This document shows, piece after piece, positions 1-64,000 of a stretch of 64,000 nt of DNA (positions within the stretch are counted from its first letter, which is position 1; every line of letters starts with the position of its first letter). Position numbers and translations under genes: made by a program. The notes under the pieces were generated by a model. It was not told where the DNA came from and made no database searches. It worked only from the letters and a program-made list of their open reading frames with translations. Source of the stretch: Hansschlegelia beijingensis (GTDB taxonomy: Bacteria > Pseudomonadota > Alphaproteobacteria > Rhizobiales > Methylopilaceae). The stretch is from positions 682,001-746,000 of the forward strand of contig NZ_JACIDR010000002.1 of assembly GCF_014196425.1 (NCBI RefSeq), written 5' to 3'.

Positions 1-342
1 CGCATGCCGGTCTCCGAGGCCAACTTCTTCGGCATCGTGATCGCGATCCAGTCGAAGGCCGGCGGCAGTCTCTCGGACGCGCTCGGCAACCTCTCGAAGG
101 TGCTGCGCGACCGCAAGAGGATGAAGCAGAAGATCCAGGCGCTCAGCATGGAGGCGAAGGCCTCCGCGTCGATCATCGGCGCGCTGCCGCTGATCACCAT
201 CGGGGCGATCTCCTACACCAGCCCGAGCTACATGGAGCTGATGTGGAACACCGGGATCGGCCGCGCGATGCTCGTGCTGTCCGCCGCCTGGATGCTGGCC
301 GGCATCCTGGTCATGCGGAAGATGATCAACTTCGACTTCTAG
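1..342 (+). CDS. tadB: TadB, Tad pilus inner-membrane platform protein (3' part)
   Basis: The reading frame is open from the window edge and ends at 342, so the 5' part is missing. The visible 113 residues contain the end of a type II secretion F domain: a helical stretch ending in KAGGSLSDALGNLSKVLRDR, a KASA segment, and two hydrophobic membrane segments near the C terminus (around GALPLITIGAI and MLVLSAAWMLAGILVM). This is the typical TadB tail. TadB and TadC together form the inner-membrane platform on which the TadA ATPase acts during Flp pilus assembly. tadC follows 46 bp downstream on the same strand, which supports the call. The remaining tad genes would lie left of the window. Confidence 0.88.
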   Translation, partial: RMPVSEANFFGIVIAIQSKAGGSLSDALGNLSKVLRDRKRMKQKIQALSMEAKASASIIGALPLITIGAISYTSPSYMELMWNTGIGRAMLVLSAAWMLAGILVMRKMINFDF

Positions 343-388
343 GCCGCCATCGGCGGATAACGGCGCGGCGCGCAACGGGGACCGGCAG

Positions 389-1363
389 ATGGTCGAGCAG
401 ATCTTCAGGACCATTAACGATCCGCACGCGATGGCCGCGCTGCTCGCCGCCGTCGCCGCCATCGCGACGGTGCTGACCTTCGCGATGCCGCTGCTGGCCG
501 GCAACCCGCTCGACAAGCGCATGAAGGCCGTCGCGACGGAGCGCTCGAAGATCCGGGCGCGCGAGCGCGAGCGGCTTGCCCGCGGCGAACGCCGGAGCCT
601 GAAGCGCGAGCCGAAGGCCTACATGCAGAACATCGTCAGCCAGTTCAATCTGGCGAAGCATCTTGGCACGGAGGACGCCAAGGAGCGGCTGCAGACGGCC
701 GGCTATCGCGGGCAGAGCGCGATGGTGGCCTTCCTGTTCTTCCGCCTGGTGGCGCCGCTCGTCTTCCTGGCCGTCGCGCTGTTTTATCTCTTCGTCGTGA
801 ACGACTTCGGCCTTTCGCCGCTGCTCCGCGTCGGCGGCGTCGTGTTCGCGACCTATCTGGGCGTCAAGGCGCCGGAGCTGTTCCTCAAGAACCAGACGCA
901 GAAGCGCCAGAGCTCGATCAAGAAGGCGTTTCCGGACGCGCTCGACCTGATGCTGATCTGCGTCGAGTCCGGCATGTCGATCGAGGCGGCGTTCCGCAAG
1001 GTGGCGGACGAGATCGGCTCCCAATCGGTGCCGCTCGCCGAGGAGCTGACGCTCGCCATGGCCGAGATGGCCTATCTGCAGGATCGCCGGCTGGCCTATG
1101 AGAATCTCGGCCTGCGCACCGGACTCGACAACGTCAAGGCGGTCGGCACGGCGCTGATCCAGGCCGACAAATACGGCACGCCGATCGGGCAGGCGCTTCG
1201 CGTCCTCGCCCAGGACAGCCGCGACACCCGCATGGCGGACGCCGAGAAGAAGGCGGCCGGTCTGCCGCCGAAGCTCACGGTCCCGATGATCGTGTTCTTC
1301 CTGCCCGTGATCTTCATCGTGATCCTCGGGCCCGCCTACATCCAGGTGATGGCGGTCAAGTAG
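389..1363 (+). CDS. tadC: TadC, Tad pilus inner-membrane platform protein
   Basis: 324 residues, normal for TadC. There is an N-terminal membrane segment (about 14-35), a basic cytoplasmic stretch, paired membrane segments around 110-155, a type II secretion F domain (about 180-300; it includes FPDALDLMLICVESGMSIEAAF, the family's hallmark region), and a final membrane segment near the C terminus (VPMIVFFLPVIFIVILGPA). It partners TadB in the platform of the Flp pilus machine. It is probably cotranscribed with tadB. The next gene is convergent and its stop codon lies only a few bases away, so this is the end of the tad operon. Confidence 0.9.
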   Translation: MVEQIFRTINDPHAMAALLAAVAAIATVLTFAMPLLAGNPLDKRMKAVATERSKIRARERERLARGERRSLKREPKAYMQNIVSQFNLAKHLGTEDAKERLQTAGYRGQSAMVAFLFFRLVAPLVFLAVALFYLFVVNDFGLSPLLRVGGVVFATYLGVKAPELFLKNQTQKRQSSIKKAFPDALDLMLICVESGMSIEAAFRKVADEIGSQSVPLAEELTLAMAEMAYLQDRRLAYENLGLRTGLDNVKAVGTALIQADKYGTPIGQALRVLAQDSRDTRMADAEKKAAGLPPKLTVPMIVFFLPVIFIVILGPAYIQVMAVK

Positions 1364-1371
1364 CCGGAACG

Positions 1372-2532
1372 CTACTCGCGCGGCGGAAGCTCTTCGGCGG
1401 GCTCGATGTCCGGCTCGGCCGGCGCGGTGGGCTGGTGCGGGAAGCCTTCGATCGAACCGAGGGGCTTGGCGTCGCGCTTGATCTCGATCGGGCTCGTCAC
1501 CCAGGCGGTCATCAGCTCCGCGAGCGAGCGCAGCGCATGCATGTGGATGCGCTCATAGCCGTGGCTCGCGTCGACGCCGAAGGTGGCGAGCGCCGTCCGC
1601 ACGTCGGCCCCGGCCTCGATGGCTGAGGCGCTGTCGGAGCGGTAGTAGCGGAACACGTCGCGCTGGTGGCGGATGTCGTGCTCGCGCGCCAGCCGGATCA
1701 GGTCATGCGTCAGGTGGTAGTCGAAGGGGCCGGTCTGGTCCGCCATCGCGATCGTGACGCCGAACTCATCGCTCGCCTGCCCCGGAGCGGTCGTGCCGTT
1801 GTCGATGGTCACCATAGCGGCGACGTCATTCGGCAGCACCGCGGAGGCGCCGACGCCGACCTCCTCGGCGATGGAGAGCACCCACCAGGTGTCGACCGGC
1901 GGCTTCACGCCCGACTCGATCACGGCTTTCAGCGTCGCCAGCAGAATGGCGACCCCGGCCTTGTCGTCGAGATGGCGCGAGACGATGAAGCCATTGTCGA
2001 GGAACTCCGCCTGCGCGTCGATCGCCACCACGTCCCCGACGTGAAACCCGAGACGCTGCAGATCGGCGACGTCGCGCACGAGGGCGTCGACCCGGACCTC
2101 CACATGGGGCCACCCGGTCGGCTGCGTGTCGACGTCGTCGCCGAAGGTGTGGCCCGAAGCCTTGAGCGGCAGGATCGAGCCCCTGTAGGCGCCCTGTTCG
2201 GTGAAGATCGTGCAGCGCGCGCCTTCGGCGAACCGCGCGGACCAGTGGCCGATCGGCACGACCTCGAGGCGACCGTTGGGCTTCAGCAGCTTCACCTGGG
2301 CGCCGAGCGTGTCCAGATGCGCGATCAGCGCGCGCGACGGGTTCCTGGCCTTGCCCGTAAGCTTGGCCCGGATCGCCCCGCGGCGGGTCACCTCAGGCTC
2401 GACGCCGAGCCGGACCAGCTCGTCCACGACCGCATGCGTGATGCTGTCCGTGAAGCCGCTCGGGCTCGGGATCTTGAGCAGCCCGCGGAGCTGCTCGGAG
2501 AGATAGTCGATGTCGACGTCAAGACGCGGCAT
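1372..2532 (-). CDS. M42-family peptidase of the NAGGN osmolyte system
   Basis: 386 residues, resembling M42 (aminopeptidase/endoglucanase-like) zinc peptidases. Likely metal ligands are visible: HLD in ALIAHLDTLGAQ, D in RHLDDKAGVAIL, the EE pair in SIAEEVGVGAS, D in TIDNGT, and a late His in DASHGYERIHM. The N-terminal segment IPSPSGFTDS is typical of the family. It is the third gene of a minus-strand unit with the two N-acetylglutaminylglutamine amide (NAGGN) biosynthesis genes; the same trio is recognised in other proteobacteria. Its role there is not established. Turnover of the dipeptide osmolyte is a reasonable inference, not shown by the sequence. The C-terminal tail (about 360-386) is acidic and proline-rich and looks dispensable. 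Confidence 0.85.
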   Translation of the reverse strand: MPRLDVDIDYLSEQLRGLLKIPSPSGFTDSITHAVVDELVRLGVEPEVTRRGAIRAKLTGKARNPSRALIAHLDTLGAQVKLLKPNGRLEVVPIGHWSARFAEGARCTIFTEQGAYRGSILPLKASGHTFGDDVDTQPTGWPHVEVRVDALVRDVADLQRLGFHVGDVVAIDAQAEFLDNGFIVSRHLDDKAGVAILLATLKAVIESGVKPPVDTWWVLSIAEEVGVGASAVLPNDVAAMVTIDNGTTAPGQASDEFGVTIAMADQTGPFDYHLTHDLIRLAREHDIRHQRDVFRYYRSDSASAIEAGADVRTALATFGVDASHGYERIHMHALRSLAELMTAWVTSPIEIKRDAKPLGSIEGFPHQPTAPAEPDIEPAEELPPRE

Positions 2533-2644
2533 GGGATCTCTGGGCCGGCTGGGGTGTCATGCGGACGAATCGGAGGGCGCCGTCTTACCACGGAGCGCGA
2601 TGGAGCTCCCGCGGACGGTCGCCTCCGGTCGGAATCGCGTGATT

Positions 2645-4381
2645 CTAGCCTCGCCCGACGCGGCGTGCGGCCGCCGGCATCGAGAGCGGGAACAGCAGGT
2701 CCACGAACCGCTCCGCCGTCGGCTGCGGCTCGTGATTGGCGAGCCCGGGCCGCTCATTGGCTTCGATAAACGCATAGTCCGGCTCGCGCGGCGAGCGTAC
2801 GATGAAGTCGACGCCCACCACCGGAATGTCGATCGCGCGCGCCACCGTCACCGCCGCCTCCACGAGGCGCGTGTGAACGATGCCGGTGACGTCGTGGATG
2901 GTGCCGCCGGTGTGCAGGTTGGCGGTTTTGCGCACGGTGACGGCCTGGCCCTCGGCAGGGATGTCGTCGAGCGAGAACCCCGCGGTGCGGACCGCGCGTT
3001 CGGTCTCCTCGTCCATCGGGATCGAGCTTTCGCCGCCGGTCGCGGCGGAGCGGCGGCGGCTCTGCGCGGCGATCAGGTCGCGGATCGCGGTCCGGCCGTC
3101 GCCCACCACCTGCGCGGGCCGTCGGATCGCCGCCGCGACGAGCTTGAAATCGATCACGATGAGGCGGAGGTCGTCGCCCTCGGCCTTCTTCTCGATGATC
3201 ACGCGGTCGCAATAGGCCCGGGCTCGCTCGACCGCGCGCTCGACCTCCTCGATCGTCTCCAGCCCGACCGATATGCCGCGCCCCTGCTCGCCCCGGGCGG
3301 GCTTCACCACCACGGAACCGTGCTCGGCGAGGAAGGAAGAGAGCTGTTCCGGGTCGCCGGCCTCGATCTGGTCCGGAACGATCACGCCAGCGCGCGCCAC
3401 GGTCCGGCGCGTCACGGCCTTGTCGTCGCAGATCGACATCGCGACGCCGTTGGTGAGCTCGCTCAGCGACTCCCGACAGAGGATCGATCGCCCGCCGTGC
3501 GTTAGCCGGAAGAAGCCGCCCTCGGCGTCGACCACCTCGACCCCGATCCCGCGCCGGCGGGCCTCGTCGACGATGATCTTGGCGTAGGGGTTGAGGCCGT
3601 CGACGGCGGGATCGCCCACGAACAGCCGCTCGTTGATGTAGTTCCGGCGTTTCACCGAGAAGGTCGGGACGCGGAAGAAGCCCAGCTTCTCGTAGAGCGC
3701 AATGGCCAGCTCGTTGTCGTGCATGACCGAGAGGTCCATCGACTGGCGGCCTCTCTTCTGGAAGAGCTCGGCCAGCCGCCGGACCAGGGTCTCGCCGACG
3801 CCCGGATGGCGGGCCTGCGGATCGACCGCGAGGCACCAAAGCGAGGCGCCGTTCTCCGGATCGCCGAAGGCCGCCGCGTGATCGACGCCCATGACGGTGC
3901 CGATGACCTCGTTCGATCGCGCGTCGACGGCCACGAGGTGAACCAGCTCCTCGCTGTCGCGCGACCGCTCGTAAAAGTCCGGCGGGGCGCAGACCATCTG
4001 GCGGGCGGCGTAGATGCGGTTCACCGAGTCGATGTCCACCCCGGTCTCGATCGGACGCACCGCGAAGGCCCGCTGGCCGCGCTTCGAGGGCCGGTAGCTC
4101 GACAGATCCAGGCGGAACATGTGGGAGGGGTCGAGGAACAGCTCGAGCGGCGCCTGAGCGAGCAGCACGTGCGGGTCGTCGACATAGACCGCGATGTCGC
4201 GGCGGTCCGCTCCTTCCTCTCGCAGCTCGTCGGCCAGGGCGGCCGGGTCCCCGAACGTCTGTCCGAAGAGCAACCGACCCCAGCCGCAATCCACGATGGC
4301 GTTCGCGCGGGCGCCGTCGTGCGGCGCGACCCGCTCGCCTGCGGCCGGATCGCGGTTCGCGGGCGATAGCGTCATGAGCAT
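2645..4381 (-). CDS. ngg: N-acetylglutaminylglutamine synthetase (GNAT + ATP-grasp)
   Basis: 578 residues with two fused enzyme modules. An N-terminal GNAT acetyltransferase (about 110-245) shows LWCLAVDPQARHPGVGETLVRRL and ALYEKLGFF. A C-terminal ATP-grasp ligase (about 300-570) shows VVVKPARGEQGRGISVG, an EKK lysine region and the metal-binding end VGVDFIV..FIEANERPG. The family makes N-acetylglutaminylglutamine from glutamine and acetyl-CoA, and the neighbouring AsnB-like protein then amidates it to NAGGN, a dipeptide osmoprotectant known from Sinorhizobium and Pseudomonas. The gene lies 34 bp after the amidotransferase stop codon, consistent with one operon. A second ATG two codons after the first could also be the start. 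Confidence 0.92.
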   Translation of the reverse strand: MLMTLSPANRDPAAGERVAPHDGARANAIVDCGWGRLLFGQTFGDPAALADELREEGADRRDIAVYVDDPHVLLAQAPLELFLDPSHMFRLDLSSYRPSKRGQRAFAVRPIETGVDIDSVNRIYAARQMVCAPPDFYERSRDSEELVHLVAVDARSNEVIGTVMGVDHAAAFGDPENGASLWCLAVDPQARHPGVGETLVRRLAELFQKRGRQSMDLSVMHDNELAIALYEKLGFFRVPTFSVKRRNYINERLFVGDPAVDGLNPYAKIIVDEARRRGIGVEVVDAEGGFFRLTHGGRSILCRESLSELTNGVAMSICDDKAVTRRTVARAGVIVPDQIEAGDPEQLSSFLAEHGSVVVKPARGEQGRGISVGLETIEEVERAVERARAYCDRVIIEKKAEGDDLRLIVIDFKLVAAAIRRPAQVVGDGRTAIRDLIAAQSRRRSAATGGESSIPMDEETERAVRTAGFSLDDIPAEGQAVTVRKTANLHTGGTIHDVTGIVHTRLVEAAVTVARAIDIPVVGVDFIVRSPREPDYAFIEANERPGLANHEPQPTAERFVDLLFPLSMPAAARRVGRG

Positions 4382-4415
4382 GAGTCCTCGTCTTCCAGTC
4401 TTGCGCGCCGGGGAT

Positions 4416-6188
4416 TCAGACGCCGTGCGTCTGCAGCCAGACCTCGAGCAGCGCGCACTGCCATAGCTCCGACCCCTTGAGCGGCGTGATGTGGCCCTTG
4501 GGATCGGCGAACAGCGCCGCGAGATAGTCGGGCCGGAACAGGCCGCGCGACCGGGCGGCCTCGCTGCTCAGCGCGTCGCGCACCATCTCCAGCGTCTTGC
4601 CTTCGAGATATTTGAGCCCCGGAACCGGGAAGTAGCCCTTCGGCCGGTCCACCACCTCGCGCGGCACGACCTGGCGCGCGAGGTCCTTCAGCACCCCCTT
4701 GCCGCCGTCGGCGAGCTTGTGCTCGCCCGGAATCCGGGCCGCGAGCTCCACCAGCTCATGGTCGAGGAACGGCACGCGCGCCTCGAGCGAGTGGGCCATG
4801 GTCATGTTGTCGACGCGCTTCACCGGGTCGTCGACCAGCATCACGGTGCTGTCGAGCCGAAGCGCCTTGTCGATGGCGTCAGGCGCCCCCGGCATGTCGA
4901 AATGCTCCTCGACAAAGGCGCGCGCGTGGTCGGCGCCGGCATACTCTTCGGTCACGTGGGCGAGGAAGCGGCCGTGGTCGCGATCGAAGAACGCCTTGGC
5001 GTAGGCGCCGGCGGGATCGTTGGCGGCCGCGACCTTCGGGTACCAGTGGTAGCCCGCGAAGATCTCGTCCGCGCCCTGGCCGCTCTGCACGACGGTGAGG
5101 TGTTTCCGGACTTCTTCGGACAGCAGATAGAACGCCACGCAGTCGTGGCTCACCATCGGCTCCGACATTGCGTCGATCGCGCCGGGCAGCGCGTCGAGCA
5201 TCCGGCTCTCCTCGATGGAGATCTTGTGATGCGTGGTGCCGAAGCGCTCCGCGATCAGATCGGAGTACTTGAACTCGTCGCCTTCCTCGCCGCCGCGCGC
5301 CTCGAAGCCGATCGAGAAGGTCTCGATGTGGTTGTGGCCGAGCTCCGCCAGCAGCGCGACGACGAGGCTCGAGTCGACCCCGCCCGACAGCAGCACCCCG
5401 ACCGGCACGTCCGCGACCATGCGGCGGGCGACGGCCGTCCTGAGCGAGCCGTGGACCATCTCGCGCCACTCGTCGAAGGACCGGGCGACGTCGGCGGCCG
5501 ACCGCTCATACGAAACGGTCCAGTAGACCTCCTCCTTGGTGCGGCCGTCCGGCTCGTAGATCCGCAGCGTCGCCGGGGGCAGCTTCCGCACGCCGGACAG
5601 GATCGTGCGCGGGGCCGGCACGACCGAGTGGAACGTCATGTAGGCGTTGAGCCCGACCGGATCGATCGAGGTGTCGACGCCGCCCGCCCGCAGCAGGGCA
5701 GGCAGCGAAGAAGCGAACCGGAGCCGGCCGGCGCCCTCGGAGAGGTACAGCGGCTTGATGCCGAGCCGGTCGCGGATGAGGATCACGCGGCCGGTGTCGC
5801 GCTCGTGGATCGCGATCGCGAACATCCCGAAGAGCTTCTTCGGCAGCTCGGTCCCCCAGGCCCGCCAGCCCTTGCTGATCACCTCGGTGTCGCCGTCGGA
5901 GAAGAAGACGAAGCCCTTGGCCTCGAGCTCGGTCCTGAGCTCCTTGTAATTGTAGATGCAGCCGTTGAACACGATGGTCAGGCCGAGGGCCGGATCGACC
6001 ATCGGCTGTTCGGCCTTCTCGCTGAGGTCGATGATCTTCAGCCGCCGGTGCCCGAAGGCGACGCGGCCGCGCGCCACGACGCCGTCGCCGTCCGGCCCCC
6101 TGGCCGTCATGCAGCCAGTCATCGCCATGACCGACTCCACCGACGCCGGCTGGCCGAGGAAGGTCACCTCACCGCAGATTCCACACAT
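4416..6188 (-). CDS. asnO: N-acetylglutaminylglutamine amidotransferase (AsnB-like)
   Basis: 590 residues in asparagine-synthetase B layout. The start MCGICGEV places the class II amidotransferase nucleophile at Cys2, which fixes the start codon. GPDGDG and FGHRRL are the usual glutaminase-domain motifs. The synthetase domain carries the pyrophosphate loop SGGVDSS at residues 268-274, followed by VQSGQGADEIFAGY and SLEARVPFLDHELVE. In the NAGGN pathway this enzyme adds the terminal amide to N-acetylglutaminylglutamine using glutamine and ATP. It is the first gene of the three-gene osmolyte unit, so any osmotic control should act in the 174 bp upstream. General asparagine synthetase is the alternative, but the neighbours argue for NAGGN. 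Confidence 0.92.
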   Translation of the reverse strand: MCGICGEVTFLGQPASVESVMAMTGCMTARGPDGDGVVARGRVAFGHRRLKIIDLSEKAEQPMVDPALGLTIVFNGCIYNYKELRTELEAKGFVFFSDGDTEVISKGWRAWGTELPKKLFGMFAIAIHERDTGRVILIRDRLGIKPLYLSEGAGRLRFASSLPALLRAGGVDTSIDPVGLNAYMTFHSVVPAPRTILSGVRKLPPATLRIYEPDGRTKEEVYWTVSYERSAADVARSFDEWREMVHGSLRTAVARRMVADVPVGVLLSGGVDSSLVVALLAELGHNHIETFSIGFEARGGEEGDEFKYSDLIAERFGTTHHKISIEESRMLDALPGAIDAMSEPMVSHDCVAFYLLSEEVRKHLTVVQSGQGADEIFAGYHWYPKVAAANDPAGAYAKAFFDRDHGRFLAHVTEEYAGADHARAFVEEHFDMPGAPDAIDKALRLDSTVMLVDDPVKRVDNMTMAHSLEARVPFLDHELVELAARIPGEHKLADGGKGVLKDLARQVVPREVVDRPKGYFPVPGLKYLEGKTLEMVRDALSSEAARSRGLFRPDYLAALFADPKGHITPLKGSELWQCALLEVWLQTHGV

Positions 6189-6252
6189 TTCTCGTCGCGT
6201 TCCCGTTCTCTTAGTGCAGTGCAGCTAAGGCGGAAGGCGAGAAAAGCGAGTC

Positions 6253-6297
6253 TGCCCGGCGCCCCGGGCAGGCCCAAATGCTGGGCGCCAGCCCAGC
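6253..6297. terminator. tandem GC-rich hairpins between asnO and the quinone oxidoreductase gene
   Basis: Two perfect stems lie close together: TGCCCGG/CCGGGCA with a 4-base loop at 6253-6270, and GCTGGGC/GCCCAGC with a 4-base loop at 6280-6297. No T-run follows either. They lie downstream of the minus-strand oxidoreductase gene and upstream of asnO, so a terminator that insulates asnO is the simplest reading. Confidence 0.4.
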
Positions 6298-6362
6298 GTC
6301 GGGCGCCGAATTCGGGCCCGCCAAGTGGCGGAGCCGGCACGCTGCTGAGAGCGCCGCGTCGC

Positions 6363-7370
6363 TCAGGCCTTCGCGGTCGTGAGGACGATCTTGCCCATGT
6401 GCGAGCTCTCCTCCATCAGCCGGTGGGCGTCGGCGGCGTTCTCGAGCGGGAAGGTCGCGTGCACGATCGGCTTGACCTTGCCGGCCGCGACCAGCGGCAG
6501 CACCTCGCGCCGCAGGGCCTCGGCGATCGACGCCTTCTGCGAGACCGGGCGCGCGCGCAGCGTCGAGCCCGTGACCGTCAGGCGCTTCAGCATGATCGGC
6601 GTCAGGTCGATCTGGACCTTCGGGCCCTGCATGAAGGCGATCTGCACCAGCGCGCCTTCGGGGGCGAGGGACTTGATGTTCTTGTTGGTGTACTCGCCGC
6701 CGACCATGTCGAGGATGACGTTCACGCCCTTGCCGCCGGTCTCCTCCTTCAGGACGGCCTGGAAGTCCTCCGTGCGGTAGTCGATCGCCCGTTTCGCGCC
6801 GAGCTTCTCGCAGAACGCGACCTTCTCCGGGCCGCCCGCGGTCGCATAGGCGGTCGCCCCGCGAGCGACGGCGAGCTGGATCGCGGTGGTGCCGATGCCG
6901 GACGTCCCGCCATGGACGAGGAAGCTCTGGCCCGCCTTCAGGCCGGCGCGTTCGAACACGTTGGTCCAGACCGTGAAAAAGGTTTCCGGCAGCGCCGCGG
7001 CCTCGGTCAGCGACAGGCCCTCCGGGACCGGCAGGCACACGGCGGCGGGCGCGACTGCGTACTCCGCGTAGCCGCCGCCCGTGAGCAGCGCGCACACCTG
7101 ATCGCCGACCTTGAGCTCGGTCACGCCCGCGCCGAGCGCGGCCACGCGACCCGCGACCTCGAGGCCGAGCGTCTCGGGCGCGCCCGGAGGCGGGGGGTAC
7201 ATCCCCTTGCGCTGCATGACGTCCGGCCGGTTCACGCCGGCCGCCGCGACCTCGATCAGCACCTCGCCTTCGCCCGGGGTCGGCAGCGGACCGCGCGCCG
7301 GGACCAGCACCTCCGGGCCGCCATCGCCTTCGGCGCGCACATAGGTCATCTCGGTCGGCAGGTCGGTCAT
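6363..7370 (-). CDS. NAD(P)H-quinone oxidoreductase, PIG3/QOR type
   Basis: 335 residues of the medium-chain dehydrogenase/reductase superfamily without zinc ligands. The N-terminal catalytic fold includes VAAAGVNRPDVMQRKG and YPPPPGAPETLGLEVAG, diagnostic of the PIG3-like quinone oxidoreductase group. The nucleotide-binding site is VHGGTSGIGTTAIQLA. The frame stays open for another 153 codons upstream, but similarity begins at MTDLPTEMTYVRAEG, so the start is placed at 7370; a second ATG at 7349 is possible. Expected activity is NADPH-dependent reduction of quinones or reactive carbonyls in the cytoplasm. It diverges from the aminopeptidase gene. Confidence 0.88.
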   Translation of the reverse strand: MTDLPTEMTYVRAEGDGGPEVLVPARGPLPTPGEGEVLIEVAAAGVNRPDVMQRKGMYPPPPGAPETLGLEVAGRVAALGAGVTELKVGDQVCALLTGGGYAEYAVAPAAVCLPVPEGLSLTEAAALPETFFTVWTNVFERAGLKAGQSFLVHGGTSGIGTTAIQLAVARGATAYATAGGPEKVAFCEKLGAKRAIDYRTEDFQAVLKEETGGKGVNVILDMVGGEYTNKNIKSLAPEGALVQIAFMQGPKVQIDLTPIMLKRLTVTGSTLRARPVSQKASIAEALRREVLPLVAAGKVKPIVHATFPLENAADAHRLMEESSHMGKIVLTTAKA

Positions 7371-7518
7371 CGCTGCGGCCTCTCGCGGGCTTGGGGTCCG
7401 GAATCCGGCACAGGGTGTGGCGCGGCCGGCGCGACAGGGCAAGGCCGGGAGCGACCGCGATGACGCGGAGCGGCGAAATATGCGATGACGGCCGCCGGTT
7501 CGCGTTTCGCCCGAGGAC

Positions 7519-8889
7519 ATGCCGATGCCGCCGATCTTCGCCGCCCCGTCCGAACCCACGATTCCGATCTGGTTCGCCGCCGTGGGAGAAGAGCTTCCGG
7601 AAGCAGCGCGCGGCTGGGCCGCGGCGACGGGCTTCGAAGTCGGTCCCGGCGGCGTCCTGCTCGTGCCGGACGAGACCGGCGGCCTGAAGGGCGTGATTTT
7701 CGGGATCGAAGGGGCGAAGGCGCGCAGCCGCAATCCTTTCCTGGCCGGCAAGCTCGCGGGCGCGCTGCCGGCCGGCGCATACCGGCTGGAGGGCGCGGTC
7801 GCAGATCCGCGCCTTGCGACGCTCGCCATCGCGCTCGGATCCTATCGCTTCGCGCGCTACCGCAAGGCGCAGGGCAAGGAGGTCCGGATCGCCCTCCCGG
7901 AGGCCGTGGACGCCGCAGAGGTCGAGCGGACGGTGGCGGCGACCTTCCTCGGCCGCGACCTCGTCAACACGCCGGCCAACGATCTCGGGCCGGAGGAGCT
8001 CGAAGGCGCGATCCGCGAACTCGCCGCCCGCCACGGGGCCGAGGTCTCCTCGATCGTCGGAGACGCGCTCCTGGACGAGAACTTCCCGCTGGTCCACGCG
8101 GTCGGCCGCGCGTCGCCGCGCGCGCCGCGGATCGTCGATCTGCGGTGGGGGCAGGCGGACGATCCGCGGGTGACGCTGGTCGGCAAGGGCGTCTGCTTCG
8201 ACACCGGCGGCCTGGACATCAAGCCGAGCTCCGGCATGCTGCTGATGAAGAAGGACATGGGCGGCGCCGCGGCGATGATCGCGCTCGCCGACATGGTCAT
8301 GGGCGCGAAGCTCCCGGTGCGGCTGCGGCTGATCGTAGGCGCCGTCGAGAACTCGATCTCCGGCGACGCCTTCCGGCCCGGCGACGTCTATCCGAGCCGC
8401 AAGGGCCTCAGCGTCGAGATCGGCAACACCGACGCCGAGGGGCGGCTGGTGCTGGCCGACGCGCTGGCGCTCGCCGACGAGGAAGCGCCCGAGATCATCG
8501 TGGACGCAGCGACGCTGACGGGCGCGGCGCGCGTCGCCCTCGGCCCCGACCTGCCGCCGCTCTACACCGACGACGAAGCCTTCGCCGCGGATCTGCTGCG
8601 GCACGCGGCGGCCCAGCACGACCCGCTGTGGCGGCTGCCGCTGTGGAACCCCTATGACGATCTGCTCTCGTCCAAGATCGCCGACGTGAACCACATCTCG
8701 GGCGGGGCCTTCGCGGGTTCCGTCACCGCCGCGCTGTTCCTGCGCCGCTTCGTCGAAAACGCGAAGGTCTGGGCGCATCTGGACATCTTCGCCTGGAACC
8801 CGTCAGCCAGGCCGGGCCGGCCGGAAGGCGGCGAGGTGCAGGGCGCGCGCGCGCTCGCAGCGCTCCTTCAGGAAAGGTATGGGCGGTGA
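7519..8889 (+). CDS. M17-family leucyl aminopeptidase
   Basis: 456 residues. The C-terminal catalytic domain has the M17 signature NTDAEGRL at residues 303-310, and the metal/catalytic segment GKGVCFDTGGLDIKPS with Lys223, Asp228 and Lys235. The N-terminal half is shorter and more divergent than in PepA. It is a dinuclear-zinc enzyme expected to remove N-terminal residues from peptides in the cytoplasm. The next gene starts 11 bp before this stop codon, with a good ribosome site (AGGA) inside this gene's end, so the two are translationally coupled. Confidence 0.9.
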   Translation: MPMPPIFAAPSEPTIPIWFAAVGEELPEAARGWAAATGFEVGPGGVLLVPDETGGLKGVIFGIEGAKARSRNPFLAGKLAGALPAGAYRLEGAVADPRLATLAIALGSYRFARYRKAQGKEVRIALPEAVDAAEVERTVAATFLGRDLVNTPANDLGPEELEGAIRELAARHGAEVSSIVGDALLDENFPLVHAVGRASPRAPRIVDLRWGQADDPRVTLVGKGVCFDTGGLDIKPSSGMLLMKKDMGGAAAMIALADMVMGAKLPVRLRLIVGAVENSISGDAFRPGDVYPSRKGLSVEIGNTDAEGRLVLADALALADEEAPEIIVDAATLTGAARVALGPDLPPLYTDDEAFAADLLRHAAAQHDPLWRLPLWNPYDDLLSSKIADVNHISGGAFAGSVTAALFLRRFVENAKVWAHLDIFAWNPSARPGRPEGGEVQGARALAALLQERYGR

Positions 8890-9766
8890 CGGGATCGTTC
8901 GCGCGTACGAGCGTCGACCGCTGATGGGACCGCTCGATCCACGTCTCACCCCCGCGCGGCCGGACGTCGCCGCCGCTCATCTGAAGGGCCAGGTCGAGGC
9001 GCTGCGCTTCGTCGCGGGCGAGCGGCGCCGCGTCGCCGTCGGTCACGTCGGCATCCGGCGGGCGCCGGGTCCAGACGCGCCGCTCGAAACCGAGGCTTTG
9101 TTCGGCGAGGAGGTCACGGTCTATGACGAGCTCGAGGGCTGGTCCTGGCTCCAGCTCGCGACCGACGGCTATGTCGGCTATGCGCCGTCGGCCGCGCTGA
9201 GCGGGGAGCTCGGCCCGGGCGTGACGCACCGCGTGGCGGCGCTCCGGACGCTGCTGTTCCCGATCCCGTCCATCAAGGCGCCGCCCGTCGACGCGCTGTC
9301 CATGAACGCTCTGGCTTCGGTCGTGGAGACGGAAGGACGCTTCGCGGTGCTGGACACCGGCGCGTATGCGATCGCCGCCCATCTCGCGCCGCTCGGCACG
9401 CTGGAGACGGACCCCGTCGCCGTCGCCGAGCGCTTCATCGGCGCGCCCTATCTGTGGGGCGGCCGCACCAGCCTCGGCCTCGACTGCTCGGCGCTCGTCC
9501 AGCTCTCGCTGGCGGCCTGCGGCGTCAAGGCGCCCCGCGACACGGACATGCAGGAGGCGGCGCTCGGAAAGGCGGTCCCGCTCGAGGAGGCGCGCCGCGG
9601 CGATCTGATGTTCTGGAAGGGCCACGTCGCGCTGGTGCGCGATGCGGCTTCGATCGTCCACGCGAACGCCCACGCGATGGCGGTCGCGCCCGAACCGCTG
9701 GACGCGGCCGTCGCCCGCATCCGTGCGGCGGGCGACGAGGTCAGCAGCGTGCGGCGGCTCGGCTGA
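8879..9766 (+). CDS. NlpC/P60-family cell-wall endopeptidase with SH3-like domain
   Basis: 295 residues. A bacterial SH3-like region covers roughly 55-140 (EVTVYDELEGWSWLQLATDGYVGYAP). The NlpC/P60 papain-like domain is C-terminal: the catalytic Cys is residue 203 in GLDCSALVQ, and the His is in FWKGHVALV. Family members cut D-Glu-meso-DAP or related peptidoglycan bonds. No signal peptide is evident, as in many members fused to SH3 domains that act on recycled muropeptides. The start at 8879 is favoured by AGGAAAGG just upstream; ATG 8924 is possible. Coupling to the leucyl aminopeptidase suggests joint peptide turnover, a common pairing in alphaproteobacteria. Confidence 0.88.
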   Translation: MGGDGIVRAYERRPLMGPLDPRLTPARPDVAAAHLKGQVEALRFVAGERRRVAVGHVGIRRAPGPDAPLETEALFGEEVTVYDELEGWSWLQLATDGYVGYAPSAALSGELGPGVTHRVAALRTLLFPIPSIKAPPVDALSMNALASVVETEGRFAVLDTGAYAIAAHLAPLGTLETDPVAVAERFIGAPYLWGGRTSLGLDCSALVQLSLAACGVKAPRDTDMQEAALGKAVPLEEARRGDLMFWKGHVALVRDAASIVHANAHAMAVAPEPLDAAVARIRAAGDEVSSVRRLG

Positions 9767-9773
9767 GCCCCGC

Positions 9774-10457
9774 TCAGGCCCGCCGATCGACGCCGGCGGT
9801 CTCCGGCGCGGCGCCGGGTTTCGGGCCGCCCCGGGCGACGCCCACCATGGCGGGCCGCAGGATACGGTCGCCGATCACGTAGCCGTCCTGCATGACCTGC
9901 ACGACGGTGCCGGACGGCACGCTCGGGTCCGGGGCCTCGAACACGGCCTCATGATGATGCGGGTCGAACGGCTTGCCGCGCGGATCGAGCTTCTTCACGC
10001 CATTCTTCTCGAGCGTCTTCTGAAGCTCGCGCTCCGTGAGCTCGACGCCCTCGACGAGGGCCGCGAAAACCGGGTCGCGGACGTCGTCGGATGCGTCCGC
10101 GCTGCTCTTCCCGGCGGCGGCCGCAGCCTCCAGCGCGCGCCGCAGATTGTCCGCCACGCCCAGCAGATCGCGCGCGAAGGAAGACACCGCGTAGCGCTTG
10201 GCGTCCTGGACCTCCCGCTCGGTCCGGCGGCGCAGATTCTCCATCTCGGCATGCGAGCGCAGCAGCCTGTCGCGCAGATCCGCGACTGCGGCCTCGAGCT
10301 CGGCCGTCCGGTCCGCGCCAGCGGCCGCGTCCGTCACTTCCGCCTCCACGGTCCCGTCGGCGCGTTGCTCGTCGGTCTGGGGGGCGTCAGCGTTTTTGAC
10401 TTCGTCTGGCGTGGGGTTTCCGGGCGAGGTCGGGTCCGGCATCGCGCGCTCTTCCAT
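9774..10457 (-). CDS. grpE: GrpE, nucleotide exchange factor of DnaK
   Basis: 227 residues. After an acidic, low-complexity N terminus (1-55) comes a long coiled-coil segment (about 55-110, with [20 protein letters not shown] and [10 protein letters not shown]), then the beta-rich head ending in the GrpE signature region around [21 protein letters not shown]. GrpE releases ADP from DnaK during the chaperone cycle. dnaK, dnaJ and hrcA are not adjacent here, and no sigma-32 site was recognised with confidence upstream. Confidence 0.95.
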
Positions 10458-10540
10458 CAGCAGTCACATCCAGGGGAGGCGCGGGATATCAGGCTCGCAG
10501 GAGCAAAAATCAAGCCGTGGCGGAGCGGGCGCTCCTCGAT

Positions 10541-12601
10541 TCAGTTCACGCGGACGCTGGCCGAGGCGGTCGCGCCGGACGCGTCCATCACCGTGACGCG
10601 CGAGAAGCCCGAGCCGGCGACGGGCCACAGCGTCTCGCGGCGGCGCTCCGGAGGCAGCGGCCGGCCGTCCACCAGCCAGCGAAACGGAGGCGTTCCGCCC
10701 GCCGCCTTGAGGGCGAGTTCGGCGCCGGGCTCGACCTCGACGCGCGCGCCGTCGGGCGGGAAGGCGACCGCGAGCGGCGCGGCCTCGCGAACGCCGAGGA
10801 CCGGCGGCGGCTCTCCGGCGGGACGGAAGCGCCGCAGCGGCGGCGGAAGCTCGGATAGCGTCAGCGCCGCGCCGTCGGGCGGTGGCGCAAGCGGCGCGAT
10901 CGCCGCCCCGGCGCGCGCGAAGGCGTCGAACAGGATCGGGGCCGCGGCCTCCCGGCCCACAAGGCCCGAGCTGGAGGCGCCGTCCGGCCGTCCCGCCCAG
11001 ACGGCGATGACGCGGCGGCCGTCGAAGCCCACCGCCCATGCGTCGCGATAGCCGTAGGAGGTCCCGGTCTTGAAGGCGAGCCTTCCGCCCAGCGCGGCTT
11101 CGGGCGGCGGGCTCTTGAGGAGCGCCTGGGCGACCTGCGCGGCTGCGACCGGGTCGACCAGCCTGCGACCGGGCGCCGCCGCGTCGGCGAGTTCGCCGGG
11201 GTTCACGGTGAGCGGGGTCGTCGCGCCGCCGCGCGCAAGCCCCGCATAGAGCGTCGCGAGGTCGATGAGGCGGACGCCGACGCCGCCGAGCGCGACCGCA
11301 AGGCCCGGGGTCTCGCCTGCCGGCAGCGCGACCGTCGCGCCGGCCGCGCGGAGGCGGGCCACGAAACGCGCCGGCCCGACCGCCTCGAGCAAAGCCACCG
11401 CGGGGATGTTGAGCGACAGCGCTAGCGCCTCGGCGGCGCTCACCGTGCCATGAAACGCCTGGTCGAAGTTGCGCGGAGCGTAATCGCCGAAGCGCGCCGG
11501 CCGGTCCTCGATCAGGGTCGCGGGGGCGGCGAGCCCGTTCTCGAAGGCGAGCGCGTAGATGAACGGCTTCAGCGCCGAGCCCGGCGATCGCACCGCCCGC
11601 GTCTGGTCGAGCGCGCCGGCGCGGGTCGCGTCGAAGTAATCCGCCGAGCCCACCGAGGCTTCGATCGCGCCGGTCGCCACGTCGGCCGCCACGATCGCCA
11701 CCGACAGGCCGGGGCCGAGAGCGCGGGCGCGCTCGCGCGCGAGATCTTCGAGCGAACGCTGCAGATCATGCCTGACGGTGAGCCGGGCCACCGCGCCGGC
11801 GCCCGCGCGGGCCGCCGCGACTTCCGCCACATGGGGCGCGAGGTTCGGGAACTCCCGGCGCCCGTTCGGGACAGGCTCGGCGCTGGCGTGGTCCGCTTCG
11901 GCCGTGGAGATCACGCCGGCGGCGGCGAGCCGTGCCAGCACGCGGTCGCGCGCGGCCTTGGCGGCGGCCCGGTCGCGGTCCGGCCGCCTGGCCTCTGGCG
12001 ACTGAGGGATGGCGACGAGGAGCGCGGCCTCCGCGATCGAAAGCCGCGCGGGCTCCTTGCCGAAGAAGGCGAGGCTCGCGGCCCGCACCCCCTCCAGATT
12101 TCCGCCATACGGCGCGAGCCGCAGATAGAGGTCGAGCACGCCGGTCTTGCCAGCCTCCCGCTCCAGCGCGAGCGCGGCGCCCGCCTCGCGCCATTTCCGC
12201 GGAAGCGTCCGCGAGCGATCGGGCGTCAGAAGCCGGACGACCTGCATGGTGAGCGTGGAGCCGCCCGAGACGATCCCGCCCGAACGCGCCGCCTGCCAGG
12301 CCGCCCTGAGCGCCGCCAGCGGGTCGACGCCCGGATGAGCGAAGAAGCGCTTGTCCTCATAGGCGAGCAGCATCCTCAGGAAGCGCGGGTCGACCTCGGA
12401 TCGCTCGACCGGCAGCCGCCAGGCCCCGTCGGCGGCCGCGAAGGGCCGCAGCAGTCGCCCCTCACGATCGAGCACGAGCGTCGACAGCAGTGCGGAGCGG
12501 CCGGGCTGCGGCGCAGGGATCGAGCCGAGGCTGATCGCCGCCGCGCCGGCTGCGACCAGCGCGAGGAGCGACGCCGCGGCCGCGATCCGGCGCAGTCTCA
12601 C
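10541..12601 (-). CDS. pbpC: Penicillin-binding protein 1C
   Basis: 686 residues. A signal-anchor at 8-25 is followed by a GT51 glycosyltransferase domain (EDKRFFAHPGVDPLAALRAA, GGSTLTMQVVRLL), then a transpeptidase domain with the SxxK motif at Ser342-Lys345 (SPGSALKPF), SLN, and KTGTSYGYRDAW. The C-terminal domain (about 600-686) is the PbpC-specific extension. It synthesises and cross-links peptidoglycan in the periplasm. The start is GTG and overlaps the stop of the upstream alpha-2-macroglobulin gene in a GTGA junction, so the pair is translationally coupled; the same pairing is known in E. coli. Confidence 0.95.
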   Translation of the reverse strand: MRLRRIAAAASLLALVAAGAAAISLGSIPAPQPGRSALLSTLVLDREGRLLRPFAAADGAWRLPVERSEVDPRFLRMLLAYEDKRFFAHPGVDPLAALRAAWQAARSGGIVSGGSTLTMQVVRLLTPDRSRTLPRKWREAGAALALEREAGKTGVLDLYLRLAPYGGNLEGVRAASLAFFGKEPARLSIAEAALLVAIPQSPEARRPDRDRAAAKAARDRVLARLAAAGVISTAEADHASAEPVPNGRREFPNLAPHVAEVAAARAGAGAVARLTVRHDLQRSLEDLARERARALGPGLSVAIVAADVATGAIEASVGSADYFDATRAGALDQTRAVRSPGSALKPFIYALAFENGLAAPATLIEDRPARFGDYAPRNFDQAFHGTVSAAEALALSLNIPAVALLEAVGPARFVARLRAAGATVALPAGETPGLAVALGGVGVRLIDLATLYAGLARGGATTPLTVNPGELADAAAPGRRLVDPVAAAQVAQALLKSPPPEAALGGRLAFKTGTSYGYRDAWAVGFDGRRVIAVWAGRPDGASSSGLVGREAAAPILFDAFARAGAAIAPLAPPPDGAALTLSELPPPLRRFRPAGEPPPVLGVREAAPLAVAFPPDGARVEVEPGAELALKAAGGTPPFRWLVDGRPLPPERRRETLWPVAGSGFSRVTVMDASGATASASVRVN

Positions 12602-15600
12602 TTCGTGGTCACCTCCACGACGCCGACGCCGGTGCGAGCGAAGCGCTCGGCCCGATACATGTCCTCGACCGTGGCGGCCGGCTGCGCGTAGCGGCCGGGC
12701 GCGACGGCGCGCACCACATAGGCGGCCGTGTAGACGACGGGCGCGTCCGCCTCCCGGTCGAACGCCGCGACGAAGCGGTCGTCGCGGAATTCGGAATGCG
12801 TCGGTTGCGGCGCGTCTCCGAGGAACGCGAAGGCGTCGGAGCTCGCGCTCGTCACCAGCGCCGGATTGTCGATCTCGAAGCCGGCCGGCAGCCGGTCGAC
12901 GAGCAGCACCCGGCCAGGCCGGGGCTCCGCCTCGGTCACGGTGAGCACCGCGACGAGCCTCGTGTTCTGGGCCACCCGCGACGGATCCACCTCGACGCCG
13001 GCGGACGTGTAGAAACGCCGCTCGAGGTGGAAGCCGTTCTCGGCCGGCGGCTCGGGCGAGGCGGGCGCGCCCTTAACGGTCACCACCGCCTCCAGCGGCG
13101 TCCGGCCGGCGTTGGTCACGGTCGAGGCCGCGGCCGCGAGACGCGCGGGCGTGAAGGTCGCCTCGAGCGCGCCCTTGTGGGGGGCGCCATCGACGGTCAG
13201 CGTGAGATCGGCGCTCCGGGCCTTCAGCGCGCGCGCGGCGAGCAGCAGCCAGGCGTTCTCCTGCGTGGTCAGAACCTCGCGGCCGCTGCGCGCGGTCATG
13301 ATCCCGCGAATGGCGGCGGGCGAGGCGAGGGCGTCGATGCGGTTCTCCGCCGCGAGCGCCACGATCCCGGCGCGATCCCGGAGCACCGATCCGAAGTCGG
13401 CGCGGGCGGCGTCGTCCGGCGGGTTGATCTCGGCCGCCGCGAAAGCCTTCCTGGCGCGGGCGAAGTCGCCGGCCTGCGCGAGCGCCGCGCCGATCTGCGC
13501 GCGGGCGAGGGGGCTCGCGAACTCCTCGATCTTGACGTCGGCCAGGTAGCGCAGGTCGCCCAGCAGCGGGCGACCCTGCTTGGCCAGCACGTAATAGGCG
13601 TAGGCGACGTCGCTTTCGGTCGAATCCTGCCGCACGCCGATAGCGTTGCGAAGGTTGTCGAGCGCCTGGCTGAAGGCGCGGTCCGAGGCGGGGAAGCCCG
13701 CCGCTCGCGCCCGGCCGAGCGCGTCGGTGACATAGGCGTCGAGCCAGAGGTCGCCGCCCTCCGCGGACCACATGCCGAAGGATCCGTTGGCGTCCTGGCG
13801 CGACAGGATGCGCTCGATCATCTCCGACGCGCGCGCCTTCACCTCCTCGGGCGCGGCGCCCGAGAGCCCGAGCTCGTCGCCATAGGCGAGCGCCAGCAGC
13901 CGGCTCGAGAGCTGTTCCGAGCAGGCGTAGGGGTAGCCGTCGAGCGCCAGCTTGAAGGTCGCGGCGTCGAGCATGCCGGGCTTGCCGACGGTCAGCGCGA
14001 CCGAACCTGTCCCGGGAATGATGTCGGCGAGGGTGTCGCGAGACACGGTCACGCTCGCGCCCTCGGCGAGGGCGATGACGCTGCGTCGCGTCACCGGCGT
14101 GGCGGCGGGCTTGACGTCGAGCGCGAGCGCCTGCGCCAGCGTGCGCCCGTCAGGCCCCTTGAGCGTGACGTCGATCCGCGCAGGGCCGACGCCGCGCGCC
14201 GCGAGCGGGACCTCGATCGTCCCGCGCGCCTTGGCCGCCAGCGTGAGCTTCTTCGAGGCGGCGGAGGCGGAGAGCGGGCCGGAGACCGCGACGTCGACCT
14301 GATAGTCGCCTGCGGGGCCGGAGACGTTGTCGAGATCGAGCCTCAGCCGCGAGGAATCGCCGTCGGCCAGAAAGCGCGGCAGGGCCGTTGTCGCCACCAC
14401 CGGGTCGGCGACCACGAGATCCTTCGAGGCATGGCCGAGCTTGCCGGCTGACCAAGCGATGGCCATCAGCCTGACCGTCCCGTTGAACGCCGGCAGCTCG
14501 ATCGGAATGACGGCCTCGCCGCCAGGGCCGACAGGCACGAGCCCGGAGAACAGCGCCAGCGGCGGCTGGGTCGGCGTGTCCTGCAACCCGCCCGCGCCGG
14601 CGCCGTCGCCGCCCGAGCGGATCTTGCCGGCCTTCGCCCCCATGCCGTCGATTAACTGCCCATAGAGGTCGCGGATCTCGGTCGCGAGCTTGCGCTGGCC
14701 GTAGACCGCCTCGTCCGGGGCCGGCGGCTTGTAGCCCGTCAGGTTCAAGATCCCGACGTCGACCGCCGCGAGCGTCACGTAGGCCTTCTCGCCGGCCGCG
14801 AGGTTCGTCAGTCGCACGGGCACGTCGAGCGAGCGACGGGGCTCCACCTGCCCGGGGGCGTCGATCGCGACCCCCAGGGTGCGGTCGGCGGCGTCGATCT
14901 GCGCGTGCGCGACGCCGATCGCCCGGCCGGGCATGCGGCTGGCCTTCGCGTCGAGCGGACGGTGCACGAAGGTCACCACATAGGCCCCGGGCCGCCACGC
15001 GTCGGTGACCGCGAAGGTCGCCGTCCCGCCCTTCTCCGACACGTCCAGCGTCGCCTGATCCACCACGCCGGAGCCGACCACCATCACGGTGGCGCGGCCG
15101 GCGAAGCGGGAGGCCAGGGTGACGGTCGCGGTCTCGCCCGTCCGGTAGCTCGGCCTGTCGAGCGCGACGTCCATCATGTCGGGCGTGTCGGCCGAGGCGG
15201 CGGCGAAGAAGCCGGCGTCGAAAGCCACGCTGGTGGCGGGCCCCTGCGGGTCCGGACTGGTCACCTCGAGGCGATAACGGCCATAGGCCACCTTGGCCTC
15301 AACCCGCGCCGCGCCGTCGGCCGCGACGTCAAGCTTGCCGTCCGCGACGCGGCGGGCGCGATTGACGGTCTCGAAGTTCCAGCGCCCATTGCTGGAGTAC
15401 CACTGATAGCTCGTCTCGATCCGGACCAGCTGCCAGGCGAGCCCCTGCGCGGCCGCTCCCTTGCCGTCGGGCCCAAGGACGCGCACGTCGAAGCGCGCGG
15501 TTTCGCCGTCGCCGACGCGGTCGGCGAACAGCGGCTTCACCCCGATGCGCGGACCGGAGGCCGCGACCGGCAGGACCAGCTTTCGCTCGAGCGTCCGCCC

Positions 15601-17796
15601 CGAAGGCTCCGCCAGCCGCAGCGCGATCTCGGCTTCGAGCGGCCGCGTGGTCTCGGGCAGGGGCGGCTCGGTCACGCGGACCGTCGCGCGGCCGTTTGCG
15701 TCGGTCCGCGGGAGGCCGTCGATCGGCGTGCGCTGTGGGGCGACCACCTCGTCGGAGAGGCCGAAGCGGTAGCCCTCGAAGCCGGGCGCGCCGGAGTTCC
15801 GCACGCGCAGCGTGACGTCGCCTTCGATCGCGAGATCGGCGGCCGGCGCGCCGTAGAGCCAGCGGCCGTCGACCGAGATGGTCGCTCCCGCAGCGCCGAG
15901 TTCGGCCGATGCCGTGTCGAGCCTGAGATCGAGCCGCTCGGGGACATAGTCGGCGACGAGGAAGCTCGTCGCGCCGATCGGTCCGCCCTTGGCGTCCGCC
16001 AGCGCTTCGACCCGCCATGTCCCCTGAATGGCCTGATCGATCAGCGGCACGTCGAGCGTTCGGCCGCCCGCCCCGGCGTCGGAGGTGACGACGCGGCGGT
16101 CCTCGACGCCGTCGGGACGCTTGACGACGAGCGTGAGCGGAAGCCCGTCAACGGCGGAGCCCCGGTCGTCGCGCAGCAGGGCCGTGAGATGCACGGTCTC
16201 GCGAGGCCGGTAGACGCCGCGCTCGGCGAAAACCTGCGCGTCCAGCGGCCCCGGGGCGTCGCGCCCGCCGACCCCGCGGTCGGAGAGGTCGAAGCCCGGT
16301 CGCGTCAGGTCGAGGAAGCCATAGTCCTCCCGGGCGGAGGCGATCAGCACCGCCGGCGCCTGCCCGCCCGTTCCGCGCGTCAGGCCCGGTTCGAAGGTCG
16401 CGAAGCCGGCGGCGTCGGTCGTGCGCGTCGCCAGCACGTCGTTGTTCCGCGCGACAAGCCTGATCTCGACGCCCTCGAGCGGACCGGCGCTGGCGAGCGA
16501 GCGCGCGAAGGCCTTCACGCCGTCCGAGCCCGAGACCGCCGTGAGGCCGAGGTCGGAGACCACGAACCATTGGGTCGCCCGAGCGTCCCAGGGCTCGGGT
16601 TCGGCTGCGTTCTTCGGCCGGGCGGCCATCACATAGACGCCGGGCGAGAGTTTCGGCGCCGCTTCGGAGATCGGGAAAGCGGTGACGACGTCGAGGTTCT
16701 GCTGACGCTCGACCGCAAGCTCGCCGCTGTAGACGGAAGCGGCGGCGTCGTCCCTCAGCGTGTCGAGGTCGGACCCGCTGAGCTGCTTCTGGAAATCGCC
16801 GGACACGACCGACTGCGCCAGGCTGCGGTCGCCGATGCGGAAGATCTCGACCGAGACGGCGTCCACATTGGTGGAGACGACCGGCACGCCCTGCTGGCCG
16901 GTCGAGGGCAGCACGTAGTTGCGGCCGGTGAAGCGCACCGACGGCGCGCGGTCGCGGACATAGATGTGGAAGTCCTTCGCGGCCGCGAGCGGCTCGTCGA
17001 CATCCGAGGGCAGGCCGGAACGCACGGTGAGATCGTAAGTCTCGCCGTGCTTCAGGCCGTCGACGCAGAGCTGCTGGCCGTCGGCCGTGACGGCCGGCGC
17101 GTCGACGCCTTTCAGCGCGACATAGGGGGCGAAATCCACGCGGCCCTTGGCGAGGTCTTCGGAGAACTGGATGCAGGCGCGCGGCGCCGCGGCGTCGGAA
17201 TCGACCGAATAGTCGATGACGCGGAAGCCGTGCTCGGCGCGCATCGCCTCATAGGCGTTGCGCGCGTCGGAGCTGTCCGCGAGCGCAAGACTCGCCTTGT
17301 AGGCGTCGAGCGCCGGCCGCCAGTCCTCGCGCGCCGCGAAGGCGTTGGCCAGGACCGCGAGCGCGCGGGCGCGCGCCTTCGGATCGGCGGCCAGCTCATA
17401 GGCGCGCCAGCCGGCCCCGACCGCCTGCTCGCGCAGCGTCTCCTTCTCCGAATAGTCGTCGGTCTCGACCCGCGTCAGCGCGACCGAGAGATTGCGCCAC
17501 GCCTGTTCATTGCGCGGATCCTTGCCGGCCGCGAGCGCCATCGTGACCGCGGCCTCGCGCCAGCTTCCGGCGCGGATCTGGGCCACGCCCTGCTTGATGA
17601 GCTCCGCGACCGGCCGCGCCTCCGACTGCGCCTCCCGCTTGAGGCGCGCCTCGAGCTTGACCGCGCTTTCATTCGCGATCGTGTTCTGGAAGGGATTGGC
17701 GGGCTCGGCCCAGCCGGGGCCGCAGGAAAGGACCAGCGCCAGCGCCGCCGAGGAGGCGGCCCTTGCGATCCAGCTCACGAGCGCGCGCGTGGTCAT
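12598..17796 (-). CDS. yfhM: Bacterial alpha-2-macroglobulin (YfhM type) with thioester motif
   Basis: 1732 residues from the chosen start. The frame continues 14 codons upstream, but MTTRALVSWIARAASS begins a proper export signal, so 17796 is preferred. A Cys in the signal region (VLSC) is a poor lipobox, so lipidation is uncertain. Repeated beta-sandwich MG domains fill the first two thirds, including an APGPLDAQVFAERGVYRPRETVH segment. The thioester motif is CSEQ with Cys1292 (YPYACSEQLSSR), in the alpha-alpha barrel domain (about 1270-1560). These proteins trap attacking proteases in the periplasm, and with PBP1C they are thought to protect the envelope during repair. Most relatives carry CLEQ; CSEQ keeps the reactive Cys and Gln. 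Confidence 0.93.
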   Translation of the reverse strand: MTTRALVSWIARAASSAALALVLSCGPGWAEPANPFQNTIANESAVKLEARLKREAQSEARPVAELIKQGVAQIRAGSWREAAVTMALAAGKDPRNEQAWRNLSVALTRVETDDYSEKETLREQAVGAGWRAYELAADPKARARALAVLANAFAAREDWRPALDAYKASLALADSSDARNAYEAMRAEHGFRVIDYSVDSDAAAPRACIQFSEDLAKGRVDFAPYVALKGVDAPAVTADGQQLCVDGLKHGETYDLTVRSGLPSDVDEPLAAAKDFHIYVRDRAPSVRFTGRNYVLPSTGQQGVPVVSTNVDAVSVEIFRIGDRSLAQSVVSGDFQKQLSGSDLDTLRDDAAASVYSGELAVERQQNLDVVTAFPISEAAPKLSPGVYVMAARPKNAAEPEPWDARATQWFVVSDLGLTAVSGSDGVKAFARSLASAGPLEGVEIRLVARNNDVLATRTTDAAGFATFEPGLTRGTGGQAPAVLIASAREDYGFLDLTRPGFDLSDRGVGGRDAPGPLDAQVFAERGVYRPRETVHLTALLRDDRGSAVDGLPLTLVVKRPDGVEDRRVVTSDAGAGGRTLDVPLIDQAIQGTWRVEALADAKGGPIGATSFLVADYVPERLDLRLDTASAELGAAGATISVDGRWLYGAPAADLAIEGDVTLRVRNSGAPGFEGYRFGLSDEVVAPQRTPIDGLPRTDANGRATVRVTEPPLPETTRPLEAEIALRLAEPSGRTLERKLVLPVAASGPRIGVKPLFADRVGDGETARFDVRVLGPDGKGAAAQGLAWQLVRIETSYQWYSSNGRWNFETVNRARRVADGKLDVAADGAARVEAKVAYGRYRLEVTSPDPQGPATSVAFDAGFFAAASADTPDMMDVALDRPSYRTGETATVTLASRFAGRATVMVVGSGVVDQATLDVSEKGGTATFAVTDAWRPGAYVVTFVHRPLDAKASRMPGRAIGVAHAQIDAADRTLGVAIDAPGQVEPRRSLDVPVRLTNLAAGEKAYVTLAAVDVGILNLTGYKPPAPDEAVYGQRKLATEIRDLYGQLIDGMGAKAGKIRSGGDGAGAGGLQDTPTQPPLALFSGLVPVGPGGEAVIPIELPAFNGTVRLMAIAWSAGKLGHASKDLVVADPVVATTALPRFLADGDSSRLRLDLDNVSGPAGDYQVDVAVSGPLSASAASKKLTLAAKARGTIEVPLAARGVGPARIDVTLKGPDGRTLAQALALDVKPAATPVTRRSVIALAEGASVTVSRDTLADIIPGTGSVALTVGKPGMLDAATFKLALDGYPYACSEQLSSRLLALAYGDELGLSGAAPEEVKARASEMIERILSRQDANGSFGMWSAEGGDLWLDAYVTDALGRARAAGFPASDRAFSQALDNLRNAIGVRQDSTESDVAYAYYVLAKQGRPLLGDLRYLADVKIEEFASPLARAQIGAALAQAGDFARARKAFAAAEINPPDDAARADFGSVLRDRAGIVALAAENRIDALASPAAIRGIMTARSGREVLTTQENAWLLLAARALKARSADLTLTVDGAPHKGALEATFTPARLAAAASTVTNAGRTPLEAVVTVKGAPASPEPPAENGFHLERRFYTSAGVEVDPSRVAQNTRLVAVLTVTEAEPRPGRVLLVDRLPAGFEIDNPALVTSASSDAFAFLGDAPQPTHSEFRDDRFVAAFDREADAPVVYTAAYVVRAVAPGRYAQPAATVEDMYRAERFARTGVGVVEVTTK

Positions 17797-17894
17797 CCCG
17801 ACCCCCCCGACCTTTTGAAGAAGAGCATAGACCCGCACGGGGTCGGCGCGAAATCACGTCGCGCGATTCACGCGTTCCTAAGGGCCGCCGTGCG

Positions 17895-19757
17895 ATGACG
17901 CCTGACGGGAGCATCTCGGGGGCGACTGGCATGGCGATGGCGCACGCGCCGGGTGGTTCTGCGATCGTCCGGCGTCCGGGCTCGAGAGCGCTGTTCGAGG
18001 GCGCCGGCGTTCCGCTCATCGTCTTCATCTGGGTGATGTTCGCCCTGGCGACCGCCTTCAGCGCCTATCCGGCGGTCATGGACCAGCTTTCGACCGACGA
18101 CGCGATGCGGCTCGCGGAGGTGAGGGATCTGCTTGCGGGCCAGAGCTGGTTCGACCTCGCGCAGCATCGGCTGAACCCGCCCGAGGGCGTCGCGATGCAC
18201 TGGTCGCGCGTCGTCGATCTCCCGATCGCGCTGATCCTCGCCGCGGCCGAGCGCCTGCTGCCGCCGGATCTCGCGCTCACGGCGACGCTGATCGCGTGGC
18301 CGCTTCTGCTCCTGCTGCCGGCCCTGCTCGCGGTGGCGTCCGCGGCGCGGAGCCTCGGCGGCCCGCAGGCGGCGGCGCTGGGCGCCTTCATGGCCGTGAT
18401 GTCGCCGGGCGTCACGGTGCGCTTCGCGCCCGGCGCGCTCGACCATCACGGAGCGCAGCTCGCTCTGGCGCTCGGCCTGCTCGCCTGCGCATTGAGGATC
18501 GACCGCTCGGCCCGCGCGGCCGTCGGCGCCGGGCTCTGCGCCGCACTCATGATGGCGATCGGCATGGAGACGGCGCCGCATGTCGCCGCCTGCGCGGCGG
18601 TGATCGCCCTGCGCTGGGCCTTCACGGACGACCCGGGCGTCGCGCGGGGAGCGCGGTTGTTCGGGCTGGTCTTCGCTGCGGGCGTCTTCGGCGTCGCGCT
18701 GCTGACGCTATCGCCGGCCAGCTGGAGCGCGCCGGTCTGCGACACGATCGGGCGTGGCCACCTCGCGGTCGCTCTGGCGGGCGGCCTCGGCCTCGCCCTC
18801 GCGGCGACCGCCGTGCAGGGAGGGGCCGCCTCCAGGTTCGCGGCGCTCGGCGCGGTGGGCGCGGCGGTCCTCGGCGCCCTCGTCGCCTCGGCGCCCAACT
18901 GCCTCGCCTCGCCGTATGGCTCGCTGCCGGAGAAGCTGAGGACCGACTGGCTCGCGAACGTCCAGGAGGCACAGAACGTCGTCTCGGCCACGATCGCCGG
19001 GCCGACCTCGGCGCTCGCCGTCGGACCGGCCCTGCTGGCGCTGATCCTGATCGTGGGCTGGGCCGTCTGGTCCGTGCGGTCGGCGTCGAGCGACGCGCGC
19101 TGGCGAATCTGGACCGCCGCGGCGATGTTCGCCGCAGCGCTTGCGGTGACGGCCTGGCAGATCCGCGGCGCGAGCCTCGTCTTCGCGCTCGGCGCGCCCT
19201 TCCTGCCTCTGCCGGTGCTCGCCCTCGCGCGGCGCGGCGGTCGCGCCCGGGCGATCCTCGCCCTCATCGCCTTCGCTCCGGTGACGCTGACGATCATCGG
19301 CCTGCAGATCGCGGCGGCCGCCGGCCTGCCGTCGCTCGAGAATCAGCGGCTGTCCTTCACCGGCTGCCCCGCGGCGGACTATCGGGCGCTTCGGCGGCTC
19401 ACCCCCGGGCTCGCGCTGAACACGATCGACACCGGCCCGTTCATCCTCGCCTTCTCGCCTCACGCGGTGGTCGGCGCGCCGTACCACCGGAACGTCGATG
19501 GCATGATGGCCGAGCTCGAGGCCTTCCAGGGCAGCGAGGAGACCGCGCGCGCGGTGGCGTTGTCGCGTGGCGCGGATTATGTCGTCGTCTGCACGGTGGA
19601 CGCCGGCGTGAGGCCGAACGCGAAAGCGCATCCGGACGGGTTCTCGGCGATGCTGCTTTCGGGCGACACGCCGTCCTGGCTGCGGCCGGTCGACCTCGGG
19701 CCTGACGCGAAGCTGCGGGCTTTCGAGATCGTCTCCGGGCGCAGAACCGCTGAATGA
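17895..19757 (+). CDS. Large polytopic membrane protein, GT-C-like (function unknown)
   Basis: 620 residues from ATG 17895; ATG 17931 is an alternative with a purine-rich site upstream. There are about ten to twelve predicted membrane segments between residues 40 and 490, then a soluble C-terminal domain (about 500-620). A loop after the first membrane helix reads LSTDDAMRLAEVRDLLAG, then QSWFDLAQHRLNPPEGVAMH and WSRVVDLP. An acidic DD in this first large loop is typical of GT-C glycosyltransferases that use lipid-linked donors, but no specific family can be named. The small downstream gene overlaps its stop codon by 4 bp. Related proteins are common but uncharacterised in alphaproteobacteria. 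Confidence 0.75.
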   Translation: MTPDGSISGATGMAMAHAPGGSAIVRRPGSRALFEGAGVPLIVFIWVMFALATAFSAYPAVMDQLSTDDAMRLAEVRDLLAGQSWFDLAQHRLNPPEGVAMHWSRVVDLPIALILAAAERLLPPDLALTATLIAWPLLLLLPALLAVASAARSLGGPQAAALGAFMAVMSPGVTVRFAPGALDHHGAQLALALGLLACALRIDRSARAAVGAGLCAALMMAIGMETAPHVAACAAVIALRWAFTDDPGVARGARLFGLVFAAGVFGVALLTLSPASWSAPVCDTIGRGHLAVALAGGLGLALAATAVQGGAASRFAALGAVGAAVLGALVASAPNCLASPYGSLPEKLRTDWLANVQEAQNVVSATIAGPTSALAVGPALLALILIVGWAVWSVRSASSDARWRIWTAAAMFAAALAVTAWQIRGASLVFALGAPFLPLPVLALARRGGRARAILALIAFAPVTLTIIGLQIAAAAGLPSLENQRLSFTGCPAADYRALRRLTPGLALNTIDTGPFILAFSPHAVVGAPYHRNVDGMMAELEAFQGSEETARAVALSRGADYVVVCTVDAGVRPNAKAHPDGFSAMLLSGDTPSWLRPVDLGPDAKLRAFEIVSGRRTAE

Positions 19758-19948
19758 AGGGCCAGATGCCGGATTCCGATTCGCCTTCCGCCAGACGTCA
19801 GCCCGGCCGTGGCGCCGAGGCCGCCGCCCGTGAGGCGGAGCGCCGCGAGCGCCTGGCCGCGGCGCTGCGCGAGAACCTCAAGAAACGGAAGGCTCCGGAA
19901 CGAGCCAAGCGGGAGCGGCCGGATCCGCAGGGCGGCTCCGCGACCTGA
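19754..19948 (+). CDS. Small highly charged hypothetical protein
   Basis: 64 residues, rich in Arg, Glu, Ala and Lys (EAAAREAERRERLAAALREN, then LKKRKAPERAKRERPDP), predicted as one amphipathic helix with a basic tail. It starts in an ATGA overlap with the membrane-protein gene. An internal ATG at 19766 would give a 60-residue form. It lies just before murA, where small charged proteins of this look are frequent in alphaproteobacteria. No function is recognised; nucleic acid or ribosome association is conceivable from the charge but is not shown. Confidence 0.6.
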   Translation: MKGQMPDSDSPSARRQPGRGAEAAAREAERRERLAAALRENLKKRKAPERAKRERPDPQGGSAT

Positions 19949-19952
19949 TCGG

Positions 19953-19979
19953 GCGCGCCGCGTTGTGCGGCAGGCGCGC
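19953..19979 (+). terminator. hairpin before murA
   Basis: GCGCGCC at 19953-19959 pairs with GGCGCGC at 19973-19979 around a short internal loop. It lies just after the small charged protein gene and about 90 bp before murA, with no T-run. It may end the upstream transcript. Confidence 0.35.
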
Positions 19980-20070
19980 ATAAGCTAGACCGCGATACCT
20001 GCGGCTGCCCCCCGGCCGCGGAAAGCTGGCCGCGTCTGACTGGTCGTCGCGCCGCCCCCGAGGAGGCTCC

Positions 20071-21360
20071 ATGGACCGCATCCGCATTGTCGGCGGCGCG
20101 CCGCTGTTCGGCCGCATCCCCATCTCCGGCGCCAAGAACGCGGCCCTGCCGCTGATGATCGCGAGCCTGCTCACGCCCGAGACGCTGACGCTCGAGAACG
20201 TCCCGCGGCTCGCCGACGTCGCGCTGCTCAAGCGCATTCTCGGCAATCACGGCGCCGAGGTCACGGTCGAGGGCAAGCGGCCGGCGCAGGATGAATTCAC
20301 CGGCGACACGGTGCGGCTCACCGCGCGCGAGATCGTCGACACCACCGCCCCCTATGACCTCGTCTCCCGGATGCGGGCGAGCTTCTGGGTGCTCGGCCCG
20401 CTGCTGGCCCGGATGGGCGAGGCGAAGGTCTCGCTGCCCGGCGGCTGCGCGATCGGCACGCGGCCCGTCGACTTCTTCCTGTCCGGCCTCAGGGCGCTCG
20501 GCGCCGAGATCGAGATCGACCGCGGCTATGTGCTGGCCAAGGCCCCGAAGGGTCTCGTCGGCGGCCGCGTCGACTTCCCGAAAGTGTCGGTCGGCGCGAC
20601 CCATGTCGTGCTGATGGCCGCGGCGCTGGCGCGCGGCGAGACCGTGATCCACAACGCGGCGCGCGAGCCCGAGATCGTGGATCTGGCCGACTGCCTGATC
20701 AAGATGGGCGCGAAGATCGAAGGCGCCGGCGGCTCCGTTGTCCGCATCGAGGGCGTCGGCTCGCTCGGCGCCGCCCGTCACCGGGTGCTGCCTGACAGGA
20801 TCGAGACCGGCACCTACGCGATCGCGGTCGCGATGGCCGGCGGCGACGTCGTGCTCGAGGGCGCGCGGCATGATCTGCTGGAGTCCGCCTTCGACGTTCT
20901 GGTCGAGGCCGGCGCCGAGATCTCGACCACCAACGAAGGCGTCCGGGTCGCCCGCAACGGCCATGGCGTCGCCCCGGTGCGGGTCACGACCGCGCCGTTC
21001 CCGGGCTTTCCGACCGATCTGCAGGCGCAGCTGATGGCGCTCACGGCCAAGGCCAAGGGCTCCTCGTCGATCACCGAGACGATCTTCGAGAACCGCTTCA
21101 TGCATGTGCAGGAGCTCGTGAGGCTCGGCGCCAAAATCCATCTCGACGGCGACACCGCCGTGATCGAAGGCGTCGAGAAGCTGACCGGCGCGCCCGTGAT
21201 GGCCACCGACCTCCGGGCCTCGGTCTCGCTCGTGATCGCAGGGCTTGCGGCCGAGGGCGAGACGATCGTGAATCGCGTCTACCACCTCGACCGCGGCTTC
21301 GAGCGGCTCGAGGCCAAGCTTTCTCGCTGCGGCGCGACCATCGAGCGGCTGTCGAGCTGA
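20071..21360 (+). CDS. murA: UDP-N-acetylglucosamine 1-carboxyvinyltransferase
   Basis: 429 residues, full length. It starts [20 protein letters not shown], then [15 protein letters not shown]. The PEP-binding catalytic Cys is residue 126 in [13 protein letters not shown]. Typical late motifs are [18 protein letters not shown] and [17 protein letters not shown] strong ribosome site (GAGGAGG) lies just before ATG. MurA transfers enolpyruvate from PEP to UDP-GlcNAc, the first committed step of peptidoglycan synthesis. The presence of Cys rather than Asp predicts sensitivity to fosfomycin. Confidence 0.97.
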
Positions 21361-21367
21361 CCGCAAA

Positions 21368-21401
21368 GGCGCATCGCCGGAGCGCGAACCGGCGACGCGC
21401 C
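21368..21401. terminator. convergent terminator hairpin after murA
   Basis: GGCGC-a-TCGCCGG pairs with CCGGCGA-c-GCGCC across an 8-base loop, giving twelve base pairs with a single mismatch. It sits in the 50-bp gap between murA and the convergent fumarylacetoacetase-like gene, the expected place for a bidirectional terminator. No clear T-run is present on either side. Confidence 0.55.
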
Positions 21402-21410
21402 CGCGTCGAC

Positions 21411-22100
21411 TCAGCCGACCGTCACGCGTAGCTCGCCGACGCCTTCGACCCGTCCGTGCAGCCGGTCGCCGCGCGCGACCGGGCCGACGCCCGCGGGCGT
21501 CCCGGTGAAGATCAGGTCGCCGGGCGCGAGCTCGAACAGGCGCGACAGATAGGCGATCATTTCCGGGACGGTCCAGATCAGCTGGTCGAGGTCGCCGGTC
21601 TGGCGGCGCTCGTCATTGACGTCGAGCGTCACGGCGCCCTTCGCCGGATGGCCGATCTCGGCCGCGCGGGCGAGCGGCCCGCAGGGCGCCGCGTGGTCGA
21701 AGGCCTTGCCGACCTCCCAGGGCCGCGCGAGCTTCTTCGCCTCGGCCTGCAGATCGCGCCGGGTGAAGTCGATGCCGACGCCGTAGCCGAATACGAGGTC
21801 GAGCGCGTCGGCCTCGGGGACGTCCCGGCCGCCTTTCTCCAGCGCCACCACCATCTCGATCTCGTGGTGCACGTCCGATGTCTCGGTCGGGTAGGGAAAG
21901 GTCGCCCCGTCCGGCAGCAGCGCGTCCGGCGTCTTCATGAAGAAGAACGGCGGCTCCCGGTTCGGGTCGTGGCCCATCTCCACGGCGTGGGCGGCGTAGT
22001 TGCGCCCCACGCAATAGACCCGCCGCGCGGGGAACAGCGAAGAGGTTCCCAGCACGGCGACGGCGGGCTGCTGGGGCGGGGGAAACACGTAAGACGTCAT
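21411..22100 (-). CDS. Fumarylacetoacetate hydrolase-family protein
   Basis: 229 residues from ATG 22100; the frame is open further upstream, but homology begins near MTSYVFPPPQQP. The FAH fold signature is visible: YCVGRNYAAHAVEMG, FFMKTPDAL, the metal-binding HHEIEMVVAL (E-x-E), GYGVGIDFTRRD, and LIFTGTPAGVGPV near the C terminus. Small single-domain members hydrolyse or decarboxylate acylpyruvates, oxaloacetate or catechol ring-fission products using Mg2+. The exact substrate cannot be told from sequence. It is transcribed away from the CoxG-like gene with a 135-bp gap. Confidence 0.88.
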   Translation of the reverse strand: MTSYVFPPPQQPAVAVLGTSSLFPARRVYCVGRNYAAHAVEMGHDPNREPPFFFMKTPDALLPDGATFPYPTETSDVHHEIEMVVALEKGGRDVPEADALDLVFGYGVGIDFTRRDLQAEAKKLARPWEVGKAFDHAAPCGPLARAAEIGHPAKGAVTLDVNDERRQTGDLDQLIWTVPEMIAYLSRLFELAPGDLIFTGTPAGVGPVARGDRLHGRVEGVGELRVTVG

Positions 22101-22235
22101 GGTTGGGCTCCGGATTCCGCCCGCACCATGCGGCGGCCGCGGCGCGTCGCAAAGCCATGATCTTCGCGCCCCCACTGGACCGGCATCGGGGGCGCGCCCT
22201 AGAACAGGCGCTCCCGCGGCAGACACGACGGTCTC

Positions 22236-23012
22236 ATGGACATTTCAGGCTCCCACCGCATCCCGGCGCCGCGCGCCACAGTCTGGGCGGCGCTCAGCGA
22301 TCCTGCGATCCTGAAGGACTGCCTGCCGGGCTGCGAGCGGCTGGAGAGGAGCTCCGAGGACGTCTTCGAGGGCGCGCTGTCGGCTAAGATCGGGCCGATC
22401 AAGGGCGATTTCGCCGGCTCCGTCACCCGCGCGGACGTGACCGCTCCGGAGCGCTTCACGCTTCTGGGCGAGGGCGACGGCGGCTCGGCCGGCTCGGCCA
22501 AGGGGCGGGCCGAGGTGACGCTGAAGGAAGAGGCCGGCGAGACCGTCGTGAGCTACGCCGCGCAAGCCGATCTCACCGGCAAGATCTCGCAGCTCGGCGC
22601 CCGGCTGGTGACGGGCTTCGCGCGCAAGACCGCAGAGACCTTCTTCGAGCGGCTGGCGGAGCGGCTGGCGCAGGCGCCCGCCGCCGCGGCGCCGGCCGCA
22701 GCCGAGGCGCCGCTCGCGGAGGCGCCGCCGCTGGTTCACGAGGAGCCGGCCGAGACCCCGGCGGTCGCCGACGCGCCGCCGCTCGCCTATGGCTCCGCGG
22801 CCCTGATCGGCGCCGGGCTGCCGGCGGACCCGACCGCCGCGAGCGTGATCCCGGATGCGCCGGACCCGGAGACGATCGGCGCCGACGCCGAGGTGACGCC
22901 CCCCGGTTCGTCGAATTCCGGAGCCATGGGGCGCATCATGCTGGTCGCCGCGATCGTGGTGATCGCCGCCTGCGCGATCTACTACTTCGTCTGGCAGGCG
23001 CCGCCCGTCTGA
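22236..23012 (+). CDS. CoxG-like SRPBCC protein with C-terminal membrane anchor
   Basis: 258 residues. The first 150 form a carbon-monoxide-dehydrogenase subunit G (CoxG) / SRPBCC domain: MDISGSHRIPAPRATVWAAL, LPGCERLERSS, FAGSVTRADVTAPERF. A long Ala/Pro/Glu-rich linker (about 150-230) leads to a C-terminal membrane helix (about 234-253, IMLVAAIVVIAACAIYYFVW). CoxG of Oligotropha anchors CO dehydrogenase to the membrane; many CoxG paralogues occur without cox genes, as here, and their role is unknown. No molybdenum hydroxylase subunits lie nearby. Confidence 0.85.
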   Translation: MDISGSHRIPAPRATVWAALSDPAILKDCLPGCERLERSSEDVFEGALSAKIGPIKGDFAGSVTRADVTAPERFTLLGEGDGGSAGSAKGRAEVTLKEEAGETVVSYAAQADLTGKISQLGARLVTGFARKTAETFFERLAERLAQAPAAAAPAAAEAPLAEAPPLVHEEPAETPAVADAPPLAYGSAALIGAGLPADPTAASVIPDAPDPETIGADAEVTPPGSSNSGAMGRIMLVAAIVVIAACAIYYFVWQAPPV

Positions 23013-23022
23013 GGCGGCCTCC

Positions 23023-23940
23023 TCACTCCACGCCCAGCACCCGGGCGCGGATCTGCTCGAGGCGCCCGAGCCGTTCGACTGTCTCCGGACCGGAGAGCTC
23101 GGTGGCGCGGGCGACCAGCGCCTCCGTGACCGCCAGCAGGCTCGCAAAGGAGTCCCAGGCTCCGGCGCTTTCGGTGGCGCCCACCAGCGTCGCATTGGCG
23201 TGCGCGGCGGCCGGAGCATTCGCTGAATCGGTCAGCAGCACGACCCAGGCGCCACGCTCCGCCGCGAAGGCGCACAGCCGGATGACGTCGCGCTGATAGC
23301 GGCGCACGTCGTAGGCCACGATCACGGTCCGGCGGCCGACGTCGATCAGCCGGTCCGGCCAGGTGGCGGAAAGCGAGCCGATCTCCTCCACCCCGCCGCG
23401 GACGATCTCGAGATGTCTGACGAGCAGCCGGGCCAGCGCCTGGCTGAAGCGCCCGCCCACGACCAGCACATGGCGCTTCGGATCGGCGAGCCGCCGGGCC
23501 GTCGCCTCGAACTCGGCGCGGTCGAGGTCGCGGAACGCCTCCACGACGTTCTCCGCGAGCTTCGCCCCGAAAGCCGCCAGCCTGTCGCCGTCCAGAAGCC
23601 CCGTCGCCGCGTGGGCGGTCCAGCGGCCGAGGGGCGAGACGCGTTCGGCGGCGAGCTCCGCGCGGAGCCGCTCCTGCAGGCCGCGCCAGCTTTGGAAGCC
23701 GAGCTTGGCCAACAGCCGCAGCACCGTCTGCGAGCTCACGCCGGCGCTGCGCGCGAAGCGCGCCATCGGGGCGAGACCGGCGACCGGATAATGCGCGGCG
23801 AGATGCTCGGCCGCGCGGCGTTCGCGCGGCGTGAGCCCGGACATGATCTCCGCAAGAGCCTGCGCGACGGTTCCGGAGAAGGCCGTCGCCGCGTTCGCCG
23901 CCATCGCAGTCTCATGCTCCGCAATCATGGTCACGTTCAT
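23023..23940 (-). CDS. MurR/RpiR-family transcriptional regulator
   Basis: 305 residues from ATG 23940; ATG 23928 or the later MAANAATAF are alternatives. An N-terminal RpiR helix-turn-helix (about 25-95) includes ARFARSAGVSSQTVLRLLAK and LGFQSWRGLQERL. The C-terminal SIS (sugar isomerase) domain (about 130-275) shows HVLVVGGRFSQALARLLVRH and WVVLLTDSANAPAAAHANAT. RpiR proteins sense phosphosugars or other small metabolites. The gene diverges from the permease gene of the amino-alcohol locus, and the 144-bp gap holds a perfect 16-bp palindrome, so it is the likely repressor or activator of that locus. SIS-domain regulators of amine pathways are unusual but known. Confidence 0.88.
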   Translation of the reverse strand: MNVTMIAEHETAMAANAATAFSGTVAQALAEIMSGLTPRERRAAEHLAAHYPVAGLAPMARFARSAGVSSQTVLRLLAKLGFQSWRGLQERLRAELAAERVSPLGRWTAHAATGLLDGDRLAAFGAKLAENVVEAFRDLDRAEFEATARRLADPKRHVLVVGGRFSQALARLLVRHLEIVRGGVEEIGSLSATWPDRLIDVGRRTVIVAYDVRRYQRDVIRLCAFAAERGAWVVLLTDSANAPAAAHANATLVGATESAGAWDSFASLLAVTEALVARATELSGPETVERLGRLEQIRARVLGVE

Positions 23941-23946
23941 TCCATA

Positions 23947-23983
23947 TTGACAGAAACGTGACCTCTCTGGAACGATCGTTCCA
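23947..23983 (+). promoter_or_regulatory. promoter and 16-bp palindromic operator of the amino-alcohol locus
   Basis: TGGAACGATCGTTCCA at 23968-23983 is a perfect palindrome between the divergent RpiR and permease genes. A consensus -35 box TTGACA at 23947-23952 points towards the permease, and the -10 region 17-18 bp later (about 23970-23976, a weak match) would fall inside the palindrome. This geometry fits repression of the permease operon by the adjacent RpiR protein. Confidence 0.6.
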
Positions 23984-24084
23984 ACGAGGGGCGGCGTCGA
24001 CCCCGCCTCCGGCGGCCGGGGGACGCGCCGCCTCGCCCGGGGAGTCACGCCGGGCGTCCCGTCGACGTCAACGGGGCTCATCTC

Positions 24085-25587
24085 ATGGCGCAAGATGGAC
24101 GCGGCGTGACCTACCAGACGGTAGACGCCGGCTACTTCGAAAAGCGTGGATTGATGCGTTACGCGGGCGTCGCGAGCCTTTGGGCTCTCGGCGTCGGCGC
24201 CGTGATCTCTGGCCATTTCTCGGGCTGGAACTTCGGTTTCTCGACCGGCGGCTGGGGCGGCATGCTGGTCGCCGGGATCATCATCGCGATCATGTATCTC
24301 GGCCTCACGTTCTCGATCGCCGAGATGTCGGCGGCGCTGCCGCACACCGGCGCGGCCTATTCGTTCGCCCGCACCGCGATGGGGCCGTGGGGAGGCTTCC
24401 TCACCGGCCTCTGCGAGAACGTCGAATACGTCATCACCCCGGCCGTGGTGGTGACCTTCATCACCTCCTACGTGAATGCGATCTTCGGGCTCGATCCGGC
24501 CTATTCGCCGCTCACCTGGATCGCGTTCTACGCCGTGTTCGTGGCGCTCAACGTGTTCGGGCTCGAGCTGTCGTTCCGCGTCACGATGATCGTGACGCTG
24601 ATCTCGCTCGCCGTGCTGGTCTTCTTCTGGCTCAGCGCGATCCCCAACATGGATTTCTCGCGCTGGGCGCTGAACATCGGGGTCGGGCCGGACGGCGCCG
24701 CCGTCGAGCTTCCCGAGGGCGGGGGCGAGCTCTTCCCGTTCGGCCTCTCGGGCGTGCTGGCCACGCTTCCGTTCGCGGTCTGGCTTTTCCTCGCGATCGA
24801 GCAACTCCCGCTCGCGGCCGAGGAGTCCATCGACCCGAAACGCGACATGCCGAAGGGCATCATCCTGGGCATGATCACCCTGATGGTCTCGGCCTTCATG
24901 ATCGTGCTGCTGAACCCGTCGGTGATCGGCGTCGGCTCGTTCAAGCTGAGCTCGTCGCTGGAGCCGCTGCTCGACGGGTTCCGGGCGATCTACGGCGACA
25001 GCGGCGTGGTGGTGCTGGGGCTCGTGGCGCTCACCGGTCTGATCGCGAGCTTCCACACGATTCTGTACGCGCAGGGGCGGCAGATCTACTCGCTGTCGCG
25101 GGCGGGCTACTTCCCGCGCGGCCTGTCGGTCACGCACGCCACCTACCGGACGCCGCATCTCGCGATGTTCGTCGGCTCGATCGTCGGGCTCGCGGTGATG
25201 CTCGTGATCTGGTTCGCCCTCGGGGCCGAGCAGGCGGGCGCCTCGATCGGCAGCGTTCTGCTCAACATGGCCGTGTCGGGCGCGATGTTCTCCTACATCG
25301 CCCAGGCGGTGTCGTTCATCCTCTTGCGCAGCAGAAGCCCGCACATCGAACGGCCGTTCCGCAGCCCGCTCGGCGTTCCGGGGGCGGTCCTGACCATCGT
25401 CATCGCGGTGGTCACGCTCGGCTACCAGGTCCAGGACCCGAACTTCACCAAGGGCGTGCTGTGGGTGCTGGTGTGGTTCGCCATCGCGATCGTCTATTTC
25501 GCCGCGGTCGGCCGCCACAAGCTGGTGCTGTCGCCCGAGGAGGAGTTCGCGCTCTCGGGCGGCAAGGCCGAGTACCGCTCGCACTGA
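24085..25587 (+). CDS. APC-family permease, ethanolamine permease (Eat) type
   Basis: 500 residues with about twelve membrane helices. The N-terminal region RYAGVASLWALGVGAVISGH and NFGFSTGGWGGMLVAG match the ethanolamine permease subgroup of the amino acid-polyamine-organocation family better than general amino acid permeases. AEMSAALPHTGAAYSFARTA and FLAIEQLPLAAEESIDPKRD are typical APC motifs. It is the first gene of a five-gene plus-strand set with a glutamine-synthetase-like ligase, two dehydrogenases and an amidotransferase-like hydrolase. That context suggests import of ethanolamine or a related amino alcohol. Substrate assignment is by family resemblance only. Confidence 0.85.
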   Translation: MAQDGRGVTYQTVDAGYFEKRGLMRYAGVASLWALGVGAVISGHFSGWNFGFSTGGWGGMLVAGIIIAIMYLGLTFSIAEMSAALPHTGAAYSFARTAMGPWGGFLTGLCENVEYVITPAVVVTFITSYVNAIFGLDPAYSPLTWIAFYAVFVALNVFGLELSFRVTMIVTLISLAVLVFFWLSAIPNMDFSRWALNIGVGPDGAAVELPEGGGELFPFGLSGVLATLPFAVWLFLAIEQLPLAAEESIDPKRDMPKGIILGMITLMVSAFMIVLLNPSVIGVGSFKLSSSLEPLLDGFRAIYGDSGVVVLGLVALTGLIASFHTILYAQGRQIYSLSRAGYFPRGLSVTHATYRTPHLAMFVGSIVGLAVMLVIWFALGAEQAGASIGSVLLNMAVSGAMFSYIAQAVSFILLRSRSPHIERPFRSPLGVPGAVLTIVIAVVTLGYQVQDPNFTKGVLWVLVWFAIAIVYFAAVGRHKLVLSPEEEFALSGGKAEYRSH

Positions 25588-25656
25588 ACCGTCACCCGTC
25601 CCGGCCGGCGACGGAGATCATCCGCCGCCGGCTCCTCGCCAACCTGTCGAGAGCAG

Positions 25657-27021
25657 ATGAGCAAAGCGGAGACGACCGCCAAGGACCTCCTCGCGCTGGT
25701 GGACAAGCGCGGCCTGTCGCACGTCAAGCTCGGCGTCGCCGACGCCGACGGCATCCTGCGCGGCAAGTATATGAGCCGCGACAAGTTCGCCTCGGCTCTC
25801 GAGAACGGCTTCGGCTTCTGCGACGTCGTGCTGGGTTGGGACTCCAACGACCAGCTCTACGACAATGTCAGCCTCACCGGCTGGCACACGGCCTATCCGG
25901 ACGCCGCGGTCCGGGTGCTTCCGGAGACGGCGCGCGACCTGCCGCTGGAAGGCGAGATGCTCTTCGTTCTCGGCGAGTTCGCCGGGCGCGCCGAGGAGGT
26001 CTGCCCGCGCGGAACGCTGCGGCGCGTGCTCGACCGGGCCTCGGGCATGGGTTTCAAGGTGAAGTCGGCGGTCGAGTTCGAGTTCTTCCTGTTCGAGGAG
26101 ACGCCGCATTCCGTCCGGGACAAACGCTATGCCGGCCTGACGCCGATGACGCCCGGCTTCTTCGGCTATTCCGTGCTGCGCTCGGGCGTGCACGCCGAGT
26201 TCTACGCCGAGCTGCTGAAGCTCTGCGCGGACATGCGGATGCCGATCGAGGGGCTGCACACGGAGACCGGGCCGGGCGTGCTGGAGGCCGCGATCGAGGT
26301 TTCGGACGCGCTCGAGGCTGCGGACCGGGCCGTGCTGTTCAAGACCTTCACCAAGGTCCTCGCCCAGCGCCGCGGCCTGATGGCGACCTTCATGGCCAGA
26401 TGGTCGAAGGACTGGCCGGGCCAGTCCGGCCATATCCACGTTTCGCTCCAGAGCGACGACGGCGGCTCCGTCTTCCACGAGGAAGGCCGCGCGCACGCGA
26501 TGTCCGACGCCATGCGCTGGTTCGTGGGCGGGCAGCAGCACCTCATGCCCGATCTGCTCGCGATGGTGTCGCCGACGGTGAATTCCTACACGCGGCTGAT
26601 CCCGGGCTTCTGGGCGCCGACCGACGCCACCTGGGGCGTCGAGAACCGGACCTGCGCGCTGCGGGTCATTCCCGGATCGCCGAAGAGCCAGCGCGTCGAG
26701 TACCGGGTGGCGGCGGCCGACATCAATCCATACGTGGCGCTCGCGGCCGCCATCGGCTCCGGGCTGTGGGGCATCGAGAACCGGATCGAGCCGGATTCCG
26801 CCATCGAGGGCAACGCCTACGCCCTTCGGCATGCGCCCGAACGGGCCCTGCCGCGCTCGCTTGGCGAGGCCGCCGCCCGGTTCGCTGCGTCGGCGCCGGC
26901 GAAGGAGCTGTTCGGCGAGGCTTTCGTGGAGCACTGGGCCGCGACCCGCGACTGGGAGCAGCGCGAGTTCAACAAGGCCATCACCGATTGGGAGCTGGAG
27001 CGGTATTTTGAGATCATCTGA
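25657..27021 (+). CDS. Glutamine synthetase-like gamma-glutamylamide ligase (PuuA/IpuC type)
   Basis: 454 residues with glutamine synthetase N-terminal beta-grasp and catalytic domains. Catalytic-core landmarks are present: KSAVEFEFFLFEE (metal Glu), EGLHTETGPGVLEA, the SGHIHVSLQ histidine strand, PTVNSYTRLIPGFWAP, and ENRTCALRVIPG. The adenylylation loop of housekeeping GlnA is absent, as in PuuA, IpuC and Streptomyces GlnA4. These use amines instead of ammonia to make gamma-glutamyl-putrescine, -isopropylamide or -ethanolamide. With an ethanolamine-type permease and an iron alcohol dehydrogenase beside it, gamma-glutamylation of an amino alcohol is the best inference. Confidence 0.88.
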   Translation: MSKAETTAKDLLALVDKRGLSHVKLGVADADGILRGKYMSRDKFASALENGFGFCDVVLGWDSNDQLYDNVSLTGWHTAYPDAAVRVLPETARDLPLEGEMLFVLGEFAGRAEEVCPRGTLRRVLDRASGMGFKVKSAVEFEFFLFEETPHSVRDKRYAGLTPMTPGFFGYSVLRSGVHAEFYAELLKLCADMRMPIEGLHTETGPGVLEAAIEVSDALEAADRAVLFKTFTKVLAQRRGLMATFMARWSKDWPGQSGHIHVSLQSDDGGSVFHEEGRAHAMSDAMRWFVGGQQHLMPDLLAMVSPTVNSYTRLIPGFWAPTDATWGVENRTCALRVIPGSPKSQRVEYRVAAADINPYVALAAAIGSGLWGIENRIEPDSAIEGNAYALRHAPERALPRSLGEAAARFAASAPAKELFGEAFVEHWAATRDWEQREFNKAITDWELERYFEII

Positions 27022-27090
27022 AGCGCCACCCCGGAGGGCGCGGCGCGCCGATCTGAGATCCCTCTGCGGAGAGGCGCACGAGAAACCGCC

Positions 27091-27180
27091 GTCGTCCTCC
27101 GGCTTGACCGAAGGACCCGCCTCGGGCGTAGACCTCGACCCTTGAGCTGGATGGTCCGGTCAGGCCGGACCATGACGGGC
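27091..27180. repeat. palindromic intergenic repeat, copy 1
   Basis: A 90-bp element that aligns without gaps to a second copy at 28671-28760. Both ends are hairpins. The left one is CCTCCGG/CCGAAGG with one mismatch. The right one is GGTCCGG/CCGGACC, perfect, near 27153-27173. The right-hand stem differs from copy 2 by paired changes, so the structure is what is conserved. Elements of this look are dispersed in many Hyphomicrobiales genomes. It lies between the ligase and aldehyde dehydrogenase genes. Confidence 0.75.
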
Positions 27181-27260
27181 ATAGTTCTGACAACGATCCC
27201 GGCTCTCTCTCCGTCGCCGGGATGACGGCTTCCCTTCGGCGGGACCGACAGGTGACATCG

Positions 27261-28646
27261 ATGACCGACCAGATCTGCATCTCTCCCGTCGACGGCCGCG
27301 AACTGGCCCGCCGGCCGACCGAGTCCGCCGCTGCGATGGAGGCGATTCTCGCCGATGCGCGGCGCGCCCAGCTTGAATGGGCCGAAGTCCCAATCGCCGA
27401 GCGCGGGCGCAAGATGCTCGTCTTCCTCGACGCGCTGCTGGGCCTCAATCAGCAGATCATCCCCGAGCTCGCGCTGCAGATGGGGCGCCCCGTTCGGTTC
27501 GGGGGCGAGATGCGCGGCGTGGAGGAGCGGGTGAAGCACTGCGTCGCGACCGCGGAGGCGTCGCTCGCGCCGATCGTTCCGGAGCCGAAGCCCGGCTTCC
27601 GGCGCATGATCAAGCGCACGCCGCTCGGCCTGGTGTTCGTGATCGCGCCCTGGAACTACCCGTTCCTGACGGCCGTGAACACGATCGTGCCCGCGCTCAT
27701 CGCCGGCAACGCCGTGCTACTGAAGCACGCCGCCCAGACCATCCTGGTCGGCGAGCGCTTTCAGGAGGCGATGGACAAGGCCGACCTTCCGAAGGGCCTG
27801 TTCCGCAACGTGGTGCTCGACCACGAGCAGGCCGGCGCCCTGATCGCCGCCGGCGCCTTCGACCACATCAACTTCACCGGCTCGGTGGCGGGCGGCCGCG
27901 CCGTCGAGAAGGCGGCGGCCGGGACCTTCACGAGCCTGGGGCTTGAGCTTGGCGGCAAGGACCCCGCCTATGTGCGCGCGGACGCCGACCTCGACTTCGC
28001 CATCGAGAACATCGTCGACGGCGCGTTCTACAATTCGGGCCAGTGCTGCTGCGGGGTCGAGCGCATCTACGTGCACGAGAGCCTCTACGACCGCTTCGTC
28101 GCGGGCGCGGTGGAGCTGACCTCCAGATACGTGCTCGGAAACCCCCTCGACGACGCCACCACCCTCGGGCCCATGTCCGCCGCGCGCTTCGCCGAAACGG
28201 TGCGGTCGCAGACGCGCGAGGCGCTCCAGAAGGGCGCGAAGGCGCATCTCGATCCCAAGGCCTTCCCGGCGGACCGCGAGGGCACGCCCTATCTGGCGCC
28301 GCAGATCCTCACCGGGGTCGACCACTCCATGCGCGTGATGGTCGAGGAGAGCTTCGGGCCGGTCGTCGGGATCATGAAGGTCCGCGACGATGACGAGGCC
28401 GTCCGCCTGATGAACGACAGCCCCTATGGCCTCACCGCGTCGATCTGGACGCGCGAGGTGGATGTCGCCGAGGCGCTCGGCGACCGGATCCAGACGGGCA
28501 CGGTCTATATGAACCGGTGCGACTATCTCGATCCGGCGCTGGCCTGGACCGGCGTCAAGGACACCGGGCGCGGGGCCTCGCTCTCCGAGATCGGCTTTCA
28601 GCTCCTGACGCGGCCAAAGAGTTTTCACCTGCGCGAGGCCCGATGA
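27261..28646 (+). CDS. Aldehyde dehydrogenase, likely for gamma-glutamyl-aminoaldehyde
   Basis: 461 residues. ATG 27261 follows AGGTGAC and is preferred over an ATG 39 bp earlier. NAD-binding and catalytic motifs are complete: VIAPWNYPFLTAVNTIVPAL (substrate/cofactor Asn), FTGSVAGGRAV, the general-base Glu in LELGGKDPAYV, and the nucleophile Cys263 in NSGQCCCG. ESFGPVVGIMKV is the usual C-terminal motif. In the Puu pathway the matching enzyme oxidises gamma-glutamyl-aminobutyraldehyde; here the aldehyde would come from the alcohol dehydrogenase encoded next. Confidence 0.9.
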   Translation: MTDQICISPVDGRELARRPTESAAAMEAILADARRAQLEWAEVPIAERGRKMLVFLDALLGLNQQIIPELALQMGRPVRFGGEMRGVEERVKHCVATAEASLAPIVPEPKPGFRRMIKRTPLGLVFVIAPWNYPFLTAVNTIVPALIAGNAVLLKHAAQTILVGERFQEAMDKADLPKGLFRNVVLDHEQAGALIAAGAFDHINFTGSVAGGRAVEKAAAGTFTSLGLELGGKDPAYVRADADLDFAIENIVDGAFYNSGQCCCGVERIYVHESLYDRFVAGAVELTSRYVLGNPLDDATTLGPMSAARFAETVRSQTREALQKGAKAHLDPKAFPADREGTPYLAPQILTGVDHSMRVMVEESFGPVVGIMKVRDDDEAVRLMNDSPYGLTASIWTREVDVAEALGDRIQTGTVYMNRCDYLDPALAWTGVKDTGRGASLSEIGFQLLTRPKSFHLREAR

Positions 28647-28670
28647 TCCGGCGCGGCTTCGAATGAGGCT

Positions 28671-28760
28671 CGTCGTCCTCCGGCTTGTCCGGAGGACCCA
28701 TCGACGGCGTAGCGCTCCACGCCCGGCATGGATCCTCCGGTCAGGCCGGAGGATGACGGC
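28671..28760. repeat. palindromic intergenic repeat, copy 2
   Basis: A 90-bp copy of the element at 27091-27180, same orientation and length. Left hairpin CCTCCGG/CCGGAGG and right hairpin ATCCTCCGG/CCGGAGGAT are both perfect. Relative to copy 1, the right stem has GGT changed to CCT on one arm and ACC to AGG on the other: compensatory changes. It lies between the aldehyde and alcohol dehydrogenase genes. Confidence 0.75.
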
Positions 28761-28811
28761 GGAGGATTTCCGGAGCGACCGACGCAGACGAACGTCCGAG
28801 AGACAGCAGCG

Positions 28812-29987
28812 ATGACCGGCTTCACAGCTTCCTGGAACTACCCGACCCGCGTGCTGTTCGGCCCCGGCCGGATCGCGGAGATCGCCGACGCCTGCGCGAC
28901 GGCCGGGATCAAGCGTCCTCTGTTCGTCACCGACGCGGGGCTGAAGGACGCCGACATCACCCGCCGCGCGCTCGAGCGGCTCGCGGGCGCGGGGCTTCAC
29001 GTCTCGACCTTCTCGGACGTGAAGGGCAACCCGACCGGCGGAAACGTCGATGCGGGCGTCGCAGCCTACCGCGAGGCGGGCGCGGACGGGGTGATCGCCT
29101 TCGGCGGCGGCTCGGGGCTGGACGTGGGCAAGCTCGTCGCCCTGATGGTCGGACAAACCCGTCCGGTCTGGGACTTCGAGGATATCGGCGACTGGTGGAC
29201 CCGCGCGGACGCCGACAGGATCGCGCCGATCGTCGCGGTCCCCACGACCGCGGGCACGGGCTCCGAGGTCGGACGCGGCGCGGTGGTGACCAATGAGGAG
29301 ATCCACGAGAAGAAGATCATCTTCCACCCGAAGCTGCTGCCCGCGGTGGTGATCTCCGACCCTGAGCTCACGGTCGGCCTGCCGCCCAAGCTGACGGCCT
29401 GGACCGGATTCGACGCGCTGGCGCATTGCCTCGAGGCGTTCTCGGCGCCGGGCTTCCACCCGATGGCCGACGGCATCGCGGCGAACGGCGCGCGGCTCGT
29501 GAAGACCTACCTGCCGCGCGCGGTCGCCAACGGGGCGGACATCGAGGCGCGCTCCAACATGCTGGCGGCCGCCTCGATGGGCGCCGCCGCCTTCCAGAAG
29601 GGGCTCGGCGCCATTCACTCGATGTCGCATCCGGTGGGGGCCCTTTACGACACCCATCATGGTCTCACCAACGGCGTGGTGATGCCGTATGTGCTTCTCG
29701 CAAACCGGCCGGCGATCGAGGAGCGCTTCGGCCATCTCGCGCGCTCGCTGGAGATCCCGGGCGGCTTCGACGGCTTCATCGAGTGGGTGCTGCGCTTCCG
29801 GAAGGAGCTCCATGTGCCGCACGCGCTGGGCGAACTCGGCGTAGGCGAGGACCGCATCGACGAGCTCGCCGAAAAGGCCGAGCGCGATCCTTCCACCGGC
29901 GGGAACCCGCTGCCCTTCAAGGCCGCTGATTTCGCGCGGCTGTTCCGCGCCGCCATCCGCGGCGATCTCGACGCCGCGCGAGGCTGA
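28812..29987 (+). CDS. Iron-containing (group III) alcohol dehydrogenase
   Basis: 391 residues from ATG 28812; the frame is open 28 codons upstream through the repeat, which is not homologous to the family. NAD-binding segments GGGSGLDVGKLVALM and PTTAGTGSEV are clear. Metal ligands are spread over the second half: GFDALAHCLEAF, SAPGFHPMADG, and GAIHSMSHPVGALYDTHHGLTNG. Members oxidise primary alcohols with NAD+. In this locus the predicted job is to oxidise the hydroxyl of a gamma-glutamylated amino alcohol to its aldehyde. The next gene starts 3 bp after its stop. Confidence 0.9.
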   Translation: MTGFTASWNYPTRVLFGPGRIAEIADACATAGIKRPLFVTDAGLKDADITRRALERLAGAGLHVSTFSDVKGNPTGGNVDAGVAAYREAGADGVIAFGGGSGLDVGKLVALMVGQTRPVWDFEDIGDWWTRADADRIAPIVAVPTTAGTGSEVGRGAVVTNEEIHEKKIIFHPKLLPAVVISDPELTVGLPPKLTAWTGFDALAHCLEAFSAPGFHPMADGIAANGARLVKTYLPRAVANGADIEARSNMLAAASMGAAAFQKGLGAIHSMSHPVGALYDTHHGLTNGVVMPYVLLANRPAIEERFGHLARSLEIPGGFDGFIEWVLRFRKELHVPHALGELGVGEDRIDELAEKAERDPSTGGNPLPFKAADFARLFRAAIRGDLDAARG

Positions 29988-29990
29988 GCG

Positions 29991-30866
29991 ATGCGCCCTG
30001 TCCGGCTGCTCGTCGCGGAGGGCAATCCGCCCAAGATGCGCGAGCGGCACGCCGCCGTCTCCGGACGGACCCCGAGCCAGTTCTACGCGGACGTCCTTGC
30101 CATGCTGGCCGAGGACCTTGGCGTCGCCGCCGAGATCGACATCTGCTTTCCGGCCGACCAGGGCGCCAATCTGCCGGGCGGCGACCTCGCCGGCTATGAC
30201 GGCGTCGCCATCACGGGGTCGGGCCTCAATCTCTGGAAGGCGGAGCCGGAATCCCTCGCCCAGGTGGAGTTCGCGCGGGCCGTCTACGCGTCGGGGCTGC
30301 CGTTCTTCGGCTCCTGCTGGGGCCTGCAGGTCGCGGCGGCGGCGGCGGGCGGCGAGGTGAAGCTCAACCCACAGGGCCGCGAGATCGGCATCGCGCGCTC
30401 GATCCGCATCACCGACGCGGGCCGCGGCCACCCTCTGCATGCGGACCGCACGGAGGTGTTCGACGCGCCGGCGATCCATTCGGACGAGGTCGCGGTGCTG
30501 CCGCCGAACGCCACCGTGACGGCGACCAACGAGCTCTGCGCGGTGCAGGCGGCCGAGATCCGGCATGGCAAAGGCGTGTTCTGGGGCGTCCAGTTCCACC
30601 CCGAATACACCTTCGCGGAGCTCGGCGGCATCCTGACCCGCTACACGCCGGTCATGCTCAAGGAGGGCTTCTTCCGCGAGCCGGAGGAGGCCGCCCGCTA
30701 CGTCTCCGATCTTGTCGCGCTCGACGATGAGCCCGGGCGCAAGGACGTGGCTTGGCGGCTCGGGATCGCGCCGTCAGTGCTCGACCCGAAGGTCCGCAGG
30801 ACCGAGCTCACCAACTGGCTGAGGTCCCAGGTGCTGCGGACCGCGAGCGCCCGCGGCCGCGCCTGA
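29991..30866 (+). CDS. Class I glutamine amidotransferase-like hydrolase
   Basis: 291 residues. The class I nucleophile elbow GSCWGLQ has Cys109, and the His-x-Glu pair is in VQFHPEYTF, so the triad is complete. Around 55 residues after the core (about 235-291) form a charged extension ending in ELTNWLRSQVLRT. It is not fused to or next to a synthase partner that would need ammonia. As the last gene of the locus it is the natural candidate to hydrolyse the gamma-glutamyl bond and return glutamate, as PuuD does. GMP-synthase-like amidotransferase of unknown partner is the alternative. Confidence 0.85.
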   Translation: MRPVRLLVAEGNPPKMRERHAAVSGRTPSQFYADVLAMLAEDLGVAAEIDICFPADQGANLPGGDLAGYDGVAITGSGLNLWKAEPESLAQVEFARAVYASGLPFFGSCWGLQVAAAAAGGEVKLNPQGREIGIARSIRITDAGRGHPLHADRTEVFDAPAIHSDEVAVLPPNATVTATNELCAVQAAEIRHGKGVFWGVQFHPEYTFAELGGILTRYTPVMLKEGFFREPEEAARYVSDLVALDDEPGRKDVAWRLGIAPSVLDPKVRRTELTNWLRSQVLRTASARGRA

Positions 30867-30871
30867 GCCGC

Positions 30872-31063
30872 TCAGAGCCCGTTGATCACCATGACGGCCA
30901 GAGCGCCGGCGCCCAGGAGCAGCGCGGCCGCGCCCGCCGTCTGGATCTGGCGGATCTTCTGGCTCTTGCGCGCCCTGGCGACTTCCTCGCGTCTCCCGAA
31001 AGCGCGCGGTTGTTCCTCGCCCGGTTCCGACTCCCGGTCTGGAAAAACCCGAAAGGTTCTCAT
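30872..31063 (-). CDS. Small single-span membrane protein
   Basis: 63 residues: a charged N-terminal half (RESEPGEEQPRAFGRREEVA, then a basic patch RARKSQKIRQIQ) followed by one C-terminal membrane helix, AGAAALLLGAGALAVMVI. The layout is that of a tail-anchored small protein. It is convergent with the amidotransferase-like gene, with only 5 bp between stop codons. Purine-rich sequence precedes the ATG. No family recognised. Confidence 0.5.
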   Translation of the reverse strand: MRTFRVFPDRESEPGEEQPRAFGRREEVARARKSQKIRQIQTAGAAALLLGAGALAVMVINGL

Positions 31064-31163
31064 CCTCGGTTCACTCCTCGCCGACGCCCGCTATGTGTGG
31101 CGCCGGCCCCGCTCTTTGGAGGGGTGATCGGTCGATAAGCGCGGGCGCTTCCGAGCGCTCCGC

Positions 31164-32363
31164 TCACACCGCCTTGAGCGCGATCGAGACGTCCTCGAGC
31201 AGATCGTCGCGGTCCTCGAGCCCGACCGAGAGGCGCAGCATCGCGTCCGTGATGCCGAGCTCGGCGCGCGCCTCGGGGGACAGCCGCTGGTGCGTCGTGG
31301 TCGCTGGATGCGTCAGGATCGACTTGGCGTCGCCCAGGTTGTTGGAGATCTTGGCGATCCGCAGCGCGTTGCCGAACCGGAACGCCTCGGCCTTGCTGCC
31401 GTCGAGCGTGAACGCCACCAGCGTGCCGCCGCCGGCCATCTGCTTCTTCACGAGCGCCGCCTGCGGGTGGTCGTCGCGCCCGCAGTAAACCAGCCGCTTC
31501 ACCTTCGGATGATCGGCCAGAAGGTCCGCGATCGCGGCGGCGTTCGCCTGCATCTTCTCGACCCGCAGCGCCAGCGTCTCGAGGCCTTTGGCCAGGACCC
31601 AGGCGTTGAACGGGGATAGCGACGGGCCGGTCTGCCGCAGGAAGGTCTGCAGATGGTCCGTCACGAACTTTTCCGAGGACAGCACGACGCCGCCCAGCGT
31701 GCGGCCCTGGCCGTCGATGTGCTTGGTCGCCGAATAGACCACGACGTCCGCGCCGAGGCTCAGCGGCCGCTGCAGCACCGGGGTCGCGAACACGTTGTCC
31801 ACCACGAGCAGGGCGCCCGCCTGATGCGCGATCTTCGCGATCGCTTCGATGTCGTAGACCTCGAGGGTCGGATTGGTCGGGCTCTCGAGGAAGAACGCCT
31901 TGGTCTCGGGCCGCGCGGCGGCGCGCCACTGTTCGAGATCGGCGCCGTCGACGAGCGTCGAGGCGACGCCGAAACGCGGCAGCAGATCCTCGACCACGTA
32001 TCGGCAGGAGCCGAACAGCGCCTTGGCCGCCACCACATGATCGCCGGCCTTCACCTGGCACAGCATCGCGGCCGTCACCGCCGCCATGCCGCTGGCGGTC
32101 GCGCGCGCCGCCTCGGCGCCTTCCAGCGCCATCATGCGACGCTCGAAGGTCGAGACCGTCGGGTTCGAGAAGCGCGAGTAGATGTAGCCGGGGTCGCTGC
32201 CGTCAAAGCGCGCTTCGGCCGCCTCCATCGTGTCGTAGGCGTAGCCGGAGGTGAGGTAGAGCGCCTCCGACATCTCGCCGAAGGTCGAGCGGCTCTCGCC
32301 CTCGTGGATCAGCCGCGTGGCGGGACGCAGCGGGCGGTCTGTGGGGAGTCTTTCGCGGCTCAT
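31164..32363 (-). CDS. metZ: O-succinylhomoserine sulfhydrylase
   Basis: 399 residues from ATG 32363, which has GAGG 8 bp upstream; an ATG ten codons earlier is less likely. Cys/Met-metabolism PLP enzyme fold: YSRFSNPTVSTFERRMMALE, the PLP lysine Lys214 in SATKHIDGQGR, and THPATTTHQRL near the C terminus. It makes homocysteine directly from O-succinylhomoserine and sulfide in methionine synthesis. A SAM-II riboswitch in the leader strongly supports the role and predicts repression by S-adenosylmethionine. Confidence 0.93.
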   Translation of the reverse strand: MSRERLPTDRPLRPATRLIHEGESRSTFGEMSEALYLTSGYAYDTMEAAEARFDGSDPGYIYSRFSNPTVSTFERRMMALEGAEAARATASGMAAVTAAMLCQVKAGDHVVAAKALFGSCRYVVEDLLPRFGVASTLVDGADLEQWRAAARPETKAFFLESPTNPTLEVYDIEAIAKIAHQAGALLVVDNVFATPVLQRPLSLGADVVVYSATKHIDGQGRTLGGVVLSSEKFVTDHLQTFLRQTGPSLSPFNAWVLAKGLETLALRVEKMQANAAAIADLLADHPKVKRLVYCGRDDHPQAALVKKQMAGGGTLVAFTLDGSKAEAFRFGNALRIAKISNNLGDAKSILTHPATTTHQRLSPEARAELGITDAMLRLSVGLEDRDDLLEDVSIALKAV

Positions 32364-32385
32364 GATGCGACCTCGGACGGCGCCG

Positions 32386-32411
32386 GGCCGCACGTGACGC
32401 CCGATGCGGCC
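32386..32411 (-). other. hairpin between SAM-II aptamer and metZ start
   Basis: GGCCGCA and TGCGGCC form a 7-bp stem with a 12-base loop, immediately 3' of the riboswitch aptamer and 12 bp before the GAGG ribosome site of metZ. It could be part of the expression platform or an mRNA stabiliser. No T-run follows it. Confidence 0.4.
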
Positions 32412-32423
32412 TACGCGCGTCCG

Positions 32424-32482
32424 GCCTTTTAGCTGGTTGTTTTAACGTGGCTGCAAGCCGGCCGGCCCAAAGAACCACGGTT
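32424..32482 (-). promoter_or_regulatory. SAM-II riboswitch in the metZ leader
   Basis: Reading the minus strand, the leader shows the SAM-II (metA) motif in order: CCGTGG, a T-rich turn into GGGCCGGCCGGCTTGCAG, CCACG closing the P1 stem with the first element, TTAAA, and CTAAAA as the pseudoknot strand. Both the stem and the conserved CTTGCAGCCAC and CTAAAA blocks match the published consensus from memory. SAM-II aptamers sit before metA, metZ and related genes in alphaproteobacteria and block translation when S-adenosylmethionine binds. The metZ start is about 60 nt downstream. Confidence 0.9.
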
Positions 32483-32565
32483 GCGCCTGCGTAGGCCCGC
32501 CGGCGCTTGGCGTCAACGTCTCGTTCGCGTACAGGAACCCGGACGATGGCCCGGGGGACTGCGGT

Positions 32566-33669
32566 TTGCTGAACGGAGACGGCGCGCCGCTGGGCGGCAT
32601 CCTGCCGAGCCAGGCGATCGAGCGGCTGATCACGGACGGCGCCATCGCGCTCGACCGTCCCGCGGCGCCTGACCAGATCCAGCCGGCGAGCCTCGACCTG
32701 AGGCTCGGCACGGTGGTCCATCGCGTGCGGGCGAGCTTCCTGCCCGGCGCGGGACGCACGGTCTCGGAGCGCCTCGTCGATTTCCGTCTGCACACGATCG
32801 ACCTGTCGGACGGCGCCGTGCTGGAGACCGGCTGCGTCTACATCGCGCCGCTGATGGAGAGCCTTGCGCTTCCGGACGACGTCGCCGCCGCCACCAATCC
32901 GAAAAGCTCGACCGGGCGGCTCGACGTGTTCACGCGCGTCATCACCGACGGCGCGCGCGCCTTCGACCAGGTGCCGTCGGGCTATCGCGGGCCGCTTTTC
33001 GCAGAGATTTCCCCGCGCACCTTTCCGGTCCTGGTCCGCGCGGGCTCGCGGCTGAGCCAGCTCCGGCTCCGACGCGGCGAGGCGCGGCTATCCGATGCCG
33101 AGCTCGTGGCGCTCCAGAGCCGCGAGCGGCTCGTCGACGACGACCAGGCGGACGTGCAGGGCGGCGTGGCGGTCACGGTCGATCTTCAGGGCGACGGCGA
33201 AGGGCTCGTGGGCTGGAGGGGCAAGCGGCACACCGGCGTGGTGGACGTGGACGCGCCCGGCGCGCACGCGGTGGAGGATTTCTGGGAGCCGATCCGCGCC
33301 GGCCGCTCCGGGCTCGTGCTCGATCCCGGGCAGTTCTACATCCTGGCCTCGCGGGAGGCCGTCCAGGTGCCGCCGGACCACGCCGCCGAGATGACGCCCT
33401 TCGACCCGCTCGTGGGCGAATTCCGCGTGCATTACGCCGGCTTCTTCGATCCCGGCTTTGGCCACGCCGAGGCGCGGGGCGCCGGCGCGCGCGCCGTGCT
33501 CGAGGTCCGCAGCCACGAGGTGCCGTTCATCCTGGAGCATGGCCAGACGGTCGGACGCCTGGTCTATGAGCGGATGCTGGAGCGGCCTCGCGCGCTCTAT
33601 GGCGAGCTCGGCGCCTCGAACTATCAGGGCCAGAAGCTGAAGCTCTCGAAACACTTCCGCCTGGCCTGA
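32566..33669 (+). CDS. dcd: Two-domain dCTP deaminase
   Basis: 367 residues, about twice the length of trimeric Dcd, as in the alphaproteobacterial 2'-deoxycytidine 5'-triphosphate deaminase group. The N-terminal half has GILPSQAIERLI, IQPASLDLRLGTVVHRVRAS, and ATNPKSSTGRLDVFTRVITD, the substrate-binding block; the second half repeats the fold (FDPGFGHAEARGAGARAV, LEVRSHEVPFILEHGQTVGR). It converts dCTP to dUTP for thymidylate synthesis. No ATG or GTG is in frame near the conserved start; TTG 32566 with a G-rich stretch about 9 bp upstream is the best choice. It diverges from metZ across the riboswitch region. Confidence 0.88.
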   Translation: MLNGDGAPLGGILPSQAIERLITDGAIALDRPAAPDQIQPASLDLRLGTVVHRVRASFLPGAGRTVSERLVDFRLHTIDLSDGAVLETGCVYIAPLMESLALPDDVAAATNPKSSTGRLDVFTRVITDGARAFDQVPSGYRGPLFAEISPRTFPVLVRAGSRLSQLRLRRGEARLSDAELVALQSRERLVDDDQADVQGGVAVTVDLQGDGEGLVGWRGKRHTGVVDVDAPGAHAVEDFWEPIRAGRSGLVLDPGQFYILASREAVQVPPDHAAEMTPFDPLVGEFRVHYAGFFDPGFGHAEARGAGARAVLEVRSHEVPFILEHGQTVGRLVYERMLERPRALYGELGASNYQGQKLKLSKHFRLA

Positions 33670-33680
33670 CCGGCAACGCA

Positions 33681-33738
33681 GCGGCGGACCGCCGCGTCGC
33701 CAGGACATGGCGGGCGCCCCGGCCGCACCGGGACGCCC
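33681..33738. terminator. tandem hairpins between dcd and gdhA
   Basis: Two stems fill the 74-bp convergent gap: GCGGCGG/CCGCCGC around a single A at 33681-33695, and GGGCG-c-CCCGG paired with CCGGG-a-CGCCC around a 5-base loop at 33712-33738. Their place between two convergent genes suggests a shared terminator. Confidence 0.5.
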
Positions 33739-33743
33739 TGGGC

Positions 33744-35105
<1,362 letters not shown>

Positions 35106-35362
35106 TTAAGCAGGTGATGCAAACTTGGGCTTTTAGCCAGATCGTCCGGGGGACGCCAGAAGCCGCCGCCGCCCGCGCGCAGGCTGATCACGCAACGTTG
35201 TTTTCTGCGGTCTCCCGGCCCTCCGCCCGCCCGCCGTCCGCGAGCGCTCCCCGCCGGCGTCGCTGATCGACTCCCCTCCCGCGTCAGCTAGGCTGGGTCA
35301 CCTCAACGAGGTGATGTCGCGGGCCAGGGGTTTCGTCAGCATCACCCGTTCAAGGAGCGCTG

Positions 35363-35842
35363 ATGACTGTCGAGAGCGCCGGTCTGCTGCTCTTCAGACA
35401 CGAGGCCGGAGCGCTTCTCGTGCTGCTGGCGCATCCGGGCGGCCCATTCTGGCGGCGCAAGGATCTCGGCGCCTGGTCGATTCCGAAAGGCGAGCTTCTC
35501 GCCGGAGAGGACCCGGAAGCCGCCGCGCTGCGGGAGTTCGCAGAGGAACTCGGCGCCGCGCCCGCAGGGCCGCTCGTCCCGCTCGGGACGATCGTCCAGC
35601 GCGGCGGCAGGCGGGTGCACGCCTTTGCGGCGGAGGGCGACTTCGACGTGGCGACGATGCGCAGCAACACCTTCGCGATGGAATGGCCGCCGCGAAGCGG
35701 AAGGATGCAGTCCTTTCCGGAGGTCGACCGGGCGGAATGGTTCGCGCCGGAGGTTGCGCGGGAGAAGCTGCTGACCGCACAGGCGGAGCTGATCGACCGG
35801 CTGGAGCGGACGCTGGAAGGAACGGCGGGGGGCGCTGGCTGA
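35363..35842 (+). CDS. NUDIX hydrolase
   Basis: 159 residues. The Nudix box spans residues 43-65: GELLAGEDPEAAAL then REFAEELG, with all catalytic Glu residues present. SIPKGELL just before it is typical of the diadenosine-polyphosphate-like and broad-specificity members. It cleaves nucleoside diphosphates linked to another moiety; the substrate cannot be told. A purine-rich site (AAGGAG) precedes the ATG. The 269 bp before it, back to gdhA, are GC-rich with no feature recognised. Confidence 0.88.
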   Translation: MTVESAGLLLFRHEAGALLVLLAHPGGPFWRRKDLGAWSIPKGELLAGEDPEAAALREFAEELGAAPAGPLVPLGTIVQRGGRRVHAFAAEGDFDVATMRSNTFAMEWPPRSGRMQSFPEVDRAEWFAPEVAREKLLTAQAELIDRLERTLEGTAGGAG

Positions 35843-35854
35843 ATTCGGCCTCTG

Positions 35855-36301
35855 TCAGGCGTCGCGCCAGGCCGAGAACGTCGCGGCCTGTCCGGCCGGC
35901 GCGCCGTCGCGCCCGACCAGCCGCCACACCACGCCGTCCTCGATCCAGAAGCGATGGCCCGACTTCGTCACCCTGACGCCGCGATAGCCGGCCGCGAAGC
36001 CATCGCGCGCGACGGCGTCCAGCAGCGCCTGGCGGGCCGACCGTTCCGGCGCTTCCGCGGAGAGGCGCGAGGGCAGCCCGATGAACTCCTCCCACGAATA
36101 GCCGAAGCAGCGCTGCGCCGTCCTGTTGGCGTAGACGAAGCGCGGGTCCGCGCCGGCGTCATGCGCCAGGACAGCGTAGGGCGCGCTCTCGTAGAGCCAT
36201 GCTGCGTCGGCGCCCTCCGGCGCGAGGGCGCGACCTGCGAACAAGGCGTGGCTTGCGCAGAGGATTTCGAAGAAGCCGCGGTCGTGGCGCAGATCCGTCA
36301 A
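35855..36301 (-). CDS. MEKHLA-domain protein
   Basis: 148 residues. This is a PAS-like MEKHLA domain: FFEILCASHALFAGRALAPE, then WLYESAPYAVLAHDAGADPR, FVYANRTAQRCFGYSWEEFI, and GHRFWIEDGVVWRLV. The start is TTG 36301 with GAGG upstream, overlapping the TGA of the preceding gene (TTGA junction), so translation is coupled. The frame runs on 117 codons upstream, but that part is antisense shadow. MEKHLA proteins probably bind a small molecule or flavin; function is unknown. Confidence 0.8.
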   Translation of the reverse strand: MTDLRHDRGFFEILCASHALFAGRALAPEGADAAWLYESAPYAVLAHDAGADPRFVYANRTAQRCFGYSWEEFIGLPSRLSAEAPERSARQALLDAVARDGFAAGYRGVRVTKSGHRFWIEDGVVWRLVGRDGAPAGQAATFSAWRDA

Positions 36302-36987
36302 CGCCCGACCTCGGAACGGTCCGGCTCGCGGAAGGCGAGGACTTCCGCCGTGTAGTTCTCGACCACGGCGCTGAACGGCATGCCGTTCGGCAAAGTGAGC
36401 ACGGCGCGATGCTCGATGACCGTGCGCGGCGGCCGCAACTCGTCCTCGGCGGGCGCGCGCGCGCCCCGCTCCCAGCCATCGGGCAGCGGCGACCAGGCGA
36501 GCTTCGCCGACAGGGTGCGGCGGCGGAAATCGAGCGGGCGAACCGCGCGCCCGAAGGCGACGTCGCTCGTCTCGAGCGCCGTGTTCATCTCGGGCGTGAG
36601 CCGCGACGGCACATACCAGTTCTCGGCTTCGGAAAGGACGCGCTCGCCGCATTTGAGCCGGACATGCCGGTAGACGACGCGCTCGTCGGCGCCGACCTGC
36701 AGCAGGCGGCGCTGCTCCTCGCTCGGCGGCTTGGCCTCGGCGCGGTCGAGCTCAGCGACGATCTTGGCCGGCGAGGCGAGTTGATGAGCCGCGCACCAGC
36801 GATCGAGCGTCAACGTCGCGCTGTCATGGCTCAGCAGGTCCGCGTTGAGCTGCTGCAGCAGCGCGAAAGCCTCCAGCCTTCCCACGTAATCGCCGCGCCA
36901 GACCGGGCCTTCGGCGGAAGCGGGCGAGCCGAGCGCCCCGAGCGCGATGGCGAACACGCCGGCGGCCGTGGTGGTGAGACGGGTCAT
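36298..36987 (-). CDS. Exported protein, chorismate lyase-like fold
   Basis: 229 residues with an N-terminal signal peptide ([20 protein letters not shown], cleavage about SAEG). The body resembles chorismate lyase/UTRA-like proteins: [53 protein letters not shown]. Bona fide UbiC acts in the cytoplasm, so a secreted version is odd, and its substrate is unknown. It overlaps the downstream MEKHLA gene by 4 bp. The fold call rests on remembered family patterns and is moderate. Confidence 0.65.
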
Positions 36988-37151
36988 GGCTTGCTCCGCT
37001 GATCCATGTTGATCGTTCGCTCACCGCTCGAAGCGCGTTACGCAGGAGCATCGTCGGCCGCCGCGACAGTCGAACGATTTTCCTCCGCCGCACTTTCGCA
37101 ACAAGGCCTTGCGAACCACCTAATCAGACCCGCACCACGCTGAAAGCGCCG

Positions 37152-38627
37152 ATGACCGCCGCAATACCGTTCGACAACAGCTATGTTCGGCTGCCGCCTT
37201 CATTCTATGCGAAGGTGAACCCCGCCCCCGCTCGGGCCCCGCAACTCATCAAGCTGAACCATACTCTGGCGGACGAGTTGCGGATCGACGCGCGGGCGCT
37301 CGCCACGCCGGCAGGGATCGACGCGCTCTCCGGCAACGCCGTTCCGGAGGGGGCCGAGCCGATCGCGACCGCCTATGCGGGGCACCAGTTCGGCTCTTTC
37401 GTGCCGAGGCTCGGCGACGGACGCGCGATCCTGCTCGGCGAGGTGATCGGCCGCGACGGCGCGCGGCGCGACGTCCAGCTGAAGGGCTCGGGCCGCACCC
37501 CGTTCTCGCGGAACGGCGACGGCCGCGCCGCGCTCGGACCGGTGCTGCGCGAATATCTCGTCAGCGAGGCGATGGCCGCCCTGGGGGTTCCGACGACGCG
37601 GGCGCTCGCCGCGGTCACGACCGGCGAGACCGTGGCGCGCGAGCGGCCGCTGCCTGGCGCGGTGCTGACGCGCGTCGCCAAGAGCCACATCCGGGTCGGG
37701 ACGTTCCAGTTCTTCGCCGCGCGGGGCGACGTGGAGGGCCTGCGGACGCTCGCGGATCATGTCATCGCGCGGCATTACCCGGGCGCCGCCAGCGCTGCGG
37801 CGCCCTATCGGGCCCTGCTGGAGGAGGTGATCGGGCGGCAGGCGCGCCTCGTGGCGCGATGGCTGCTGGTCGGCTTCATCCACGGCGTCATGAACACCGA
37901 CAACATGTCGGTCGCCGGCGAGACGATCGACTATGGGCCGTGCGCCTTCATGGACGCCTATGATCCGGCGACCGTTTTCAGCTCGATCGACGAGCATGGC
38001 CGCTACGCCTACGGCAACCAGCCCATGATCGCCCACTGGAATCTCACGCGCTTCGCGGAGTCCCTGCTGCCGCTCCTGGCGCCCGATCAGGAGCAGGCGG
38101 TGGCGCTCGCGCGCGAGGCGCTGGCGTCCTTTCCGCAGACGTTCAACGACGCCTATGTGGATGGTCTCAGGGCCAAGCTCGGCCTTTTCGAGACGCGCGC
38201 GGGCGATGCCGCTCTCGCGCAGGACCTGCTCGACCTGATGGCGGCGAACCGGGCCGACTTCACGCTTGCCTTCCGGGGCCTGTGCGGGGCGGCGCGGAAC
38301 GTCGAGGCCGACACCGCGCTGCGCCTCCTGTTCGGGGATCCGAGCGCCTATGACGGATGGGCGTCGCGTTGGCGCCAACGGCTCGCCGAAGAGGGCGGCG
38401 ACGGCGCCGCGCGGGAAGCCGCGATGCGCCGCGTCAATCCTGCGCTGATCCCGCGCAATCATCTCGTCGAGGCGGCGATCGAAGCGGCGGTGGAACGACG
38501 GGACTTCTCGGTCTTCGAGGCGCTGCTGGACGCGGTGACGACGCCGTTCGAGGAGAGGCCGGAGCACCGGGCCTTCTACGACGCGCCGCCGCCGGCGCAG
38601 GGCTATCGGACTTTCTGCGGGACGTGA
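37152..38627 (+). CDS. selO: SelO/YdiU protein adenylyltransferase
   Basis: 491 residues of the SelO pseudokinase family. Hallmarks: [97 protein letters not shown] and [12 protein letters not shown]. These residues bind inverted ATP and Mg2+ for AMP transfer to Ser/Thr/Tyr of target proteins; the E. coli enzyme acts in redox stress. The terminal Cys (FCGT) corresponds to the Cys/selenocysteine found at the C terminus of many members. Confidence 0.95.
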
Positions 38628-38631
38628 CGCC

Positions 38632-38847
38632 CTAGTCGTCGTGGTCGATCGTGAAGCCGATCTTCAACGCGACCTGGAAATGCGCCACCTGGCCGTTCTC
38701 GACATGGCCGCGCGTCTCCACGACCTCGAACCAGCCGATGTGACGGATCGTCCGGGAGGCGTCCGCGATCGCGCTCCTGATGGCGTCCTCGATCGAGTCC
38801 GGCGATGAGCCGACGAGTTCGATGACCTTGTAGGTGTGCTTGGACAT
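38632..38847 (-). CDS. Dodecin flavin-binding protein
   Basis: 71 residues, the usual dodecin length. HTYKVIELVGSSPDSIEDAI and RHIGWFEVVETRGHVENGQV show the conserved flavin-stacking Trp and the ring of residues forming the dodecamer pore. It stores riboflavin or FMN. Convergent with selO, with 4 bp between stops. Confidence 0.93.
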   Translation of the reverse strand: MSKHTYKVIELVGSSPDSIEDAIRSAIADASRTIRHIGWFEVVETRGHVENGQVAHFQVALKIGFTIDHDD

Positions 38848-39066
38848 TCGGGCTCCTCGGGCAAGGTTGATGTCAGGCGGCGCTGCGCCTCAGCCTGCTA
38901 ACTCCTGACCCGCCCGAGGGTTCATTCGGGGTCGGCGCACGGCCGACGCTCGAGCCGGAGGGGAACAGACCGCCGCCGATCCGGCTTGAGGAAGCGCACG
39001 CGCAACGCATCCGGCGTTCCCGGACCCAGCCAGCCGCGGCCCACCGCGCCCAGACAGAGATCCTCA

Positions 39067-40173
39067 GTGTCCCATCCCGTTCTTTTCACCCCGACCCGCA
39101 TCGGCGGTCTCGAGCTCACGAACCGGATCGTGATCGCGCCGATGTGCCAGTATTCGGCCGAGGACGGGCGCATGAACGACTGGCACCTGATCCATCTCGG
39201 CCAGCTCGCGCTTTCGGGCGCGGCGCTGCTCACCATCGAGGCGACGGCCGTGCTGCCCGAAGGGCGGATCACCTATGCGGACGTCGGCCTGTGGGACGAC
39301 GCGACCGAGGCCGCGATGGGGCGGACGCTGGAAGGCGTGCGGCGCTGGTCGGACATGCCGATCGCGATCCAGCTCGGGCATGCCGGACGCAAGGCGTCGA
39401 CCGAAGTTCCGTGGAAGGGCGGCGCCCAGATCGCCCCGTCCGATCCGCATGGCTGGCGCACCGTGGCGCCGTCCGCCATGCCGTTCGCGGAAGGCGAGGC
39501 GGCGCCGCAGGCGTTGGACCGCGCGGGTCTCGATCGGGTGCGGGACGCCTTCGCGGCGGCCGCGAAGCGCGCGGGCAGGCTCGGGCTCGACGCCGTCCAG
39601 GTTCACGGCGCCCATGGCTATCTGATCCACCAGTTCCTCTCGCCGCTCTCGAACCGGCGCGAAGACGAGTATGGCGGCTCGCTGGAGAACCGGATGCGGT
39701 TCCCGCTCGAGGTGTTCGACGCGGTGCGCGCCGCCTTCCCCGCAGACCGCCCCGTCACCATGCGGCTCTCGGGGACCGACTGGGTCGAGGGCGGATGGGA
39801 CGCCGAGCAGACGGCGGCGTTTGCGAAGCTTCTCGAACAGCACGGCTGCGCCGCCGTGCACGTGTCGAGCGGCGGCCTGCATCCGGCGCAACGCATTCCG
39901 GTCGGCCCGAGCTACCAGGTTCCGCTGGCGCGCGCCGTGAAGGCGCAGGCGTCGATCCCGGTGATCGCCGTCGGGCTGATCACCGGCTTCGAGCAGGCCG
40001 AAGCGATCGTGGGCTCGGGCGACGCGGACCTGATCGCGCTCGCCCGCACGGTGCTCTACGACCCCCGCTGGCCCTGGCACGCCGCCGCCGCGCTCGGCGG
40101 CCAGGTCCGCGCGCCGAATCAGTATCTGCGCTGCCAGCCGTCCCAGTTCAGGGGTCTGTTCGCCCGGAGCTGA
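39067..40173 (+). CDS. NADH:flavin oxidoreductase, YqjM-type Old Yellow Enzyme
   Basis: 368 residues from GTG 39067 (MSHPVLFTPTRIGGLELTNR); the frame is open 27 codons further upstream, but nothing there resembles the family. FMN and substrate motifs: NRIVIAPMCQYSAEDG with the YqjM-type Cys in the first strand, IQLGHAGRKAS, HGAHGYLIHQFLSPLSNRR, EDEYGGSLENRMRFP, and GDADLIALARTVLYDPRWPW. It reduces activated C=C bonds of enones and nitro compounds with NADPH. Monocistronic here. Confidence 0.9.
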   Translation: MSHPVLFTPTRIGGLELTNRIVIAPMCQYSAEDGRMNDWHLIHLGQLALSGAALLTIEATAVLPEGRITYADVGLWDDATEAAMGRTLEGVRRWSDMPIAIQLGHAGRKASTEVPWKGGAQIAPSDPHGWRTVAPSAMPFAEGEAAPQALDRAGLDRVRDAFAAAAKRAGRLGLDAVQVHGAHGYLIHQFLSPLSNRREDEYGGSLENRMRFPLEVFDAVRAAFPADRPVTMRLSGTDWVEGGWDAEQTAAFAKLLEQHGCAAVHVSSGGLHPAQRIPVGPSYQVPLARAVKAQASIPVIAVGLITGFEQAEAIVGSGDADLIALARTVLYDPRWPWHAAAALGGQVRAPNQYLRCQPSQFRGLFARS

Positions 40174-40682
40174 GGCGCCTGCAGCGGGACTTTGAAACGC
40201 GTACGAGCCGATCGGGGGCGCCTGCCGCGCTGTCCGTGATGTCATGATCGCGCAGGGCTGCTCGCCCGGCTATGGCTCGGCTTACGCAATAATACTTACA
40301 ACGAAAACGTTTGTAACGATTTATCGCAAATTGTTTGCCTGCTCAGCATTCATGTTGTGTATAGATGTTCGTGGGAACGCCAAGATCAACAAGGCGTCTT
40401 TCGGGTCTCCCTGATGTTTCGATGTCTTCCGGTCGCGGTTGTTCGCCCGGCGCATGCTGCGGCGGGTCGACAGCGCGCCCGGCGCCTTCAGGAAGGCGCT
40501 CGATTCGCCGCTTGGGTCGACGGTCGCCCGTGCATGCCTGGTCTCTTCAGTCACCGCGAAGGATCGCCCGCTCCGCCTTGCCGCGGATGGATCCGGTGAC
40601 AAGAAGCGGCGGGCGCAACGCGGCCCCGAGTGATCCACAACAACAATCAGGCCTCGGCCGAAACGTTCATCAGGGGCTTGGA
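40174..40682. other. 509-bp non-coding, locally AT-rich stretch
   Basis: No convincing gene. The part at about 40280-40380 is visibly AT-richer than the rest of the window. It contains TTACAA-N9-TTGTAA at 40296-40316 and GCAAA-TTG-TTTGC at 40326-40338, both inverted repeats. Open frames through 40365-40640 have no family resemblance and merge in frame with the YARHG gene only by chance. Confidence 0.5.
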
Positions 40683-40949
40683 ATGCTGCGTTTGTTGATC
40701 GCCTTTTCGGCTGTGCTTCTGGCGTCGCCCGCTTATGCGCGCTTTCCCTGCGACGAACTCTGGGGCGAGCGTAACGCGGTCTATTTCGAAGCCGGCTATT
40801 GCTTCAAGACGGACCGCGCGATCCGAGCCTTCGGCTACAACGAGGGCTGCCGCTACAACAACATCGAGGACGTGCCGCTTTCAGCGCGCGACCGCAAGAA
40901 GATCGCCGAGATCCAGGCGCAGGAACGCGCCAATTCCTGCCCCCGCTGA
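40683..40949 (+). CDS. Exported YARHG-domain protein
   Basis: 88 residues from ATG 40683, preceded by a GGGG-containing ribosome site. A signal peptide covers 1-19 (MLRLLIAFSAVLLASPAYA). The mature part is a YARHG domain: FPCDELWGERNAVYFEAGYC, FKTDRAIRAFGYNEGCRY, VPLSARDRKKIAEI. Several Cys suggest disulfides. YARHG proteins are extracellular or periplasmic and uncharacterised. The frame is open upstream to 40365 but without a signal peptide at that end. Confidence 0.85.
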   Translation: MLRLLIAFSAVLLASPAYARFPCDELWGERNAVYFEAGYCFKTDRAIRAFGYNEGCRYNNIEDVPLSARDRKKIAEIQAQERANSCPR

Positions 40950-41082
40950 GCGCCCGCTCCACGCTCGTCCGACTTTGAACGCGCCCTTCGCCCGGGGCTG
41001 ACGTCGACGCGCGCACGCGCGCCCGAGCCGCTCAGCCCTCCAGCATCTCCGCGCCGCCGCGCGCTTCTTTCGGGACATCGCC

Positions 41083-41592
41083 ATGCGCATCGCTTTGCTG
41101 ACCGGAACGCTCGTTCTCGGTGGACTGTGCTTCGCCCCGTTTCCCGCCGCGGCCCAGGGCTTCGACGAGCGCTGCTCCAAGATCGTCGACGCGATCTGCG
41201 GCTCAGAGATCGGCCGGTGCTTCCGCCAGAAGGACATCTGGGACTACATCCCCTCCAAGTGCAGCGGCGACGTGCAGTCCATGGTGGAGATGGACCGCGA
41301 GGCGCGCGAGCAGCAGCGCAACGACCGCGCCGCCGCCCGCTCCTCCGGCAGCCAGTACGGACCGAGCTTCTCCTGCGGCGGCGTGCTTCGCAGCCGGCCG
41401 TCCATGAACGCGTCCAAGGTGGCGAGCGTGGCGGAAGGCCAGAAGCTGGAGAGCGTCGAGGACATCGACGTCTGGTTCAACGACTACAAATGGTTCCGCG
41501 TCCGCTCCGGCGGGCTGGTCGGGTACCATTGGGGCGGCATCTTCTGGACCCAGGGCGGCCGCGAGGGAACCATCCCGAGCTGCAACGGCTGA
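41083..41592 (+). CDS. Exported Cys-rich protein with SH3-like C-terminal part
   Basis: 169 residues. Signal peptide MRIALLTGTLVLGGLCFAPF, cleavage near AAAQG. Four Cys in the first half (ERCSKIVDAICGSEIGRCF, then PSKCSG) could form disulfides. The C-terminal half (about 95-169, CGGVLRSRPSMNASKVASVA, WFRVRSGGLVGYHWGGIFW) looks like a bacterial SH3 fold that binds cell wall. Lies in a run of three exported protein genes. Function unknown. Confidence 0.75.
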   Translation: MRIALLTGTLVLGGLCFAPFPAAAQGFDERCSKIVDAICGSEIGRCFRQKDIWDYIPSKCSGDVQSMVEMDREAREQQRNDRAAARSSGSQYGPSFSCGGVLRSRPSMNASKVASVAEGQKLESVEDIDVWFNDYKWFRVRSGGLVGYHWGGIFWTQGGREGTIPSCNG

Positions 41593-41646
41593 CGGCGCTT
41601 CGCCCGTCGATCCTCTTCACCGTCACCACGCATTCGGGGAAACGCC

Positions 41647-42117
41647 ATGCTGCGTCCACTGGCCGCGCTCGTTCTGGCGCTCGCGCTCGCGCCGGCTTCC
41701 GCCGTCGCCCAACCCGGCGACAGCGGTTCGCTGGAGGGTTTCGTGAGCGAGGTCTACAGGACCTACGAACTCGGCAAAATGCCCCAGGACTTCTCGATGC
41801 GGGGAGGCCTGCCGATCCTGTCGAACCGGTTCAGGGCTCTCGTGCTGAAGGACCGCAAGCAGGCGGGCGGCGAGATCGGCATCATCTCAGGCGACCCGAT
41901 CTGCCAATGCCAGGACATCGTGAAGTTCCGAGTGACCAGCGTCCGCGTCGGCGGCGACAGCCAGACCGCGCTGGTCGATGTCGGCTACAGGAACGGGCCC
42001 GACGCCGGCAAGCTGAAGCTGACCCTGGTTTATGGCGACCGCGGCTGGCTGATCGACGACATCACGACGGCCGACATGCCGTCCTACCGCACCATCCTCA
42101 AGAGCGAGCTTCGGTAG
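41647..42117 (+). CDS. Exported DUF3828-like protein
   Basis: 156 residues with a signal peptide (MLRPLAALVLALALAPASAV, cleavage about VAQPG). The mature region (FVSEVYRTYELG, LSNRFRALVLKDRKQA, GDPICQCQD, LTLVYGDRGWLIDDI) matches the DUF3828 layout of periplasmic proteins with a cystatin/NTF2-like fold. GGGGAAACGCC precedes the ATG. Function unknown. It is convergent with the MarR gene, with a strong hairpin in between. Confidence 0.78.
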   Translation: MLRPLAALVLALALAPASAVAQPGDSGSLEGFVSEVYRTYELGKMPQDFSMRGGLPILSNRFRALVLKDRKQAGGEIGIISGDPICQCQDIVKFRVTSVRVGGDSQTALVDVGYRNGPDAGKLKLTLVYGDRGWLIDDITTADMPSYRTILKSELR

Positions 42118-42127
42118 GAGCTCCGGG

Positions 42128-42149
42128 CGGCGCGGCTTCGGCCGCGCCG
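42128..42149. terminator. UUCG-loop terminator hairpin
   Basis: A perfect 9-bp stem, CGGCGCGGC paired with GCCGCGCCG, closed by a TTCG tetraloop. It lies 11 bp after the DUF3828 gene and before the convergent MarR gene. The ultra-stable tetraloop and position make a terminator very likely, although the T-run is short. Confidence 0.7.
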
Positions 42150-42209
42150 TCACGTCTCCTGCGGGCAGGCCGCGACGCCGGAGGGGGGGCCGATCAGCGA
42201 AGCTCGTGA

Positions 42210-42716
42210 CTACTTCTCCGCCAGCTCGAACGCTCGATCACAAGAGTTCAGAAGTTCAGACGCTATCGTTCTGAGCGCAGAGAACTTGGTGACGTTCAGA
42301 CTTGAAAACAGGACGTCGTTCACGGCCCTCTGCCGATCTCCGATCGCCTCGATGGCGCGCGACCCCTTGTCCGTCAGGACGATATCGATCTTCCGCCTGT
42401 CGTCCGCGACTGGCCGCTTGCTTACGAATCCGAGGGCCTCGAGCTTCTTCGTCTCCGTGACGATGAAGGGGACGCTGACCCTCAATCGGCTGGCCAGGTC
42501 CTTCACGCCCACCGGCGTGTTCGGCGGCCGCCGCGCCAGAGCCATGAGCACCGCATATTGGGGCGCCGTGACGCCCATCTGACGCGCCAGCGCCTCCCTG
42601 ATCTGCTGAAGCCGAGACGCGAAGTGCGTCAGATCATCGACCATGGCCCTGAAAGCTTCGTCGGATCCCTCGACGAGCAGCGCGGCGCGGCTCACCGTGT
42701 TCGGGGGAGGGGTCAT
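42210..42716 (-). CDS. MarR-family transcriptional regulator
   Basis: 168 residues from ATG 42716, preceded by AAGGAG. The winged helix (about 40-125) reads QMGVTAPQYAVLMALARRPP, VGVKDLASRLRVSVPFIVTE, TKKLEALGFVSKRPVADDRR, and KIDIVLTDKGSRAIEA. MarR dimers usually repress a divergent operon and release on binding an aromatic ligand. It faces the hydroxylase/deacylase/flavin reductase operon across 141 bp that contain an inverted repeat on a consensus -35 box. Confidence 0.9.
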   Translation of the reverse strand: MTPPPNTVSRAALLVEGSDEAFRAMVDDLTHFASRLQQIREALARQMGVTAPQYAVLMALARRPPNTPVGVKDLASRLRVSVPFIVTETKKLEALGFVSKRPVADDRRKIDIVLTDKGSRAIEAIGDRQRAVNDVLFSSLNVTKFSALRTIASELLNSCDRAFELAEK

Positions 42717-42789
42717 TGATGCTCCTTGGCCGCCAAGCCGGCGCCCAACCCATATCTGCGTCCAGCGTGGCGCGGCAACCGTCCCGAAA

Positions 42790-42808
42790 TAGCTTGTTGA
42801 CAAAGCTA
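42790..42808 (+). promoter_or_regulatory. candidate MarR operator over the hydroxylase promoter
   Basis: TAGCTT-N7-AAGCTA, a 19-bp inverted repeat. Its centre contains a consensus -35 box TTGACA (42797-42802) pointing to the hydroxylase operon; a weak -10 (AAAAAT, 42820-42825) follows at 17 bp. MarR binding here would block the polymerase. Confidence 0.55.
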
Positions 42809-42857
42809 AGTCACAAAGCAAAAATCCGGAGGTGCAGGGGCGGAGCGCGAGGGCGTC

Positions 42858-44342
42858 ATGAGGGTTGGGGCTGACTATCTTCAGGGGCTCCAGGACGGGC
42901 GCTGCATCTTCCTGAACGGGGAGAGGGTCGCCAGCGTCGCGGAGCACGCGGCGTTCCAGGGGGCCGCCCGCTCAGTCGCGGCGCTCTACGATTTCCAGGC
43001 GCGGTCCGAGAACGTCGAACGCTCCACCTTCGAGACGCCGACCGGCGCCCGGGTGAGCCGGGCCTGGCAGATGCCCAAAACCTACGCGGAGCTGGTGCAG
43101 CGCCGCGAGGCGCTCGTCGCCTGGGCCGAACTGCATCACGGCTTCATGGGGCGCTCGCCTGACCACGTCGCCTCGACGATCGCCTGCATGGCGGCCGGCG
43201 CCGACGTGTACCGCCGGCACGAGGGCGGGCGGGCGAACGCCGTGCTCGACTACTACGCCTACGCCCGCGACCGGGACCTCTACCTCTCCTACGTCATCAT
43301 CGATCCGCAGGCCGACCGGTCGAAGGGGGCCGGCGAGGGCGGCAACGCCGAGGTGGCGGTGCGCGTCGTGGACGAGGATCCGGGCGGCGTCACGATCCGC
43401 GGCGCCAAGATGCTCGGCACCGGAGCCGCGCTCTCCGACGAGGTGCTGGTCACGACGCTCCGGCCGCTCGCGCCCAGCGAGGACCGCTTCGCCTTCACCG
43501 CCGTGGTCCCGATCGCGGCCGCGGGCGTGAAGCTGATGTCGCGCCGCTCCTATGAGCAGGCGGCGCCGTCCTCATTCGACTATCCGCTGTCGTCGCGTTT
43601 CGACGAGAACGATGCGCTCCTCTACTTCGACGACGTGAAGATCCCTTGGGACAGGATCTTCGTGCACCGGGGCGTCGCGGCGCAGCTCGCCCAATGGCAC
43701 GAGGCGCCGGTCCACGCCTTCCAGAACTATCAGGCCGAAATCCGCCTGATGGTGAAGCTGCGCTTCCTGATCGGCCTCGCGCACAAGATCACCGAGCTGA
43801 TCGGCACGTCGAACATGCCGTCCGTGCGCCAGACGCTCGGTGAACTGGCCGCGGACTGCAGCATGATCGAGGCCTTCGTCTACGGAATGGAGGCCAAGGG
43901 CGCCCATTACGGGCCCTACTTCATCCCAGACCGCGGCCTGCTCTACGCCGCGCAGGTTCATGGACAGGCGCTTTACCCGCGCGTGATCCAGACCCTTCGT
44001 GAGTTGTCCGGCGGCGGCGTTCTCATGCTGCCGTCCTCGGTCGAGGACTTCGCGAATCCCGAAATCGCGAGCCTGATCGGCCGCACGCAGCACTCCCCGG
44101 TCGCCTCATCGGAAGAACGGGTTCAGTTGTTCAAGCTCGCCTGGGACGCGATCGGCTCTGAATTCGCCTCACGGCACGTGCAGTACGAGACCTTCTATTC
44201 CGGGCCGCGGCACGTCGTGGCCGGAATGTCTTACCGAACCTTCGACTGGGGTCGCGCCAAGGGCGGCGTCGAGGGCTTTCTTTCTTCCTATGGACTGCCA
44301 GAAGCCGCGCCCGCTGCGCCGCTGATGGCCGTCGGCGGCTGA
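42858..44342 (+). CDS. HpaB-family flavin-dependent hydroxylase
   Basis: 494 residues of the 4-hydroxyphenylacetate 3-monooxygenase large-subunit family. The N-terminal domain (GADYLQGLQDGRCIFLNGER), the FADH2-binding middle (AKMLGTGAALSDEVLVTT, YPLSSRFDENDALLYFDDVK, IPWDRIFVHR) and the C-terminal helical bundle (QNYQAEIRLMVKLRFLIGLA, LMLPSSVEDFANPEI) are all present. It hydroxylates or oxidises an aromatic or heteroaromatic ring using FADH2 supplied by the flavin reductase two genes downstream. The substrate is not known; pyrrole-2-carboxylate and phenol oxygenases belong to the same family. First gene of the operon. Confidence 0.88.
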   Translation: MRVGADYLQGLQDGRCIFLNGERVASVAEHAAFQGAARSVAALYDFQARSENVERSTFETPTGARVSRAWQMPKTYAELVQRREALVAWAELHHGFMGRSPDHVASTIACMAAGADVYRRHEGGRANAVLDYYAYARDRDLYLSYVIIDPQADRSKGAGEGGNAEVAVRVVDEDPGGVTIRGAKMLGTGAALSDEVLVTTLRPLAPSEDRFAFTAVVPIAAAGVKLMSRRSYEQAAPSSFDYPLSSRFDENDALLYFDDVKIPWDRIFVHRGVAAQLAQWHEAPVHAFQNYQAEIRLMVKLRFLIGLAHKITELIGTSNMPSVRQTLGELAADCSMIEAFVYGMEAKGAHYGPYFIPDRGLLYAAQVHGQALYPRVIQTLRELSGGGVLMLPSSVEDFANPEIASLIGRTQHSPVASSEERVQLFKLAWDAIGSEFASRHVQYETFYSGPRHVVAGMSYRTFDWGRAKGGVEGFLSSYGLPEAAPAAPLMAVGG

Positions 44343-44345
44343 GGC

Positions 44346-45353
44346 GTGACGCGCGTGATGCAAGATCTGACCATTGAGGGTTTCACCGTCGCCCCCGGCG
44401 AGCGGCTGCGTGCGCAGATGTCTGCGCTCGAGCTCGCCGATGGCTCGAGCGTGCAGTTGCCGCTCGTGCTGATCAACGGCGCCAGGCCGGGTCCGCGGCT
44501 CTATGTGGGCGCCGGCATCCATGGGGACGAAGTCACCGGCGTGGCGCTCGTGAACCGGGCGATCTCGGCCATCGACCCCAAGACGCTCGCGGGCAGCATC
44601 GTGTGCTGCCCTGTGCAGCAGCCGCTCGCTCTGATCGCCGACCACCGCATCCCGGTGTCGCAGTACCTGAAATCGCCGCTCGACCAGGCGCCCACCGACG
44701 CCTGGACCTGCTTTCCCGGCGACCCGGACGGCAACATCGCGCAGGTCATGGCCGCGACCCTGTTCCGGCTGATCAGCGCGTGCGACGCGGCCCTCGATGT
44801 CCATACGCCGACGCGCGGCGGCCGCTACGTGCCGATCGCCATCCTCCCGCACCCGAACCTGGGCGCTCCGGCGCGCGAGGCCGAGCGGATGGCGCATCTG
44901 CTCGGGACCGGCTGGATCGTGCGGGGCGAGCGCGGGATGTACGTCGCCGACGGCATTCTCTGCGTCGAGGCCACCAAGGCGGGCGTTCCCTGCTTCACCT
45001 TCGAGATCGGGGAGGGCGGGCGTCTCGAGGAGGACCAGGTCGCGATCGGCGCGCAATGCGTGACCAACCTGCTGATCGGCCTCGGCATGATCGACGGCGA
45101 CCCCGTTCCGCCTGCCGAGACGCATGTGATGCGGGATTTCCTGGGTCTGAGAGCGAGCCGCGGCGGCCTGCTGGTCACGGACGTTCCCCTGGGCGCCCCG
45201 GTCAAGGCCGGAGACGTCCTGTGCCGCATCCTCAACGTCTATGGGGACGAAGTCGAGATGGTGCGGGCGCCGCAGGACGGGCTCCTGGTGCGCACCACGA
45301 CCCTCGGCAGCGTCTCGAGGGGGGAGCGGGTCGCGACGCTCGGGCTGTTGTGA
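44346..45353 (+). CDS. Succinylglutamate desuccinylase/aspartoacylase-family deacylase
   Basis: 335 residues. Zinc carboxypeptidase-like fold with ligands HGDE (GAGIHGDEVTGVALVNRA) and a distal His in LDVHTPTRGGRYVP; the general-base Glu is probably in FTFEIGEGG. A C-terminal beta domain follows (about 255-335). The family removes acyl groups from N-acylated amino acids. Start GTG 44346 lies 3 bp after the hydroxylase stop; ATG 44358 is the alternative. In this operon it may free an amide-linked aromatic substrate or product. Confidence 0.83.
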   Translation: MTRVMQDLTIEGFTVAPGERLRAQMSALELADGSSVQLPLVLINGARPGPRLYVGAGIHGDEVTGVALVNRAISAIDPKTLAGSIVCCPVQQPLALIADHRIPVSQYLKSPLDQAPTDAWTCFPGDPDGNIAQVMAATLFRLISACDAALDVHTPTRGGRYVPIAILPHPNLGAPAREAERMAHLLGTGWIVRGERGMYVADGILCVEATKAGVPCFTFEIGEGGRLEEDQVAIGAQCVTNLLIGLGMIDGDPVPPAETHVMRDFLGLRASRGGLLVTDVPLGAPVKAGDVLCRILNVYGDEVEMVRAPQDGLLVRTTTLGSVSRGERVATLGLL

Positions 45354-45862
45354 CGCCGCCCGGCGGCATCGATCCTGCCGTCTTCCGGCGCGCCGCCGGT
45401 TGCTTCGCGACGGGCGTGTCGATCGTGGCGGCCGAAGACGAGCAAGGCATGCGGGTCGGGGTCACGGCGAACTCCTTCGTCTCCGTCTCGCTGGAGCCGC
45501 CGCTGGTTTCGGTCGCGCTCGCGCGATCGCTCGTCAGCATGCCGGTGTTCGAGCGGGCCAGCCACTTCGCGATCAGCGTGCTCGCCGAGGGCGACGAGAC
45601 GCTCGCGGCGCGTTTTGCGAGCCGCGGCGCGGACAAGTGGTCGGAGACAGCCTGCGAACGGGGTCTCGGCGGCGCGCCTCTGATCGAGGGCGCGGTGGCG
45701 ACCTTCGAGTGCGAACGCTACGCGATGCATGACGGCGGCGATCATCACATCCTGCTCGGCCGGGTCATCGGGCTGTCCTGCGCCTCTTCCCGCCGCCCCC
45801 TGATCTTCCATGGCGGGGCGTTCGCGCGGCTCGCAGCCCTGGAGCAGCGTCAGGGCGCCTAG
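45350..45862 (+). CDS. Flavin reductase, HpaC-like
   Basis: 170 residues from GTG 45350, overlapping the previous stop as GTGA. Flavin reductase domain: FRRAAGCFATGVSIVAAED, GVTANSFVSVSLEPPLVSVA, LARSLVSMPVFERASHFAIS, HHILLGRVIGLS. It reduces free FMN or FAD with NAD(P)H and passes it to the HpaB-type oxygenase, completing a two-component monooxygenase. It was found in a frame running from 44603, most of which is antisense or out-of-frame shadow. Confidence 0.9.
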   Translation: MTPPGGIDPAVFRRAAGCFATGVSIVAAEDEQGMRVGVTANSFVSVSLEPPLVSVALARSLVSMPVFERASHFAISVLAEGDETLAARFASRGADKWSETACERGLGGAPLIEGAVATFECERYAMHDGGDHHILLGRVIGLSCASSRRPLIFHGGAFARLAALEQRQGA

Positions 45863-45874
45863 GCGAGGAGCAGG

Positions 45875-45928
45875 CGCCGCCGAAAGCGGCGGCGGGCGGT
45901 AGAAAGTGCGGGCCGCGCCCGCGCTTTC
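45875..45928 (+). terminator. tandem hairpin terminator of the hydroxylase operon
   Basis: First stem: CGCCGCCG/CGGCGGCG around AAAG at 45875-45894, 8 bp perfect. Second stem: GAAAG-t-GCGGGC paired with GCCCGC-g-CTTTC around CGC at 45902-45928, 11 bp with one mismatch. Both lie directly after the flavin reductase gene. Confidence 0.65.
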
Positions 45929-45963
45929 GCCCCGGCCGATCGGCTGGCACGTCACTTGCTTTA

Positions 45964-45980
45964 CTTGCATTGCATGCAAG
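45964..45980. promoter_or_regulatory. operator site A, upstream of the ABC transporter
   Basis: CTTGCATTGCATGCAAG, a 17-bp inverted repeat 90 bp before the solute-binding protein gene. It matches site B (49436-49452) at 14 of 17 positions, with the differences confined to the middle. Extra CTTGC half-sites flank it on both sides. Confidence 0.65.
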
Positions 45981-46070
45981 ACGCTTGCGTCGGTGGCCGA
46001 TGCAGCCGGGTCCAGCCGGCCGATCGGCGCCATCGGCCGGTCATATCGGGCGCTACGGGGAGTTCGGATC

Positions 46071-46934
46071 ATGGCATTCAAGAACGGCATTCTGCTCGCG
46101 GCGAGCGCGCTTGCGGCCCTCCTGACGCTGACCGGCGCGTCCAACGCGCAGGCGGCTTGCGAGCCTTCCAAGGTCGCCGAGAAGTATCCGAGCCTCGCCG
46201 GCAAGACGATCAAGATCGGCGCGGATCCCCAGACCCCGCCCTATGTCATGCGGGACAAGAGCAATTTCGATAAGGTCGTCGGCGTCGACGCCGATCTGGC
46301 GCGCGCGACCTTCGACTGCGCCGGCGTGAAGTACGAATTCGTGCTCGGCGGCTGGTCGGGTCTGCTGCCCGCGGTCATGGCGGGGCAGATCGACGTGATG
46401 TGGGACAATCTCTACTACAAGCCGGCGCGCGCCAAGACCGTCGACTTCGTGGTCTACATGAAGGCCGGCACCGGCGCTCTCGTGCCCGCCGGCAATCCGA
46501 AGAAGGTCGCGAGCATCGAGGATTTCTGCGGCAAGACGGTCGCGTTCGGCCTCGGCAGCGTCGAGGAGCAGGCCACGCGCAAGCAGGACGAGGCCTGCAA
46601 GGCGGCCGGCAAGGACGCGGTGACGATGATGCCGTTCCAGGATCTCGCCGCCGGCATGCGCCAACTCGACAGCGGCCGTTCGGACATCCTGCTCTGGGAC
46701 CTCGGCTTCGCCGACGCCTCGGTGAAGGAGGCGCCGACCAAATACGCCCGCGCCTTCGCGATCATCAGCGGCCTCACCATGGGCGCCGCGACCGCTAACG
46801 GCAACGCCGACCTCATCAAGGCGATCCATGACGGGCTGACGGTGCTCCAGGCCAAGGGCGAGCAGGCCGCCATCTTCCAGAAATACGGCGTGGATCCGTC
46901 GCTCGAGGTCCCGGCCGAGGTGAAGCTCGACTGA
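46071..46934 (+). CDS. Polar amino acid ABC transporter, solute-binding protein
   Basis: 287 residues. Signal peptide MAFKNGILLAASALAALLTL with cleavage after SNAQA. Family 3 solute-binding fold: IKIGADPQTPPYVMRDKSN, VVGVDADLARATFDCAGVKY, LPAVMAGQIDVMWDNLYYKP, KTVAFGLGSVEEQA. It captures a small polar ligand in the periplasm for the fused permease/ATPase encoded next. The ligand is unknown; operator sharing with the hyuAB operon suggests a cyclic amide, hydantoin or related acylated amino acid. Confidence 0.9.
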   Translation: MAFKNGILLAASALAALLTLTGASNAQAACEPSKVAEKYPSLAGKTIKIGADPQTPPYVMRDKSNFDKVVGVDADLARATFDCAGVKYEFVLGGWSGLLPAVMAGQIDVMWDNLYYKPARAKTVDFVVYMKAGTGALVPAGNPKKVASIEDFCGKTVAFGLGSVEEQATRKQDEACKAAGKDAVTMMPFQDLAAGMRQLDSGRSDILLWDLGFADASVKEAPTKYARAFAIISGLTMGAATANGNADLIKAIHDGLTVLQAKGEQAAIFQKYGVDPSLEVPAEVKLD

Positions 46935-46945
46935 CGAGGGCAGGG

Positions 46946-46961
46946 CGACGAGACCTCGTCG
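46946..46961 (+). other. hairpin abutting the permease/ATPase start codon
   Basis: CGACGAG/CTCGTCG around AC ends on the base before ATG 46962. It would cover the spot where a ribosome site should be, and no other purine-rich site lies at proper distance. It may lower translation of the permease/ATPase relative to the binding protein. Confidence 0.5.
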
Positions 46962-48740
46962 ATGCAGATCATCCGCACCTCATCGCGCGCCGCCGCCGTC
47001 GCCCTGCTCGCGCTCGCCTTCTGGGCGTTTCCGGCGGAAGCGCAGGCGTCGGCCTCGGCCGCGCTGCAGGAGCTCTCCGGAGACGCCGACGCGGCCGTCG
47101 CGGTCGAGCAGCACTGGATCTGGGAGTTCTTCTCCTACGCCGCGTCCGAGTTCCTGTGGATCGGCGCCTGGACCGCGGTGAAGATCACCGCGCTGGCCAT
47201 GGCGGTCGGCCTCGTGCTCGGGCTCGGCCTCGCCCTGATGCGGCTGTCAGGGCTGTTCGTGGTGCGGGCGGTCGCGTGGTTCTACATCTGGATCGTGCGC
47301 GGCACGCCGCAGCTGCTGCAACTCGTCTTCATCTATGACGCCCTTCCGTATATCGGCCTGAAGTTCGACAGCTTCACCACGGCCGTGATCGGTTTCTCGC
47401 TGAACCAGGCGGCGTTCAGCGCGGAGATCATCCGCGGCGGCATCCTCTCGGTGAACAAGGCGCAGTCGACCGCCGCCACCGCGCTCGGCATGGGGCCGGT
47501 GCTGACGCTGCGCCGGATCATCCTGCCGCAGGCGATGCGCTCCATCCTGCCGGGCGTCGGCAACGACACGATCAGCATGCTCAAGCTGACATCGATCGCC
47601 TCGATCATCTTCGTCAACGAGCTCACTTTCCGGGCCCAGCAGATCGTCGGCCAAAACTTCCGGTTCTTCACCGTGTTCGCCGCGGCCGGCCTGATCTACC
47701 TGATCCTCACCAGCGCGATCTCGCTCGCTCAGGGCTGGGCGGAGGCGCGTTTCGACCTCGAGCGCGAGCGCCGGCCGCGCGGCGAAACGCTCAGGCGGAT
47801 GTTCGGCTTCCGGCTCGGGCGGAAGTCCGCAGCCGAGATCGCCGCGCCGGCGCCCTCGCTCGCGCCGGCCGCGCCCGCTTCGGGGACCGAAACCGCTCCG
47901 GCCGGCGAGGACGTGTTCCGGATGCTCGCGACCTCGGCCGGCGGCGCCGCGAAGCGCGGCGAGCCCTTCGTGGTCTGCCGCAACGTCCAGAAATCCTATG
48001 GCGACCGGGCGGTCCTCAAGGGCATCGACCTCACCGTCGCCCGCGGCGAGGTGGTCGTGCTCCTGGGGCCGAGCGGCTCGGGCAAGAGCACCTTCCTGCG
48101 CACCATCAACCATCTCGAGCCGATGGAGTGGGGCGAGATCACCGTGGACGGGCGCCATGTCGGCTATGTCCCGGCGCCAGGCGGCGGGCTGCGGTCCACG
48201 GGCGGGCTCGCGAAGGCGCGGGCGGACGCGCGCATCGGCATGGTGTTCCAGCACTTCAACCTGTTCGCCCATCTGAGCGCGCTCGAGAACGTCATCGAGG
48301 CGCCGATCCGCGTGTTCGGCATGGCGCCCGACGCCGCCCGCGAACTCGGGCTCAAGCTGCTCGCGGAAGTCGGCCTTTCGGCCCACGCCGATCACCTCCC
48401 GCATCGTCTGTCCGGCGGTCAGCAGCAGCGCGTCGCGATCGCCCGCGCGCTCGCCATCTCGCCGAAGCTCATGCTGTTCGACGAGCCGACTTCCGCGCTC
48501 GACCCCGAGCTGGTGGGCGAGGTGCTTCAGGTCATGCGCAAACTCGCCGACGCCGGCATGACCATGATCGTCGTGACCCACGAAATCCGCTTCGCCAGGG
48601 AAGTGGCGGACCGGGTGGTCTTCATGGACGAGGGCGTGATCGTGGAGCAGGGCCCGCCGTCCGAGGTGATCGACGACCCGAAGCAGGAGCGCACCCGGCG
48701 CTTCCTCCGGGTCATGGAACGCGCGGCGCCGACCCCATGA
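46962..48740 (+). CDS. Fused ABC permease and ATPase, polar amino acid type
   Basis: 592 residues. An N-terminal export-like helix ([20 protein letters not shown], ending FPAEAQASA) is followed by a BPD_transp_1 permease domain (about 55-265: [60 protein letters not shown]). A linker rich in Ala and Pro (about 280-320) leads to the ATPase domain: Walker A GPSGSGKS with Lys375, signature [15 protein letters not shown], Walker [14 protein letters not shown]-loop VVTHEIRFA. Permease and ATPase are usually separate; the fusion fixes their ratio. The N-terminal signal-like segment before the permease is also unusual. Confidence 0.92.
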
Positions 48741-48763
48741 GGAGCCGCGGGGCGTGTGTTCCC

Positions 48764-49387
48764 TCAGAAGGTCGGCGGCGTGTTGATCCAGAGCACGCGG
48801 CAGCTACGGGGCCCGTGCGCCCGATAGCTGTGCGGCCGCGACGAGCTGAAGAAGAAGCTGTGGCCGGCCGGGAGTTGATGGCGCTCGCCCTCGACGAAGA
48901 GCTCGAGTTCGCCTTCGAGCACGTAGCCGACCTCCTCGCCCGCATGCTCGAAGGGGCCGCAGAGCGGTCCGCCGCCAGGCAGCTCCAGCAGCAGCCCTTC
49001 CAGCATCCGTTCCGCGCCGAAGGGGGTGAGCGTCTCGCACAGGCTGCCGTCGCCTTCGCCCGCCCGGCCATGCGAGGTGCGGGGCCGGTCGTCGGGGCCA
49101 TAGGTCGTGCAGACCCGCTGTTCGACCGGATCCACCAGCGCCGAGACGTTGACGGCCAGCGCCTTGCAGATCCGGTGGATCGTGCTCAGCGACGGCGTGA
49201 CGAGATCATTCTCGATCCGCGACAGCAGGCTTTCCGAACAGCCCGCCGCGACGGCCAGGTCCTTGAGCCGCAGGCCTTTCAGCTGGCGAAGATGCCGGAC
49301 GCGCGGGCCGATCGGTATCGGCCGACCGCCTCCGGCGTCGCCCGCAGCGGCCTCCGCCGCGCCCCGCGCAACCCTGTTCTTGACCAT
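48764..49387 (-). CDS. XRE-family regulator with cupin domain (PuuR-like)
   Basis: 207 residues from ATG 49387; GTG 49396 is an alternative. An N-terminal XRE helix-turn-helix (about 28-85: VRHLRQLKGLRLKDLAVAAG, CSESLLSRIENDLVTPSLST, IHRICKALAVNVSALV) is joined to a C-terminal cupin (about 130-200: FEHAGEEVGYVLEGELELFV, GHSFFFSSSRPHSYRA). Such regulators sense a small metabolite through the cupin. The gene lies between the ABC transporter and hyuAB operons and diverges from hyuA; the two 17-bp operator sites flanking this arrangement make it their likely regulator. Confidence 0.9.
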   Translation of the reverse strand: MVKNRVARGAAEAAAGDAGGGRPIPIGPRVRHLRQLKGLRLKDLAVAAGCSESLLSRIENDLVTPSLSTIHRICKALAVNVSALVDPVEQRVCTTYGPDDRPRTSHGRAGEGDGSLCETLTPFGAERMLEGLLLELPGGGPLCGPFEHAGEEVGYVLEGELELFVEGERHQLPAGHSFFFSSSRPHSYRAHGPRSCRVLWINTPPTF

Positions 49388-49435
49388 GCGGCTCACGCCC
49401 TCCGCGACCGGAACAGTCAGACTTAAACCAGCCGG

Positions 49436-49465
49436 CTTGCATCACACGCAAGCGGCTTGCAGCAA
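49436..49465. promoter_or_regulatory. operator site B, between the XRE-cupin gene and hyuA
   Basis: CTTGCATCACACGCAAG at 49436-49452 is the counterpart of site A. A second, smaller palindrome TTGCAGCAA lies at 49457-49465. The site is 34 bp before the hyuA start, and 49 bp before the regulator start on the other strand, so it could control both. Confidence 0.65.
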
Positions 49466-49486
49466 TGCTGGTGAAAAGGAAACGGC

Positions 49487-51580
49487 ATGCGCTTGTCCAT
49501 TGACGTAGGCGGCACGTTCACCGACCTCGTCGTCGACCGGTTGTCCGGAGCAGCCGAAGTCTTCAAGGCGCCCACGACCTATCCGGACCCGATCGACGGC
49601 ATCCTGTCAGCCGTCGCGCTCGCGGCGAACGCGCAGGGAATCACCACCGAAGCGTTCCTGGGCGGCGTCGAGGTGCTGTTCCACTCCACGACCCGGGCGA
49701 TCAACGCCGTGATCACCGGCCAGGCGGCGCGCACCGCGCTGCTCGCCACCGAAGGGCATCCGGACATCCTGCTGATCCGGGAAGGCGGCCGCACGGACCC
49801 CTTCAACTACCGGATCGGCTATCCGGCTCCCTACATCCCCCGCGCGCTCACCTTCGAGATTCCCGGCCGGATCCTGGCCGACGGCGGCGAGCGCAGGACG
49901 CTCGATGAAGCCGCGGTTCTCCGCGTCATCGAGCGCCTCAAGGAGGAGAAGGTCGAGGCGGTCGCGGTCTCCCTGCTCTGGTCGATCGTCAACCCGGCGC
50001 ACGAGCTGCGGGTCGGCGAGCTGCTGGCGGAGCATCTGCCCGGCGTGCCCTTCACGCTCGCGCATCAGCTGAACCCGACTGTGCGCGAATATCGCCGCAC
50101 CTCCTCCTGCGCCATCGACGCCTCGCTGAAGCCGATCATGAGCGCCTATCTGCGCGCGCTGAAGCAGCGGCTCGGCGCGCACGGGATGGCGGGGCAGATC
50201 TTCGCCGTCACCTCGCAAGGCGGGCTGGTCGACGTCGAGGAGCTCGCCGAGCGCCCGATCCTCGCGCTCAATTCCGGGCCTTCCATGGCCCCGGTCGCCG
50301 GCCGCTACTTCGCCGCGCTTCAGGGCGCCACCACCGCCATCGTGACCGACGCCGGCGGCACGACCTATGACGTGAGCCTGGTGCGCGACGGGGCGCTGCC
50401 CCGCACCCGCGAAACCTGGCTCGGGCCCATCTATCAGGGCCATCTCACAGGCTTCCCCTCGGTCGACGTGAAGAGCGTCGGCGCCGGCGGCGGCTCGATC
50501 GCCTCCGTCGAGGGCGGTCTGCTGCGGGTCGGGCCGGAGAGCGCGCGGTCGGACCCCGGACCGGTCTGCTATGGCCGCGGCGGAACGCGGCCGACCGTCA
50601 CCGACGCCGCTGTCGTGCTCGGCTACATCGACCCCGATTTCTTCCTCGGCGGCAGGATGGGGCTCGCGGTCGCCGCCGCGCGCGCGGCGATCGAGCGCGA
50701 CGTCGCGATTCCGCTCGGTCTCGGGGTCGAGGAGGCGGCGCTCGCAATCATCGACCTCGCGACCGAGAGCATGGTCCACGCGATCGAGGACATCACGGTC
50801 AAGCAGGGCGTCGACCCCGAGGACGCAGTGATGATCGGCGGCGGCGGCGCGGCCGGCATCAACGCGGTGCTGATCGCGCGCAGGCTCGGCTGCCGCTCCA
50901 TCCTGTTCCCTGACGTCGGCGCCGCCCTGAGCGCCGCCGGCGCGATGATGTCGGAGCTCACCTCCGAGTTCTCGCAGGTCGTCTTCATGAGGACGGGCGC
51001 CTTCGACGCCGCGGCCGCCAATGCGATCATCGCGGGGCTGAAGGAGCGGGCGGAGGCGTTCTTCGCATCCGCCGGCGGCCGGGCGCGCGAGCGCCGCGTC
51101 GATCTCGCGATCGAGGGCCGCTACCCCAGCCAGGTCTGGGAGATCGACGTGCCGATCGACGAGGCGATGCTCGCGGCGGAAGACGCCGCCAGCCGGCTGG
51201 TGGCGGCGTTCCACGCCCGTCACCAGGAGCTGTTCGGCTTCCGGGACGACGGCGACGAGGTCGAGATCATGGGCTGGCGGGCGCTCGCCCGCTGCCGGCT
51301 CGCCGACGAGAGCGCGATCCGGCTGCCCTCGGGCGTCGATTCGGCGCCGACGCGATCCCGGACGATGACGTTCCGCGAGACCGGGCCGATCGAGGCGCCC
51401 GCCTATCGTCTCGAGGCGCTCGATCCCTCCGTGACCGTCAAAGGCCCGGCTGTCGTCGAAAGCAACTTCACCACGGTCGTGCTCGCGCCGGGCTCCGAGG
51501 CCCGCAAGACCGCCGAGGGCGGTTTGTGCGTGCAGCCCCTCGTCCAGTCCGTCACCCGTCTCCGGGAGTTCGCCGCGTGA
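49487..51580 (+). CDS. hyuA: Hydantoinase/oxoprolinase subunit A
   Basis: 697 residues. ASKHA-type ATPase layout of the HyuA/OXP family: MRLSIDVGGTFTDLVVDRLS (phosphate 1), FHSTTRAINAVITGQ, ALLATEGHPDILLIREGGRT, SGPSMAPVAGRYFA, TDAGGTTYDVSLVRDG (phosphate 2), VDVKSVGAGGGSIASVEGGL, and MIGGGGAAGINAVLIARRLG. With HyuB it opens a cyclic amide such as 5-oxoproline, hydantoin or N-methylhydantoin using ATP. Good ribosome site (AAAAGGAAA) before ATG. First gene of a three-gene operon with hyuB and an M20 hydrolase. Confidence 0.93.
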   Translation: MRLSIDVGGTFTDLVVDRLSGAAEVFKAPTTYPDPIDGILSAVALAANAQGITTEAFLGGVEVLFHSTTRAINAVITGQAARTALLATEGHPDILLIREGGRTDPFNYRIGYPAPYIPRALTFEIPGRILADGGERRTLDEAAVLRVIERLKEEKVEAVAVSLLWSIVNPAHELRVGELLAEHLPGVPFTLAHQLNPTVREYRRTSSCAIDASLKPIMSAYLRALKQRLGAHGMAGQIFAVTSQGGLVDVEELAERPILALNSGPSMAPVAGRYFAALQGATTAIVTDAGGTTYDVSLVRDGALPRTRETWLGPIYQGHLTGFPSVDVKSVGAGGGSIASVEGGLLRVGPESARSDPGPVCYGRGGTRPTVTDAAVVLGYIDPDFFLGGRMGLAVAAARAAIERDVAIPLGLGVEEAALAIIDLATESMVHAIEDITVKQGVDPEDAVMIGGGGAAGINAVLIARRLGCRSILFPDVGAALSAAGAMMSELTSEFSQVVFMRTGAFDAAAANAIIAGLKERAEAFFASAGGRARERRVDLAIEGRYPSQVWEIDVPIDEAMLAAEDAASRLVAAFHARHQELFGFRDDGDEVEIMGWRALARCRLADESAIRLPSGVDSAPTRSRTMTFRETGPIEAPAYRLEALDPSVTVKGPAVVESNFTTVVLAPGSEARKTAEGGLCVQPLVQSVTRLREFAA

Positions 51581-53355
51581 CCGCCGCCCTCCAGACATCC
51601 GCCGCAGCCGGCTTCGATGGCGTGAAGCTCGCGATCATGCAGAAGCGTTTCGACGGCGTGACGCGGAAGATGGCCAACACGCTGCTGCGCACGGCGCGCT
51701 CCGGCGTCATCAACACCGCGCGAGACTTCTCCTGCGCCCTCGTCACCGCCGATTGCGAGCTGCTGACGGCCGCCGACAGCTACCCGATCCACGTGATCGG
51801 CGGCGCCGACCTGATGGCGCGGGCGATGCTCGACCTGCATCCGGAGCTCCAGCCCGGCGACGCCTTCCTTCACAACTCGCCCTATCACGGCAACAGCCAC
51901 GCGGCGGACCACACGATCCTCGTGCCGGTGTTCGACGACGACGGAGTGCACCGCTTCACGGTGCTGGCGAAGGCGCATCAGGCGGACTGCGGCAACTCGC
52001 TGCCGACCACCTATATGGGCCTCGCCCGCGACGTCTACGCAGAGGGCGCGCTGATCTTCCCGGCCGTCAAGGTCCAGACCGGCTACCGCGACGTCGCCGA
52101 CATCATCAACATGTGCCTGATGCGCATCCGCGTGCCGGACCAGTGGCGCGGCGACTACCTCGCCATGGTCGGCGCCGCGCGCATCGGCGAGCGCGAGATC
52201 ACCCGCATGGGCCGCGAGCTCGGATGGGATACGCTGTCCGCGCACGCCCGGGACTGGTTCGACCTCTCCGAGCGGCGGATGATCGAGGTGATCGGCCAGA
52301 TGCGCTCGGGCAAGGCCCGCGCGACCTGCGTCCACGATCCGCTGCCGGGCGCGCCGGCCGACGGCATCCCGGCGACCGCCGACGTGATCGTCGATTCGGA
52401 AGGTGGACGGATCTCCGTCGACATGACGGACAACATCGACTGCGTGCCGGTCGGCGTGAACCTCAGCCACGCCTGCGCGCGCACCGCCGCGTTGGTGGGC
52501 GTGCTGAACAGCCTGCCGACCCCCGTCATCCCGAACGCCGGAACGTTGCGGCGCATCGACGTGACCTTGCGCGAAAACTGCTGCGTGGGCATTCCGCGCC
52601 ATCCGGTCTCGACCTCGGTCGCGACGACCAATCTCGGCGACCGCGTCACCAACGCCGTGCAGCGCGCGCTGGCGCAGATTGACCCGAATGTCGGCATGGC
52701 CGAGGGCGGCGCCGGCCTGCCGCCCGCGGCGGGCGTCATCTCGGGCGCCGATCCCCGGAACGGCCACGCCTTCATCAACGAGGTGATCCTCGCGGCCGGC
52801 GGCGGGCCGGGCACGCCGGTGCAGGACGGATGGCTGTCGCTGTTCTGCATGGGCAACGCCGGCATGCCCTTCTATGACAGCATCGAGATCGACGAGATGC
52901 TGCACCCGATGCTGGTGGAGCGGCGCTCGATCGCCCAGGACAGCGAAGGCGCCGGCGCGTTCCGCGGCGCGCCCGGCATCCGCACGGAGTTCCGGCCGGT
53001 GGATTGCGACTTCGAGCTCGGCTTCGTCAGCGACGGAACCGTCAATCCCGCGCAGGGCGTCTGCGGCGGGCTGCCTTCGTTGTCGGCCCGGCAGTTTTTG
53101 GAAAGCGACGGCGGCGAGATCACGCCGCTCGGCACGGCGGAGCAGATCCGGGTGCGCGCCGACCAGAAGGTGGTGTCGCTGTCGAATGGCGGCGGCGGCT
53201 ATGGCGACCCGACGACGCGTGATCCCGAGCGCGTGCGGGTCGACGTCGCCGAAGGCCTTGTCAGCCGGGAGCGCGCCGAAGCCGTCTACAAGGTGGCGCT
53301 CACGGCGGACCTCCGCGTCGACGCCGCCGCGACCGCAGCGCTGAGGGCCGCCTGA
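51577..53355 (+). CDS. hyuB: Hydantoinase/oxoprolinase subunit B
   Basis: 592 residues from GTG 51577, which overlaps the hyuA stop codon as GTGA, so the two subunits are translationally coupled. HyuB landmarks: LLRTARSGVINTARDFSCAL, FLHNSPYHGNSHAADHTILV, FPAVKVQTGYRDVADIINMC, and GAFRGAPGIRTEFRPVDCDF near the C terminus, closing with VVSLSNGGGGYGDPTTRDPE. It supplies the hydrolytic part of the HyuAB complex. The frame is open 17 codons further upstream inside hyuA. Confidence 0.93.
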   Translation: MTAALQTSAAAGFDGVKLAIMQKRFDGVTRKMANTLLRTARSGVINTARDFSCALVTADCELLTAADSYPIHVIGGADLMARAMLDLHPELQPGDAFLHNSPYHGNSHAADHTILVPVFDDDGVHRFTVLAKAHQADCGNSLPTTYMGLARDVYAEGALIFPAVKVQTGYRDVADIINMCLMRIRVPDQWRGDYLAMVGAARIGEREITRMGRELGWDTLSAHARDWFDLSERRMIEVIGQMRSGKARATCVHDPLPGAPADGIPATADVIVDSEGGRISVDMTDNIDCVPVGVNLSHACARTAALVGVLNSLPTPVIPNAGTLRRIDVTLRENCCVGIPRHPVSTSVATTNLGDRVTNAVQRALAQIDPNVGMAEGGAGLPPAAGVISGADPRNGHAFINEVILAAGGGPGTPVQDGWLSLFCMGNAGMPFYDSIEIDEMLHPMLVERRSIAQDSEGAGAFRGAPGIRTEFRPVDCDFELGFVSDGTVNPAQGVCGGLPSLSARQFLESDGGEITPLGTAEQIRVRADQKVVSLSNGGGGYGDPTTRDPERVRVDVAEGLVSRERAEAVYKVALTADLRVDAAATAALRAA

Positions 53356-53357
53356 CC

Positions 53358-54596
53358 ATGAACGCGTATGACCGGGAGCAGGCCGCGGGCGCCTCGGCCG
53401 ATCCACTCGACGTCGTGGAGCTGACGAAGCGGCTGCTCCGCGCCCGCAGCGAAACGCCGCCGGGCGACACCAATGCGCCGGCGGCGGTGATCGCGGCGGC
53501 CGTGGCGGGCGTCGAGGGCATCGAGACGGAGAACCATCCGGGGGCGCCGCACGTCGCCAACCTGGTCCTGCGGGTGCGCGGCCCGCGGCCGGGCAAGCGG
53601 CTGGTCTTCAACGGCCATCTCGACACCTATCCGCTCGGCGAGGGCTGGACGACCGATCCGGACGGCGAGCAGCGCGACGGCAAGCTCTACGGCCTCGGCG
53701 TCTCCGACATGAAGGGCGGGGTGGCGGCGATCACGGTCGCGCTCGCCCGGCTCGCGGCGAAGAGGCAGCGGCTGGCCGGGGAGGTCGTCGCGACCTTCGT
53801 GGGCGACGAGGAGACCATGGGGGAACTCGGCGCAAAACTGTTGCTGGAGACGGTCCCGCACGCGCGCGGCGACGCGATGATCAGCGCTGACGTCGGCTCA
53901 CCCGGCGTGCTGCGCTTCGGCGAGAAGGGGATGATCTGGCTGACGCTGAAGGCGCAGGGCAAGGCCGCGCACGCGGCCCATGTCCACCGCGGCGACAGCG
54001 CGATCGAGAAGCTCGTCGACGTGATCCAGGCGCTCAAATCGCTACGGGACTGGCCGGTCACCGCGCCCGGGGCGGTGACGCGCGCGATCGCGGGGAGCGC
54101 CCCGGTCTCCGAGGCGCTGTCCGGCGCGGGCGAAAGCCACACCCTCGGCCACGTCACCGTCACCTTCGGCACCATCCGGGGCGGCCGGCTCAGCAATCTG
54201 ATCGCCGACGAGGCCGAGGCGACGGCCGACATCCGCCTTCCCGCGGGCGTGACGGTCGCGGAGCTCGAGGAGAGGATCGGCCAGATCGTGGCGGCGACGC
54301 CCGGGGTCTCGGTCGATGTGGTCCGCCGCTACGAGCCGAACTGGACGGCTCCTGACCACCCGGTGATGGAGGCGGTCAGCGCCGCCTGCGAGGCCGTGCT
54401 TGGCGAGCGCCCCGTCCGCACCATGCGGGTCGGCGCTTCCGACGCCCGCCACTATCGATACGCCGGAATCCCCACCGTCACCTGCGGCCTCACGCCCACC
54501 AACATGGGCGCCGCCGACGAACACGTCTCCCTCGATGAGCTCAGGGCGCTCGCGGACGTGCTGACCCGAAGCGCGGAGCTTTTTCTGGCGGCCTGA
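53358..54596 (+). CDS. M20-family metallohydrolase (ArgE/DapE/ACY1 group)
   Basis: 412 residues. Zinc ligands are in place: H in NGHLDTYPLGEGW, D in LGVSDMKGGVAAI, the EE pair in VGDEETMGELGAK, a further D in ISADVGSPG, and a late His. A dimerisation insert (about 190-310) carries HAAHVHRGDSAIEKLVDVIQ. The family cleaves N-acyl, N-carbamoyl or peptide bonds of amino acids. It starts 2 bp after the hyuB stop. In this operon it would split the ring-opened product of HyuAB, a hydantoin-type order of steps. Confidence 0.88.
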   Translation: MNAYDREQAAGASADPLDVVELTKRLLRARSETPPGDTNAPAAVIAAAVAGVEGIETENHPGAPHVANLVLRVRGPRPGKRLVFNGHLDTYPLGEGWTTDPDGEQRDGKLYGLGVSDMKGGVAAITVALARLAAKRQRLAGEVVATFVGDEETMGELGAKLLLETVPHARGDAMISADVGSPGVLRFGEKGMIWLTLKAQGKAAHAAHVHRGDSAIEKLVDVIQALKSLRDWPVTAPGAVTRAIAGSAPVSEALSGAGESHTLGHVTVTFGTIRGGRLSNLIADEAEATADIRLPAGVTVAELEERIGQIVAATPGVSVDVVRRYEPNWTAPDHPVMEAVSAACEAVLGERPVRTMRVGASDARHYRYAGIPTVTCGLTPTNMGAADEHVSLDELRALADVLTRSAELFLAA

Positions 54597-54603
54597 GCAG
54601 TGG

Positions 54604-54652
54604 CGGAGATCCCGGCGACGGCTTCATCGAAGGCCGCCGTCGAGATTCTCCG
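54604..54652. terminator. convergent terminator hairpin after the hyu operon
   Basis: An inner stem CGACGGC/GCCGTCG (54616-54622 with 54636-54642) is extended by an outer stem CGGAGA/TCTCCG (54604-54609 with 54647-54652). It lies in the 74-bp gap between the M20 gene and the convergent ridA-type gene. Confidence 0.45.
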
Positions 54653-54670
54653 GCCTCACTCTCCTTCGGA

Positions 54671-55042
54671 TCAGCCGACCGCGATCGCCTCGATCTCGAC
54701 CAGGGCGTCTTTCGGAAGTCGGGCGACCTCATAGGCCGAGCGCGCCGGCGGCTCCGACTCGAAGAACTCGCCATAGACTTCGTTGAGCTCCGCGAACCTG
54801 TTCAGGTCCTTCAGGAAGACCGTCGTCTTCACGACCTTCCGCAGGCTGGACCCGGCCGCCTCGAGGGCCGCCTCAAGATTGGCGAAGACCTGTCGAAGCT
54901 GGCCTTCAAAGGTTTCGGGGACTTCGCCCGAAGCAGTCACCGGCAACTGGCCGGAGATGAATACGAAACCGTTCGCCCGCACCGCGTGGCTGAGAGGAAG
55001 GGCGGGAGCCGCCCCTCCGGGATTGAGGCATTCTTTCGACAA
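54671..55042 (-). CDS. RidA-family enamine/imine deaminase
   Basis: 123 residues from TTG 55042, preceded by AAAGGAAGAAG. RidA/YjgF fold: LSHAVRANGFVFISGQLPVT, TFEGQLRQVFANLEAALEAA, TTVFLKDLNRFAELNEVYGE, FFESEPPARSAYEVARLPKD, ALVEIEAIAVG. The conserved Arg in PPARSAYEV binds the carboxylate of imino acids. It hydrolyses reactive 2-imino acids to ketoacids and ammonia. It is the last gene of the MFS/MOSC/PDR operon. Confidence 0.9.
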   Translation of the reverse strand: MSKECLNPGGAAPALPLSHAVRANGFVFISGQLPVTASGEVPETFEGQLRQVFANLEAALEAAGSSLRKVVKTTVFLKDLNRFAELNEVYGEFFESEPPARSAYEVARLPKDALVEIEAIAVG

Positions 55043-55104
55043 TTCTTCTTCCTTTCCGGGATGGCGCGCAGCCGCGCGCAAGAAGCGCCCTCGGCGAGCG
55101 GAGC

Positions 55105-56049
55105 TCATAGGTCGAGCGTCACCGCCACCCGGGCGCGGGAGACGCAAGGCGCAATCCTGTGCTGCCGGTCCGTGACCGAGATCACGGAGTCCCGATGGAT
55201 CACCACCCCGTCGCGATAGCCGCATACGCAGGAACCGCAGACGCCGAGCTCGCAGGAGGACGGCATGGTGACGCCGTGGTCGCGCAGCACGTCGAGCAGC
55301 GAGCGGTCCGCGGGCACGTGCAGGGTCTCGCCGGTCGATGCGAGCGTGGCGTCGAACGGTTCCGGCTTGAAGTTCTCGTCGAGCGTCGCCTGGAAGGCCT
55401 CGGCGTGGATGCGGGCCTCCGGCCAGCCGAGCTCCACTGCGGCGGCGCGGACCGCCTCGAGCAATCGCTGCGGCCCGCAGACATAGAGCTGGTCGCCCTC
55501 CTGCGCTCGCCCGATCTCGCGCGGATCGAACCGCGCGCCGTCGGAGGAGAGCCAGGTCCGTAGCCGCTCCCCGCATATCGCGCGCAGCTCGGGCAGCAGG
55601 GGCGCGTCGTGCTCGGAAGGCGCGCAGAAATCGACCCTGAAGTCGGCGCCTTGCGCCGAGAGGCGGCGGACCATCGCGAGCACCGGCGTCACGCCGATCC
55701 CGCCCACCACGAAGAGGTGGCGATCGGCCTGCTGGAGCGGAAAATTGTTTCGAGGCGCCGAAACGTGGGCGACCGATCCCTCGCTCAGCGTCTCATGCGC
55801 CCCGCGCGAACCGCCGCGGCCCGCATCCTCCCGCTTGATGGCGATCTCGTAGGCCGAGCGATCATCCGGGTCGCCGCACAGCGAATACTGCCGGATCTTG
55901 CCGTCGGGCAGACGCAGATCGACATGCGCTCCCGGCTCCCATGCCGGAAGTTCAGGCTTCAGCGGATGCACGAGCCTGAGATGAAGAACCTTCGGGGTCG
56001 TGAGCCGTGCGGCCTCGACCTTCAGCTTCATGATGACCCGGGCCGTCAT
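55105..56049 (-). CDS. PDR/VanB-type oxidoreductase (FMN, NAD and 2Fe-2S)
   Basis: 314 residues from ATG 56049. An N-terminal FNR-like flavin domain (about 8-105: WEPGAHVDLRLPDGKIRQYS, LCGD), an NAD-binding domain (about 108-215: LFVVGGIGVTPVLAMVRRLS, YVCGPQRLLEAVR) and a C-terminal plant-type 2Fe-2S ferredoxin (about 225-314: CELGVCGSCVCGYRDG, then a late Cys in RIAPCVSRA). Same architecture as phthalate dioxygenase reductase. It passes electrons from NADH to a partner. The start overlaps the MOSC gene stop (ATGA), making MOSC the likely partner. Confidence 0.92.
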   Translation of the reverse strand: MTARVIMKLKVEAARLTTPKVLHLRLVHPLKPELPAWEPGAHVDLRLPDGKIRQYSLCGDPDDRSAYEIAIKREDAGRGGSRGAHETLSEGSVAHVSAPRNNFPLQQADRHLFVVGGIGVTPVLAMVRRLSAQGADFRVDFCAPSEHDAPLLPELRAICGERLRTWLSSDGARFDPREIGRAQEGDQLYVCGPQRLLEAVRAAAVELGWPEARIHAEAFQATLDENFKPEPFDATLASTGETLHVPADRSLLDVLRDHGVTMPSSCELGVCGSCVCGYRDGVVIHRDSVISVTDRQHRIAPCVSRARVAVTLDL

Positions 56050-56666
56050 GCGGAGGCGTCGTCCAGCAGCTCGATCTCGTCGCCGGGCCGGATCACGCCG
56101 CCGCGCTCGATGCCGCAATTGAGGCCGGAGCGGTTGTAGAGCGGCAGATAAACCGGCGAGCCCAGCAGTTCCTCGAGGTATTTGCACGGGAAGTTCAGCC
56201 GGCCGCCGCGCAGGATGACTTCGCCGACGCGGAAGCGGCGGCCGACAAGATGGTTCAGCGGCACGCCCCGCACCGTCAGGTTCCGCCTGTGGTCGCCGGG
56301 AGCGAGCGTGATCCCGCCGCCCTGCAGCGGCGGATCGTTGCGCGCCAGCGCGTCCAGCGCCTCCTGCTCGATCAGCGTGACCTCGCGCGTGTCGGGCTTC
56401 GGCGAATAGGTGCCGGTCCCCTCGAAGTAACGGTCCCCGACGATGCCGCGGCCCGCCACGCATTCAGCCTCGGCGAGCTCCTCCATTTCGTAGCTTGCGG
56501 CGGGCGCCACATGGATGTGCAGCAGCACGCCGCGAAACCCGGTCGCGCCGCCCGGCACATGCCGGGCGATCGAGCCGGCCGGGTTCTCGTAGGCCTCGAC
56601 CATCGTCGGACGAGGCTTTGACGGGGTTTCGGACAGTATTTGGCTTTCGGCTTCGTCGGCTCTCAA
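56046..56666 (-). CDS. MOSC-domain protein
   Basis: 206 residues from TTG 56666, chosen because GGGAGG lies 6 bases upstream; ATG 56603 (185 residues) has no ribosome site. MOSC hallmarks: GRGIVGDRYFEGTGTY, EVTLIEQEALDAL, HRRNLTVRGVPLNHLVGRRF, RVGEVILRGGRLNFPCKYLE with the conserved Cys that would bind molybdenum, and GVIRPGDEIEL. MOSC enzymes such as YiiM and the mARC/YcbX group reduce N-hydroxylated compounds. Coupling to a ferredoxin-type reductase fits that role. MOSC-PDR fusions exist in other bacteria, from memory. Confidence 0.88.
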   Translation of the reverse strand: MRADEAESQILSETPSKPRPTMVEAYENPAGSIARHVPGGATGFRGVLLHIHVAPAASYEMEELAEAECVAGRGIVGDRYFEGTGTYSPKPDTREVTLIEQEALDALARNDPPLQGGGITLAPGDHRRNLTVRGVPLNHLVGRRFRVGEVILRGGRLNFPCKYLEELLGSPVYLPLYNRSGLNCGIERGGVIRPGDEIELLDDASA

Positions 56667-56701
56667 GTTCAACCTCCCGGCGGTGGTCTGGACCTTGGAG
56701 A

Positions 56702-56720
56702 CCCGCGCGAACCGCGCGGG
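56702..56720 (-). other. hairpin between the MFS and MOSC genes
   Basis: CCCGCGCG/CGCGCGGG around AAC, 8 bp perfect, inside the operon. It may reduce read-through or stabilise the mRNA 3' of the transporter gene. Confidence 0.4.
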
Positions 56721-56740
56721 CCTCGTTGTTGCCCGCGCGA

Positions 56741-58066
56741 TCAGGCGCGGCTGATGTCGAGATCGCGCGTCTCGGTCGCGTAGAGGGTGGCGACCAGCGA
56801 GATGGCCGCAAGGCAGATCAGGTAGAGCGCGATCGGCCAGGTGGCCCCGGCCCAGGCGAGCAGGCCGGTCGCGATCATCGGCGCGAAGCCGCCCGAGATC
56901 GCAGCGGCGATCTGGCATCCGAGCGAAGCTCCCGAATACCGCACCCGGGTTCCGAACAGTTCGGGCAGGAACGCCGCCTGCGGTCCGAACATGGTCGCGT
57001 GGGTGAGGCTCATTATCACCGCGATCGAGATCACTACGATCGCCGGGTCGCGCGTATCCAGGAGCGGGAACACGATCAGGGCGCATGCCCCGCTGATCAG
57101 CGCGCCCCCGATATACATCGGCCGGCGGCCGATCTTGTCGGACATCCAGCCGAACAGCGGCAGCGTCGCGAACTCGAGCACGGCGCCGAGCAGGATGGCA
57201 TAGAGGATCAGGGTCTTCGGCAGGCCGAGCGTGCCTGTCGCGTAGACGATCGAGAACACCGTCAGCACGTAGACCCAGGCGACTTCGGAGATCTTGAGAC
57301 CGACTGCGGTGAGGAAGGTCTTCGGCTGACCCATGATCACCTCGAGGATCGGCATGCGCGCGACCTTCTCGGTCTGCTTCACCTGAGCGAAGGCCGGCGT
57401 CTCGACGAGCTTCAGCCGCACGAACAGGCCGACGCCGATCAGGATCACGCTGAAGAGGAAGGGCAGACGCCAGCCCCAGGACAGAAACTGGTCCTGCGGC
57501 AGCATGGAAAGTCCGAGGAAGGTCGCGGTGGACAGCGCGACGCCGGCCGGGAAGCCGACCTGAACCAGACTGCCGTAGAAGCCGCGCTTCTTCTCCGGCG
57601 CATGCTCAATCACCATCAGGACCGCGCCGCCCCACTCGCCGCCGATGCCGATGCCCTGCATGAGGCGCAGCGCGACGAGCAGGATGGGAGCCCAGATTCC
57701 GATATGGTCGTATGTCGGCAGGCAGCCGATCAGGAACGTTCCCACGCCCATGATCAACATGGTCAAGGTCAGCATCGCCTTGCGGCCGAGCCGGTCGCCG
57801 AAATGGCCGAAGATCGCGCCGCCAAGCGGCCGGGCCACGAAGCCCACCGCATAGGCGGCGAACGCCGCGAGCGTGCCCGCGACGGGATCCATCGTCGGGA
57901 AGAACAGCTTGTTGAACACAAGCGCGGCTGCGGTGCCGTAGATCAGAAAGTCGTACCACTCGACGACGGTTCCGAGCACGCTGGCCCAGACGATCCGCCT
58001 CATCTTCTCGTCGTCGCTTGAAACGGCGGGAATGCCGATTCCGTCAGCGGTCGGCGCATCGGTCAT
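56741..58066 (-). CDS. MFS transporter, metabolite:H+ symporter type
   Basis: 441 residues with twelve membrane helices. MHS-family motifs: RIVWASVLGTVVEWYDFLIY, FARPLGGAIFGHFGDRLGRK (loop 2-3), LMQGIGIGGEWGGAVLMVIE, and GWMSDKIGRRPMYIGGALIS. These take up organic acids, betaine-type compounds or aromatics with protons. AGGAGG precedes ATG 58066. First gene of the MFS-MOSC-PDR-RidA operon, with a 26-bp palindrome 18 bp before its start. Confidence 0.92.
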   Translation of the reverse strand: MTDAPTADGIGIPAVSSDDEKMRRIVWASVLGTVVEWYDFLIYGTAAALVFNKLFFPTMDPVAGTLAAFAAYAVGFVARPLGGAIFGHFGDRLGRKAMLTLTMLIMGVGTFLIGCLPTYDHIGIWAPILLVALRLMQGIGIGGEWGGAVLMVIEHAPEKKRGFYGSLVQVGFPAGVALSTATFLGLSMLPQDQFLSWGWRLPFLFSVILIGVGLFVRLKLVETPAFAQVKQTEKVARMPILEVIMGQPKTFLTAVGLKISEVAWVYVLTVFSIVYATGTLGLPKTLILYAILLGAVLEFATLPLFGWMSDKIGRRPMYIGGALISGACALIVFPLLDTRDPAIVVISIAVIMSLTHATMFGPQAAFLPELFGTRVRYSGASLGCQIAAAISGGFAPMIATGLLAWAGATWPIALYLICLAAISLVATLYATETRDLDISRA

Positions 58067-58083
58067 CGCATGCCTCCTATCAT

Positions 58084-58109
58084 CGATAGTGGAAACAATT
58101 CCACTATCG
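58084..58109 (-). promoter_or_regulatory. 26-bp perfect palindromic operator of the MFS operon
   Basis: Eleven-base arms CGATAGTGGAA and TTCCACTATCG around ACAA, all matched. It lies just upstream of the MFS ribosome site and downstream of the XRE-cupin regulator gene, which is the obvious candidate to bind it. Confidence 0.7.
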
Positions 58110-58237
58110 GGGAGGCAAGGGGCGTGCCAGATTGCGGGCCGCGGACGGCGCGGGGCGGATGTCAGCCAAGGTGTCTGATCTGGCGCTGTCTTGGGCGGTC
58201 TGCCCGCGAAACGGGCTCTACAGCCGATCGGGAAGGT

Positions 58238-58885
58238 TCAGCGGATGCGCGAGGCGTCAATCACGAGGAAATACTGGCATTCGCCCTCGCCGACATTCTC
58301 AAAGGCATGTTCCGCGTCGGCCTCGAAGTACAGGCTGTCGCCCTTCTCCAGGATGACGGTCCGGTCTCCGACATGAGCCTTCAGGCGGCCGTCGAGGACG
58401 TAGATGTATTCGGAGACGCCCCGCTTGTGCCCGACGAACCGGCCGGAGCCGCCACCCGGGGGCACGGTGTTCAGCACCCAGTCGATGCCGCGGCCGGGAA
58501 GGACGGGCGAGATGCAGCGCCGCAGGAAGCCGGATTGGCCATCGCGAAGGATCGGCTGTTGATCGGCCGGGATCACCAGGATCTCGCGTTCCGTCGGAGC
58601 CGCCATCAGGCGCGAGAAGGTGACGCCGAGCGCCTCGGCGAGCCGCGAAAGGACGGTGGTGGAGGGGACCGCTTCGGCGCGCTCGATCTTCGAGATCATC
58701 GACCGGCTGACGCCGGACAGGGCGGACAGGCTTTCGAGCGACAGCCCGCGGTCCTTCCGGTGGCGGCGGACCTCTCCGGCCAGCACCTGCGCCTGCGCCC
58801 TCTCCGCGACGGCGGCGCCGTCCGGCTGCCCGGAGACAGGGCTTGAATCGATGTCGGCTTCGCTGCTGCTCACGCGGTAGCTCAT
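58238..58885 (-). CDS. XRE-family regulator with cupin domain
   Basis: 215 residues. Helix-turn-helix (about 34-90: LAGEVRRHRKDRGLSLESLS, ALSGVSRSMISKIERAEAVP, STTVLSRLAEALGVTFSRLM) and C-terminal cupin (about 145-212: GHKRGVSEYIYVLDGRLKAH, LYFEADAEHAFENV). Distinct from the one at 48764-49387: sequence and predicted operator differ. It lies upstream of the MFS gene on the same strand, with 171 bp between, and diverges from the DJ-1/PfpI gene. Confidence 0.9.
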   Translation of the reverse strand: MSYRVSSSEADIDSSPVSGQPDGAAVAERAQAQVLAGEVRRHRKDRGLSLESLSALSGVSRSMISKIERAEAVPSTTVLSRLAEALGVTFSRLMAAPTEREILVIPADQQPILRDGQSGFLRRCISPVLPGRGIDWVLNTVPPGGGSGRFVGHKRGVSEYIYVLDGRLKAHVGDRTVILEKGDSLYFEADAEHAFENVGEGECQYFLVIDASRIR

Positions 58886-58925
58886 GCAACGATACGTCCG
58901 TGACGATCAAGAGGAACAACGACTT

Positions 58926-59585
58926 ATGAAAGACCGCAGCGCGCCCGCCCGCATCGGCGTCATCCTCTACGACACCGTCGAGCCGATCGACGTCGGCGGC
59001 ACTGTAGGCGTCATCTCGATGGCGCGGCGCATCCTGCCCAACATCTCCGACGCGGTGATCGCGCGACGCGCAGGTCCGGTGCGGCTCGCCGGGGGCCTTG
59101 TGGTGGAGGCGCCCTTCGGCGTGGCCGACGCGCCGGCCTGCGACGTCTATGTCGTGTGCGGGGGCGCGGGCTGGCCGGACGCCTCGAAGGATCCTGAACT
59201 GATCGGCTTTCTGAAGCGCCAGCCCGCCGAGCGGCTCGCTTCTGTCTGCACCGGCGCGCTGGTGCTCGCGGCGGCCGGCGCGCTCGACGGACGGACCGTC
59301 ACGACCCGGCGCAACGCCGCCGGCGCCGAGGCGAGGGCGCCGATCGCGCTGCTGGCCGAGGTCGCCAAGGGAGCGTCGACCAAGGCCGCCGCAGTCGTCG
59401 ACGACGTCGTCGTGACAGGCGGCGGCGTCTCGCTCACGATCGACGCGACGCTCTATCTCATCGGAAAGCTCTACGGCGTCGACGCCGCTGAAGAGGTCGC
59501 CCGGCTGATCGAGTACGATCGCGCCTACCATGCCAACAGGGAGGCGCTTGGCCATTACGCCGGCGTTCAGCTCGTGGCTTCGTGA
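58926..59585 (+). CDS. DJ-1/PfpI-family protein
   Basis: 219 residues from ATG 58926; AGAGGA lies about 10 bases upstream, and an ATG 14 codons earlier is less likely. Nucleophile elbow SVCTGALVLAAAG has Cys108, and GVILYDTVEPIDVGGTVGV supplies the N-terminal acidic residue. This group includes isonitrile hydratase and ThiJ-like proteins. It diverges from the XRE-cupin gene by 40 bp, so it may share the same control. Substrate unknown. Confidence 0.85.
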   Translation: MKDRSAPARIGVILYDTVEPIDVGGTVGVISMARRILPNISDAVIARRAGPVRLAGGLVVEAPFGVADAPACDVYVVCGGAGWPDASKDPELIGFLKRQPAERLASVCTGALVLAAAGALDGRTVTTRRNAAGAEARAPIALLAEVAKGASTKAAAVVDDVVVTGGGVSLTIDATLYLIGKLYGVDAAEEVARLIEYDRAYHANREALGHYAGVQLVAS

Positions 59586-59672
59586 CCGGACGCCGGCTGG
59601 AGCCGACGCGCTTCCCGTTCCTTTCCAGGCGTCGCGCCGTCGGCCGTCGCGTCCTACGCGACGGCTGCGCCG

Positions 59673-62102
<2,430 letters not shown>

Positions 62103-62277
62103 TCAAGGCTCTCGATCAGCGAGGCTCGCAGCCGCGGCCGTCGGCGAATGCGAACGACCTCGCGAGCGGGGAGGAATCAGGGGATTCCGAAGGGCTCATT
62201 GGTAGCCTGAAACGCCGCGGAAAGCGAGTTTCGGCGGTTGCGGGACGGCGCCGCGGAGCCGCCCCACAAGCCGCTGA

Positions 62278-62305
62278 TATATAAGATCTTTCGAGCGAAT
62301 TTCCA
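62278..62305 (-). promoter_or_regulatory. possible gyrB promoter
   Basis: On the minus strand, TGGAAA (4 of 6 to TTGACA) is followed after 16 bp by TATATA. It lies about 176 bp before the gyrB start in a locally AT-rich patch. The remaining part of the 241-bp gap is GC-rich with nothing recognised. Confidence 0.4.
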
Positions 62306-62343
62306 CGGTCCGCGTCGGGGGGGCTCAAAAAGGCGCCGCCGGA

Positions 62344-63516
62344 TCAGCGAGTCTCCCGGACGCCGCCCCCCGAAACCGTGAAGAGACGGGCGCGGTCGCC
62401 GAGCTCCGCGAACGACGCCGGATCGGCCGCGGTGATCCAGGCCTGCGCCCCGAGCGCATCGAGCGCGCCATAGAGCGCCTCGCGCCGGAGCGGGTCGAGA
62501 TGGGCGGCGACCTCGTCCAGCAGCGTCACCGGGGGCGCTCCGTCGAGCCGCGCGATCAGCCGGGCGTGAGCCAGCACGAGGCCGATCAGCAGCGCCTTCT
62601 GCTCGCCTGTGGAGCAGAGCGCAGCCGGCATGTCCTTGGCGGCGTGACGCACCAGCAGGTCGCTGAGGTGGGGGCCCTCCAATGTGCGCCCCGCCGCCCG
62701 GTCGCGGCGTCGCGCGCTCGCGAGCCGCTCCCGGTAGGCGTCCTCGGCCGCGGTCGCCGAAGCGTAGGAAAGCTCGGCCTCGAGCGAGCCCTCGATCGCG
62801 ATCAGCGCCGCAGGGAATGGCGAGGCCGGATCCGCGGTCTCGGCGATCAGCGCGCCGAGCCGCCGGGCGGTGTCTGCGCGCGCGGCCGCGACCGCGACCG
62901 CGAGTTCGGCGAGTTCGCGCTCCACGGCGTCGAGCCAGCGAAGATCGGAGCGGTCGTCCTCGAGCAGTCGGTTGCGCGAGCGGAGCGCCTTTTCGAGGCC
63001 CGCGGCGCGCGCCGCGTGCTCGGGATCGGCTGCGACGACGAGGCGGTCCAGAAACCGGCGGCGGTCGCCGGCGGGGCCGCGAAACAGCCCGTCCATGTCC
63101 GGCGTCAGCCAGACGAGCCGCAGATGTCGCGCGAACGCGCCCGCGGACGGAACGGGCGCGCCGTCGATCCGGCAACGTCGGCCGCTCTCCTGGGCGGCGT
63201 CGACGCCCGCGCCGAGCCTCGCCTCGCCTGAGAGGCCCGTCAGGTCGGCCACGATGGTCCACGAGCCGTCCCCCGGCGTGCGGGCGAGCTCCGCGTAAGG
63301 CGCGCGCCGCAGGCCGCGGCCGGGGGCCAGCAGCGACAGCGCCTCCAGGATGTTCGTCTTGCCGGCGCCGTTCGGGCCCACCAGCGCGACCGACTGCTCC
63401 CCGCAGGCGAGGTCGAGCGCCGCGTAGGAGCGGAAATTCGTCAGCCGAAGCCGCGTCACCGCGACGCGAGGGGCCCCGCCCGAGGGCGGGCGCTGGCCGC
63501 TTTCGTCCGCCGTCAC
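62344..63516 (-). CDS. recF: RecF, gap-repair recombination mediator
   Basis: 390 residues. SMC-like ATPase: Walker A GPNGAGKT at residues 47-54, DNFRSY-like segment LRLTNFRSYAALDLACGEQS, signature ALCSTGEQKALLIGLVLAHA, and Walker B PPVTLLDEVAAHLDPLRREA. It loads RecA on gapped DNA with RecO and RecR. Start GTG 63516 overlaps the dnaN stop as GTGA, so the two are translationally coupled. Confidence 0.95.
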   Translation of the reverse strand: MTADESGQRPPSGGAPRVAVTRLRLTNFRSYAALDLACGEQSVALVGPNGAGKTNILEALSLLAPGRGLRRAPYAELARTPGDGSWTIVADLTGLSGEARLGAGVDAAQESGRRCRIDGAPVPSAGAFARHLRLVWLTPDMDGLFRGPAGDRRRFLDRLVVAADPEHAARAAGLEKALRSRNRLLEDDRSDLRWLDAVERELAELAVAVAAARADTARRLGALIAETADPASPFPAALIAIEGSLEAELSYASATAAEDAYRERLASARRRDRAAGRTLEGPHLSDLLVRHAAKDMPAALCSTGEQKALLIGLVLAHARLIARLDGAPPVTLLDEVAAHLDPLRREALYGALDALGAQAWITAADPASFAELGDRARLFTVSGGGVRETR

Positions 63517-64000
63517 ACCCTCATCGGCATCAGGACATAGAGCGCCGGGGCGTCGTCGCGGTCCTGAACAAGCGTGGGAGAGCCCGGGTCCGCGAGCCGG
63601 ATGAGGGCGGTGTCGCCCTCGAGCTGGCCGGCGATGTCGAGCAGATAGCGGGAGTTGAAGCCGATATCGATCGGGTCGGCATCGTAGTCGACCTCGATCT
63701 CTTCGGTGGCGTTGCCCGAGTCCGGATTGGTGACGGTGAGCACCAGCCGGCCCTCGCCGAGCGAGAGCTTCACCGCGCGGCCGCGCTCCGACGAGATCGT
63801 GGAGACGCGGTCGACCGCGCTCGAGAACTCCGACCGGTCCACGGTCAGGCGCTTGTCGTTGCCCGTGGGGATCACCCGGTTGTAGTCCGGGAAAGTGCCG
63901 TCGATCAGCTTCGAGGTCAGCACCACGTCGCCGACCGAGACGCGGATCTTGGTCGGCGAGAGTTCGACCGCAGCCTGGCCCTCAGGGTCTTCGAGCAGGC
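63513..64000 (-). CDS. dnaN: DNA polymerase III beta clamp (3' part)
   Basis: The frame is open to the window edge; about 162 C-terminal residues are visible. They read SPTKIRVSVGDVVLTSKLID, GTFPDYNRVIPTGNDKRLTV, RSEFSSAVDRVSTISSERGR, YLLDIAGQLEGDTALIRLAD and end VQDRDDAPALYVLMPMRV, the universal C-terminal clamp signature. The clamp tethers polymerase III to DNA. The N-terminal two thirds, and probably dnaA and the origin, lie to the right of the window. Confidence 0.95.
   Translation of the reverse strand, partial: LLEDPEGQAAVELSPTKIRVSVGDVVLTSKLIDGTFPDYNRVIPTGNDKRLTVDRSEFSSAVDRVSTISSERGRAVKLSLGEGRLVLTVTNPDSGNATEEIEVDYDADPIDIGFNSRYLLDIAGQLEGDTALIRLADPGSPTLVQDRDDAPALYVLMPMRV

Follow-up and report, generated by a model that had tools for sequence, protein, structure and literature searches.

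A variant gene cluster predicted to break down ethanolamine by gamma-glutamylation in a relative of Methylopila

The published route and the layout of the locus

Ethanolamine is a breakdown product of membrane lipids and a common source of nitrogen and carbon, and EutB is the marker that is usually sought for its use. A gamma-glutamylation route for ethanolamine was proposed in 2019 for Streptomyces coelicolor, whose GlnA4 was assayed (PMC6529630), and the same route was proposed in 2023 for Phaeobacter (PMC10132767). The conversion of ethanolamine to glycine in this manner is thus already published and is not new. The operon of Phaeobacter sp. MED193 consists of RpiR, GGAH, EtoVWX, ETAGA, GAADDH and GETADH and is raised on phosphorylethanolamine (PMC10132767). 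In our comparison, the RpiR/TRAP operons of Paracoccus denitrificans and Ruegeria sp. B32 match this layout position for position. By Phaeobacter layout we mean an RpiR regulator, a hydrolase of the formylglutamate-amidohydrolase family (FGase), a TRAP transporter, a ligase, an aldehyde dehydrogenase (ALDH) and an iron-containing alcohol dehydrogenase (Fe-ADH); its ligase is referred to as canonical.

The window, which is the whole 64,000-nucleotide stretch of DNA analysed here, stems from a bacterium related to Methylopila. Open reading frames together with Pfam and NCBIfam profile scans place six genes with open frames at 23023-30866, RpiR being divergent from the rest, and all six that an earlier sequence-only reading had named (divergent RpiR, permease, ligase, Fe-ADH, ALDH and class I hydrolase) are present where it had placed them. 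Judging from the translations and from an intergenic repeat, which occurs inside the operon in two copies at 27090-27178 and 28671-28759 (77.5% identical), three of the true starts probably lie slightly inside the long frames: near 23940 or 23904 for RpiR, near 27261 for the ALDH and near 28812 for the Fe-ADH. The same arrangement of all six genes is found, at 78-87% identity, in Methylopila capsulata (L076) and the congener G142 (L038), and the set is therefore not a chance neighbourhood.

We compared 95 loci with a window-type ligase (the window, L038-L048, L070-L072 and L076-L155, with the near relatives L038/L076 and L081/L084 counted apart) to 31 canonical loci (L056-L062, L067-L069, L073 and L156-L175); L001-L037, L049-L055, L063-L066, L074-L075 and L176 were kept outside these counts. 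Since the window-type set includes the best 80 of at least 580 relatives, picked by likeness to the window's ligase, its context fractions describe near relatives, and since canonical loci were also picked by ligase, not every one holds a whole operon. Genes were assigned by tblastn likeness with one to five queries each, so that hydrolases or permeases of distant kinship may go unnoticed. Within the 95 loci, best 80 of at least 580 included, the order ligase-ALDH-Fe-ADH is contiguous in 58, in 27 of which the class-I amidotransferase (GATase) gene follows directly, and in 17 of the 95, some at contig ends, the ligase is not directly followed by an ALDH, Fe-ADH or hydrolase.

Kinship of the parts

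The ligase (25657-27021, forward strand), a proposed gamma-glutamylethanolamide synthetase of the window type, matches Gln-synt_C with 325 bits and stays below every NCBIfam equivalog cut-off, with 220 of 429 bits for GlnA, 198 of 470 for type III and 187 of 650 for gamma-glutamylputrescine synthetase. In an alignment read by eye, for which rows L002 and L003 were not used, Trp319 takes the position of Glu327 and no FDGSS motif (Asp50) is seen, while Glu/His at the metal site and Arg at the substrate site are conserved. By the criteria of PMC6529630, ammonium-site residues are hence gone and catalytic residues present, as in GlnA4, and a separate GlnA with the FDGSS and GFEAP motifs is encoded in the genome. 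Identity to the canonical, 5dm3-like ligase of the Phaeobacter layout is 31-33%, and the two are not orthologous; IpuC (isopropylamine) is nearer at 37%. The ligase tree holds a partly random draw of 22 of the 95 window-type and 12 of the 31 canonical rows, as well as two other glutamine-synthetase-like genes of the window's genome (L065 and L066), and is to be read with a long-branch warning; in it, canonical ligases form a 100/100 clade that excludes the window's, and the window type forms a separate clade. A search of the open-access literature found no work on this clade. A methylamine reading (gamma-glutamylmethylamide synthetase, type III) was tried and rejected, TIGR03105 giving 198 bits against a cut-off of 470.

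For the oxidation steps, the ALDH (27261-28646, forward strand, in a frame that opens at 27222), a proposed gamma-glutamyl-aminoacetaldehyde dehydrogenase, matches Aldedh with 381 bits and has ELGGK at ORF position 242 and NSGQC at 271. The Fe-ADH (28812-29987, forward strand, in a frame that opens at 28728, inside repeat copy 2), a proposed gamma-glutamylethanolamide dehydrogenase, matches Fe-ADH with 168 and ADH_Fe_C with 126 bits. The best family models, succinic semialdehyde dehydrogenase for the ALDH (314 of 521 bits) and 4-hydroxybutyrate dehydrogenase for the Fe-ADH (342 of 500 bits), both miss their cut-offs and say nothing decisive about the substrate. In canonical loci, whose ligase is of the TRAP/FGase type, the ALDHs are 54-66% and the Fe-ADHs 56-65% identical to the window's, and the window's Fe-ADH shares one common tree with theirs. 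Loci switch between the two ligase types at least six times along that tree, with starred branches forcing three of these switches, and the two ligase kinds are clustered rather than freely mixed, with 21 of 26 canonical rows in one group. The sequence-only reading had taken the Fe-ADH to mark a route different from the known ones. This is not supported, because the same Fe-ADH and ALDH occur in RpiR/TRAP operons of the published layout, and a route that is new by virtue of its Fe-ADH is rejected with it. An open-access literature search found no paper naming an Fe-ADH in ethanolamine gamma-glutamylation.

Where TRAP-type operons have an FGase-family hydrolase, the window has a class-I GATase-like hydrolase (29991-30866, forward strand), a proposed gamma-glutamylglycine hydrolase, with 60 bits for GATase class I (cut-off 22.8), 38 bits for Peptidase_C26, the family of PuuD, the Cys motif GSCWGLQ (residue 107) and FHPE (202). 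Its nearest solved structures (18 sequences at E <= 1e-5, 28-50 bits) are GMP synthases, gamma-glutamyl peptidase and aminodeoxychorismate synthase, and are not informative about the substrate. The TRAP importer EtoVWX of the canonical layout is replaced in the window by an APC-family permease of the ethanolamine permease (Eat) type (24085-25587, forward strand), which scores 349 bits with TIGR00908, under the curated cut-off of 381.75, 133 bits with the next NCBIfam model, and 114 bits with AA_permease_2. A TRAP solute-binding protein lies within 8 kb of the window-type ligase in 10 of the 95 loci (best 80 of at least 580 included); these proteins are 65-75% identical to that of the canonical locus L057. 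Against solved structures, the one of L040 finds a single distinct sequence at E <= 1e-30, 4uab/4xf5, with 565 bits. 4uab is Csal_0678, in which ethanolamine is held by Glu220 (PMC12410723), and the Glu motif matching Glu220 is kept in all 10 of the 10 proteins. Ligase, hydrolase and transporter are where the window truly differs from the Phaeobacter-layout operon, a difference that the earlier reading had missed.

The RpiR-type regulator (SIS + HTH_6; 23023-23940, reverse strand, with the start codon uncertain between 23940, 23928 and 23904) matches SIS with 52.5 bits (cut-off 25) and HTH_6 with 27 bits, just below its cut-off of 28.3. It has counterparts at 78-79% identity in L038 and L076 and at 55% in L039, and is 33-40% identical to the RpiRs of six canonical loci, a divergent RpiR being present in TRAP-type operons too. 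A sequence scan found a perfect 16-bp palindrome, TGGAACGATCGTTCCA (23968-23983), beside a TTGACA hexamer at 23947-23952; this predicted, candidate RpiR operator has the form GGAA-N6-TTCC, also present in L038, L039 and L076. The palindrome occurs in 6 of 39 RpiR-operon gaps against 0.12 expected under single-base shuffling, and, being absent from the other 33, it does not qualify as an operator common to this family of regulators.

Distribution across genomes

Among 150 genomes of the order, 13 carry the window-type ligase (at least 67% identity, own genome included) and 71 the canonical one (E <= 1e-100, counting G087 at 52%), with an overlap of 1 against 6.2 expected (p 0.002). Among 289 genomes of the class the numbers are 46 and 30 (E <= 1e-140 for both), with an overlap of 0 against 4.8 (p 0.004). 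These p values, like those for EutB below, ignore shared ancestry, and the two samples share at least three order genomes as well as the window's own. EutB was counted at E <= 0.001 in the order, so that G089 counts by a stretch of 96 bases (E 6.8e-6), and at E <= 1e-50 in the class. It coincides with either ligase in 5 order genomes against 18.3 expected (p 1e-7), an effect carried by canonical genomes, and in 2 class genomes against 6.0 (p 0.03). For the window-type ligase alone against EutB neither sample is significant (order 2 against 2.9, p 0.42; class 1 against 3.7, p 0.09), nor is the class result for the canonical ligase (1 against 2.4, p 0.28); in the congener G142 the window-type ligase and EutB occur together.

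Where at least one of the two ligases and EutB is present, exactly one is found in 105 of 111 order genomes and in 95 of 97 class genomes; in the class the window-type ligase is the commonest (46 of 289, followed by 30 for the canonical ligase and 23 for EutB). Genomes like the window's would escape a census that looks only for EutB and the canonical ligase. Within the window's genome, EutB, the large subunit of ethanolamine ammonia-lyase in the eut pathway, finds no match, and no glycine cleavage system was detected. A gene like the PF01633 choline/ethanolamine kinase of L042, an assignment from a Pfam run on L042's gene alone, occurs no more than 8 kb away in 8 of the 65 well-flanked loci of the window type (from the set including the best 80 of at least 580) against 0 of 26 canonical ones.

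Proposed pathway, alternatives and known systems

We consider the cluster to be, with a probability of about 0.82, an operon for ethanolamine breakdown via gamma-glutamylation. Comparison of sequences supplies the gene content and order, the kinship of the parts, the ammonium-site loss, the TRAP linkage and the avoidance of the other ligase, and one operon holds an alcohol dehydrogenase, an ALDH and a candidate gamma-glutamyl hydrolase with the ligase. For the substrate, each reaction, its direction and the regulation we infer the following. RpiR would control the divergent operon, perhaps via the 16-bp palindrome, and the APC permease would import ethanolamine. Using ATP, the ligase would join the amine of ethanolamine to the gamma-carboxyl of glutamate, giving gamma-glutamylethanolamide, of which the Fe-ADH would oxidise the alcohol to the aldehyde, the amine still being masked, and the ALDH the aldehyde to gamma-glutamylglycine. 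The class-I amidotransferase-like enzyme would then cut the gamma-glutamyl bond, yielding glycine and recovered glutamate. The sequence-only reading had drawn a closed route for ethanolamine or a related amino alcohol; its chemistry is probably right, with ethanolamine as the most likely substrate and glycine as the product, in a genome without detectable EutB.

Could the substrate be another one? The same chemistry on a different primary amino alcohol (L-alaninol, 3-aminopropanol or serinol) would give alanine, beta-alanine or serine, and the window ligase clade is indeed closer to IpuC and to ligases beside ABC importers and an Fe-ADH than to the canonical one, just as the permease is under the ethanolamine cut-off. 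We nevertheless regard this as unlikely: those 10 of 95 loci (best 80 of at least 580 included) have an EtoX-like binding protein in which the Glu that binds ethanolamine is kept, the Fe-ADH and ALDH are close kin of ethanolamine-operon enzymes, and avoidance of the canonical ligase (overlap in 1 of 150 and 0 of 289 genomes) is unexpected for a separate substrate. Linkage and avoidance together fit a single substrate, ethanolamine. It is very improbable that isopropylamine or ethylamine is glutamylated, hydroxylated and oxidised to an amino acid as in the Ipu route. The ipuC cluster on plasmid pTC2 of Paenarthrobacter aurescens TC1 does resemble the window's in its APC permease, ALDH, GATase and 37% identical ligase, but it has a P450, a ferredoxin, a ferredoxin reductase and an SDR and no annotated Fe-ADH; none of those four is among the genes scanned around the window cluster (small ferredoxins being outside the search). 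The genome does have one P450 over the cut-off; this sole copy lies at C2:614129-615304, about 67 kb outside the window, and no hydroxylase is among the genes scanned around the cluster.

Catabolism of putrescine or polyamines of the Puu kind shares a like order of reactions (glutamylate, oxidise, oxidise, hydrolyse), as well as the Peptidase_C26 match of the hydrolase, and yet we give it even less credence, as the gamma-glutamylputrescine synthetase model NF045547 reaches 187 bits against a cut-off of 650, the amine-oxidase family is absent from the six genes, and we know of no role for an alcohol dehydrogenase in that route. Finally, the operon is broken by two gaps of about 165 and 240 bp that carry the repeats, which could suggest mere neighbours without a common pathway, or a ligase for ammonia assimilation. 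This is hardly credible, given that the order is kept in many lineages (ligase-ALDH-Fe-ADH in 58 of 95 loci, best 80 of at least 580 included), that the ligase is without ammonium-site residues, and that the genome has its own GlnA.

The proposed ethanolamine operon thus appears to be a variant of the known pathway, in which ligase, hydrolase and importer are replaced and Fe-ADH, ALDH and RpiR are common to both. This would be a natural example of a pathway whose entry and exit enzymes are replaced and whose middle is kept. We lean slightly towards a broader, modular picture, in which the Fe-ADH/ALDH core is most constant, two separate clades have replaced one another as the ligase several times, either of two unrelated families (FGase and class-I GATase) serves as the hydrolase and uptake falls to TRAP, Eat-type APC or other APC permeases, and in which glycine would be fed straight into the serine cycle of a presumed methylotroph.

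Among described systems, 5dm3, which we take to be Csal_0679, the ligase of Chromohalobacter salexigens, groups with the canonical ligase, giving 615 bits to L057 and 194 bits to the ligase of the window. The same pathway has been proposed for that species, and binding proteins of its 4uab type (Csal_0678) also adjoin window-type ligases. Plasmid pLlyPCM2298_1 of Legionella lytica (L070) has the window's order, with a ligase at 62%, an ALDH at 53% and an Fe-ADH at 54% identity plus a GATase of another subtype (GICFGHQ motif); in its gene table, which is incomplete, neither an RpiR nor an APC permease is annotated within 8 kb. The GlnA4 cluster of S. coelicolor resembles our proposal in its gamma-glutamylethanolamide synthetase, ALDH, hydrolase and proposed glycine end product, orf5 being a glutamine amidotransferase gene in the legend of Fig. 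2, and has a short-chain dehydrogenase where the window has an Fe-ADH; the Glu327 position is Phe331 in GlnA4 by the published description (PMC6529630) and Trp319 in the window ligase. For Phaeobacter MED193, the likeness lies in RpiR, ALDH, Fe-ADH, proposed chemistry and end products, the sequence identities coming from operons of MED193's layout rather than from MED193 itself, and its TRAP importer and FGase-family hydrolase stand against the APC permease, class-I GATase and separate-clade ligase of the window.

The gene cluster, its candidate operator and its proposed product

The six-gene set proposed for 23023-30866 by the sequence-only reading was indeed recovered with open frames: a divergently oriented RpiR regulator, a permease of the APC family, a glutamine synthetase (GS)-like ligase (25657-27021), an aldehyde dehydrogenase (ALDH), an iron alcohol dehydrogenase (Fe-ADH) and a class-I glutamine-amidotransferase-like protein (GATase). 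The window lies on contig C2 of a 3.66-Mb genome with a completeness estimate of 100%. All six genes are also found in a congener (G142, locus L038) and, in unchanged order, in Methylopila capsulata DSM 6130 (L076), the nearest named relative among the matches listed, with a ligase identity of 80%. Read by family, the flanking genes, an ORF with no family assigned (22236-23009), an O-succinylhomoserine sulfhydrylase (31164-32393) and an NADP-glutamate dehydrogenase (at 33744), give nothing that favours adding them to the cluster. Two intergenic repeats of 89 bp, 77.5% identical, lie one in each of the operon's two gaps (27090-27178 and 28671-28759), and the long Fe-ADH ORF opens within one of them.

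A perfect 16-bp palindrome (23968-23983), adjoined by TTGACA in the gap between RpiR and permease, is a candidate operator. L038, L076 and L039, the three whose RpiR shares 55-79% identity with that of the window, likewise carry the pattern GGAA-N6-TTCC, as do six of 39 RpiR-operon gaps overall against 0.12 expected; it is absent from the other 33, where RpiR, where measured, is 33-43% identical to the window's.

Glycine would be the product of the proposed route. We found no GcvP above cut-off and no GcvH in the window genome, the sole weaker GcvP match being the sulfhydrylase at 31164-32393, and glycine would then need another exit, for example serine hydroxymethyltransferase. Kinship suggests that this organism runs a serine cycle, and if it is a serine-cycle methylotroph, this exit would be that cycle itself. 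Two PQQ alcohol dehydrogenases above the TIGR03075 cut-off would fit a methanol user.

A common oxidation core with exchanged partners

Gamma-glutamylation of ethanolamine, followed by oxidation and hydrolysis, was right in outline as first proposed and is not new, because the route is already in print for S. coelicolor and Phaeobacter (PMC6529630, PMC10132767). The assayed GlnA4 of S. coelicolor joins ethanolamine and glutamate with a Km of 0.47 mM for ethanolamine, and Krysenko et al. (2019, PMC6529630) proposed oxidation to gamma-glutamylacetaldehyde and on to gamma-glutamylglycine, with hydrolysis of the latter to glycine and glutamate; a review restates the same route (PMC9397018). In Phaeobacter, proteins of the operon RpiR - GGAH - EtoVWX - ETAGA - GAADDH - GETADH are up on phosphorylethanolamine, and EtoX binds ethanolamine with a Kd of 7.9 uM (Westermann et al. 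2023, PMC10132767, who cite earlier cases in C. salexigens and Agrobacterium).

This Phaeobacter layout recurs in Paracoccus denitrificans (L073) and Ruegeria sp. B32 (L176), with the order RpiR, N-formylglutamate amidohydrolase (FGase), TRAP small, TRAP large, TRAP binding protein, GS-like ligase, ALDH and Fe-ADH. Judging from this layout, GETADH of Phaeobacter would be an Fe-ADH; the main text of PMC10132767 never uses the words "alcohol dehydrogenase". The Fe-ADH had been taken to suggest a different route, which is not supported, since close kin stand in Phaeobacter-layout operons: between the window and canonical loci (those with the ligase type of such operons) of its order plus Paracoccus, Fe-ADH is 56-65% and ALDH 54-66% identical. 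In a quick-method Fe-ADH tree of 102 rows (71 window-type loci, which carry relatives of the window ligase, 26 canonical, and five with a third ligase group beside ABC importers), the ligase type switches at least six times, with three switches forced by starred branches. The labels are nevertheless strongly clustered, 21 of the 26 canonical rows standing together, where shuffled labels need 23-27 changes.

Around this core the partners vary. Where both flanks reach 6 kb or more, ALDH and Fe-ADH accompany 50 of 65 window-type and 21 of 26 canonical ligases. With FGase, APC and GATase labels resting on Pfam searches of query proteins, the 65 window-type loci hold GATase in 25, FGase in 18 and both in one; an Eat-type permease in 22, another APC permease in 13 and a TRAP binding protein in six; and RpiR in 18, while 15 have no listed importer and no listed hydrolase. 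The 26 canonical loci hold FGase in 20, a TRAP binding protein in 15, and GATase beside FGase in two. GATase itself occurs in two subtypes, GSCWGLQ (the window and others) and GICFGHQ/GVCFGHQ (Legionella, Halomonadaceae and others). Window-type clusters are plasmid-borne in Legionella lytica (L070), Rhizobium leguminosarum (L071) and Burkholderia vietnamiensis G4 (L072), and transposase genes near the latter two, together with the plasmid location, fit transfer between lineages. In L071, ligase and ALDH are accompanied by a GMC oxidoreductase and by a protein of the Peptidase_C26 family, and Fe-ADH is absent; here the alcohol step may have seen one more exchange.

Further genes were observed in these surroundings. 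A choline/ethanolamine-kinase-like gene (PF01633, as in L042) lies near eight of the 65 window-type ligases (L041-L046, L099, L107). Between ligase and ALDH of canonical operons stand two small genes, one for DUF7662 (PF24698) and the other with a PIN domain (PF01850), as at L057:10993-11797, where Pfam was run on the pair and the two overlap, and also in L056 and L059; in L068 the PIN-cluster gene alone was called. A toxin-antitoxin-like pair within a catabolic operon would be odd.

Ethanolamine as the probable substrate

That window-type loci act on ethanolamine is made probable by TRAP linkage, the common Fe-ADH core and avoidance among three genes. Of the 95 window-type loci, which include the best 80 of at least 580 relatives, 10 contain a TRAP binding protein that shares 65-75% identity with the one in canonical locus L057. 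Against solved structures, that of L040 matched one distinct sequence at E <= 1e-30 (4uab/4xf5, 565 bits), and 4uab is Csal_0678 with ethanolamine bound and Glu220 holding the ligand (PMC12410723). All ten proteins have the ethanolamine-site Glu motif (eight by pattern, L093 and L101 by reading), chain residue 217 probably corresponding to Glu220 of 4uab.

With kinship ignored, 105 of 111 carriers in the order sample, and 95 of 97 among those of the class, possess exactly one of window-type ligase, canonical ligase and the ammonia-lyase large subunit EutB. The two ligases overlap once among 150 genomes of the order (6.2 expected, p 0.002) and never among 289 of the class (4.8 expected, p 0.004), and EutB accompanies either ligase five times against 18.3 expected (order, p 1e-7) and twice against 6.0 (class, p 0.03). 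On the same terms, avoidance is not significant for window-type ligase versus EutB alone in either sample, nor for canonical ligase versus EutB in the class sample. The window genome (G000) has no detected EutB and carries the ligase only; three of its congeners (G034, G076, G111) have EutB without the window-type ligase, and G142 has both. Possibly, one ethanolamine route replaced another inside this genus.

The ligase and comparison with known operons

Identity between the window ligase and its counterparts in ten canonical loci is 31-33%, and 5dm3, presumably C. salexigens Csal_0679, matches the canonical L057 ligase at 615 bits versus 194 for the window's. In a 46-row ligase tree, canonical ligases form one clade (support 100/100) with the window type outside, adjoining the ABC-importer ligases (L051, L052, L075) and nearer IpuC; support for the window-type group is weak (82/27) with its most distant row and good (99/97) without L071. 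In an alignment read by eye, metal, glutamate and ATP residues are retained, Trp319 takes the position of glutamine synthetase Glu327, and the FDGSS motif with Asp50 is absent; Krysenko et al. describe a like pattern for GlnA4 and PauA7 (PMC6529630).

The third ligase group (L050-L054 and L075, a Shinella sumterensis plasmid) stands beside ABC importer genes (called by Pfam in L051 and L052, by annotation in L075), with Fe-ADH in five of six loci, and probably serves gamma-glutamylation of some other amine. Immediately next to the window-type cluster of genome G085 lie another ligase, a distant one, and another GATase (L039:3586-6826). On a short contig of G094 (L047), the frames of ligase (9184-10563) and Fe-ADH (11980-13146) are both broken, through decay or sequencing error.

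Compared with Phaeobacter-layout operons, the window cluster differs in ligase, hydrolase and transporter. We hold it quite probable (about 0.82) that it works like them. The cluster is a real variant of a published pathway and its chemistry, in which the middle is unchanged and the entry and exit enzymes are others.
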